From: an uncultured Pseudomonadota bacterium
GTDB taxonomy: Bacteria; Pseudomonadota; Gammaproteobacteria; Burkholderiales; Methylophilaceae
Direction: 5' to 3'
DNA length: 45,425 nt
Assembly (NCBI GenBank): GCA_903833595.1
Contig: CAILFU010000168.1
Location: forward strand, 1-45,425
Shown: positions 1 through 45,425 of the stretch, one piece after another
Position numbering within the stretch: the stretch's first letter is position 1
Layout: every line of letters begins with the position of its first letter
Notes under the pieces: model-generated
Seen by the model: only the letters and a program-made list of their open reading frames with translations
Told to the model about the DNA's origin: nothing
The model's database searches: none
Program-made: the position numbers and the translations under genes

Positions 1-207
1 GTCTCTATTAAAGCAGATGGTAGTATTGAAGCGATTGAACTCAACCGAAGTTCAGGGCATAAAGTGTTAGATGAAGCGGCTAGGCACATTGTAGAATTAG
101 GTGCGCCTTATGCTAGGTTTCCTGACGATGTGCTCAAAGAAATAGACATTTTAAGCATTACCCGCACTTGGACATTCACTAAAGAAGATAACTTAGCTTC
201 AGAGTAA
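1..207 (+). CDS. TonB C-terminal domain (energy transducer TonB), 5' truncated by window edge
   Basis: Frame-1 translation VSIKADGSIEAIELNRSSGHKVLDEAARHIVELGAPYARFPDDV... has the TonB C-terminal pattern; stop at 205-207. Confidence 0.75.
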   Translation, partial: VSIKADGSIEAIELNRSSGHKVLDEAARHIVELGAPYARFPDDVLKEIDILSITRTWTFTKEDNLASE

Positions 208-246
208 TATCGCTTTAAAATCATTAAGATTAAAAATTAACGAGCC

Positions 247-561
247 ATGACTAACCACTATCAACATCATGTTTTTTTCTGCCTAAATCAACGCGAAGAT
301 GGGCTGGCCTGCTGTATGGATAAAGGCGCAGAACAGGCGTTTGATTACATGAAGTCTCGTGTTAAAAAATTAGGCTTGAATGGTAAAAGTAAAGTACGCA
401 TAAATCGGGCAGGGTGTTTTGACCGTTGTGATGAAGGGCCACTTTTAGTGATTTATCCCAAAGCTATTTGGTATACATTCGTGGATAACGATGATATTGA
501 TGAGATTATTGAATCTCATTTAATGAATGACAAAGTAGTAGAGCGCTTAGTGATTAGCTAG
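247..561 (+). CDS. (2Fe-2S) thioredoxin-like ferredoxin domain protein
   Basis: 104 aa; pattern CCMDKGAE...RAGCFDRCDEGPLLVIYP. Confidence 0.8.
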   Translation: MTNHYQHHVFFCLNQREDGLACCMDKGAEQAFDYMKSRVKKLGLNGKSKVRINRAGCFDRCDEGPLLVIYPKAIWYTFVDNDDIDEIIESHLMNDKVVERLVIS

Positions 562-994
562 CAGTTAAAGCGCAGGCAACCAGCGTAGCCAATTTCTCTT
601 TCAGAGTTTTTTTGCTATTCTCGTCTAGCAAGGTCGTATGATTATCACGCATCGCTTCTCCCCAATGTGAATTAGGAAAATGCTGATCATTTTCAAAGCG
701 CGGAATCACATGCCAATGCACATGCGGTGTTTTGTTACCTAAGCTGGCTAAATTGATTTTAGTTGGATTAAATATTTCTCTAAGCGTAGTTTCTACAGCA
801 AACACAACCTTCATGATTCTAGCTCGCTGAGGGGGCGCTAAATCTGTCATTTCCTTCACATGTGCAATTAGCTCAACGCGGCAATAGGCAGGGTAGTCAG
901 CATCATTTAATAGCACGATACGGCAAAAATCGTCTTGCCATAAAATTTCATGGGGGCTGGGTTCGCACAAAGCACAAGGCTGATTGTTATTCAT
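554..994 (-). CDS. HIT family protein
   Basis: HVHWHVIPRF histidine triad. Confidence 0.85.
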   Translation of the reverse strand: MNNNQPCALCEPSPHEILWQDDFCRIVLLNDADYPAYCRVELIAHVKEMTDLAPPQRARIMKVVFAVETTLREIFNPTKINLASLGNKTPHVHWHVIPRFENDQHFPNSHWGEAMRDNHTTLLDENSKKTLKEKLATLVACALTAS

Positions 995-1012
995 GTTAAC
1001 AAAGCTATCCGC

Positions 1013-2113
1013 TTAAGAAGCGGCTAACATGCGGTCTAACGTGAGTTTGGCAAGTTTCGCTTCGTGCGGTGGCACTTTAATTTGATTAACAACGCGGCCT
1101 TCTACTAAATTTTCCAGCACCCAAACTAAATGTTGCGGATCTATTCTGGCCATAGTGGAGCATTCACATACGACATGACTCATAAACTGCACTAATTTAC
1201 CTTGCGGTTTCATTTGCTCGGCCAGGCGATTGACCAAGTTAAGTTCGGTGCCGACCAACCATTTCGTGTTTGCAGGGGCATCAGAGACCGTTTTAAGAAT
1301 ATATTCAGTTGACCCCACATAGTCTGAATTTAAGCACACTTCATAAGGGGCTTCTGGATGAGAAATCACAAGACCGTCAGGGTGCTCAGCACGAAATTTA
1401 GTAATATTTTGCAGGCGGAACATTTGATGTACTGCGCAGTGACCTTTCCACAATAATATTTTTGCATTTTTAATTTGCGCTTCGGTTAACCCGCCCATCG
1501 GCTGATCGGGGTCCCAAATCGGCATTTGCTCTAAGGGGATGCCCATTTTATGGCCAGACCAACGCCCAAGGTTTTGGTCAGGGAAAAACAATACTTTCTC
1601 GCGCTGTTTAAAGCTCCATTCAAGAATTTTTGGTGCATTGGTGCTGGTACATACAATGCCGCCGTGCTCCCCACAAAATGCTTTTAAGTCGGCGGCTGAG
1701 TTAATGTAAGTGACGGGGGTAATTTTTTCGTCGAAATTAAGTACTTTATTGAGCTCGCGGTAGCTACGTTCTACTTTAGCTAAATTAGCCATGTCTGCCA
1801 TTGAACAGCCAGCAGCAAGGTCTGGCAGAATTGCAATTTGATCTGGGCGGCTTAAAATATCCGCCACTTCCGCCATAAAATGCACGCCTAAAAATACGAT
1901 AAATTCTGCATCTAAAGTCTCGCAATAGCGCGATAATTTAAGTGAGTCCCCCGTGTAATCGGCATGGCGATAAACGCTTTCATTTTGGTAATGATGGCCG
2001 AGAATGACTAAGCGCGAACCTAATTTTTGCTTGGCAGCAATAATGCGGCGCTGACAATCTGCTTCGTCAACAGCCTGAAATTTCTCAAATTTAATGGGGG
2101 ATACTTGCATCAT
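1013..2113 (-). CDS. nadA: Quinolinate synthase
   Basis: LGHHYQ, DLAAGCSMAD, and the conserved Cys-containing C-terminus. Confidence 0.95.
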   Translation of the reverse strand: MMQVSPIKFEKFQAVDEADCQRRIIAAKQKLGSRLVILGHHYQNESVYRHADYTGDSLKLSRYCETLDAEFIVFLGVHFMAEVADILSRPDQIAILPDLAAGCSMADMANLAKVERSYRELNKVLNFDEKITPVTYINSAADLKAFCGEHGGIVCTSTNAPKILEWSFKQREKVLFFPDQNLGRWSGHKMGIPLEQMPIWDPDQPMGGLTEAQIKNAKILLWKGHCAVHQMFRLQNITKFRAEHPDGLVISHPEAPYEVCLNSDYVGSTEYILKTVSDAPANTKWLVGTELNLVNRLAEQMKPQGKLVQFMSHVVCECSTMARIDPQHLVWVLENLVEGRVVNQIKVPPHEAKLAKLTLDRMLAAS

Positions 2114-2153
2114 CTTTACAGCCTTGCTACTTTAAGCTTAGAAAGCGCATATT

Positions 2154-2603
2154 TTATAACGATAATTGATGTCGTTCACCTAATCTTTTAAGGGCATCAA
2201 CATTGGTCCATGAAAAGACGCGCTTTGCAGCCTCTCGCCAATCAACCCATTCATATTGCACATGCTCATCAGGGGCTAGTGTAATGGCTATTTCTTTTGG
2301 GAGCTCAAGCGCAAATAAATGCTCTACGTTGGTCGTAATGCCGGGTGCATAACGGTAACGCCAATGTGGATAAATTTCATAGGTATTAGAAGTCTGCCAA
2401 TCTTGTAAATCATACCGTGTGGCATCCAAACCAGTTTCTTCAAGTACTTCACGTATTGCTGCTTGTCGGGGTGTTTCACCCGCTTCTAAGCTGCCAGTGA
2501 CTGATTGCCAAAATCCTGCTTTATCTGCACGCTCCATAATTAGCACTTGTAAATGGGCTGTATGAATAAGCACTAATGCAGAAACTGGGGTTTTGAATAT
2601 CAC
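2154..2603 (-). CDS. nudB: Dihydroneopterin triphosphate diphosphatase (Nudix)
   Basis: Nudix box GSLEAGETPRQAAIREVLEETG; WRYRYAPG typical of NudB. Confidence 0.85.
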   Translation of the reverse strand: MIFKTPVSALVLIHTAHLQVLIMERADKAGFWQSVTGSLEAGETPRQAAIREVLEETGLDATRYDLQDWQTSNTYEIYPHWRYRYAPGITTNVEHLFALELPKEIAITLAPDEHVQYEWVDWREAAKRVFSWTNVDALKRLGERHQLSL

Positions 2604-2628
2604 GGTTTAAATATAGGGGCAGTTAGCA

Positions 2629-3609
2629 CTAAACTTTAGTGCTTTTAGCATTGCTTAAATTTTTTGGCAATTGAAACACGACGCTTTCTATGACCCCATG
2701 TAATTCTTCTACATGGTTTGCACCTAACTGTTGTAACTGAGCGATCACTTCTTTTACCAAAACCTCAGGTGCTGAAGCGCCAGCGGAAACACCTATTTTG
2801 TGCTTGCCAACCAGCCATGCCGCTTGCAAATAGCTGGCATTATCGACCATATAAGCTTCTACACCTTGTCTTTCCGAGACTTCACGCAGGCGATTTGAGT
2901 TAGAGCTGTTCGGCGAACCCACAATAATGACTAAATCACAATCTTTAGCCATCAACTTTACGGCATCTTGGCGGTTTTGTGTGGCGTAACAAATATCTTC
3001 ACTTTTAGGAGCGCGAATGTTTGGAAATTTGGTGGTAAGTGCACTGATGACTAAGGCTGCGTCATCCATAGATAATGTAGTTTGGGTGACAAAGGCTAAT
3101 TTTTCTGGGTTTTTTACCGTTAACTTTACGACATCTTCGGGTGTTTCTACCAAGTACATCCCTACTTCAGCCTGTCCCATCGTACCTTCAACCTCCGGGT
3201 GACCTTTGTGACCTATCATGACAATCTCTAAGTCTGCCTGACGCATTTTTGCAACTTCGATATGCACTTTAGTTACCAGTGGACAGGTGGCATCATAGGC
3301 GGTAAGTCCGCGCGCTTCAGCTTCAAGACGGACGGCTTTAGAAATGCCATGTGCACTAAAAATGACCGTGTTACCACTTGGAATTTCATCTAATTCTTTA
3401 ATAAAAATAGCGCCTTTGGCACGTAAGCCATCCACGACAAATTTATTATGCACCACCTCGTTACGCACATAAATGGGCGCGCCAAATTTTTCTAAGGCTT
3501 GCTCCACAATAATGATGGCACGATCTACCCCCGCACAAAATCCCCGTGGATTAGCCAATACAATATCGGCGCTAATTTTAATTTTTGAATCACTCTCTGT
3601 CATACGCAC
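2629..3609 (-). CDS. ispH: 4-hydroxy-3-methylbut-2-enyl diphosphate reductase
   Basis: [33 protein letters not shown]. Confidence 0.95.
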
Positions 3610-3701
3610 TTTTTATTTGTTAAATTAACTTAAGGTATAATGCATATATTAACCTAAATTTGCACACGCTTATTCCATTTAGAACTTGAGCCCGCTTAAA
3701 C

Positions 3702-4571
3702 ATGAACCATACTGCCACTAAAAATACTGCGACACTTTTGATTACTTGCCCTGACAGTAAAGGCATCGTCGCGGCAATTGCAGAGTTCCTCTATCAGCAC
3801 AATGCCAACATTTTGCATGCTGATCAGCATCAAGATGCTGAAAATAACCTATTTTTAATGCGCGTTGAGTGGGACTTAGCAGGCTTTAGTTTGCCCACTA
3901 CCGACTTTGAGCAACATTTTTCAGCGATTGCTAGCCGCTTTAATATGCAGTGGCAGCTTAATCTCTCACAAAAACCATTACGCGTGGCGATTATGGTCTC
4001 GCAATATGATCACTGTTTAGCAGATTTATTACATAGACATAAAAACGGTGAGTTGGTTTGTGATATCCCACTTATTATCAGCAACCACCGCGATACTGAA
4101 GCCTTAGCTAAATTTTATGGGGTAGATTTCCATTATATTCAGGTCAATAAAGATAATAAAGCAGCTGCAGAAGCTGAGCAATTTGCTTTGTTTGACCAGT
4201 ATCAAATTGATTTAATTGTATTAGCGCGTTATATGCAGATTTTATCGCCCAATTTTGTAGCGCGTTATCCTAAGCAAATTATTAACATCCACCACTCATT
4301 TTTGCCGGCGTTTATTGGGGCCAAGCCTTATCACCGTGCATTTGAACGTGGCGTAAAGCTGATAGGGGCAACAGCTCATTATGTGACTGAAGTGTTGGAC
4401 GAAGGTCCAATTATTGAGCAAGATATTGATCGCATCTCACACCGAGATCAGGTTGAAGATTTGATTCAAAAAGGTCGAGATTTAGAGCGGATTGTACTTT
4501 CAAAAGCAGTACGTTGGCACATTGAAAATCGTATTCTACTGTACGCCAATAAGACGGTAATTTTTGATTAG
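3702..4571 (+). CDS. purU: Formyltetrahydrofolate deformylase
   Basis: N-terminal ACT domain plus formyltransferase motif IINIHHSFLPAFIGAKPYHRAFERGVKLIGATAHYVTEVLDEGPIIEQD. Confidence 0.95.
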   Translation: MNHTATKNTATLLITCPDSKGIVAAIAEFLYQHNANILHADQHQDAENNLFLMRVEWDLAGFSLPTTDFEQHFSAIASRFNMQWQLNLSQKPLRVAIMVSQYDHCLADLLHRHKNGELVCDIPLIISNHRDTEALAKFYGVDFHYIQVNKDNKAAAEAEQFALFDQYQIDLIVLARYMQILSPNFVARYPKQIINIHHSFLPAFIGAKPYHRAFERGVKLIGATAHYVTEVLDEGPIIEQDIDRISHRDQVEDLIQKGRDLERIVLSKAVRWHIENRILLYANKTVIFD

Positions 4572-4597
4572 TAGGGATTGGGTAAGATTCAAATAAA

Positions 4598-4625
4598 AAG
4601 GCGAAGCTTGTGCTTCGCCTTTTTT
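4598..4625. terminator. Rho-independent terminator downstream of purU
   Basis: Inverted repeat aaaaaggcgaagc/gcttcgcctttttt. Confidence 0.85.
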
Positions 4626-4639
4626 AATACTTAAACGTT

Positions 4640-4780
4640 TTATTCTACAACTGGTGCATCTAGTGGTGGAATGACCGGATCATCCACAGGTGCTATTTCT
4701 GGTAATGCTTCACCAGCGAAGGCAACGGGTACAGCATTAAAAGCAAAGACAAACAGTAAACTTAATAAAAGCTTTCTCAT
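4640..4780 (-). CDS. Small secreted acidic/proline-rich protein (46 aa)
   Basis: MRKLLLSLLFVFAFNAVPVAFAGEALPEIAPVDDPVIPPLDAPVVE: signal peptide; AAGGGG upstream; below the ORF-track length cut-off. Confidence 0.65.
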   Translation of the reverse strand: MRKLLLSLLFVFAFNAVPVAFAGEALPEIAPVDDPVIPPLDAPVVE

Positions 4781-4915
4781 TTCTTCCCCTTAAATTGCAA
4801 TAAAAACTGCATTATTTAGAATAAACACATCAGTTAAGTTTTTGTACTCAGCTGAAGCATGAATTTACGCTCTGTTAATAATGTGTGCAACCGTTTTTTT
4901 TAGGGACTTACTCGT

Positions 4916-6178
4916 TTACATATTGGGTAGGATTTTCTCTAAAGCAAATAGGTCTGCAATCTGTTCGCGCTGCCTAATCAGGTGACATTGTTTCCCATCG
5001 ACCATTACTTCAGCAGCACGCGGCCTGGTGTTGTAGTTGCTAGACATACTCATGCCGTAAGCGCCTGCAGACATGATAGCCAGCAAATCACCTTCTTGTA
5101 GGGCTAGGGTGCGGTCATGACCTAAAAAGTCACCACTCTCACAGACTGGGCCAACAATTTCATAAGTTTCTGCTTGAATGGTTGGTTGCGCACTGTGAGA
5201 CTGCACCGTTTTAATATCATGGTAAGCATCGTAGAGCGCTGGACGCATTAAATCATTCATCGCCGCATCGACGATGGCAAAATTTTTCGCTTCAGTACGT
5301 TTTAAGTACTCTACTTTAGTCAATAAAACGCCTGCATTGCCCACTAAAGCACGGCCAGGTTCAAACACCAATTTCACATTGCGACCAGTTAATTTTTCAC
5401 GCATAGCGGTGGCATACACTGAAAACTCAGGCGGCGTTTCGTCGCTATAGCAAATGCCAATGCCGCCTCCTGCATCAATGTGGCGAATATGAATGCCTCT
5501 TGCTTCTAATGCGTCGACTAAGGCTAATACCCGATCTAATGCATCTAAAAATGGCGAGAGTTCGGTAATTTGTGAGCCAATATGACAATCAACACCATGT
5601 ACTTCAATGTTGGGCATTGCTGCCGCTTTTGAGTAAATATCGAGTGCGTCTTCATAGGCTACGCCAAACTTATTATTCTTTAGCCCGGTTGAAATGTAAG
5701 GATGTGTTTTTGCGTCTACGTTTGGATTGACGCGTAGTGAGACAGGCGCTATTTTTCCCATAAAGCTGGCCACATCATTTAAACGCAGTAACTCGCTGAC
5801 TGACTCTACATTAAAGCAAAAAATACCTGCATTCAGCGCCGCTTGCATTTCTACTTCGGTTTTCCCGACACCTGAGAACACGATTTTTTTCGGATCGCCA
5901 CCAGCGGCCAATACGCGCGCTAATTCACCACCAGACACAATGTCAAAGCCTGCGCCAAGGCTGGCAAACAAGTTCAAAATAGCTAAATTAGGGTTAGATT
6001 TAACCGCAAAACATACCAGATGATCCGTGCCCTTGAAGCCTGCGCTAAATTGTTCAAACGCGTTGATAAGGGCTGCTTTTGAGTACACATAACAGGGCGT
6101 ACCAAATTCATTAGCAATGTTATTCAGGGCTACGTTTTCGGCATGTAAGATATTATTTTTAGGGGTAAAAGGGTTCAC
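4916..6178 (-). CDS. lysA: Diaminopimelate decarboxylase
   Basis: PLP fold type III: FAVKSNPNLAIL, HIGSQI, CESGDFLG, MSAGAYGMSMSSNYN. Confidence 0.95.
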   Translation of the reverse strand: MNPFTPKNNILHAENVALNNIANEFGTPCYVYSKAALINAFEQFSAGFKGTDHLVCFAVKSNPNLAILNLFASLGAGFDIVSGGELARVLAAGGDPKKIVFSGVGKTEVEMQAALNAGIFCFNVESVSELLRLNDVASFMGKIAPVSLRVNPNVDAKTHPYISTGLKNNKFGVAYEDALDIYSKAAAMPNIEVHGVDCHIGSQITELSPFLDALDRVLALVDALEARGIHIRHIDAGGGIGICYSDETPPEFSVYATAMREKLTGRNVKLVFEPGRALVGNAGVLLTKVEYLKRTEAKNFAIVDAAMNDLMRPALYDAYHDIKTVQSHSAQPTIQAETYEIVGPVCESGDFLGHDRTLALQEGDLLAIMSAGAYGMSMSSNYNTRPRAAEVMVDGKQCHLIRQREQIADLFALEKILPNM

Positions 6179-6215
6179 ATTGATGGCTTATGAGTGTTAA
6201 AAAAGACAGCAGGTT

Positions 6216-6344
6216 TTATTGGCTTGCTGGGGTTGTTTGTGGGTATTTGTGCTCAGGAATATACAGCGGACCTTTAATGCCGCAGCTATTTAATACGCAA
6301 CAAATTGCGGCCAATAGTAATATGCGAGCAGTTATTTTTTGCAT
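6216..6344 (-). CDS. lptM: LPS translocon maturation lipoprotein LptM-like
   Basis: MQKITARILLLAAICCVLNSCGIKGPLYIPEHKYPQTTPASQ: lipobox and CGIKGPLYIP motif, adjacent to lysA as is common. Confidence 0.8.
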   Translation of the reverse strand: MQKITARILLLAAICCVLNSCGIKGPLYIPEHKYPQTTPASQ

Positions 6345-6537
6345 CTATTTTAAAGTCTCGGCTGAGTAGCACTCTATTTAAATATTTATAGCATGATTGC
6401 TTTAAATCTCAGCAAATTTTAACATAAAGCATCCAAAAGTACCGTTTATCGGCCAAATTTTACCGATTATCGATTCAGACTAGACATTGATAACTAGCCT
6501 GTGCATGATGCAATTTAAGTAAAAATTGGAGAAACTC

Positions 6538-6999
6538 ATGCAGACCAGCACCTCTATGCAACTCGACAAAAAATTAAATAGCACCAAGATTGTTTTAGCT
6601 CAAAAAGGGTTTACCTTAATTGAGTTAATGATTGTGGTACTGATTATTGGCGTTTTGTCTAAAATCGCAATGCCCAGTTATGTGGATTATGTTAAGCGCG
6701 GCAAGGCGGCTGAAGCCACTTCTACTTTGGCCGATTTGAGGGTGAAGATGGAACAGTATTATCAAGATAATCGTACTTATGTTGGGGGAAACTGTGCGCC
6801 AGCCAGTGGCGCTAAATACTTTACTTATAGCTGTACCGCACAAACGGCAACGGCTTACACGCTTCAGGCGGCAGGTAAGGCCTCAGAACATATGGGCAAC
6901 TTTAACTTCACTGTGAATGAAAGTAATGCCAAAACATCCACTTTTGATGGGACAAGTGGCGGTACATGCTGGTTAACTAACAAAGGCAGTACCTGCTAA
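6538..6999 (+). CDS. pilE: Type IV pilin (PilE-like); start likely 6538 rather than 6526
   Basis: Class III prepilin signal KGFTLIELMIVVLIIGVL; C-terminal Cys pair. Confidence 0.85.
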   Translation: MQTSTSMQLDKKLNSTKIVLAQKGFTLIELMIVVLIIGVLSKIAMPSYVDYVKRGKAAEATSTLADLRVKMEQYYQDNRTYVGGNCAPASGAKYFTYSCTAQTATAYTLQAAGKASEHMGNFNFTVNESNAKTSTFDGTSGGTCWLTNKGSTC

Positions 7000-7523
7000 T
7001 GTTCTTACCTAACAACAAGTCACTCGGTTTCAGCCTAATAGAATTACTGATAGGCATGACGATTATGGCTGTTGTGATCGCTATAGGGATGCCTAGTTAC
7101 AGCGCATGGATTCAAAATACGCGCATTCGTACTGCGGCAGAATCAATTCAGAATGGCTTGCAAGTGGCGCGCGCCGAAGCTGTTAAAAGAAACGTATCGG
7201 TACAATTTGTATTAAGTGACGGTGCCGCTTGGTTGGTAGGTTGTGAAACCGTCAATAGCACTTGTCCTGCCATCATACAAAGCCGTACGGTCGGTGAGGG
7301 TTCGTCCGGTGACATCACCCTTGCTACTGATGCAGCATTTACTGTTGTGTTTAATAATCTTGGTGCTGTCAATGTATCTCCTACGCCGTTTACACGAGTA
7401 GATGTCGATTCTAGTGTCGCTGCGGCAGATCGGCCGCTTCGTATTACGATTGGGGTTGGCGGCAATATTCGTATGTGTGATCCCTCTACCACCTTGTCAT
7501 CAACAGACCCCAGAAAGTGCTAA
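6999..7523 (+). CDS. fimT: Type IV minor pilin, FimT/GspH family
   Basis: LGFSLIELLIGMTIMAVVIAIGMPSYSAWIQNTRIRTAAESIQNGLQVARAEAVKRN. Confidence 0.85.
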   Translation: MFLPNNKSLGFSLIELLIGMTIMAVVIAIGMPSYSAWIQNTRIRTAAESIQNGLQVARAEAVKRNVSVQFVLSDGAAWLVGCETVNSTCPAIIQSRTVGEGSSGDITLATDAAFTVVFNNLGAVNVSPTPFTRVDVDSSVAAADRPLRITIGVGGNIRMCDPSTTLSSTDPRKC

Positions 7524-7535
7524 TGAGGAAACATC

Positions 7536-7925
7536 ATGAAGATTAAACATCATACGGCTATAGCAAGCTTGCGGCGTCGTTCGCAACAAGGGGTAGTCAT
7601 ACTAGAATCACTCATTGCCATTCTTATTTTCTCTATGGGGATTCTTGCCTTGGTGGGTTTACAGGCAGCCATGGTGAGTAATACGACTTCATCAAAATTT
7701 CGTGCCGATGCAAGTTATATCGCGCAACAAAAACTTGGGCTACTTTGGGCCGACCCAGCCAATGTGGCAGCCTCTGATTCTGATGTGCCAGAATTGCCCA
7801 ATGGCAGATGTTCAATTACCCTGCTCGCAGCTGGGGAAGTACAGATTGTAGTGACTTGGCAGCAGCCAGGTGAAACGGAAATACATAACGTCACCACAAG
7901 CGCACGTATCGCCGGAGGGGCTTAA
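7536..7925 (+). CDS. pilV: Type IV pilus modification protein PilV
   Basis: QGVVILESLIAILIFSMGILALVGLQAAMV. Confidence 0.85.
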   Translation: MKIKHHTAIASLRRRSQQGVVILESLIAILIFSMGILALVGLQAAMVSNTTSSKFRADASYIAQQKLGLLWADPANVAASDSDVPELPNGRCSITLLAAGEVQIVVTWQQPGETEIHNVTTSARIAGGA

Positions 7926-7926
7926 C

Positions 7927-9036
7927 ATGCATCACCCACACACTTCAATACGTTCGCCTAAAACACAATCGGGCTTTAGTTTGATTGAAATTTTAGTCGG
8001 CCTTGTCATTAGCTTGCTAGTGACACTGGTCATCATGCAAGTATTTTCGGTATTTGAAGGGCAAAAACGTAGCACGACCGGCACAGCTGATGCGCAAACT
8101 AATGGCAATATCGCGCTATATAACGTACAGCGCGACGTGCAGTTAGCGGGTTATGGCTTACCTGTGTTTGCCAAAACAGATTCACCCTTACTCTGTACCA
8201 CTTTCACCCCTTCTGGCACTAATCTTTCTCCTATTACCATTACTGATGGCGGCAATGCTGCAGGTGCTAGTGACTCAGTTACAGTTCGCTATGGCAGTAC
8301 ACCATTAGGTGGCGTACCCGTCGTAATTGCTAGCGCACCCTCCCCTGCCACCTCGCCCATGGAAGTCACAGTGCAAAATAATATGGGCTGCGCAGTGGGT
8401 GATACCGCCCTCATTACCAGCGGTACTAGTTGTATCTTGGTTGAAGGTTCCGGTGCTGATGGTGGCTTGCTAGTTCCTACTGCGCCATCAAGCACCACTG
8501 TTATAAAATTAAGAGTTGGCACAGGCGTGGTAACAGGAGCAAGCATCGCTTGTTTAGGTAGCTGGAGGACCTATGTATATTCAGTCAATACCGCAAATCA
8601 GCTAGAACGCTCCTCAACCATTAATGGCGTCACATCTACATCCCCCAATGTTGCAGAAATTGTGAATATGCAAGCGCAATATGGGGTTTCTGCCACGGCG
8701 AATAATAATCAAGTTGTTCAATGGGTGGATGCAACTGGTGCAACATGGGGGCCGACTATCACCCCGGCAAACCGCAACCGTATTAAAGCGTTACGTATTG
8801 CGATTGTCGCTCGCAATGGTTTGTTAGAAAAAACACCACCAGTGCCATTGCCTAGCACATGCACTACGGCAAAAGGTATAGTAAATAACGGCCCATGCGC
8901 ATGGGATGATACGGATTGGGATGCTGCGCCAAAAATAGATCTCTCAAACGATACCAACTGGCAATATTATCGCTATCGTGTGTTTGAAACCATCATCCCT
9001 ATTCGCAGCATGATTTGGTCAAAAGACACCCTGTAA
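7927..9036 (+). CDS. pilW: PilW family protein (ORF track opens at 7870; likely start 7927)
   Basis: SGFSLIEILVGLVISLLVTLVIMQVF; position in pilin cluster. Confidence 0.85.
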   Translation: MHHPHTSIRSPKTQSGFSLIEILVGLVISLLVTLVIMQVFSVFEGQKRSTTGTADAQTNGNIALYNVQRDVQLAGYGLPVFAKTDSPLLCTTFTPSGTNLSPITITDGGNAAGASDSVTVRYGSTPLGGVPVVIASAPSPATSPMEVTVQNNMGCAVGDTALITSGTSCILVEGSGADGGLLVPTAPSSTTVIKLRVGTGVVTGASIACLGSWRTYVYSVNTANQLERSSTINGVTSTSPNVAEIVNMQAQYGVSATANNNQVVQWVDATGATWGPTITPANRNRIKALRIAIVARNGLLEKTPPVPLPSTCTTAKGIVNNGPCAWDDTDWDAAPKIDLSNDTNWQYYRYRVFETIIPIRSMIWSKDTL

Positions 9037-9050
9037 AGTGAGCAACTATC

Positions 9051-9653
9051 ATGAATGAAAAATTCCACATGAACATGACTCAACATCATCCACTTAGTTA
9101 CCGAGCAGAAAAAGGGGTGGTGCTGTTTATCGCGCTGATCGCTTTAGTGGTCATGTCACTCGCCGCCGTTGCACTCATTCGCTCGGTTGATACCAATACA
9201 TTGATTGCAGGTAATCTAGGCTTTAAACAATCAGCCACCATATCTGCCGATAGTGGGGTAGAAACCGCTATTACTTGGCTAAACGCAAATCAGGCAAGTC
9301 TAACTACTAACAACACGGGGAATGGTTATTATGCAATATATTCTACCACCCCTAAAACCTTGGCGGATGCCAGTTCAAAATTAGCCACAGGCGCAGGCAT
9401 CACTGCGGGTACAGATAACAGTGGCAATACCATTAGCTACATAATTGAGCGCATGTGTAAAAATACCGGCGCATCCAATTCGGCAAATTGCCTATTTGGC
9501 CCACCGGGTGAAGATACCAATGCATTTAGTAATTGTGATGCATCCAATCCTTGCCTCAATGCAGCAGCAAGTGACAGCTTAATGTACCGAGTTACTGTTA
9601 AAGTTACTGGCCCCAAAAATACCGTCAGTTATACACAAGCATTTGTGTATTAG
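9051..9653 (+). CDS. pilX: PilX N-terminal domain pilus assembly protein
   Basis: KGVVLFIALIALVVMSLAAVALIRSVDTNTLIAGNLGFKQSA. Confidence 0.85.
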   Translation: MNEKFHMNMTQHHPLSYRAEKGVVLFIALIALVVMSLAAVALIRSVDTNTLIAGNLGFKQSATISADSGVETAITWLNANQASLTTNNTGNGYYAIYSTTPKTLADASSKLATGAGITAGTDNSGNTISYIIERMCKNTGASNSANCLFGPPGEDTNAFSNCDASNPCLNAAASDSLMYRVTVKVTGPKNTVSYTQAFVY

Positions 9654-9662
9654 GAGTTCATC

Positions 9663-12600
9663 ATGAAACATTATTTACCTAAAAGACATTTTTTAAATTT
9701 TCTACTAATAGCCAGCTTGCTAGCGCCTATGTGGGGCTATGCGGCTACGCTTAATTTGGCGACGGTGCCATTGGCGACCGCCACCACCACCAATGTGTTA
9801 CCTAATTTGATGTTCACCCTAGATGACTCTGGCAGTATGGATTCAAACTACTTACCAGATTGGGTAAATGACAGTATTTGTAAGAGTACTTCGGGCAATT
9901 ATAATAGTGCTTGTGCTAATCAACCGCCTTATAGAAGTAGCGATTTTAACGCCATCTATTACAACCCTGAAATTCGTTATATACCAGCAATGAATGCTGA
10001 TGGTACGAGCAAGGCAAGCCAAACGACATGGACTTCTGTAAAAAACGATGCTTACAACATACAAAGTACAGGCTCAACTAACTTAGTCACGTCATATGCT
10101 GATGTGGAGTGGTGTACCAGTGGCGCCTATACCGATTGCTTAAGGAATAACAATTACATCTTGCCAGGTACAGTGAATGGTAAGAGCTATACAACGTCAC
10201 GGCCTTCTGTGACGTCTACTGGAAGTGGCACTGTGGCAACGGGCTCACCTTTTGCACCAACAACAGCTGCTCGTAGTTGGGGGCCGCATTATTACACAAT
10301 TGCACCGGGTGAATATTGTGATTCGCCCAAACTCATTAATTGCCAAACAACTCAAACGGTGACTTTTAATTACCCTGCAAAAGTACGCTGGTGTACTAGT
10401 AGCGTAAATGCAACTGCCGCAACCCCAGCTGCGGGTTCTTGTCAGGGGTTGCGTATGGGTACCTATACTAATGCAAGATATCCAACTAAATTTTTTACCC
10501 CTGCTGTAGGTGCTGATCCTGGTCAGCCTTTTATTGCCGCTTCAGCGGCAGTAGCGCCGGCAAATGGTAGGCTTGTAATAACGGCTGTGAGCAAAAATAA
10601 AACTATTTCAATAAAATGCGGTAGCACTTTCATAGGCCAATCTAGCTCATTTACATCATCCAACAACAATACCGCCAGTACAAGATTAGATAACCTTCAT
10701 ACGACTATTAACAATTCTACAGTGAATGGCTATGGCTTTACCTGTACTAAATCACCCAATTCAAGTTTCCCAACCAGCGATACTTGTATCATCTCCGCGC
10801 CAGCGGGTGCGTCTGCTTGTTCAGCTGGGTTTACAGTGGCCGCCGATATTACTGTAACGACTAATACTGGGCCAGCGGGTGGGGCTAATGAAACTTCTGG
10901 CCAACCTTATATTGCCCCTACGCCTGCATCTGCCGCAATGTACCCAGGTTCATTTACGCGTACAGATATTGTTTCTACCAACAACAGCTACCCTAAATCG
11001 GCCGCACGTACAGATTGTACAGGCGCCACCTGTACCTACGCACAAGAAATGACCAACTTTGCCAATTGGTGGACTTACTACCAAACCCGTATGCAAGCCA
11101 TGAAAACGGGGGCGAGTATCGCTTTTAGCGCTATTGATTCACGCTACCGCGTGGGCTTTAATGCCATTAGTGATAAGGGGGCTACCGATAACGCAACATT
11201 TTTGCATATTGACACTTTCAATGCGGCGCATAAGACACTCTGGTATTCAAAGCTATTCGCTGCAAACCCATGTGATGGGTGTAACCCCATCCACTACACC
11301 CCTCTTCGTGGCGCACTCTCTAAAACCGGCCAAATTTTTGCGCATAAATTAAGTGGCGCAGTTGACCCAGTACAATATTCTTGCCAACAAAACTTTACCA
11401 TTCTTTCTACTGATGGCTATTGGAATACTAATGATGAAACGTTGCTATATGGCCCTAAAGGGTTAACCGGCAGTAATGTTGGCAATAGAGATGCGGGGCC
11501 AACATCAACCACGCCACGACCTATGTATGAAGGGCCAACCGCTTATTCAGACACACTGGCAGACGTTGCTAAGTATTACTACGATACTGATTTACGAGAT
11601 ACTAGCCTGAGTAATTGTACCGGGGTACTTGGCGTGGATGTTTGCGCAAATAATGTGTTTGTAACCGGCACAGATAACAACATTAAACAGCACATGACTA
11701 CTTTTACACTTGGCTTAGGCGTTAACGGTACGTTGTTATATTCTAACGACTACAAAACAGCCACATCTGGTGATTTTTACGATCTTAAAAATGGTTTTGG
11801 CTCACCCACCGTTAATTGGCCAAACCCTATTGCCAATACTGCAGAAGAAAGAATTGATGATCTGTGGCATGCGGCCGTCAATGGTCAAGGGACGTATTTT
11901 AGTGCCCGAGATCCAGCAGAATTAACGCAAGGGTTAACAGATGCACTTTCACAAATTAACGCTAAAGTGGGTGCCGGTGCGGCAGCGGCAACCAGTACGC
12001 TGAACCCGGTTGATGGAGATAACTTTGCTTATGTGGCAAGTTACACCACTGTCAAATGGGCCGGCAACTTAGAGTCACGTACCATTAACCTCACTTCGGG
12101 GGCTGTCAGTGAAGCGGCCACATGGTGTGTGGAAGATGTCGTGACTGCTTCGTGCGCATCACCCAGCTCAATTGCTGCAGCTACTTCAGGCAGTAGTACG
12201 CGTTATTACTGCGTCACACCAAGTGCGGCAAGCTGTAGCTCGCCTAGCATATGGGATGGTACAAGTTGTAAAACTGAGGTGCCGATAGCGTGTACAGGTA
12301 CGCTACGTCCTACCGTAAGAGACACTACAGACAGTCGCACCATTAAGATGAATAATGGTGGAGTACTGGCCGACTTTACTTATTCCAACTTAAGTGCTTC
12401 ACAAAGAACGTATTTCCAAAGCGCATTCTTGAGCACTAACCTAAGTCAATGGTCATCCTTAAACTCAACTATGCAAAGTAATGCCAAAGAAGATAAGTTA
12501 GTCAGATACATTCGCGGCCAAAAAGGCTATGAGATGAGTGATAGCAATGACCCTGAAGATCGTTTATTCCGCTATCGCGATTCAGTCATGGGGGATGCGT

Positions 12601-14012
12601 TGGAATCAGCGCCGGTATATGTCGGTCAGCCTAACTTTGATTATTTAGAAGCGAGTTATGCCGGCTTTAAAACAACCAGCCGTTCTAGTACCGTGTATAT
12701 CGGTACCAATGACGGCATGCTACATGCATTTAATGCAGTAGATGGTACCGAGCGTTGGGCTTATGTTCCAAGTATGGTCATTCCTAATTTGTGGAAACTG
12801 GCAGATAGAAATTACTCTACGATGCATACCAATTACGTTAACGGCACCACAACGGTTTCCGATGTATGTACCTCAACGTGTGCCAGCTCTAGTAACTGGA
12901 GAACTATTTTAGTCGGCGGTTTAAATGGCGGTGGTAAAGGCTATTATGCTTTAAATGTAACGGGCAATACGCCGCAACTATTATGGGAATTTGACACAAC
13001 CTCTGATAATGATTTGGGTTACAGCTTTGGCAACCCTGTTATTACTAAGCTCAGGGCCGATTCTGCAAGTGCTTGGCCTCAAGGGCGTTGGGTGGTGTTA
13101 TTAACCTCTGGCTACAACAACACAACGGGTAGCAACCCGGGCAAAGGGTTTCTCTATGTGTTAGATGCCATGACAGGTGCCGTGATTAGTAAAATTCCAA
13201 CGGGCGTGGGTGATGCTACTACGCCGAGTGGTCTGGCTAAAATCGCTTCATATGTATTGCTACCAAGCAAAAATAATGAAACGGTGTATACCTATGGCGG
13301 AGACTTGCTAGGTAACGTATGGCGCTTTGACATTAATTCAGCGGCGGCTAGTGGTACTAATCCATTCTTACTAGCCACAGTAAAAGATAGCGGCGGTACT
13401 GCACAACCTATTACGACTCGTCCAGAGATTGGCAAGATTAATAATTACCCAGTGGTATTTGTGGGCACGGGTAAATATCTGGAGGTGAGTGATTTAACCG
13501 ATACGCAACAACAAACACTGTACGCCATTAAAGATTCAGGCACAGCATTTGCTAATGTGCGTAATTATTTAAGCCCGGAAACCTTGGTAACCTCAGGGTC
13601 TTCAAGAACCTCTGCTTATAACACGACCAATGATTTTGCCACGGGCAATGGTTGGTACGTTAATTTACCTGATAGTGGTGAACGGCAAAATGTATCGGCG
13701 AGATTAGTTTCAGGGACATTAGTTGTGCCTACCACGGTGCCATCAAATACCGTCTGCTCGCCAGGTGGGTATGGTTGGGTCAATTACTTTAACGCCAAAA
13801 CAGGCGGGTCAGTTGATGCCTCAACCATTACCTCATCTAAAACTAACGCCCCGCCGGTGGGTATTAACGTGGTGTATATTGCTGGTGCACCGGTAGTTTC
13901 AGTCACTACTGCTAATAATCCAACCCCAGCATTGGTGCCCAATGCTAAATTTAACCAAAACCCATCAGGCTTCTCAAGTAAGCGCGCAATATGGCGTGAA
14001 CTCATAGAGTAG
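9663..14012 (+). CDS. pilY1: PilY1 type IV pilus tip adhesin/assembly factor
   Basis: 1449 aa; signal peptide; MIDAS-like LDDSGSMDS; C-terminal beta-propeller VYIGTNDGMLHAFNAVDGTERWAYVPSMVIPNL; C-term SSKRAIWRELIE. Confidence 0.9.
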   Translation: MKHYLPKRHFLNFLLIASLLAPMWGYAATLNLATVPLATATTTNVLPNLMFTLDDSGSMDSNYLPDWVNDSICKSTSGNYNSACANQPPYRSSDFNAIYYNPEIRYIPAMNADGTSKASQTTWTSVKNDAYNIQSTGSTNLVTSYADVEWCTSGAYTDCLRNNNYILPGTVNGKSYTTSRPSVTSTGSGTVATGSPFAPTTAARSWGPHYYTIAPGEYCDSPKLINCQTTQTVTFNYPAKVRWCTSSVNATAATPAAGSCQGLRMGTYTNARYPTKFFTPAVGADPGQPFIAASAAVAPANGRLVITAVSKNKTISIKCGSTFIGQSSSFTSSNNNTASTRLDNLHTTINNSTVNGYGFTCTKSPNSSFPTSDTCIISAPAGASACSAGFTVAADITVTTNTGPAGGANETSGQPYIAPTPASAAMYPGSFTRTDIVSTNNSYPKSAARTDCTGATCTYAQEMTNFANWWTYYQTRMQAMKTGASIAFSAIDSRYRVGFNAISDKGATDNATFLHIDTFNAAHKTLWYSKLFAANPCDGCNPIHYTPLRGALSKTGQIFAHKLSGAVDPVQYSCQQNFTILSTDGYWNTNDETLLYGPKGLTGSNVGNRDAGPTSTTPRPMYEGPTAYSDTLADVAKYYYDTDLRDTSLSNCTGVLGVDVCANNVFVTGTDNNIKQHMTTFTLGLGVNGTLLYSNDYKTATSGDFYDLKNGFGSPTVNWPNPIANTAEERIDDLWHAAVNGQGTYFSARDPAELTQGLTDALSQINAKVGAGAAAATSTLNPVDGDNFAYVASYTTVKWAGNLESRTINLTSGAVSEAATWCVEDVVTASCASPSSIAAATSGSSTRYYCVTPSAASCSSPSIWDGTSCKTEVPIACTGTLRPTVRDTTDSRTIKMNNGGVLADFTYSNLSASQRTYFQSAFLSTNLSQWSSLNSTMQSNAKEDKLVRYIRGQKGYEMSDSNDPEDRLFRYRDSVMGDALESAPVYVGQPNFDYLEASYAGFKTTSRSSTVYIGTNDGMLHAFNAVDGTERWAYVPSMVIPNLWKLADRNYSTMHTNYVNGTTTVSDVCTSTCASSSNWRTILVGGLNGGGKGYYALNVTGNTPQLLWEFDTTSDNDLGYSFGNPVITKLRADSASAWPQGRWVVLLTSGYNNTTGSNPGKGFLYVLDAMTGAVISKIPTGVGDATTPSGLAKIASYVLLPSKNNETVYTYGGDLLGNVWRFDINSAAASGTNPFLLATVKDSGGTAQPITTRPEIGKINNYPVVFVGTGKYLEVSDLTDTQQQTLYAIKDSGTAFANVRNYLSPETLVTSGSSRTSAYNTTNDFATGNGWYVNLPDSGERQNVSARLVSGTLVVPTTVPSNTVCSPGGYGWVNYFNAKTGGSVDASTITSSKTNAPPVGINVVYIAGAPVVSVTTANNPTPALVPNAKFNQNPSGFSSKRAIWRELIE

Positions 14013-14035
14013 GCGTTTGAATAGGGAGTAGGGCA

Positions 14036-14067
14036 TAAAAAAAGAGCGGCCATGCCGCTCTTTTTTA
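14036..14067. terminator. Rho-independent terminator downstream of pilY1
   Basis: aaaaaaagagcggccatgccgctctttttt. Confidence 0.85.
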
Positions 14068-14069
14068 TA

Positions 14070-14582
14070 TTAAGCAGTTTTGTGTTTAAGTAATTTAGCC
14101 GTAATAAAGCCGTTAATAATGCCAAAAATTAACGCGGCCAAGGCAAATACCGGCACCAAATAAGCCACCCCCGCATGCGGAATCAGCCATAAGCGCACCA
14201 CAATTAACTGCCCGGCAATATGGGCAAACGCCGCAAATATGCTCAGTGATACAGGCCCAAACCATCTTTTAGGTAAATGCATGGTCAGCCATAGCGCCGC
14301 TAAACTCAGCACCGCACCACTTAAGCTCAGCACAAAGGTGGGGGTTAAAAACTGCCCAAGCAATAAGCTGCTGGCAAATACCCGCAAAATACTTACCCAC
14401 GCCGCCGTGGCAAACCCATATTGATACAGCACATATAAAGTCACAATATTAGCCACCCCCGGTTTAACCCCAGGCAAGGGCGATGGAATAACCGCCTCAA
14501 CCATGTGTAAAGCAATGGCAAAGGCCGCAAGCTTAGCAATGCGGTGGTCTTCAGCAGTGGTTTGTATTTGGGTGAGTTTCAA
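14070..14582 (-). CDS. Gx transporter family protein (heptaprenyl diphosphate synthase component I-like membrane protein)
   Basis: LPGVKPGVANIVTLYVLYQYG...LRVFASSLLLGQ; annotated start is TTG. Confidence 0.75.
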   Translation of the reverse strand: MKLTQIQTTAEDHRIAKLAAFAIALHMVEAVIPSPLPGVKPGVANIVTLYVLYQYGFATAAWVSILRVFASSLLLGQFLTPTFVLSLSGAVLSLAALWLTMHLPKRWFGPVSLSIFAAFAHIAGQLIVVRLWLIPHAGVAYLVPVFALAALIFGIINGFITAKLLKHKTA

Positions 14583-14610
14583 AGGGGCTGTGTCGCTATA
14601 AATTACATTT

Positions 14611-15549
14611 CTAGGTAAGCGAACAGTAAAAATATTTATCGATAGTGCACGCCCAGTTCTTAGAGTTTTTCAGGCTATCAAAAGGATTTTCAATAATTTC
14701 TGGATTGTAATTCTCGATTTCCATTTTGTCTCTATCTACTAAGTAAATAAAATAACCATTTTTATTCTTTTCAGCTCTGTCGTATTCAGATTTACTAAGA
14801 TAAAATTCCGGCCTTCCTGTATATGATTTAACTTCAATTTCCCTATCTAATACATATGAATGATTTGTAGAAAATGACAAAATGTCAAAGCCGGCACTTA
14901 CATTAAATGCCGCAACGTGCTGAATGCTATTAACTCTCTGATGGCTTGAAAGTCTTTTTCTTTCATATGCCAGAACAAACAACTCTGCCTCAAGCCCATG
15001 CTGCTCTTGTGCCGCTAATATTTTTTTAAGACCTTCTGGTGTTAACCCTCTTTTTATAGATTCTTTTTCAATTAACGGAAATATAAAATCTTCAGTTGTA
15101 TTTTTAAATTCATTATTGATATAAAGCTTATATTCAGATGAATCTTGAATGAGAAATTTAGAATCAATTAGGAAATTTCTAATTGAGCTTAACTCTAAAC
15201 TAATTGAATTAGTGAAAACATAATATTGATTATTACTTGAATCTAACTTTAGATTTGATGGGGAAAATAGTCTATTAAGAACTTGAATTTGGTCGAGATA
15301 ACTTATAAAGTTAAATAGAAAGGCTGTTCTATTAAAATTCTTTTTTTTTAAAACTTTATTCCCAGAAATGTCGACATATTCCATTTTTTCAAGCAAATTC
15401 AGAGTGCTCAAAAAAATGGACTTCGAGCGAAAGTAACCTGAAGATGCTGCACACAAAGATTCAATAGATTCCGAATTAGATATCCCATCTAAATTTAAGA
15501 GATAATCAATAGCCGTTATTGAGCCTAACTGACTATTTTCTTCTATCAT
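14611..15549 (-). CDS. DUF3883-type PD-(D/E)XK nuclease domain protein
   Basis: C-terminal AGFDILSFSTNHSYVLDREIEVKSYTGRPEFYLSKSEYDRAEKNKNGYFIYLVDR fits the DUF3883 pattern (D...ExK); overlaps 3' end of helicase gene by 17 bp. Confidence 0.75.
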   Translation of the reverse strand: MIEENSQLGSITAIDYLLNLDGISNSESIESLCAASSGYFRSKSIFLSTLNLLEKMEYVDISGNKVLKKKNFNRTAFLFNFISYLDQIQVLNRLFSPSNLKLDSSNNQYYVFTNSISLELSSIRNFLIDSKFLIQDSSEYKLYINNEFKNTTEDFIFPLIEKESIKRGLTPEGLKKILAAQEQHGLEAELFVLAYERKRLSSHQRVNSIQHVAAFNVSAGFDILSFSTNHSYVLDREIEVKSYTGRPEFYLSKSEYDRAEKNKNGYFIYLVDRDKMEIENYNPEIIENPFDSLKNSKNWACTIDKYFYCSLT

Positions 15550-17521
15550 AATAATGTTTTAGTATAGATTTAAAGTCATCATCTTCAACACCGCTATCGC
15601 CAGTGTTTAAATCAAGAAGTGGAATAGGTTCTCTCTCTATTAAATCAAGCATCCTTTCTTCTTTTATCAATAGCCTCTCGTGTATTGCTTCATCAATACT
15701 TTTTTCTGAAAGTAGATAATAGTAGTTAACATTGTCATCTTTTTTTAAGCCGTATCTATGAATTCTGTCTTTCGATTGAATATACATAGCTGCATTGAAG
15801 TTTTTTTCTAAGTAAATTGCATTTCTGCAAGCTTTGTGAAGTGATATTGATTCACCTACTGCGAATGGATTAGCAATAATAACTTTGTATGGGCATTGTT
15901 CTTCATGGAAAGATTTGATAATTTTTTCTCGAGTTTTAACGTCTTCTGGAGTGAATTCATTTTCATTAGGAACTGCACCATAAAGCAACTCACATGAGAT
16001 TCCGCAACTTTCTAAGTATTCTTTGAATCTATGCATACTTTTTATGAATAGCATCCAAACAATTACCTTGCCATCTGGGCCTGGTGATTTTGTTAGGTCT
16101 AGGATTAAATCTTTTGCGACAATATATTTGTTGGGAACTTCAGTGTTATATTTGTTGACGGCATCTAGAATATCTTGATCAGCTGTAATGGGTTTACCAT
16201 ATTGAGTTCCGGCCAACATTAAGTCGTCAATAGCCTCACTTAATAATGCTGGATTAGAGGCACATTGAAGTAGCCTTATGATTCCAGCCCTTTTGAGCAA
16301 AGCATCTAAAGAGTCAACATCGCCCGATAAAAACTTATTTCCAATATATTCATATATTATTCTTTGAGATTCGTTCATAGGAATAATTATTGGTTTGTGC
16401 TCAACCGGAATTGGTAAATCCTTTAAAGAGGACTTAGTGATTCTAATGAAAAAGGGTGAAATATAGTCTGTAAGCTTTTCAATATTGGCTTTTATGCTAG
16501 GGCTTATTGATTCACTCATCTCCCTTAAATAAGGCAGAGGAAATGGAATGATATTTTTAGTTGGCCATATAAATTTGTATAAATTGTATAAATCCTGATA
16601 ACCATTTGGGGCAGGGGTCCCTGTTAGAACTACCCTGGCTTTAGCATACCTTGATAAATTTTTAATCCCCTCCGCTATCTTCCCACCATCTGTATTTTTA
16701 ATTTTGTGCGCTTCATCTAACACGAGCATAACGTCATGTCGTTTCAGGTAATCCTGAATATTTATAATGTCATCTTCACTAATTGCTGCACTTTGATAGG
16801 AAATTAGGATTAATTCAAATTCTTCAGAAGAATGAAAAATGGCAGTTCTTTCTTTAGAGGTCAAACCAACCATTTCTTTGTATTTTGGTGGTACTCCAAA
16901 ACACTTTTTATATTCATCTTTCCATGGGAAAAAAGCAGCCAATGGAGAGATAATTAACAAGCGATTTACATGTTTCTCTTTGTATTGCGGATTTGACTTG
17001 GAAAGGTTTTTTAAATAAGCATATGCAGCGTAGACCATGGTGGTTTTTCCAGTGCCAGGCACAGAAAAATTACAGGCGTTTTGCGAAAATGCTAAATGAT
17101 ATGCTGACAATAATTGTAAATCATACAATGTTCTATCTTTGAACAGGTTATGAATAATTTCCGTGAACTCTTTAAAATCCGGAATGGAGTGTTCATTATT
17201 TCTTATACTTTTAGCTTTTTGAGAAAACTCTTGAAACGCTAAATTCTCATCATTCAGTAGTTGAAGAAGCGCTTTTACCGTAGTGTCTTGTAAAAGATTA
17301 ATGCCAAATTTAATAAAAAATCTTTCAATTTCGGCGTATTTTTTTTCTTGACCTCCATCCAGATATGGAAACTGCACACGACTATCAGATACTAACTTTC
17401 CATTTAGTGCGGTAATGCTAGCTCTAAAGCGAGGAGATAAAGTTAATGAAATAAAGTCTCCATTAACCTCGAATAATAGCTCTCCATGCGGATTACTTGC
17501 ACTTATAGTGGCATCTGACAT
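15533..17521 (-). CDS. SNF2-family DEAD/DEAH-box helicase
   Basis: Walker A VPGTGKTTM, VLDEAHKIKN, VVLTGTPAPNG, C-terminal SKDRIHRYG. Confidence 0.9.
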   Translation of the reverse strand: MSDATISASNPHGELLFEVNGDFISLTLSPRFRASITALNGKLVSDSRVQFPYLDGGQEKKYAEIERFFIKFGINLLQDTTVKALLQLLNDENLAFQEFSQKAKSIRNNEHSIPDFKEFTEIIHNLFKDRTLYDLQLLSAYHLAFSQNACNFSVPGTGKTTMVYAAYAYLKNLSKSNPQYKEKHVNRLLIISPLAAFFPWKDEYKKCFGVPPKYKEMVGLTSKERTAIFHSSEEFELILISYQSAAISEDDIINIQDYLKRHDVMLVLDEAHKIKNTDGGKIAEGIKNLSRYAKARVVLTGTPAPNGYQDLYNLYKFIWPTKNIIPFPLPYLREMSESISPSIKANIEKLTDYISPFFIRITKSSLKDLPIPVEHKPIIIPMNESQRIIYEYIGNKFLSGDVDSLDALLKRAGIIRLLQCASNPALLSEAIDDLMLAGTQYGKPITADQDILDAVNKYNTEVPNKYIVAKDLILDLTKSPGPDGKVIVWMLFIKSMHRFKEYLESCGISCELLYGAVPNENEFTPEDVKTREKIIKSFHEEQCPYKVIIANPFAVGESISLHKACRNAIYLEKNFNAAMYIQSKDRIHRYGLKKDDNVNYYYLLSEKSIDEAIHERLLIKEERMLDLIEREPIPLLDLNTGDSGVEDDDFKSILKHYYDRRK

Positions 17522-17524
17522 TGT

Positions 17525-18817
17525 TTATTTATCTTTTAAGTCTCTTATAAAAGCTTCCGCCAATTTACGAATGTCGTGACACATATCATATACATCTTCA
17601 CCCTTAAAGCTGTCCAATGTGGTATCAACTTGTTCCAATGTTCGTAGAGCCCTTTCTATTAATTCAATCGGCCTATCTTTCTCTGCCTGATCTTTAACGG
17701 TCTCTTCTGCAATTCCTTTAAGTTTTTTAACTATTGGTTTGGCTAAATTCTTGTAATCACGTTCCTTTCCGCTTATTAAGTTCTCAGGACTTTCCTCAGG
17801 GTGTTCTTGGCAGAGTTGATTTAGTGAGGGCTCTTCTTGTTGAATTTTCTCAATTTCTGAAAAAAAGTTTGATGAATTTTTTTTCCATAATTCACCGTAA
17901 TTAAAAAGGCCTTGCCCTTTACTAGGATTAGCTAAAATTCTTAAATCATGTGCACCAAATCCAGCGCGTACTGAATAGAAATAAACTGCTTTTAAATCTT
18001 CGATGTCTGTGGCATCAGGCTGCCAATCTCGCCCCTGAATTGATCTGCCATCTTGGCCGCCATGTGATTTTAAATAGCTTACCAAGTCAGTAAATGGACC
18101 TTCGACCTCATCTTCATCTAGGAGCCGATACATCTGGTCATAATTCTTATCAATGGATAATAAATATTGATCCATTAACTCCAGTATTTTTAAATACTTA
18201 GCAATTTCGGGGTCTTTAACCCCCATCATTTTAGCAATTTCACTAATACTAAAACCATCATTAGTTAATTCTCTACACTTTAGATACTTTTCAATTGGGC
18301 TGTAATCTACCTTAGCATCAACACCCATTTGGAAGATGGTTTCTAGTTTTCTAATTTCCTTTGGATTCGATTCTATCGTCTCATCTAATATCACTGCTGT
18401 AAAGTATGTAGGGGAGGTGTGATTTCTTTCAGCAATTTTCTTTAAAAGCATACATCTTCTGTTGCCGTCTACAATCACCCCATCTCGAGTAACAATGCCA
18501 TACTCAAGTTGACCCTTCTCATCAAGGTCTTTTAAGGTTTCTTCATTGCGGCTCTTATTGGAATTCATCAGGAACTCAACAATTTTCTTTTCACCCTCGG
18601 GGTCAGAAGCATTTATCGGGGAGTGTAATTTTTCAAATTGTTTTACGAATGTACCAATTCGTCCATTGAATTGATTGAAAATTAAGTATTCCACAGGAAT
18701 TTTATAAACGGGATGCGGCTCAGCCATTTGACTTTTGTAAACAAGTGGCTTAGTACTGATTGGTTTTTGAGTATCCATTAACTCTCTCAACTTTTGTTCC
18801 CTGCTGACGGCGTCCAT
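17525..18817 (-). CDS. ParB/Srx N-terminal-domain-like protein
   Basis: DGVIVDGNRRCMLLKKIAE (ParB box II-like) followed by HTH-like DGFSISEIAKMMGVKDPEIAKYLKILELMDQYL. Confidence 0.8.
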   Translation of the reverse strand: MDAVSREQKLRELMDTQKPISTKPLVYKSQMAEPHPVYKIPVEYLIFNQFNGRIGTFVKQFEKLHSPINASDPEGEKKIVEFLMNSNKSRNEETLKDLDEKGQLEYGIVTRDGVIVDGNRRCMLLKKIAERNHTSPTYFTAVILDETIESNPKEIRKLETIFQMGVDAKVDYSPIEKYLKCRELTNDGFSISEIAKMMGVKDPEIAKYLKILELMDQYLLSIDKNYDQMYRLLDEDEVEGPFTDLVSYLKSHGGQDGRSIQGRDWQPDATDIEDLKAVYFYSVRAGFGAHDLRILANPSKGQGLFNYGELWKKNSSNFFSEIEKIQQEEPSLNQLCQEHPEESPENLISGKERDYKNLAKPIVKKLKGIAEETVKDQAEKDRPIELIERALRTLEQVDTTLDSFKGEDVYDMCHDIRKLAEAFIRDLKDK

Positions 18818-18825
18818 AAGATTCC

Positions 18826-20517
18826 TTAGGTTAGTTTATGAAGTGCGTACGATGCCATAATCTGAGAAACTGGTACAAAACCTTTAGGAAAAAGGTCGCA
18901 AGCTGGCACAGGCTTATTAATTTGATCTACAGAGAATGTTTGAATGATTTTCTTTATTTCTTTTACTCTGTTAATTGGATTTTTTATATCTTCAAGATTT
19001 AAATCTTCTTCATAGATTGCTTGATTATTAGAGTTAATTTTTGGTATATCTAATTCAAAAATCCTCATTTTAAAATCATGGAATTGTGGAAAATGACCTA
19101 CAAGTATTTTCTCAATTTTGTTTATATCATGACTATTAAAAACTTTAACTTTGTGATTTAACCCAGTGCCTGCAAAAGCTGCTACATACCATTTCTTACC
19201 AACGCTATCATTTTTTATAGGATGGTAGTTCAGCAAATCTACAGTCATATTGCCTTGTTTAAGTGGGTGTCTTCTAAAACGTGAATTAATGGCTCTACGC
19301 TTGGGATTATCAAACTTTCTTTCTGAAAAGGTATTTAAATTAAATACTTTCTCATTTAGGCCCTTAAATTTATCAAAATTAGGTAAAAAAACTGGAGCCA
19401 ATCCGACTTTATCTCTAATTGCCTTAGCTAAAGCTGCGCTCAGGTGAGGAGAAACTGAATTTCCAATTTGTTTCCATTTTTGCGATTCTGAGCCAACAAA
19501 TTGATAGCAATAAGGATACCCCATCAAAGTGGCAATCTCACGGATTGTAGGTAGTCTATATTCACCATTTCCAACCCGATTGTATTCTGACTTGAAAATA
19601 ATAGCTTCACGTGTTGATGCCGAGCGAGTTGCCATAATAGTTCTAGAGCTTCTAGTTTCAATTTCAGGAAATGACATTTTGCCCATATAAGGATGATTAA
19701 CTTTACAATGCTCAGCTTTTTCCCATTCAATCTTATATAACCCAGTGTCGTAGAAATGATCAGTCATCTCGTTTAAGGAAACCTGAAGCGAAGGATAATT
19801 CGGATCTGTAAAAGAATATTCACATGGATTTTTGGCAAGTTTAAAATTTGGGGCAGGTATTGATGAACGTATTTCCCCGACTGTTATTTGCTGAGTAACA
19901 GTTTTTTCTGGGTGCAGGTATTCACCAGTTTCAATCCATTCACCAACTACATAGCGTCTGCGATTTTGTGGTGCACCATAGTCTGCAGCATTAAGGACTT
20001 CGCCCTTAATATAAAGTACTACGTCCTTAGGATTCTTCCTCAAAGATATAGCCCACTCTTTCAAATTTAACTCTTCAAAAGTATATTGGGCTTTAATGTG
20101 AGATTGCGATTCTGGGACATTTTCCATGTACCAAGCTTTTAGCACAGAGTTAGGCTTACTTTTTTGAATTGCTATAACCCTTAAGAAAGCTTTGATTAAC
20201 TTTACACCATCTGTTTTGTCGGCTTTCCCCGCTCTATTTGACATCGAAAAAGAGACGCAAGATGGGCTACCTATAATTACTTCAGCCTCAGGTAGTTTGA
20301 TTGCATCGGTAACATCGTCTGAACTTTTACCCCAAAAGTCTAGTACGTTTTGAATGGTGTCGTTCAGATGATGGTTCAGATTATGGGAATCTAAGGCATT
20401 TTGCCAAAAATCAATCCCCTTTATGATACTAAAACCCTGCTGTCTGAACCCTTCTGAGAAGCCGCCAGCACCGCAAAAAAAATCAATTACTTTTAAAGAT
20501 TTATCCATTATCAGCAT
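18826..20517 (-). CDS. DNA (cytosine-5-)-methyltransferase with long C-terminal extension
   Basis: Motif I VIDFFCGAGGFSEGF, motif IV-like GSPSCVSFS, motif VI MENVPES, motif VIII QNRRRYVVG, motif X QIGNSVSPHLSAALAKAI. Confidence 0.9.
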   Translation of the reverse strand: MLIMDKSLKVIDFFCGAGGFSEGFRQQGFSIIKGIDFWQNALDSHNLNHHLNDTIQNVLDFWGKSSDDVTDAIKLPEAEVIIGSPSCVSFSMSNRAGKADKTDGVKLIKAFLRVIAIQKSKPNSVLKAWYMENVPESQSHIKAQYTFEELNLKEWAISLRKNPKDVVLYIKGEVLNAADYGAPQNRRRYVVGEWIETGEYLHPEKTVTQQITVGEIRSSIPAPNFKLAKNPCEYSFTDPNYPSLQVSLNEMTDHFYDTGLYKIEWEKAEHCKVNHPYMGKMSFPEIETRSSRTIMATRSASTREAIIFKSEYNRVGNGEYRLPTIREIATLMGYPYCYQFVGSESQKWKQIGNSVSPHLSAALAKAIRDKVGLAPVFLPNFDKFKGLNEKVFNLNTFSERKFDNPKRRAINSRFRRHPLKQGNMTVDLLNYHPIKNDSVGKKWYVAAFAGTGLNHKVKVFNSHDINKIEKILVGHFPQFHDFKMRIFELDIPKINSNNQAIYEEDLNLEDIKNPINRVKEIKKIIQTFSVDQINKPVPACDLFPKGFVPVSQIMASYALHKLT

Positions 20518-20620
20518 ATTGTAATGTATAAATTCTTTAGTACATAATAAGAAAATTTCACTTATAAATACAACATTTTATGAGGCAATTACCAGGGTGG
20601 TCGCTAATCGAAAAATCGCA

Positions 20621-20658
20621 CAAAAGATAACGCCCCAATCTTTCGAAAGGGCTGTCTT
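20621..20658. repeat. Direct repeat copy A (terminator-like) next to tRNA fragment
   Basis: caaaagataacgccccaatctttcgaaagggctgtctt; 35/38 identical to 22854..22891 by eye. Confidence 0.85.
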
Positions 20659-20660
20659 TG

Positions 20661-20700
20661 TAGTGAAAGAGGGACTTGAACCCTCAACCCTGTGATTATG
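20661..20700 (-). repeat. tRNA-Met 3' fragment (attachment-site remnant)
   Basis: tagtgaaagagggacttgaaccctcaaccctgtgattatg; 35/40 identical to 32451..32490 of the intact tRNA-Met. Confidence 0.85.
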
Positions 20701-20738
20701 CATTTCAGTCATGAGATATTTTATTCTAATAATTATTT

Positions 20739-21599
20739 CTAGGCTGAGAAGCCATTTATAAATTGTTGTAACAGGCGTTCTGAATGATGCAGTGGGTTTT
20801 CCATCGCCTTTAATTCTTTTGCCATGTCTTGAATGAGGTATCTTCTTTTTTCACCGTTGATTATTGTAAGTATCTGTTCTTTCGTTGTTTGAGATGCCAT
20901 CTTTGATGCATCCTTGCCAAGCAACCAAGCGCCTGTTAATTCAATGTCATAGTCTGCTGCTTCTAGTGCTGCAATTGCAATATTATCTTCGTAGATTCTA
21001 GTCTCATTTCCTGCTTCATGATAACTCCTTAAAAGCGCGGCCAAATCAATTGCATCTTTTGATTTGGAGTCATGCCTACGATCCACCCATGCAAATATTT
21101 TGAGTATTGCAATACTTGGTAGTGATGCTATAGAAATGGTTAGGTCTGGCTCTAGTTCTAACTTTATCGCCGCATTAAGCGCATCTCTATATCCGGCAAC
21201 ATTTAAAATTACTGACATCTCTGGCGGCCATTTGATGGTATCAGGTGTAGTTTCAATTGCGCCAAAAGGGATTAAGTCTATTTCATATGCATGCTGTTGT
21301 TCGGCAGTATTAAAAAAGAGTTGGTGAATTTTGCCATTTGATTGTGTAAAGCCACATTCATTAATTAAGTATGCTTTAATTTTTTCATACATAGTCCAGT
21401 TTTCGATTGCTAATGCAAAGTCAATATCATTAGATGTCCTACCAGCACTTAATCCAAATACATGTTCCAGCAGTATTATTCTTGCTGTTGCACCTATCAT
21501 AAATATTTCAAAATCTAGCACTTGAGCGGCTTTGTAAACTTCACGTATTACAGCTACTCTCATCGGATCTAATGCTCTAATGGGCTTAGTCATAGGCAT
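20739..21599 (-). CDS. AbiEii-like nucleotidyltransferase toxin (start uncertain; track opens at 21653)
   Basis: GATARIILLEHVFGLSAGRTSNDIDFAL nucleotidyltransferase-like motif; coupled to an AbiEi-like gene. Confidence 0.65.
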   Translation of the reverse strand: MPMTKPIRALDPMRVAVIREVYKAAQVLDFEIFMIGATARIILLEHVFGLSAGRTSNDIDFALAIENWTMYEKIKAYLINECGFTQSNGKIHQLFFNTAEQQHAYEIDLIPFGAIETTPDTIKWPPEMSVILNVAGYRDALNAAIKLELEPDLTISIASLPSIAILKIFAWVDRRHDSKSKDAIDLAALLRSYHEAGNETRIYEDNIAIAALEAADYDIELTGAWLLGKDASKMASQTTKEQILTIINGEKRRYLIQDMAKELKAMENPLHHSERLLQQFINGFSA

Positions 21600-22632
21600 T
21601 TTCAATGTATTTTTCGTAGATAATTTTTGCTGTGTCAAAATTTCGAGGGTCAAGTGTTGCTAGTAAGTCTGCATATACTAATATTGGTGGCACAGTGTCT
21701 GCAGGTGGCTCATCTTTGAAATCCCAGAATGCGTCGATAAACTCAATGTCCCCTTGAGGGTCTGCTCTTAGCTTTTGGTCTACTACCATTCGAGTCATAT
21801 TCTTTTGTATGTCAGCGTTATGAAAATAAAGCGTGCATGTCTGTGGGCGTAAGTAGCCAGTTAGTTTTTCTGCTGCGACTTCTGCACCCCATTGCGCACC
21901 ATATTGCTTTGCGTCTACTGCATGCCACCAGTCGGGTGTTGGTGCCCTAAATTTTCTTACGTTAAGCCTTGGTCGTAATTTTATAGGGTAGTTAGTCACC
22001 CATTCTTGTATTAGTTTGTTACGTTCAAGCATAGTGCGTTTGGCCTTTTCACCAATGGTATAACCTCTTTCATCAAGGTCATAAAGTACCCATCCGATTG
22101 TTCCAAGTGCCACTCCGGCCACGTCATTAATATCTCTATAAGTAGCATTCAGCAAAGTCGGTTTGCATAAAAGTGCAAATACAACTCTTAAATTGGTGGG
22201 TGTTACAGCTCTTTTGCCTTCGGGTCTGTCTAGCTTGAAGGTGTCATTTGGGCGTTGTCCTTTTATGAGGACAAATATGCCATGTCCTTTCAGGTAAGCA
22301 TTGCCTGTGGTGTCTATAAATTGCAAATCAAGCTCTCGGCATTTATCTGCCATTTCTTCTGTAATACGTGGGGCGACAAGCATTAATTGTTCGCCGTATG
22401 GACCTAGACGGTGTTTTAGTTCAGCTATATGTGCAAAGCGATCTACTCGCTTAATCTCTGCTATGACAATAAGGTTCTTGCCATTTATTGTTAATTCAAC
22501 TGTAGCATCACCACGCATGCCTTTTGCAAACTCGGGTTCAATGTCGGTTATACGACCATTGATCCCCGTAGTTTGTTGCAAAGCGTCTAAAGCTCTTGCT
22601 AATATTAGATGTTCTGTTTTAAGTATTTTCAT
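21586..22632 (-). CDS. AbiEi-family type IV toxin-antitoxin antitoxin-like protein
   Basis: VELTINGKNLIVIAEIKR...DLQFIDTTGNAYLKGHGIFVLIKGQRP...; paired with nucleotidyltransferase. Confidence 0.65.
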   Translation of the reverse strand: MKILKTEHLILARALDALQQTTGINGRITDIEPEFAKGMRGDATVELTINGKNLIVIAEIKRVDRFAHIAELKHRLGPYGEQLMLVAPRITEEMADKCRELDLQFIDTTGNAYLKGHGIFVLIKGQRPNDTFKLDRPEGKRAVTPTNLRVVFALLCKPTLLNATYRDINDVAGVALGTIGWVLYDLDERGYTIGEKAKRTMLERNKLIQEWVTNYPIKLRPRLNVRKFRAPTPDWWHAVDAKQYGAQWGAEVAAEKLTGYLRPQTCTLYFHNADIQKNMTRMVVDQKLRADPQGDIEFIDAFWDFKDEPPADTVPPILVYADLLATLDPRNFDTAKIIYEKYIENAYD

Positions 22633-22650
22633 TTTGTTTAATAATTCATA

Positions 22651-22740
22651 ATGTTCGCGTTACGTGAACATTATTGCATATTGAACAAGATTGTCAACAC
22701 TTTTGTTCATTAAAAATTAATGTTCACGTAACGTGAACAT
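22651..22740. promoter_or_regulatory. Candidate operators of the AbiE-like operon: two 21-bp palindromes plus a central inverted repeat
   Basis: ATGTTCGCGTTACGTGAACAT (22651-22671), TGAACAA..TTGTTCA (22682-22709), ATGTTCACGTAACGTGAACAT (22720-22740). Confidence 0.7.
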
Positions 22741-22777
22741 ATTTATCTTATGAACTAATGCTTAAACGAAGCCAGTA

Positions 22778-22804
22778 CACATTCGGACAATTTGTCCGAA
22801 TGTG
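22778..22804. repeat. 27-bp perfect palindrome
   Basis: CACATTCGGACAA-T-TTGTCCGAATGTG. Confidence 0.85.
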
Positions 22805-22853
22805 AAAGCTAAAATTAAAATGTAGTTAATTGACTGCTAGGTCACTGCGTCGA

Positions 22854-22908
22854 CAAAAGAAAACGCCCCAATCTTTCGAAAGGGGCGTCTTGAGTGGTGG
22901 GAAAGAGT
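22854..22908. repeat. Direct repeat copy B (terminator-like) with degenerate attachment-like tail
   Basis: caaaagaaaacgccccaatctttcgaaaggggcgtcttgagtggtgggaaagagt; hairpin ACGCCCC/GGGGCGT; tail resembles tRNA-Met 3' end tggtgaaagag. Confidence 0.7.
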
Positions 22909-22967
22909 CCCCCAAACAATCGCCTATAATCAATTATATATAGTGGTTTACTAATTTAGTGTTATAG

Positions 22968-22990
22968 AGTTACCCCCAAAGTTACCCCAA
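22968..22990. repeat. Tandem GTTACCCC(M)A motifs, candidate integrase arm-type sites
   Basis: gagttacccccaaagttaccccaa; the same paired motif occurs at 32312..32336. Confidence 0.5.
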
Positions 22991-23194
22991 TTAGTTTAAC
23001 TCTTCTATATTTCCCGTGTGAGCGATATGCTTCTAATGTTACCTCAAGCCGTCATTCTATACGCCTAAACAAACTGAGATAAATAGGGTGGGGGGGTATT
23101 TTCTATATGGTGATGGTGGTCGGGTAATGGTACCTGCCTATCGTATCTGTCACAGCGTTAGGTTGGGATGCAGTCCCTCTAACTCATTATTCAT

Positions 23195-24079
23195 TTAATT
23201 TGTGCTTAAATAATTACATACCTCTTTAACCAGCCCCACTTTATTTTCGTAATCAAGGAATACCCATTGCCCATTAGCGTTATATTCAAGAAAGATTAAC
23301 TCTCCATTTCTTTCTAGAAAATCTATTCTCCCCCAATTAACTTTCAGGTCAGCGCAGAATTTATCAATAGCAATATTCTCTTTTGCACTTAACTCTCTAA
23401 GATTCCATTGTTTTGTATCTTTAAAGTCTTGTTCTGAGCGCCAATCTAATCCCTTCAAGTCTTTACGACTCCTCTGAAATGCAAATGACTTACCATTACA
23501 AATAAATATAGTAGTGTCATATTCAGCGTCAATGGTTTCTTGTAAGTACCAAGGGAACTCTGGGTTAAGTTTATTAACATCTACGGCGGTAGTGAATAAG
23601 GTGTGATTAGTTGTTGTCAGTCCTGAAGATAAAGACTTAGCTACAACATTTTTATTTTTTAGATTTGGTGCTTTTTTGAAACCCCATCCAGTAAATGTCT
23701 CGGGGGTGGGGAAGTGATTCTGTGCTACGGACAAGATATGTATTTTGCCGTTCCTGTTATGAAAATCTGAAGGGGTTCCCTTGACTAGATTGCGGTGAAA
23801 GAACCAGTTATATATCTCTCTAAAAACATATTTAACTTCTTCATTTACAAAATCATCTTCATGAGCTTGATAATTTGTAACTTTCCACCAAAAACAATGG
23901 GATGCAGTTTCGGACGTTATTTCTAACCCAGCTGGATTCTTAATTCTCCAATAGCTTGGCGTTAATTCAACTTCATACTCTTCAAAAATATCAAAATTAA
24001 ATCTGAATGCTTTTTCATTGATTTGTTCAAAAAGTAAATCTGACGTACCATCAAAAGAAGCTGTTAAAACTAATAGCAC
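23195..24079 (-). CDS. ATP-grasp ligase, MvdD/RimK-like, candidate graspetide RiPP maturase
   Basis: MLLVLTASFDGTSDLLFEQI N-terminus; ILSVAQNHFPTPETFTGWGF; C-terminal VNWGRIDFLERNGELIFLEYNANGQWVFLD typical of graspetide ligases; GTG start. Confidence 0.75.
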   Translation of the reverse strand: MLLVLTASFDGTSDLLFEQINEKAFRFNFDIFEEYEVELTPSYWRIKNPAGLEITSETASHCFWWKVTNYQAHEDDFVNEEVKYVFREIYNWFFHRNLVKGTPSDFHNRNGKIHILSVAQNHFPTPETFTGWGFKKAPNLKNKNVVAKSLSSGLTTTNHTLFTTAVDVNKLNPEFPWYLQETIDAEYDTTIFICNGKSFAFQRSRKDLKGLDWRSEQDFKDTKQWNLRELSAKENIAIDKFCADLKVNWGRIDFLERNGELIFLEYNANGQWVFLDYENKVGLVKEVCNYLSTN

Positions 24080-24100
24080 GTCAGGCTTTCACTAACTTAA

Positions 24101-24283
24101 TTAGTCGTTATCAGCATCATTTGGTCTACCAGTGTAGTCATATGTTTGAGTGCCGTTCATTGTCACTTGCTGCCATGCTACAGTAGTATTTTTTTGCAAT
24201 TGATGGTCATACATAGGCGCTGCAACGTCAATGCGCATCGGCGCAGTTGCTAGCATTAATGGTGTTAAAAGTTCAATAATCAT
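24101..24283 (-). CDS. Candidate graspetide precursor peptide (60 aa)
   Basis: MIIELLTPLMLATAPMRIDVAAPMYDHQLQKNTTVAWQQVTMNGTQTYDYTGRPNDADND; AAGGAG RBS; 21 bp upstream of the ATP-grasp gene; Thr-rich then Asp-rich C-terminus. Confidence 0.7.
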   Translation of the reverse strand: MIIELLTPLMLATAPMRIDVAAPMYDHQLQKNTTVAWQQVTMNGTQTYDYTGRPNDADND

Positions 24284-24402
24284 TCTAAGCTCCTTATGGC
24301 AAAAATTGATAGATATAATACTTTACAACAGTTCAACACTACCCCTTACCTGAAGAACTATCAAGCGAATTTACAGTAAACATACAAATATATTAACTCT
24401 GG

Positions 24403-24416
24403 TTGATTTATATCAA
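24403..24416. promoter_or_regulatory. Perfect FNR/ANR-type box
   Basis: TTGAT-TTAT-ATCAA matches TTGATNNNNATCAA; 120 bp upstream of precursor start codon. Confidence 0.6.
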
Positions 24417-24442
24417 ATTCAATAAATTAGGTAAGGTACCCA

Positions 24443-24889
24443 TTAACGGAAACTTCCACAATCGTACGATAAATATTTATAGCATGAGCTTATGCAATCA
24501 TTATCTTTTTCATTCTTTCCAGAAGTTAGCCCACAGTTTCGCTGACAATTATTGAGTGCATCTTGCCTCTTCTGGGCACATTGTTGTGATTTATTTTCAT
24601 CTTGCTGGAATTTATACGCATCCTTGATATTTCTAGTCATTGTTTCATCGTTAAGAATTTTCAGTTTCTGTTGCTGCTCTTGTTGCTCCTTAGCAGCTAA
24701 ATCCTTTTCTCGTGCTTCTCTTTCCTTTAATTCTCTCGCTAATTTAAGGTATTCATCTCTTCTTTGCTGCATATCAAGTTGCTGCTGTTTAGTTTGTTGG
24801 CTACCGATCTCATTTTTTTGTTCCTCCCCCATAGAGTGCAGTGGGAAGTAGCAAAGTACTAATAAAAGAATTAATAGTATTTTCTTCAT
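24443..24889 (-). CDS. Secreted Cys-rich coiled-coil hypothetical protein (track opens at 24919)
   Basis: MKKILLILLLVLCYFPLHSMG signal peptide; Gln/Glu-rich helix; six Cys in C-terminal part. Confidence 0.6.
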   Translation of the reverse strand: MKKILLILLLVLCYFPLHSMGEEQKNEIGSQQTKQQQLDMQQRRDEYLKLARELKEREAREKDLAAKEQQEQQQKLKILNDETMTRNIKDAYKFQQDENKSQQCAQKRQDALNNCQRNCGLTSGKNEKDNDCISSCYKYLSYDCGSFR

Positions 24890-25062
24890 CGGAATATTCC
24901 TTGAGAAACCTAATACCAAATATTAATAGACAATACTCTCTTTTTATAGAAAGTAAGCTATCCTATTGAAGCGTTGGTAAAAAATTAAGAAAACTCTACC
25001 TAAAAATGCAATCCTAATTGTGGTGGGATGCCTATTTAGCAGTATTTTTTTGGATAACTTAT

Positions 25063-25536
25063 ATGATAAAAGTCATAAGTGCAGTAGTTTTTATGTTTCT
25101 ATTTAGTTCAACCGCAAGTGCTCTTGAGTTAAAGCTCTCATGTGACATCAAGGTTAAAGTTACTTTTTCTAATGGTGATGTAAGGGATACGCAAGGCAGT
25201 GCCATCGTTGAAGTCATGGATTATGGGGCTGGTAAAAAATACATAGGCATAACCTCAGCAGACGAGGTTGCAAATAGTTTGTCTGTTATTCTCAAGCAAG
25301 AACTGGGAAAAACTATCACTGATAATAGCGATGAAAATAAATGGGACATTGAAAACACTTACTCTGGTAACGAAGGCCGAGTAGAAAACCCACGCAGCAC
25401 ACGCATAGTGATAGATAGAAATTCTGGGGAATTAATTGGTTCAAGTTCTTTTACTCAGAAATCTAATGGATTGGCGTTGAACATAGGAGTATCTGGTAAT
25501 TGTAAAAAAATAAATACCTCAGTCAAAAAGTTTTAA
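25063..25536 (+). CDS. Secreted hypothetical protein (likely start 25063; track opens at 25018)
   Basis: MIKVISAVVFMFLFSSTASALELKLSCDIKVKVTFSNGD: signal peptide. Confidence 0.6.
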   Translation: MIKVISAVVFMFLFSSTASALELKLSCDIKVKVTFSNGDVRDTQGSAIVEVMDYGAGKKYIGITSADEVANSLSVILKQELGKTITDNSDENKWDIENTYSGNEGRVENPRSTRIVIDRNSGELIGSSSFTQKSNGLALNIGVSGNCKKINTSVKKF

Positions 25537-25597
25537 ATAAGCGAAATATTTAATGGGCTTGCTAATAAGTACTCAGCGACCACTGAAAGCGGCTTAC

Positions 25598-25912
25598 CTA
25601 TTTTGAACGTAATCTTTTCCTATATTCAGCATTAGGCTCTGGTTCACCATAGCTCTCTTCATAGCTTGCAAGCATCCCAAGTATCTTTTCAGATTTCTGT
25701 TTAGGGGGTGACTCCAAATCCTTAGGCACTTCTATTGCAACACACCTGTTTAATGTTATAGCTTCTAGGAGCTTATCCTTGCTTGAGATTAGATAAACAT
25801 CTTTCTCACATTCCTTACAGAAGCGCACACCATCACGAGATGTTTCTTTCATCTCATCCCACTTTTGAGCACAACGAAAGCCAAAAACACAATTGCGAAT
25901 TTTTATTGTCAT
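25598..25912 (-). CDS. Small Cys-rich, zinc-ribbon-like hypothetical protein
   Basis: CVFGFRCAQKWDEMKETSRDGVRFCKECEKDVYLISSKDKLLEAITLNRCVAIEVP. Confidence 0.55.
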   Translation of the reverse strand: MTIKIRNCVFGFRCAQKWDEMKETSRDGVRFCKECEKDVYLISSKDKLLEAITLNRCVAIEVPKDLESPPKQKSEKILGMLASYEESYGEPEPNAEYRKRLRSK

Positions 25913-26014
25913 TGAAATATGTCCTGAATTTCATTTACCCTATATGAAGCATACGGCGTTGGCCATAGATGAAAATTTAAGGAGAAAATATGTAGTTTAG
26001 ATTTCCTTAATAAT

Positions 26015-26284
26015 CTAGGTATTGTCTGGAATCCTTCCATATGTCCGTTCGTAGTAATCTATTTCTCCTTCAAGATTCCAAATATGGTTATGAATGTTTT
26101 GTATGCGATTGCTAAGATAAATAAAAGATAAAATAGTAAGGAACGCTCTTAAGTGGTTATACCAGTCAGAATTATCAAATCCATTTGGATATGCATGACC
26201 AATTGATGTAATAAAAATAAATAATATGCAAAGTATTGTTTTTCCGCCAATACTTCTTCTGTCATATAGCTTTTCTTTTGCCAT
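26015..26284 (-). CDS. Small membrane hypothetical protein
   Basis: 89 aa with hydrophobic segments. Confidence 0.45.
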   Translation of the reverse strand: MAKEKLYDRRSIGGKTILCILFIFITSIGHAYPNGFDNSDWYNHLRAFLTILSFIYLSNRIQNIHNHIWNLEGEIDYYERTYGRIPDNT

Positions 26285-26389
26285 AACTTACCTCTCAATT
26301 CAATATGTTAAGGGTGTTATTTAACAATAATAAGCAATGCTTGTTTACACATTACATGCTCCATATACTTTTTGCTTTTAAAGTAAAAA

Positions 26390-27631
26390 TTAGCGAGATA
26401 AAGGGCAAATGTTTGAACCCATATTCAAAACAGTACCATCATCGTATCTACACATTGTATTGCCTTTCTCAATCCATTGACCTTTAAGAAAATGAGATAT
26501 TCCTGTATTAACAGATGGTGAGGCAACTGGTGGAGTTGGAACTGGTTGGTTAGCCATGCAACTTGCATATGCTCTGTCTGCATATTGCTGACTTTCTGCA
26601 AAACTACCATTAGGCACTGGTGTTAAGTAAGCTTGAGCTTTAGCAAGTTCGCAATTCTGACCTATGGCATTAATGGGGGTTCTGCGAGGAGATGCGGATG
26701 GTGTTATTTTCTCCTGAAATTCTCCTGCGTTAAAAATTCCCTCATGCACATCCTCTAAATTACTTAGGGGTGAGTACCTCACTCTTCCTTGAAGATCGCC
26801 GTCTTTAAAGTACCCAACTAGGAATATATTTTTTTCCTTAGAAGCCATCGTTCCAAAGCCATTATAGGAATTATTTTTAAACTCGCCTAAATAACCATCG
26901 CCAGGCTCGCCATCACGACCATAGCAATCATTTTTTTCACCGAATTTAGGGCAATCAGGTAATGTGCTTGTTATGCCGTCAAAATCTACAATGCGTAGTT
27001 CATGTTGAAATTCTGATGACTGTTCTGAAGCATTTATTTGTTGGTTTCTTGATGACTCTTGGTACTGATTTGACTCTTCAATAATCCTCTTACTTCGCTC
27101 TTCATAGCTTTCGTGTCCTGCCATGACATTATTCGCCTGATTGTATTGGCTAGAACTAGGAACAACAGCCTCACCTTGCTTAGCTTTAACGTTAGGCATG
27201 TTCAAACCATATTCATTACTGCTTGTATCTAATGAATGCACGCATGATATGAAAAGGCTTCCGCTATCATAGTATTCATAAATGGAACCAAGTTCTAGGT
27301 TAACGGCGAAATGTGAGTTTCTATAGAATCTTGAATTTGATAATGTGGATGTCCAAATGCCACCTAACATCCATTTCTTTTCATTTAATACTTTAGGATT
27401 TTGATGGTTCTCTTTATAGAGTGAGGAAAGCTCATCTTTCGTCGGTAATCTCCATCCCGTTAAACCATCAATAGTAGTTGCGTTGCAATAGCTATTAGCC
27501 TCGTTCCAACTTTCAGATTTAGATGAAGGAAGTGACCAAGCTAGTCCTCCTTGACGTGCAAATAAATTAGCTTGAGCAGCGTTAACAGACATCAAAACTG
27601 TAATAGCTAAAATACCAATTATTTGCTTCAT
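26390..27631 (-). CDS. Secreted DUF1566-like protein with MORN-like segment
   Basis: GLAWSLPSSKSESWNEANSYCNATTIDGLTGWRLPTKDELSSLY (DUF1566-like); YLGEFKNNSYNGFGTM (MORN-like). Confidence 0.7.
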   Translation of the reverse strand: MKQIIGILAITVLMSVNAAQANLFARQGGLAWSLPSSKSESWNEANSYCNATTIDGLTGWRLPTKDELSSLYKENHQNPKVLNEKKWMLGGIWTSTLSNSRFYRNSHFAVNLELGSIYEYYDSGSLFISCVHSLDTSSNEYGLNMPNVKAKQGEAVVPSSSQYNQANNVMAGHESYEERSKRIIEESNQYQESSRNQQINASEQSSEFQHELRIVDFDGITSTLPDCPKFGEKNDCYGRDGEPGDGYLGEFKNNSYNGFGTMASKEKNIFLVGYFKDGDLQGRVRYSPLSNLEDVHEGIFNAGEFQEKITPSASPRRTPINAIGQNCELAKAQAYLTPVPNGSFAESQQYADRAYASCMANQPVPTPPVASPSVNTGISHFLKGQWIEKGNTMCRYDDGTVLNMGSNICPLSR

Positions 27632-27924
27632 TTTTTAGATTCAACCAATTTTTTTTAGTAATAGCTACAATGTTGGGCTAAAAATACATAAATCAAGATT
27701 AACCTTACTCTCTATATTGTTAATATTCAATCATCGGAATATCATAAATGTGATGAAGCTGAGGAAAAATACAAACAGCCGACTTGTTATAATTGTGAAC
27801 CACCTGGCTCAGTGAACCATGTTAATGACCACTAACATAGATTGGATTGGGTTAATTGTAAACTTCTCATATCCATTGCCTTGTATATGTTTAAGACATG
27901 GAAAAATATAATAAGGAGTGAGAA

Positions 27925-28269
27925 ATGAAAAGTTTATTGATGTTGCTATTTTTAATAATAGTTGGTTGTTCTATTGATGATAAATCAAGAGAAGATAGAG
28001 CAGAAATAGAAAATATTATTAAAAATACGCTAAATGACCCAGCATCAGTGCAATTTAAAGATTTTAGAATAACGAAAGATAATTTATATGCTTGTATTAC
28101 TTGGAATGCCAAAAATAAATTTGGCGGCTACGTAGATTTCAAAACCACTCAATTTAAATGGGGTAAATTTACGAGTGAATCCCCCGTATGGAGTCCTATA
28201 GATGCTGATGTTGTTGATAACAAATGTTCGCAAGATAGCATTGATAAATATAATAATTTACTCCCATAA
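27925..28269 (+). CDS. Small lipoprotein
   Basis: MKSLLMLLFLIIVGCSIDDKS lipobox; aaggag RBS. Confidence 0.7.
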   Translation: MKSLLMLLFLIIVGCSIDDKSREDRAEIENIIKNTLNDPASVQFKDFRITKDNLYACITWNAKNKFGGYVDFKTTQFKWGKFTSESPVWSPIDADVVDNKCSQDSIDKYNNLLP

Positions 28270-28555
28270 ATGCTGGGCTAAAGAGTAAGAGAAAACGACT
28301 AAATTGCCTAATCTATCCCAGTGATGAGTCATTAAGAGCGTTTCTCACCATTTCAATCATCCTTCCACAAAACGGACTGCGGAATTTTTAAAATATATAT
28401 CCCCCACCCTTTTTCATATAAACACTGACGGGGGGGTCTTCTGCAACAGCTTTTAGAATCGCCGTATGGGTATAAATTAGGTACAGACTTTTTGGCTATT
28501 CACGGGGTTAAGATATATTGTAAGAATAACAGTCTAGAAACAGTAAGACCGCATA

Positions 28556-28789
28556 TTAATCACTATTTTCTATCATCCCAAACTCTATCGCTACAGTAGC
28601 AAGTAACTTCAGCCTAGCATTTACTTCTATGGCTAATAGTTTGGATTCTTTTGTGTATCTGCCATGCTTGTAATTGTAATGCGCCTCGCCTGACGGTGAT
28701 AAACCACCATGCAAACGGCATCTTGTCTTACCTACTACGGATGGCTTCTTACAAGGTGTGCCTGCTCTTGTTTTAGCGCCGCAATTCAT
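28556..28789 (-). CDS. HGGxTG-motif-like phage/island protein
   Basis: MNCGAKTRAGTPCKKPSVVGKTRCRLHGGLSPSGEAHYNYKHGRYTKE. Confidence 0.7.
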   Translation of the reverse strand: MNCGAKTRAGTPCKKPSVVGKTRCRLHGGLSPSGEAHYNYKHGRYTKESKLLAIEVNARLKLLATVAIEFGMIENSD

Positions 28790-29025
28790 ACTGTTTCCTT
28801 TGAGCAGATTACTATCAATAGGTGAGCAGGGTTGATGCCGGCTATTTTAAGGGGTGGGGGTACGGTGGGGTCTGGTATTCCCGAAAGTGACAAGCCTCCC
28901 CCTACTAGTTGATGCCAGTCTAGCCAGCGACTATTTGCTATTATTTGTAACATGGTTGTTGGCTTGATGTTGGTCATGGTTAGCTCTTTTGTGTCAATCT
29001 CATTTACCATTACTAGCTTCATCAT
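28786..29025 (-). CDS. Hypothetical protein
   Basis: 79 aa ORF in a compact overlapping gene train. Confidence 0.4.
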   Translation of the reverse strand: MMKLVMVNEIDTKELTMTNIKPTTMLQIIANSRWLDWHQLVGGGLSLSGIPDPTVPPPLKIAGINPAHLLIVICSKETV

Positions 29026-29554
29026 ATGAAATAATATCTCTTACAAATGGGTCATCAATATAACCCCCTTCAATTGTCTTTACATGGCTTGATTTAAATG
29101 TACTTGACTTAACTAAGGACCCGTCAGTACCCCGACGACTTGCTTGCGAGTTACCCGAACCATCTAATTGGTTAGCATTTACCTCCTTATCAGCCCTTTT
29201 CTTACTACGGTTAGTTATTGCAGCACCGTCTTTACCACCTTTGCTTTGCTTTTCTCTCCTTTCTGCCAAGTGCTGACGATAGTCTTCTAGCTCTGGACAT
29301 ATCAGTGAGTTTTCTTTTTCACTAAGAAAGCTTTTAACTCTGTCAGTAAGTGCAGCTTTAACATCAGAAACATCACAGCTAATGTATTTAGCTAATTCAT
29401 CAGGGGATGCTGGTACTTGTATATTTTCCCAACATTCAAGTCGGATTGTATAAAGTAGCCCACGTTCAGCAAGAGACATTAACCTATATTGCCTATTAGC
29501 TAATATGGTTGCTGCATACTCAACATAGGCTGGCGGTCTACGATTTTGAGCCAT
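29000..29554 (-). CDS. DUF1376-like/replication-associated hypothetical protein
   Basis: RPPAYVEYAATILANRQYRLMSLAERGLLYTIRLECWEN...REKQSKGGKDGA. Confidence 0.5.
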   Translation of the reverse strand: MAQNRRPPAYVEYAATILANRQYRLMSLAERGLLYTIRLECWENIQVPASPDELAKYISCDVSDVKAALTDRVKSFLSEKENSLICPELEDYRQHLAERREKQSKGGKDGAAITNRSKKRADKEVNANQLDGSGNSQASRRGTDGSLVKSSTFKSSHVKTIEGGYIDDPFVRDIISYDEASNGK

Positions 29555-30020
29555 GGCAGAACCTTTCTTCTATCTTTGACAGAATTAAGTAAATTTCCCT
29601 CAGTTCAAGTAAACTTAATGAGGCAATATCTCGATAATCTTCATAATTAAATTTGATCATTAGGGCTTGTAATTTAGTGATCCAGTCATTACTTTCATGT
29701 CTGCCCCCAATTTTCTTACCCAAGCGTAAGCCAGTTTTTTTAGATTTCTCTAATGCGTATTTGATAGGGTAGTGCCGACTAATGATTGCTGGGGTAGCCT
29801 GTTGCATTAGGGAATATAGATACTCTCGCCCACCGCACTCAAAAACAGCCTTCGCATTGATTTTTTGAGCCTCTAAGAGGTAGAAGCAAATGCGCTCACT
29901 ATTTAGATGCTTTCTTTTCTGCCATTCCGAATCTAGCGGACAGATATTGGCTGAACAACTATTAAAGCGATCACAACTTATTACCGCTTCAATATTTTTA
30001 ACTTTGCTAGTGGTGGTCAT
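29538..30020 (-). CDS. Hypothetical island protein
   Basis: 160 aa ORF overlapping 29000..29554; Cys-containing N-terminus. Confidence 0.5.
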   Translation of the reverse strand: MTTTSKVKNIEAVISCDRFNSCSANICPLDSEWQKRKHLNSERICFYLLEAQKINAKAVFECGGREYLYSLMQQATPAIISRHYPIKYALEKSKKTGLRLGKKIGGRHESNDWITKLQALMIKFNYEDYRDIASLSLLELREIYLILSKIEERFCHGSKS

Positions 30021-30022
30021 AA

Positions 30023-30268
30023 TTACACCCCAGCTTTTAAAGCTAAATTAGCCCGTATTTGTCCAACATTCCATGCCGTGCAGCGTTCAGAAATTTTTTT
30101 TGGACTTGGAATTGTGCCGTTCTTTACGCCTCGCCAGCAAGAGGCAGCAGAGATGCCATACAATCGCTTTAATACATTTAAGCGGATATACGCAGAGTTG
30201 GGTAGTTGGTCAAAGTTTGCGAGAGCTTCTGGGATTGCTTGAGTAAGCTCAGATTTTAATTGTTGCAT
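30023..30268 (-). CDS. AlpA-like HTH regulator/excisionase
   Basis: YIRLNVLKRLYGISAASCWRGVKNGTIPSPKKISERCTAWNVGQIRANL. Confidence 0.7.
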   Translation of the reverse strand: MQQLKSELTQAIPEALANFDQLPNSAYIRLNVLKRLYGISAASCWRGVKNGTIPSPKKISERCTAWNVGQIRANLALKAGV

Positions 30269-30371
30269 GATGTATTTTCCTGTTGTTGTAAGTAACAGGT
30301 CACATCTTAATAACTCATGAGTTTTATAAAGTCCGTGGGCGGTAGCAAATAGCCCACGGGCTAAAGGTTCT

Positions 30372-30959
30372 TTACTTAATGCGGCTTTCTATGGCATTTT
30401 TAATTTTCTTTAAATGTCTTTCAATTGTGGTTGCACCAACAGATGAACCTAATTGGTCCGTTAGGCCGGCAATATACTCTCCAGCTTTTGATATTTTATT
30501 AATATCCACCTTCGCTTCTTTAGCCAATGCTGCGATGATAATTAAAAGTGTGTTCCGCTCAATGTCTTTCAGTGGCGTTTCTTTATTACGGCTCATATAT
30601 ACACCCTGCCAAGGTATTATAAATTTCTTAGATATAGCTAGGTCTATCCAGTTTTGGGGGGTGTCAGATTCATTCTTGCCGCTTAAGCATCTATAAATAT
30701 CTCTAGAAGTATTCTCATAATCCAGCAGTACCATACACTCATCAAAATCAGCTTTTCTGTCGTCATAGGTTATGCCTTTAAGACTTGTTAGGTGCTGAAA
30801 ATCAAACATATTCAAATCGTTTTTTAATCTCACCGAGTCAGGATTAACATCAGCGAACAATAGCGCAGCCTCGTATAACGACCAGACTTCATGTTTTAGC
30901 CAAAAATAAATTCTGTTTTCCTGCCCCTTCTTATTATCCCCATAGTCACTTGCCATCAT
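30372..30959 (-). CDS. Hypothetical island protein
   Basis: 195 aa ORF; no recognised domain. Confidence 0.5.
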   Translation of the reverse strand: MMASDYGDNKKGQENRIYFWLKHEVWSLYEAALLFADVNPDSVRLKNDLNMFDFQHLTSLKGITYDDRKADFDECMVLLDYENTSRDIYRCLSGKNESDTPQNWIDLAISKKFIIPWQGVYMSRNKETPLKDIERNTLLIIIAALAKEAKVDINKISKAGEYIAGLTDQLGSSVGATTIERHLKKIKNAIESRIK

Positions 30960-31060
30960 AACTGCCCCTTACGCCCATAAAATAAGAAACCACACCAGCC
31001 ATACAGGGCATTCGGTGTTCACACGTGGTAATTAAGCACGTGCTAGGTGCGGCCAAACTG

Positions 31061-32290
31061 TTACGCTTGCTTAAACGGCATTACCTTTGCCCCAACTTTT
31101 AGTTCGTCTAAATAATCAGCCCAAGATTGCATCATTACTTTACGTTGTTCAATAAACTTAGTGCGGTTATACGCCGACCCTAATGTGTCAGGCACTTTGT
31201 GCGCTAGTTGATGCTCAATAATAGCTGGGTCAATATTTAACCTTTCATGCAAAATAGTACGTGCCATCGCTCTAAATCCGTGGCCAGTTATTTGTGTTTT
31301 AGTGTCATACCCCATACGTTTCAATGCTGCATTAACTGCTGACTCGCTCATCGGCTTGAGTGGGGAGTGGCCACCTTGAAATACATATTCACCATGCCCA
31401 GAAACTGGGTGGAGTTCTCGTAATATTGCTATAGCTTGAGTGGATAGTGGGACTAAGTGGTCTGTTTTAGTTTTACTTACCAAGTATTGCCACTTCCCAG
31501 CTTCTAAATCAATATTTGCCCATTTAGCCATCCTTAATTCACTAGGACGAACAAATACTAATGGAGCTAATTTAATTGCACATTGCACAGTAAGCGTGCC
31601 ATTAAATGCATCAAAAGCACGTAATAATTCAGCCACGTCTTTAGGTTCTGTAAAGGCGGCCATGTGTTTAACTGTTGTGGCTGGCAATGCACCTTTAAGG
31701 TCTGCCGTTACATCACGAACAGCACGACCTGTTTGAACAGCATATCTAAAAACTTGCCCAGCGGTTTGTAATGTTCGGTGTGCAGTTTCTAGTTTATTTT
31801 GTTTTTCAATGCGCTTTATTGCTTCAAGTACTTGAGGTGCAGTTATTGTTGCAATTGGCTTTTTACCAATCCACGGGAATAAGTAAAGTTCAAAACGCCT
31901 AATTACCTTTTCTTTATGACTATCTGCTTTGTTAGTCATGTGTGATTTCCACCATTCTCTCGCTACAATTTCAAAGCTATTATCTGCATTTAGTTTGCTA
32001 ATAACTTTTGCTTGTTTACGGTTTTCACTCGGGTCAATGTCAGTTGCTAATAACTTCCTAGCGTCATCTCGCCTTTGGCGTGCCTGAGAAAGTGAAATCT
32101 CAGGGTAAGTGCCGAGAGAGAGTAATTTTTCTTTTCCATCAAAACGATACTTTAGTCGCCACCACTTACCCCCATTTGGGGTAACTTGCAAAAATAAACC
32201 ATCAATATCATAAAGTTTATATGCCTTTTCAGTGGCTTTGGCGTTGATTATTGCGGTGTTTGATAGTGCCATTTGGGGTAACTCCAACAT
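31061..32290 (-). CDS. int: P4-type tyrosine integrase (likely start 32272)
   Basis: N-terminal DUF4102 pattern (YDIDGLFLQVTPNGGKWWRLKYRFDGKEKLLSLGTYPEISLSQARQRRDDARKLL) and catalytic GHGFRAMARTILHE...HQLAH...SAYNR. Confidence 0.95.
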   Translation of the reverse strand: MLELPQMALSNTAIINAKATEKAYKLYDIDGLFLQVTPNGGKWWRLKYRFDGKEKLLSLGTYPEISLSQARQRRDDARKLLATDIDPSENRKQAKVISKLNADNSFEIVAREWWKSHMTNKADSHKEKVIRRFELYLFPWIGKKPIATITAPQVLEAIKRIEKQNKLETAHRTLQTAGQVFRYAVQTGRAVRDVTADLKGALPATTVKHMAAFTEPKDVAELLRAFDAFNGTLTVQCAIKLAPLVFVRPSELRMAKWANIDLEAGKWQYLVSKTKTDHLVPLSTQAIAILRELHPVSGHGEYVFQGGHSPLKPMSESAVNAALKRMGYDTKTQITGHGFRAMARTILHERLNIDPAIIEHQLAHKVPDTLGSAYNRTKFIEQRKVMMQSWADYLDELKVGAKVMPFKQA

Positions 32291-32311
32291 TAAAAATGCT
32301 GTTAATTGAGT

Positions 32312-32336
32312 GTTACCCCACTAAGTTACCCCAATT
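32312..32336. repeat. Tandem GTTACCCCA motifs, candidate integrase arm-type sites
   Basis: gttaccccactaagttaccccaatt; paired copies at 22968..22990. Confidence 0.5.
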
Positions 32337-32380
32337 TGTTGGGGTATGTCAAGCAATGTTGTGCAACGGGATGAGGCATG

Positions 32381-32413
32381 AAAAAGCCCCGAAGCTATTA
32401 ACTACGGGGCTTT
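32381..32413. terminator. Bidirectional terminator-like hairpin between int and tRNA-Met
   Basis: aaaaagccccgaagctattaactacggggcttt. Confidence 0.75.
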
Positions 32414-32447
32414 AAGAGGTTTTACGATGCATTGTGAAACCATGTAT

Positions 32448-32524
32448 TGGTGGTGAAAGAGGGACTTGAACCCTCGACCCCAGGATTATGAATCCTGTGC
32501 TCTAACCAGCTGAGCTACATCACC
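32448..32524 (-). tRNA. tRNA-Met (CAT), CCA encoded
   Basis: GGTGATGTAGCTCAGCTGGTTAGAGCACAGGATTCATAATCCTGGGGTCGAGGGTTCAAGTCCCTCTTTCACCACCA folds as a cloverleaf. Confidence 0.95.
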
Positions 32525-32591
32525 ATGTAAACTTTTAATAAGGGCGCAATTCTAGTGTTTTAGGCGGTACTTGTCAAAAATAGTTTGCTAA

Positions 32592-33677
32592 TTACACATT
32601 AAATCTAAAGTGCATCACATCGCCATCTTGCACAATGTATTCTTTGCCCTCTAAGCGCATTTTACCGGCCTCTTTTGAGCCTTGCTCACCTTTGTTTTTA
32701 ACGTATTCGTCGTATTGAATGACTTCTGCACGAATAAAGCCACGTTCAAAGTCTGTGTGAATTACACCGGCGGCTTGTGGGGCTGTAGCGCCTTTTTTGA
32801 CTGTCCAAGCGCGTACTTCTTGCACACCCGCAGTAAAGTAGGTTTGCAAACCGAGTAAATCGTAAGCGGCACGAATAACGCGGTTTAGGCCCGGTTCATC
32901 TTGGCCCAGCTCTGATAAAAATAAGGCTTTATCTTCATCTTCTAGTTCTGAAATTTCAGATTCAATTTTTGCGCAAATACACACCACGGGTGCGCCTTCT
33001 GCTTTGCCTAGGGTCACCACTTTATCTAGCAGTGGGTTGTTTTCAAAGCCTGCTTCATCCACATTCGCTAAGTACATCACTGGTTTAACTGTAATGAGGC
33101 ATAGTGGTTTAAGAAGTTGCAGTTCGTCATCATCTAGCCCTAGCGTGCGCACGGCTTTAGCCTGGTTTAAGCACGGTAACACTTTGTCTAGCAATGCCAA
33201 TAGGGCAATCGCATCTTTATCACCACTTTTGGCTTTTTTGCTTTCGCGCTGCATGGTTTTTTCAACGGTTTCCATGTCGGCCAAGGCAAGCTCGGTATTA
33301 ATCACTTCAATGTCTGATAGCGGATCAATTTTATTTGAAACGTGAATCACATTGCTATCTTCAAAGCAGCGTACTACGTGGGCAATGGCGTCTGTTTCGC
33401 GGATATTGGCTAAAAACTTATTTCCTAAGCCTTCACCTTTAGAGGCGCCTGCGACTAAGCCGGCAATATCCACCATTTCAACAATGGCAGGCTGTGTTTT
33501 TTGTGGTTTTACAATGTCTATTAAGGCTTGCATGCGCGTATCTGGCACTTCTACAATGCCCACGTTAGGCTCAATGGTGCAAAATGGATAGTTCTCTGCC
33601 GCAATGCCCGCTTTAGTAATGGCATTAAATAAGGTAGATTTTCCTACGTTAGGTAGGCCAACAATTCCACATTTCAT
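32592..33677 (-). CDS. ychF: Redox-regulated ATPase YchF
   Basis: [21 protein letters not shown]...[12 protein letters not shown]. Confidence 0.97.
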
Positions 33678-33751
33678 CTTTTTTCCAGTTCATTTTTAAC
33701 GCAATGGTTGCGTATTAATTCGTATTCGTTAATCGGCCTTAAATATGGCCT

Positions 33752-34327
33752 TTATTTTTTCGAGTGCAATTTTAACATTGCCTGCTCAAAATCACCGCTT
33801 AACAGCTGCGGTACTATATGCATGCTTTTATCTAAACATTCATTAATGGCGGTTTGCTCATCTTTAGTGGGCGCTTTTAATACAAAGTTAACCACTTCGT
33901 TTTTATCACCAGGGTGACCAATACCAAAGCGCAAGCGCCAAAAATCTGCCGTACCGAGCGCGGCCGTAATGTCTTTTAAGCCATTATGCCCACCATGGCC
34001 ACCGGCTTTTTTTAATTTAACCGTGCCGGCGGGTAAATCTAACTCGTCATGAATCACCAGTATTTGTTCGGGTAATATTTTGTAGTAGTTAGCTAGTGCC
34101 GCTACCGATTTACCGCTGGCATTCATAAAGGTATTGGGTTTAAGTAGCCAAGTATCGTTAGTGGGGCTGAGCTTGCCTGCTATTGCAAAAAACTTTGCGT
34201 CTAAGCTAAGCTGGCTTTTACTGGTTAATGCCAGTTGATCCACCCACCAAAAGCCTGCGTTATGGCGCGTGGCTTCGTATTGCCCGCCAGGGTTACCTAA
34301 GCCTACAAAAAGTTTAATTTCACTCAT
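33752..34327 (-). CDS. pth: Peptidyl-tRNA hydrolase
   Basis: LFVGLGNPGGQYEATRHNAGFW. Confidence 0.96.
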   Translation of the reverse strand: MSEIKLFVGLGNPGGQYEATRHNAGFWWVDQLALTSKSQLSLDAKFFAIAGKLSPTNDTWLLKPNTFMNASGKSVAALANYYKILPEQILVIHDELDLPAGTVKLKKAGGHGGHNGLKDITAALGTADFWRLRFGIGHPGDKNEVVNFVLKAPTKDEQTAINECLDKSMHIVPQLLSGDFEQAMLKLHSKK

Positions 34328-34411
34328 ATGGACATAGTATCAATAAAAAACGCGCACTTCATTAGAATGTGCGCGTTGTGTTTCATGCTTAAAATTAAAA
34401 CAGCTTTAAAC

Positions 34412-35044
34412 TTAAGCTTCTGGTTTAACTTCAGGCGCCGCTTCAACTGTTTCAGTAGCAGCATCAGAAACGCCACCACGTGTTTTAGCAATTGATACAA
34501 CCGCTGCGTCATCACCATGCACTAATTGCACAAATGTAACACCTTTAGGTAAGTTAATTTGTGATAAGTGAATTGAGTGACCCATTTCAAGTGCCGCTAC
34601 GTCTACTTCAATAAACTCTGGCAAATCTTTTGCTAGGCAGCTTACATCCGCTTCTGTGAAAATATGCGCAACAATACCGCCGCCAAGTTTTACACCTGGA
34701 GCAACGTCAGCATTGATAAAGTGGAAAGGCACTTTAACGTGGATTTTTTCTGTAGCGCTTACACGTTGAAAATCTACGTGTTGAATAGTGTTGCGTACTG
34801 GGTGCATTTGAAAGTCACGTAATAAAACGCTTTCTTTTTTGCCCTCTAAGTTTAGGTCTAATACTGAAGCATGGAATGCCTCATGACGAAACTCTAAAAA
34901 TAGTTCTTTTGCGTTTAGTTCAATGGTAACCGCTTCTTTACCTGCACCATACACAACACCTGGCACAGAACCCGCGTGACGAAGACGGCGGCTCGCACCC
35001 GTACCTTTTGCATCACGTTTTACTGCTTTGATTTCGATAGTCAT
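34412..35044 (-). CDS. rplY: 50S ribosomal protein L25/general stress protein Ctc
   Basis: GTGASRRLRHAGSVPGVVYG; located between pth and prs. Confidence 0.95.
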   Translation of the reverse strand: MTIEIKAVKRDAKGTGASRRLRHAGSVPGVVYGAGKEAVTIELNAKELFLEFRHEAFHASVLDLNLEGKKESVLLRDFQMHPVRNTIQHVDFQRVSATEKIHVKVPFHFINADVAPGVKLGGGIVAHIFTEADVSCLAKDLPEFIEVDVAALEMGHSIHLSQINLPKGVTFVQLVHGDDAAVVSIAKTRGGVSDAATETVEAAPEVKPEA

Positions 35045-35141
35045 TTTACTGCTCCTAAATTTACTGCTTGGCTTTCGACAGCCCTCTTACACAAGAAACT
35101 GCACACCGCGACCAGTATGCAGGGTTAAAACTTTAAATTAT

Positions 35142-36092
35142 TTAATCCATAAACAGTGAAGATACAGAATCTTCACAGCTAATGCGACGAATCGTTTCAG
35201 CTAATAATTCAGCCGCGCTTAATTGGCGAATCTTTTTGCAATTGATTGATTCAATATCAAGCGCAATGGTATTGGTTACCACTAATTCATCTAATTCTGA
35301 GGCCAAAATACGCGCCGCCGCGCCGCCTGACAATACAGGGTGAGTGGCATAGGCAATAACTTTTTTAGCGCCATTATTCTTTAATGCCGCCGCCGCTTCA
35401 CATAGCGTGTTAGCGGTATCGACCATGTCGTCCATAATCACGCAGGTACGGCCAGCGACATCACCAATAATGTTCATCACTTTGGCCACATTTGGTTTTG
35501 GACGACGTTTATCAATAATCGCCAAGTCAGAACCTAATTGTTTAGCCGCCGCACGGGCACGCACAACGCCGCCCACATCCGGTGAAACGACCATTAAATT
35601 TTCATGTTTTTGCAGTAATAAGTCGGCCAGTAAAATTGGCGTCGCGTAAATATTATCTACAGGAATGTCAAAAAACCCTTGAATTTGATCTGAGTGCAAA
35701 TCCATAGTTAGCAAACGATTAACGCCTACACCCGTGAGCATGTTGGCCACTACTTTGGCAGTAATCGCTACGCGTGCAGAGCGAGGACGGCGATCTTGCC
35801 GTGAATAACCAAAATAAGGAATCGCAGCAGTAATACGGCCGGCTGATGAGCGACGTAGCGCATCTACCATCACCATGACTTCCATCAAACTGTCATTGGT
35901 TGGGTGGCTGGTTGATTGCAACACGAAAACATCGCGTCCGCGTACGTTTTCAAGCAATTCAACGGTCGTTTCGCCATCACTAAATGTGCCAACATGGGCG
36001 CGTCCAAGCTCAATGCCTAAGTGCTTAGCTACTTCTTGCGCAAGTATTGGGTTGGCCGAGCCTGTAAAGACCATCAAGTTGCCGTTAGACAT
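35142..36092 (-). CDS. prs: Ribose-phosphate pyrophosphokinase
   Basis: [20 protein letters not shown]...[19 protein letters not shown]...[14 protein letters not shown]. Confidence 0.97.
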
Positions 36093-36234
36093 TTGTTGAT
36101 TCCCTATCGTGCCAGCATTTATGGTGCCGGCTAAACTATCAATAAAAACTTATAAAAAACAAAAGCGCGTAAATCAAATAATCTACACGCTTTCTATTTC
36201 AATTTATGCAGACAAGACATCTACATAATAAATT

Positions 36235-36311
36235 TGGCTGAGGAGGAAGGACTCGAACCTTCGGATGCTGGGATCAAAACCCAGTGCCTTAACCAACTTG
36301 GCGACTCCCCA
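36235..36311 (-). tRNA. tRNA-Gln (TTG), CCA encoded
   Basis: TGGGGAGTCGCCAAGTTGGTTAAGGCACTGGGTTTTGATCCCAGCATCCGAAGGTTCGAGTCCTTCCTCCTCAGCCA. Confidence 0.95.
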
Positions 36312-36328
36312 ATATTTAATCAGACTAT

Positions 36329-37231
36329 TTAATGAGACACAAAGTCTATTAACGGGTGCTGATTTAACCCTTTTGCAACAAATCCCTGCACAGAAAAGCC
36401 GAGTACTTCTTTTGGTTTTTGCTGCCAGAGTTCATTTGCAATTTTTTCGCTCGCTACTTCTAAAAACACCGAAGCACCTGAACCACTCATCCTTGCATCA
36501 CCAAATTGCTTAAGCCAAGTCAAACAAGCTGAAACTGCCGGATAATCATTGCAAACTACTTTTTCAAGATGGTTTGTAAACGCAGTGTTTGAATTATCAT
36601 TCGCCGAATTTAACACCGAGCAATTAGACGCCCTTGAAAAGTCCGACATTGTCTTAGGAATAGCATTTTTTGTCAATTGCTTATTGGCAAATATTTGCGC
36701 AGTAGAGACATGTACATTGGGGGTTAATACGAGGTAGTAGGCTTCTTTTAGTGAAATAGTTTGCAGTTGTTCGCCCACACCTTCAGCCCAGGCATTTGTG
36801 CCATAGATAAAAAACGGCACATCCGCGCCTAATTGTAGGCCAAGCGACAACAATTGAGCACGACTTAAATTGAGCTGCCACAGCCGATTTAACGCCATTA
36901 AAACAGTGGCCGCATCTGAACTACCACCACCCAAACCACCGCCCATGGGGATGCGTTTTTCAACAATCATTTCTACACCTAACGGGCATTGGCTGTATTG
37001 CTGTAGCAATTTGGCCGCACGTACGCATAAATCTTGCGCTGCTGGCACGCCGGCAATGTCATTCACACGTTTAATGGCGCCATCTTGGGTAGGTTTTAGC
37101 TGTATGGTGTCGTAAAAATCAAGCAGGCGAAAAACCGTTTGCAACAGATGGTAGCCATCAGCGCGTTGCCCAGTAATATGCAAAAACAAATTAATTTTTG
37201 CAGGGGCTAAAAATGATTGAAAATCTTGCAT
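36329..37231 (-). CDS. ispE: 4-diphosphocytidyl-2-C-methyl-D-erythritol kinase
   Basis: APAKINLFLHITGQRADGYHLLQTVF; PMGGGLGGGSSDAATVL. Confidence 0.95.
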   Translation of the reverse strand: MQDFQSFLAPAKINLFLHITGQRADGYHLLQTVFRLLDFYDTIQLKPTQDGAIKRVNDIAGVPAAQDLCVRAAKLLQQYSQCPLGVEMIVEKRIPMGGGLGGGSSDAATVLMALNRLWQLNLSRAQLLSLGLQLGADVPFFIYGTNAWAEGVGEQLQTISLKEAYYLVLTPNVHVSTAQIFANKQLTKNAIPKTMSDFSRASNCSVLNSANDNSNTAFTNHLEKVVCNDYPAVSACLTWLKQFGDARMSGSGASVFLEVASEKIANELWQQKPKEVLGFSVQGFVAKGLNQHPLIDFVSH

Positions 37232-37310
37232 AAACGCATTTTAACGCATCTGGCTATGCGAGGCATCTCTAATCATTCACTTCATTTTAAGTGAAGGTTA
37301 GCCGGCTGGC

Positions 37311-38564
37311 TTATTCCACAATAATGCGGCCGTTGAGCGCTTGTAGCGGGCGGTTGTTATCAGAGGTAATCACCTCATTAAGCGCCTTGATTTGCTCTTT
37401 TGAGGCCGTCATCGGGGTTTTCATGACAAGCCAACGCACCCCTTCTGTACAAGGTGGGTTGGTGAGTGAGCCGCTCAATCGATAATAGCTTTGGTTGTCA
37501 GGGATTAATTCGTTAGGCGTTACCCGGTTTTTTAACACCACAGGTTCAGTGACCTCTTTGGTGATTTGCCCCCATAACTTGGCTAAACCTAGGTTGGCTT
37601 TGCCTTCGGTATACATCACCGCAATAATGGTGAGGTTACCCTTGGAATCTGAGTGCAAAAATTGCGCCTCTAGCGGAAATATTTTGCCATGTATGGTGTG
37701 TTCACTAGGGGAATGAAAATTCAGTTGCTTCATCTGATAAGCAGCACTGTCTAGCACCAGCATATTGCCTTCTTTAAAATTCACACTCACGCTATGGCCG
37801 TCATTTGCAATATCTCTGGCAGGGAATCTTTGTATGCTTTTAAGTGGTTTTAGCGAAGCATGCGTCGTCTTATCAATATTGATGGGCGATTGATTGCGTC
37901 CGGCAGCGCAAGTTGCAAATTCTGTAGATAGCTTGCCCCAATTCTCAGGCCCATCTTTGCCTTTATAAGACCACGGCGTCTTATGGTTGCTGTCTTTTGT
38001 TTTTGCATTGTCTGGCTTAGTTGCAGCCTTCGCAACAGGCTCGGCCGTTTTTTCTGCCACGGTTTCTGCTGGCGTTTCAGATTTTTTTTCAGTGGCTTCA
38101 GGCTTAGCGCTGGACGCTTTTACTTTTTCAGCTTCAGGGCTTGTAGGCTTAGCGGCAACGGCGGGTTTGTCAGCTTTGCAAATGTAACGCATTGCAATGT
38201 CGATATGTGATTCGGGCACAGGCTCAATAAATTCAGCTGTCTTTGCCTCAATACCTGCCGAATAAACCAGCTCGTCATCTAAATATTGAAACACTTGTGA
38301 GGTGGCCACTTTTTGTGAGGCACAATCAAAATGCCACAATAATTTTGTTAAATTGTAGGTTTTATCAATCGTCTCTGGATTGACTTGCGGGGTCTTGTAT
38401 TCAATCTTAATCCAAGCTCTTTTGAGATTGTCTTTTTGCAAAACGGATTGCTTGTCTAGCATGAGCTTTTCTGTATTTTGATTATTCAGTTGCACCCATG
38501 TCGCTGAATGACCGCTGCTAATGATTGCAAAATATAATAGCAATGCTGTTATTAACTGCTTCAT
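37311..38564 (-). CDS. Surface-adhesin-E-like domain fused to a degenerate alpha-carbonic-anhydrase domain
   Basis: QSPINIDK, QLNFHSPSEHTIHG, FPLEAQFLHSD, GSLTNPPCTEGVRWLV; N-terminal signal peptide and WVQLNNQNTEKLMLD; Ala/Lys/Glu-rich linker. Confidence 0.8.
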   Translation of the reverse strand: MKQLITALLLYFAIISSGHSATWVQLNNQNTEKLMLDKQSVLQKDNLKRAWIKIEYKTPQVNPETIDKTYNLTKLLWHFDCASQKVATSQVFQYLDDELVYSAGIEAKTAEFIEPVPESHIDIAMRYICKADKPAVAAKPTSPEAEKVKASSAKPEATEKKSETPAETVAEKTAEPVAKAATKPDNAKTKDSNHKTPWSYKGKDGPENWGKLSTEFATCAAGRNQSPINIDKTTHASLKPLKSIQRFPARDIANDGHSVSVNFKEGNMLVLDSAAYQMKQLNFHSPSEHTIHGKIFPLEAQFLHSDSKGNLTIIAVMYTEGKANLGLAKLWGQITKEVTEPVVLKNRVTPNELIPDNQSYYRLSGSLTNPPCTEGVRWLVMKTPMTASKEQIKALNEVITSDNNRPLQALNGRIIVE

Positions 38565-38783
38565 AACACCCTCAATTTTACTTTAGCCATTTTGGCGCTA
38601 AGCCAAAATTTAAGCACAATGTGTAAATCTATCTTCACCCGCTAAATTATGCACAAGCCAAGCGGGTTTCTAATGAGGGAGTAGTGGTGGATTTAAGGCT
38701 TAATTCTGAGGATTATTTCTTGAATGCGGCGATGGGGCAATATGTCAGGGGGCAAGATGATGCTTGAAGTATATTGAATATAG

Positions 38784-39398
38784 CTAGTTTTTAACGGCTT
38801 CCCATTTTTCAACCAGCAGTTTTAAGGTCACTTTTTCATTCTTAAGTAAAATCTTGCTAGGCAAAAAATAACCGTTTTGTTCAGCATAATTTTGGTATTC
38901 AATTGCCCAGCCATCTTGTTTTAGTGTGAGCAAATGACCTTGCTCGTCCCAAGCGCTGCTTTGAATGGGGCTATTAGCAGGGCGTCCAAGCGACCAATCA
39001 GCAAGGCCGGTTAGTGGTAAGCGCCAACCCAATGTGGTTTGAGTGAGTGATTCAGCATCCATCGCTGAAATGCGATTACCCTTGGCATCTTCAAGCGTTA
39101 CCTCGCCTGAAGTTTTTTTGATGCTAGCCACCTGACCACCTAGCGGTGAGAAAAGTGAAATATCATCGGTTAAATTGTCGTGCTGCCAAGTGATGGCGCC
39201 AGAAAAGCCTTTACCCTCGGCTTGTACGCCAATACGACCTTTAATTGTAAATTGCTGAATTTCGCCAATGTGCTGTAAATGTTGCTGATATAACACATTA
39301 GCACTTACATTTACCACAGGCTGGCTGATAGGCGCGCTAGCGCAAGCTTGCAATAAAGCGACCAAGCCCAACAGCGCGTAAATGCGAGTGAAATTCAT
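38784..39398 (-). CDS. lolB: Outer membrane lipoprotein LolB
   Basis: Lipobox LLQACAS; FTIKGRIGVQAEGKGFSGAITWQH...LTGLADWSLGRP. Confidence 0.92.
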   Translation of the reverse strand: MNFTRIYALLGLVALLQACASAPISQPVVNVSANVLYQQHLQHIGEIQQFTIKGRIGVQAEGKGFSGAITWQHDNLTDDISLFSPLGGQVASIKKTSGEVTLEDAKGNRISAMDAESLTQTTLGWRLPLTGLADWSLGRPANSPIQSSAWDEQGHLLTLKQDGWAIEYQNYAEQNGYFLPSKILLKNEKVTLKLLVEKWEAVKN

Positions 39399-39419
39399 AG
39401 GTTAGGCTATTTTAAGCGA

Positions 39420-41177
39420 CTACGACTTGAATTTATTGGTAGTGGTGATGAGCAGTTCATTGTCTGGATTAGCGCTGAGGGCTTCATTCCAAATTCTTTT
39501 TGCTTCTGCATGTTGCCCTTTTTGCCATAACGCTTCACCTAAATGGGCGGCAATTTCAGGGTCTTGGCTTACGTTGTAAGCTTGTTGCAAATAACCTATC
39601 GCTTTATCTAAATTACCTTTTCGAAAGTGTGCCCAACCCAAGCTATCAAGCATGTAGTGATCATTCGGTGTAATCGTTAGCGCTTTTTCAATCAGGGTAA
39701 TGGCCTCATTGAGCTTGATATTACGGTCTGCAAATGAATAACCAAGCGCATTGTAAGCGGCGGCAAAATCAGGTTTTTCGGCAATTATTTTGCGCAATTC
39801 AGCTTCCATCACATCATACTTTTGCATGCGCTCTGCAGCCAGTGCGAAGTCATAAACCAGCTCAGGAGTATTGGGTAAATTCTTAACCGCTTTATCAAGT
39901 AAATCAAACGATTCTTGATTACGTTTGGCTTTAGCCAGCATCGAAGCTTCTGTTTGAATCACAATAATTTGTTGTTCGGTATTTAACTCATCAAGCGCAT
40001 CTAGTTTTTCAATGGCCTTATCTACCGTTTGCGTGCGAGAAATTAAATTAGCCCAATTCATTTGCGCTTCAAAATAATGTGCCCCCGCTTGCATCTTGCT
40101 GTACCAAACAGTTGCCACGTCATTATGATTTTGTTTTTCTGCAACTTGGGCAAGGTAAAGGTAAATTTGATCAACGTCTTTAAAACCTAAGGTAAGCGCT
40201 TCCTGAAAATACCCTTCAGCGGCCGCGTAATCGGTCGATTGAAAGGCTAGCAAGCCAATAACGGCAGTAATTTCAGCCTCATTTTTTGCGTCACCGTTTT
40301 TAGCGTTTTTAAGGATGATGGGGTATTCTTTTTTTGCCGCATCATATTGTTTTTGGCTTACTAAAAACTTTGCAAGATTTAAACGAACTTCATTTGAATC
40401 AGCATGCTGATCAATAAATGTTCGATAGTAATCTATCGCCAGTTGAGGGGATTTAACATACAACACTTGGCCCTTAAGTAGGGTGGTAATAGGCCAGTCT
40501 GGTTTAAGCGCTTCAGCGCGATTCAACGCTTTGAGTGCAACCTCATCTTGTTTAGCAGTCCAAGCCGCTTGGCCGACTGCAAAATGCGCTTCAGCTAAAT
40601 CTGGATAAGGTTGAGCCAGTGATTGAATAAGGCTTAATACGCCAGCTTTATCCGCACTTCTGCCTAATAAGTTATTTAAGAACAAAAAGCCACCCGATCT
40701 AGTGTCTTCTTTAGCGAGCACTTTAACTAAAAATGGTTTGGCATCATTTAACTTGCCAGTAGCAATCAATATTTCCATCATGGCTTGCTGTGCTTCGTTT
40801 GAGCTAGGGTCAAGCTCAGCCCAAAGCTTAACCGCTGGGACTGTTAAGTTAGGCACATTGCCATAGGCGGCAATTTTAGCCGCACGCTCTGCCAAGCCTG
40901 AATCCCGTGTTGTTTTGGCCAACTCATAAAAAATTGTGCCTGATGTTGCTAAGTCGCCCCGTTGCCCAGCCACTTCTGCGACTAAGTATCGGTACACAAG
41001 TTCTGCACTCAGCTGGTTTTTACTGCCCGCAGCGGTATTCCCTGAATTAGCGTTTATGCCAGAGTGGGTTGCGCAACTCATTAGCCCTAGTGAACCTATC
41101 AGCATCAATGCGCCACATAGCTGGGTGTAACGGCATGATGTTTTTTTAACGAGATGTAAATTTTTGTTTGGGCGCAT
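39420..41177 (-). CDS. Tetratricopeptide repeat protein
   Basis: Multiple TPR motifs, e.g. AAAYNALGYSFADRNIKLNEAITLIEKALTITPND. Confidence 0.9.
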   Translation of the reverse strand: MRPNKNLHLVKKTSCRYTQLCGALMLIGSLGLMSCATHSGINANSGNTAAGSKNQLSAELVYRYLVAEVAGQRGDLATSGTIFYELAKTTRDSGLAERAAKIAAYGNVPNLTVPAVKLWAELDPSSNEAQQAMMEILIATGKLNDAKPFLVKVLAKEDTRSGGFLFLNNLLGRSADKAGVLSLIQSLAQPYPDLAEAHFAVGQAAWTAKQDEVALKALNRAEALKPDWPITTLLKGQVLYVKSPQLAIDYYRTFIDQHADSNEVRLNLAKFLVSQKQYDAAKKEYPIILKNAKNGDAKNEAEITAVIGLLAFQSTDYAAAEGYFQEALTLGFKDVDQIYLYLAQVAEKQNHNDVATVWYSKMQAGAHYFEAQMNWANLISRTQTVDKAIEKLDALDELNTEQQIIVIQTEASMLAKAKRNQESFDLLDKAVKNLPNTPELVYDFALAAERMQKYDVMEAELRKIIAEKPDFAAAYNALGYSFADRNIKLNEAITLIEKALTITPNDHYMLDSLGWAHFRKGNLDKAIGYLQQAYNVSQDPEIAAHLGEALWQKGQHAEAKRIWNEALSANPDNELLITTTNKFKS

Positions 41178-41456
41178 AGAGTTTTTGTGGCACTGATAAA
41201 AGTTAATAGGGCGTTGTAGGTCTTTACTTATAATCTTTAAGGCGCTTATTAAGCAATAAATGATACTTAATATATTATATGCGTCATTTCTTAGTCCGTG
41301 ACAGTTGTCGCAAGTTCCTACATAATTATGAATTGACTATAACGCATGTCAACAGAACTTTCTATTTGGTCATGTTTTCCTAAGAATATTGAGTAATCCC
41401 TTAGAATAAATTGTTTTCGTAACAATTATTTTCTGTAATTGAGTATTTTGAATTGA

Positions 41457-42413
41457 GTGGCTATGAATAATTTTACAGTAGAGGCAATCGATCTTACGCG
41501 GCTTTATGGCGGTAGAGAAGCCGTTAGTAATGTGAGTTTCACCTTAAGCAAAGGTCAAGTGCTTGGTTTTCTAGGGCCTAATGGCGCTGGTAAATCCACC
41601 ACCATGAAAATGCTAACCGGTAATCTTGCGCCAAGTAATGGCAGTGTAAAAATTTGTGGTATCGATATGATGGAAAACCCCAAAGAGGCTAAAGCACTCA
41701 TTGGATACTTGCCTGAGATGCGGCCACTATATAAAGAGCTAACAGTCGATGAGTATTTAACCATTGCAGCAAGGTTACATAGAGTAAGCGCTGGCCATAT
41801 TAAAAAAGCAGTCGAAATTGCTAAAGAGCGTTGTGGCTTAAGTCACATGAGTAAACGCCTTATTGAAAATCTATCTAATGGCTATCAGCAACGCGTCGGC
41901 ATTGCTCAAGCGATTATTCATAACCCGATGGTGGTTATTCTAGATGAGCCAACAGTCGGTTTAGATCCCATACAAATCCGCGATATTCGTGCGTTGATTC
42001 GTGAAGTGGGTAGTGAGCGTAGTGTGATTATTTCTACGCATATTCTGCCAGAAGTTGAAATGGTCTGTGACCATGTGCAAATTATCGATAAAGGCAAGTT
42101 GGTGTTCAACGGCTCTATCGACGTGCTGAAAAAACAACGTATCGGCAATAAACTGATGATTGCGATGCGCAATCCACCAAGTGTCGATGAAATGCTTAAA
42201 GTAGCCGGGGTTGTAGAAGCAGAAAGCTTAGCGGGTAATTTGATGCGCGTTCGTTTTGCTGATGATGCAGCGCCATCAGAGGCGATTGTTCAAGCAGCCG
42301 TAATCAATAATTGGGGCTTGTACCAAATCGCACCTGATCAAACCAGTTTAGAAGATGTGTTTGTTCAGTTGACCTATCAAGAACAAGCTGAGCCAGAACA
42401 AGTGGCTGCTTAA
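41457..42413 (+). CDS. ABC transporter ATP-binding protein (GldA-like)
   Basis: GFLGPNGAGKSTTMKML; LSNGYQQRVGIAQAI; VVILDEPTVGLDP. Confidence 0.93.
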   Translation: MAMNNFTVEAIDLTRLYGGREAVSNVSFTLSKGQVLGFLGPNGAGKSTTMKMLTGNLAPSNGSVKICGIDMMENPKEAKALIGYLPEMRPLYKELTVDEYLTIAARLHRVSAGHIKKAVEIAKERCGLSHMSKRLIENLSNGYQQRVGIAQAIIHNPMVVILDEPTVGLDPIQIRDIRALIREVGSERSVIISTHILPEVEMVCDHVQIIDKGKLVFNGSIDVLKKQRIGNKLMIAMRNPPSVDEMLKVAGVVEAESLAGNLMRVRFADDAAPSEAIVQAAVINNWGLYQIAPDQTSLEDVFVQLTYQEQAEPEQVAA

Positions 42414-42424
42414 AGGATTAGACC

Positions 42425-43171
42425 ATGATTATTAATGTAGCAAGAAAAGAATTGAAAAGTATGTTTGCCTCGCCGATGGGTTGGGTAATTTTATCTTTGC
42501 TGATGTTCGCCTTTGGCACCTACTATTTAAATGGGGTGAATGATTACTTTGCGGTTATGTCTGGCGCTATGCGTCCGGCAGAGCGTACAGGCGTGACTCA
42601 ATTTGTTGGGCAAAACGTATATGGCTTCGCCTCATTTATGGTGTTGTTTGCGGTGCCATTACTTTCGATGCGCTTAATTTCGGAAGAGCGCCGTAGTCAA
42701 ACACTGCCATTCTTATTCAGTGCGCCTATCTCATTGACAGAAATTGTACTGGGTAAATTTTTAGGCTTAGTGGCATTTTTAAGCATATTGGTTGTGTTTA
42801 TTGGTGGCATGTTATCCACTTTGAACATTTGGGCAGACATAGACTTTGGCTTTATTGTGGCCAATTCAATCGGCTTGTTATTGATGGTAGCTAGCTTTTC
42901 TGCGCTAGGCCTGTATTTTTCAAGCATGACGCAGCAGCCAGTCGTGGCAGCGATTCTCACGTTTATCGCGCTTTTTGCTTTGATGTTTTTAGACCGCTTT
43001 TTTGCAGGTGATCCTAGCAATACACTTGCTAGCTTGTCGCTGACACGTCATTTCCAATCATTCTCTGGTGGTTTGATTGATACGGCAGACATTGCCTACT
43101 TTGGCTTATTTATTGCAACATTCTTAACCTTAACCGTGCGTCGTTTAGATGCAGACCGCTTACGTGGTTAA
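42425..43171 (+). CDS. ABC transporter permease (GldF-like)
   Basis: Six hydrophobic segments; MRLISEERRSQTLPFLFSAPISLTEIVLGKF. Confidence 0.9.
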   Translation: MIINVARKELKSMFASPMGWVILSLLMFAFGTYYLNGVNDYFAVMSGAMRPAERTGVTQFVGQNVYGFASFMVLFAVPLLSMRLISEERRSQTLPFLFSAPISLTEIVLGKFLGLVAFLSILVVFIGGMLSTLNIWADIDFGFIVANSIGLLLMVASFSALGLYFSSMTQQPVVAAILTFIALFALMFLDRFFAGDPSNTLASLSLTRHFQSFSGGLIDTADIAYFGLFIATFLTLTVRRLDADRLRG

Positions 43172-43220
43172 TAAAGTTTTTCTAAATTATTAGAACTTGT
43201 AGAATTTTAGGCCTGATCAA

Positions 43221-44606
43221 ATGAATATTAATCGTAAATTACGTTTTCAACTTTTAGTACAAAACAGTTTTTTTGTTGTGCTTTTTTTAATGCTCGTTGT
43301 CTTGCTAGGGTATTTAGCCAGTCAATATCATTTTGCCAAAGACATTACCCAAGCCAATCGTAACATCCTCACACAAGGCAGTGTTAACGTCCTTAAGCAA
43401 ATGAAAGAGCCGGTGAATATCACGGTATTTGCTACCAAAGATGACGCATCAGGCGGCGATAATTTCCGTAAAGGGATGATTGATTTTGTTGCACGCTATC
43501 AGCGCGAAAAAAAGAATGTTAATTTAAAATTTATTAACCCATCCATTGAGCCAAAGCTAGCACAAGATGCCGGCGTTAAAGAAGATGGTGAAGTGGTCGT
43601 GGAATATAACAAACGTTCTGAACATATTATTCCGCCGATTGCTGAGCAAGAAATGACTAACTTACTGGTTAGACTTTCTCGTACCAATCAACAAGCCGTG
43701 ATGTACTTAGATGGTCACGGTGAGCGCAATTTATTAGGCATTAAAAATCACGATATTGGTGAGTTTGGTAAGCAATTAGAGAAAAAAGGCTTTAAGTTTG
43801 CTAATCCAGATTTAACCGTTGCTCAAGCAGTCCCTAGCAATGGCGCCATGTTGGTGATTGCTAGTCCGCAAGTAGATGTGAGCGAAGTAGAAGCTAAAAA
43901 AATTAAGGCCTACCTTGAAAGTGGCGGCAATTTACTTTGGTTGTTAGATGATGATAATTTGCACGGTTTAAAAATCGTGGCTGAATATTTAGGCATGCAA
44001 GTGTCTCCTGGCATTGCCATGGACATGGCCTCAGCCCAATATGGTGCGGATGCACGTGTCTCTTTTGCGAGTTTGTATGGTGAGCATGCGATTACCAATA
44101 ACTTTATGCTACGCACGTTATTCCCAGAGGCGCATCAGGTAACCGCGCAGGGGACAGATGAGAATGGTTGGAAAGTCAGTAATTTGATTGAGGTAGCGCC
44201 GAATGGCTGGTTAATGTCTGAAAAGCTAGCTAAAGATGCTAAGCCAGTATTTAACGAGAAAAAAGATAAAAAAGGCCCCATCAATATTGGTGTAGCCCTA
44301 GAGCGTATTTACGGTAAAAAAGGCCAGCGTGTTGTGGTGATGGGTAATGGTAACTTTTTATCAAACACGTTTATTACCAACGGTGGCAATTTGGACTTGG
44401 GTGTCAATATGGTCAACTGGCTTGCTGGTGACGATAAGTTGATTACGATTCAACCTATGCCACTTAAAGATATTAACGTGACGATTCCAGATACGGACTC
44501 AGGCCGTTTAATTGCTTGGACAGTTTTCCATGCTTTCCAGTACTTTATCCCACTCGGCATGATGATTGCTGGTTTTTACTTCTGGTGGAAACGCAGAAAA
44601 GCATAA
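43221..44606 (+). CDS. Gldg family auxiliary ABC transporter protein
   Basis: GQxxV-type periplasmic domain; YLDGHGERNL; C-terminal TM followed by WWKRRKA. Confidence 0.9.
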   Translation: MNINRKLRFQLLVQNSFFVVLFLMLVVLLGYLASQYHFAKDITQANRNILTQGSVNVLKQMKEPVNITVFATKDDASGGDNFRKGMIDFVARYQREKKNVNLKFINPSIEPKLAQDAGVKEDGEVVVEYNKRSEHIIPPIAEQEMTNLLVRLSRTNQQAVMYLDGHGERNLLGIKNHDIGEFGKQLEKKGFKFANPDLTVAQAVPSNGAMLVIASPQVDVSEVEAKKIKAYLESGGNLLWLLDDDNLHGLKIVAEYLGMQVSPGIAMDMASAQYGADARVSFASLYGEHAITNNFMLRTLFPEAHQVTAQGTDENGWKVSNLIEVAPNGWLMSEKLAKDAKPVFNEKKDKKGPINIGVALERIYGKKGQRVVVMGNGNFLSNTFITNGGNLDLGVNMVNWLAGDDKLITIQPMPLKDINVTIPDTDSGRLIAWTVFHAFQYFIPLGMMIAGFYFWWKRRKA

Positions 44607-44660
44607 GTGTAGGCGCATGCGCCTACACAGTTTTAGGGTGATATTTTTTAAAAGGTCTAC

Positions 44661-45425
44661 ATGAAAAATCGTTGGTTACTTAATTTGGCTATGCTGTGTT
44701 TGGTGGGTGGCTTGGTGGCATTTTTATATTTGCGCCCGCAGCAAACAGCAGAGCAGTCAGCTAGCTATGAAATTTCTACGTATAAGCTTTCAGAATTTAA
44801 TGCCATTAGCGTAGAGTATCCAACTAAAGCGGCCGTTGCTTTTGAAAAAGTAAATGGGTTTTGGCGTTTATCCGCACCGACTAATATGCGCGCAGACCAA
44901 GCCTCAGTGCAGCGCATTTTATCGATTATTGCTGCCAAATCTAAAGACAAAATTACCAGCACGAATTTGGAAAAATTTGGCTTAACCAACCCTGAACTCA
45001 AGCTCAAACTTTTTAGAGATAAAAATAATGTAGAAGAGTTTACCTTTGGTACACATAACCCAGTGACTGATGAGCAATACGTTGCACATCGAAATGCAGT
45101 GTATTTGGTGTCGAATGCTTATGCTGAAGCCGCGGCTACTCAGTTGATTGAGTTGATTGATAAATCACCATTAAAACCAACCGAAAAAGTAGCAGGATTT
45201 GATTTTAGCCATCTCGAACAGTGGCAAGACACAAAATTAAAAGTTGAGATGGTAGAAGGTAAATGGAAAGCTTCTATCGCTGCAGCTAAGCCCCAACAAA
45301 ATGAGATGAATGAGTGGCTAGACTTCTCATGGATGCACAATGCCGCTAAATCAGTGGAGGTTTATACGCCGGATCCTAAAATCACTTATCCGTCATTTGA
45401 AATTAAACTGACGGACGGCAGTAAA
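44661..45425 (+). CDS. DUF4340 domain protein, truncated by window end
   Basis: MKNRWLLNLAMLCLVGGLVAFLYLRPQQTAEQ...; ATG at 44661, open to window end; follows Gldg gene. Confidence 0.85.
   Translation, partial: MKNRWLLNLAMLCLVGGLVAFLYLRPQQTAEQSASYEISTYKLSEFNAISVEYPTKAAVAFEKVNGFWRLSAPTNMRADQASVQRILSIIAAKSKDKITSTNLEKFGLTNPELKLKLFRDKNNVEEFTFGTHNPVTDEQYVAHRNAVYLVSNAYAEAAATQLIELIDKSPLKPTEKVAGFDFSHLEQWQDTKLKVEMVEGKWKASIAAAKPQQNEMNEWLDFSWMHNAAKSVEVYTPDPKITYPSFEIKLTDGSK

Follow-up and report, generated by a model that had tools for sequence, protein, structure and literature searches.

In this study, we asked what purpose is served by a run of four minus-strand genes (positions 14611–20517) in a 45,425-nucleotide contig from an uncultured member of the Methylophilaceae, the whole of which is referred to here as the window. 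The genes encode a C5-methyltransferase (C5-MTase), a ParB-like protein, an SNF2-family ATPase and a DUF3883 protein (Table 1), and a first-pass annotation had read them as a candidate restriction–modification (R-M)-like system without a name. All four open reading frames are intact and their spacing, two gaps of 8 bp and 3 bp followed by a 17-bp overlap, agrees exactly with that annotation. Within the source genome, the cassette MTase is the sole match to DNA_methylase (PF00145) and the cassette DUF3883 protein the sole match to NOV_C. The reading that we consider probable, as judged from sequence comparisons, is that the cassette belongs to an unnamed family of ATP-dependent R-M systems that move horizontally. 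According to this proposal, the C5-MTase would mark the host's own sites, while the SNF2 double-strand DNA translocase would form a complex with the DUF3883 nuclease, their genes being translationally coupled, and this complex would attack unmodified foreign DNA; we infer that phage or plasmid DNA would be restricted in this way, with DUF3883 making the cut. The ParB-like protein would be a nucleotide- and DNA-binding clamp or switch, which either loads the motor-nuclease onto DNA or licenses it, and recognition would come from the MTase, perhaps from its C-terminal domain, or from the helix–turn–helix (HTH) of the ParB-like protein.

Table 1. Features of the cassette and of the adjoining integrated element, in window coordinates
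Feature	Position	Strand	Basis or remark
C5-cytosine DNA methyltransferase, 563 aa	18826-20517	-	Pfam DNA_methylase
Catalytic C5-MTase domain, aa 8-367	19417-20496	-	PF00145, E 1.7e-35
MTase C-terminal extension, aa 373-563	18829-19401	-	Conserved in window-type (long) MTases
ParB-like protein, 430 aa	17525-18817	-	Conservation, AlphaFold model
SNF2-family ATPase, 662 aa	15533-17521	-	SNF2-rel_dom 6.9e-22, Helicase_C 8.6e-6
DUF3883/NOV_C PD-(D/E)XK-type nuclease protein, 312 aa	14611-15549	-	Pfam NOV_C 5.5e-10
NOV_C (DUF3883) nuclease domain, aa 188-274	14728-14988	-	Pfam
SNF2/DUF3883 gene overlap, 17 bp	15533-15549	-	Overlap kept in 77/79 homologous junctions
tRNA-Met	32448-32524	-	3' part copied at 20663-20685
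Tyrosine integrase	31061-32290		Bounds the integrated element together with the 23-bp repeat

The cassette is a real conserved unit. Using the ParB-like protein as the sole bait, 79 loci were found in genomes and 13 in viral sequences, and both counts are lower bounds because the scans used short peptide patterns. Among the 67 well-flanked bait loci, an SNF2 gene is adjacent in 63 and DUF3883 is present in 61, a C5-MTase gene lies no more than 6 kb away in 66, and all three partners occur together in 59. The cassette was found in at least ten named phyla, and with such recurrence the arrangement is not due to chance. The SNF2 and DUF3883 genes overlap at almost every junction (77 of 79), mostly by 26 or 17 bp. 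When SNF2 was used as an independent bait, a ParB gene adjoined it in 26 of 27 viral loci. Among plasmids, the ParB search and the SNF2 search yielded 70 records each, and the genera were nearly identical. The Streptococcus phage Javan191 carries ParB, SNF2 and DUF3883 in this order with a C5-MTase gene downstream. Distance matrices also point to co-evolution of the components, with Mantel correlations of 0.89 for ParB–SNF2, 0.83 for SNF2–DUF3883 and 0.65 for ParB–MTase that were reached in 0 of 500 permutations, a procedure that ignores shared ancestry. The distribution is patchy, and in the window's own phylum the cassette is rare (2 of 398 genomes); no close ParB homologue was found in the 149 relatives searched, and three genomes of the same family gave weak ParB matches only (E 8.6e-10 to 9.8e-4). 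The four genes that had been proposed to form one unit thus do recur elsewhere in the same order, but what is conserved as a unit is the ParB–SNF2–DUF3883 trio.

The part of the first-pass annotation that assigned the effector function to the helicase together with the DUF3883 protein fits well with the conservation of the active sites and of the gene overlap. The SNF2 protein has a Walker A motif (GTGKT, aa 156–160), a DEAH box (269–272) and a motif VI (QSKDRIHR, 582–589), and the Walker A, DEAH and motif VI/arginine-finger residues are invariant among 36 diverse homologues. The catalytic set of the DUF3883 protein (E189, D222 and E239-V-K241, hence D...EVK) is kept in 34 of 35 window-type homologues and in 30 of 30 homologues of a second branch, referred to below as type B. 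As these residues are retained in both branches, DUF3883 is probably catalytic in both, including type B, which has an extra endonuclease of its own. The window version is without any other nuclease in the cassette, which makes SNF2–DUF3883 the likely restriction arm. SNF2–DUF3883 fusions have been described in R-M operons, and DUF3883 has been proposed as a novel restriction endonuclease (REase) domain (PMC3710099).

With regard to the MTase, motif IV reads IIGSPSC(87)VSFS and the catalytic motifs are intact, so that the protein is predicted to be the self-marking methyltransferase expected of a type II R-M system. The original four-gene reading stands as far as this enzyme is concerned, but it had lacked a family-specific C-terminal domain that the MTase also bears. 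AlphaFold models this extension confidently (pLDDT 91.5), and the model has no fold match in the PDB. We considered whether the extension could be a fused endonuclease and rejected this, as it has no D..ExK nuclease motif, no fold match in the PDB, and no similarity in hhalign comparisons with the DUF3883 protein or with the BanI-type enzyme of type B. A match between a set of 'short' MTases and the extension was returned by hhalign, but this set included truncated window-type sequences (L001, for example), which probably gave rise to a spurious match. The extension may serve for recognition or docking.

The ParB-like protein gave nothing above the cut-off in Pfam (HTH_ParB 0.0077, ddrB-ParB 0.047), and a profile search of the PDB led nowhere. 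Its label is nevertheless correct: the AlphaFold model (pLDDT 93.4) matches Noc (1.4e-4) and KorB (1.9e-4) in a Foldseek search of the PDB with a probability of 1.00, and Spo0J was matched as well. The model predicts the ParB N-domain and HTH fold of the ParB/Spo0J/Noc superfamily, with a ParB/Srx-type N-domain, an HTH at about aa 171–222 and a helical C-terminal half. Within the family, D117-G-N-R-R121 (GNRR, aa 118–121), E159, Q163 and Y172 are kept nearly without exception, also in a clade that is linked to a hydrolase (see below). The GNRR motif is present, whereas ETxxQMG stands in place of the usual ENxQR motif. Noc, KorB and Spo0J use CTP, and the cassette protein is probably a nucleotide-gated loader or switch.

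None of the systems named in PADLOC accounts for the cassette. A PADLOC check found no direct match, as the first-pass annotation had supposed, and returned generic matches only: to a type II MTase, to helicase segments of ZorD, DpdE and DrmD, and to the NOV_C part of TmtA and PD-T4-1. The NCBIfam helicase matches lie far under the curated cut-offs (36.7 versus 610 bits for DrmD, 56 versus 1500 for ZorD). The cassette resembles class 1 (DrmD) and class 2 (DrmMII) DISARM in that its SNF2 protein and C5-MTase give weak DrmD and DrmMII matches; however, there is no DrmA/DrmB-type gene in or beside it, the DrmB and DrmC models had no match among the eight proteins scanned, and DrmA gave one local helicase match on the SNF2 protein (5e-5). 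No PglZ or BrxC match was obtained for BREX. The SNF2 protein, at just 662 aa and with a ZorD match limited to the helicase part, is not that of Druantia or Zorya, and the flanking genes have no ZorA/ZorB matches. Type III Mod and Res are absent from the cassette and occur only in distant ParB–SNF2 relatives. DISARM, BREX, Druantia, Zorya and type III R-M were rejected on the Pfam, PADLOC and NCBIfam scans, which also bear out the earlier observation that drmB, pglZ and the Druantia giant helicase are lacking. No type II REase family was detected in the four cassette genes or in adjacent genes, and a search of the source genome, run without a positive control, found no relative of the BanI-type partner.

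In the broad sense of an ATP-dependent R-M system, an MTase, an SF2 motor and a nuclease are encoded together here, and several described systems are similar in this respect. The nuclease of CglI and NgoAVII is of the PLD type, another family than DUF3883. In these systems the ATPase and nuclease subunits cooperate and cleavage needs ATP hydrolysis (PMC4267653), and, like the cassette, they combine an MTase with a separate nuclease and a separate helicase-like ATPase (PMC4267653, PMC5737866). Their ATPase is described as DEAD-family and their three-gene set is without ParB, whereas the cassette has SNF2, DUF3883 and ParB. By analogy, the cassette most likely works like CglI and NgoAVII without belonging to their family. 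The closest operon logic that has been published is that of operons joining a helicase, a C5-MTase, Vsr and a REase with MORC/GHKL ATPases (Iyer et al., 2008; PMC2292703); they share with the cassette and its relatives the combination of a cytosine methylase, an SFII helicase (SWI2/SNF2 in one group), a nuclease and Vsr, but have a GHKL ATPase where the cassette has ParB, and ParB and DUF3883 are unmentioned in that work. In the R-M operons of Anantharaman et al. (2013; PMC3710099), an SNF2 motor is also tied to DUF3883; the partners there are of the HEPN/DUF499-type AAA+ kind, and in contrast to those fusions the cassette has separate overlapping genes, a ParB-like protein and a C5-MTase. Two Lactobacillales plasmid type III operons (L152, L153) have the same ParB–SNF2 pair at about 31–32% identity but with an adenine-type Mod and a Res, and L152 is without a DUF3883 gene. 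A literature search, outside which many journals and preprints lay, found no paper describing or naming this gene combination.

Comparison of the loci revealed that partners are exchanged around a constant core. Window-type (type A) loci have a long MTase of about 530–585 aa, and in none of 36 such loci does the cassette include a gene for a dedicated endonuclease. In type-B loci the MTase is shorter, and an additional gene (about 305 aa) has a product that matches the BanI and DpnII endonucleases. For ParB, SNF2 and DUF3883, the mean identity between types A and B (38%, 46% and 27%, respectively) is similar to that within type A (42%, 47% and 29%). The MTases share only 21% identity across the two types, compared with 39% within A and 58% within B; the core trio hence stayed while the MTase changed. 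In a quick ParB tree, in which 20 of 59 inner branches are weak and the root is arbitrary, type B forms a single clade (SH-aLRT 93) nested among A-type lineages. From these comparisons, ParB–SNF2–DUF3883 behaves as a portable core that is coupled to two dissimilar C5-MTases, with or without a BanI/DpnII-type enzyme. Further partners of ParB–SNF2 relatives include enzymes of the MutH/Sau3AI type (L063 and L064, L069 by inspection and L008 as annotated), the BglII type (L019, L053, L143, L144) and the NgoBV type (L056, E 7e-100). In four loci (L135, L145, L152, L153) ParB–SNF2 directly follows a type III Mod–Res operon; on the two small Lactobacillales plasmids, Mod–Res and then ParB–SNF2 span positions 3626–8599 (L152) and 70–8084 (L153). 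In some distant viral loci, ParB–SNF2 is accompanied by an MTase of the N6/N4 type and by a BglII-type enzyme. The idea of a four-gene R-M-like system accordingly holds for the window, but the trio is common also to complete type II systems and the ParB–SNF2 pair to type III systems. Upstream Vsr genes were found in 13 of 36 type-A and 7 of 30 type-B loci; there is none in the window or the source genome, in a search that was positive in five control genomes. A Rhizobium plasmid (L010, 658–10110) has Vsr, C5-MTase, an ATP-binding protein, ParB, SNF2 and DUF3883 in one run, together with two paralogous proteins without family assignment (1818–2684 and 6033–6899), one in each half.

Since type-B loci have an endonuclease in addition to the trio, a helper role is an alternative to the cassette itself being the cutter: there the trio accompanies a complete type II system and may be its helper. 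ParB–SNF2–DUF3883 would then not be the primary restriction enzyme but an accessory powered by ATP, from which many R-M systems benefit. It could, for example, remove bound proteins, degrade the ends left by cleavage or counteract anti-restriction, and the window would have lost, or would not need, a classical endonuclease. The occurrence of ParB–SNF2 in operons with complete BanI/DpnII-, MutH/Sau3AI-, BglII- and NgoBV-type and type III Mod–Res systems is in agreement with this, as is the dissimilarity of the MTase groups next to ParB and SNF2 identities near the within-group values. However, a helper would be useless in the 36 type-A loci without a dedicated endonuclease in the cassette, and DUF3883 has retained its full set of active-site residues in the two branches alike; on this evidence, we regard a purely accessory role as rather unlikely.

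A different division of labour is suggested by five loci (L027, L029, L030, L043, L070) in which an alpha/beta-hydrolase (PGAP1/DUF676-like) replaces SNF2–DUF3883 after ParB. Their ParB proteins form one monophyletic clade (SH-aLRT 99); L027 and L029 have a long C5-MTase in the same gene run, and in L030 and L043 the ParB–hydrolase pair adjoins a complete cassette. This would be consistent with a sensor-switch or abortive mechanism, in which MTase and ParB monitor methylation and ParB frees an exchangeable, cell-harming effector if modification fails or a phage appears. Such loci number only five, though, and a motor-nuclease effector suits ordinary restriction equally well, and we think this mechanism improbable. 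The fold that the ParB-like protein shares with Noc, Spo0J and KorB could also indicate a chromosome or plasmid partition operon, or a regulatory operon, unrelated to defence. This is very improbable, as the cassette has no ParA and its partners are an MTase, a motor and a nuclease, R-M genes and Vsr recur nearby, AbiE adjoins in the window, and the spread is patchy.

Beyond the ATP-dependent R-M reading of the window cassette, we tentatively put forward, as a real possibility, that the ParB clamp and SNF2, usually with DUF3883, form a general plug-in module that was acquired independently by type II and type III R-M systems of both the C5 and the N6/N4 kind. The clamp would couple self/non-self recognition to exchangeable effectors, the motor-nuclease in most loci and the alpha/beta-hydrolase in the sister clade, where the swap suggests a common trigger with different outputs. 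If this is true, restriction biology would have a new layer, in which a nucleotide-gated clamp licenses restriction or enforces it; a widespread R-M family present in at least ten phyla would so far have lacked a name, and restriction would have recruited clamps of the ParB type, which are familiar from DNA segregation. The exchange of the module among C5-type, adenine-type and type III systems raises a clear and testable question, namely how an R-M system benefits from having a ParB clamp together with an SNF2 translocase.

The GC content falls where the cassette begins, to 0.32–0.38 compared with about 0.43–0.46 leftward, and in eight genomes of the same genus the place of the cassette after Hpre_diP_synt_I is taken by other, mutually conserved genes, none of which match the window. 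To the right of the cassette, an exact 23-bp direct repeat (20663–20685 and 32453–32475), which is the 3' part of tRNA-Met, and the tyrosine integrase bound an integrated element of about 11.8 kb. We considered whether the cassette is a part of this element, but the att repeat places it just outside. A terminator-like hairpin to the left of the 23-bp copy resembles one beside tRNA-Met in a relative (L163). Hpre_diP_synt_I and YchF are about 18 kb apart in the window (14583–32590), and in six same-genus genomes they are separated by hundreds of kb or lie on different contigs; their proximity here reflects a rearrangement, or possibly an assembly join in this 251-contig genome. Within the element, AbiEii (20739–21653) and AbiEi (21586–22632) form a type IV toxin–antitoxin pair directly adjoining the cassette, and a protein with an Lcl_C (adhesin-type) domain is encoded at 26390–27631. 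A further reading frame in the element (23195–24079) resembles ATP-grasp ribosomal peptide maturases at a level below the cut-off (best 2.9e-15), and is a possible peptide-modification gene.
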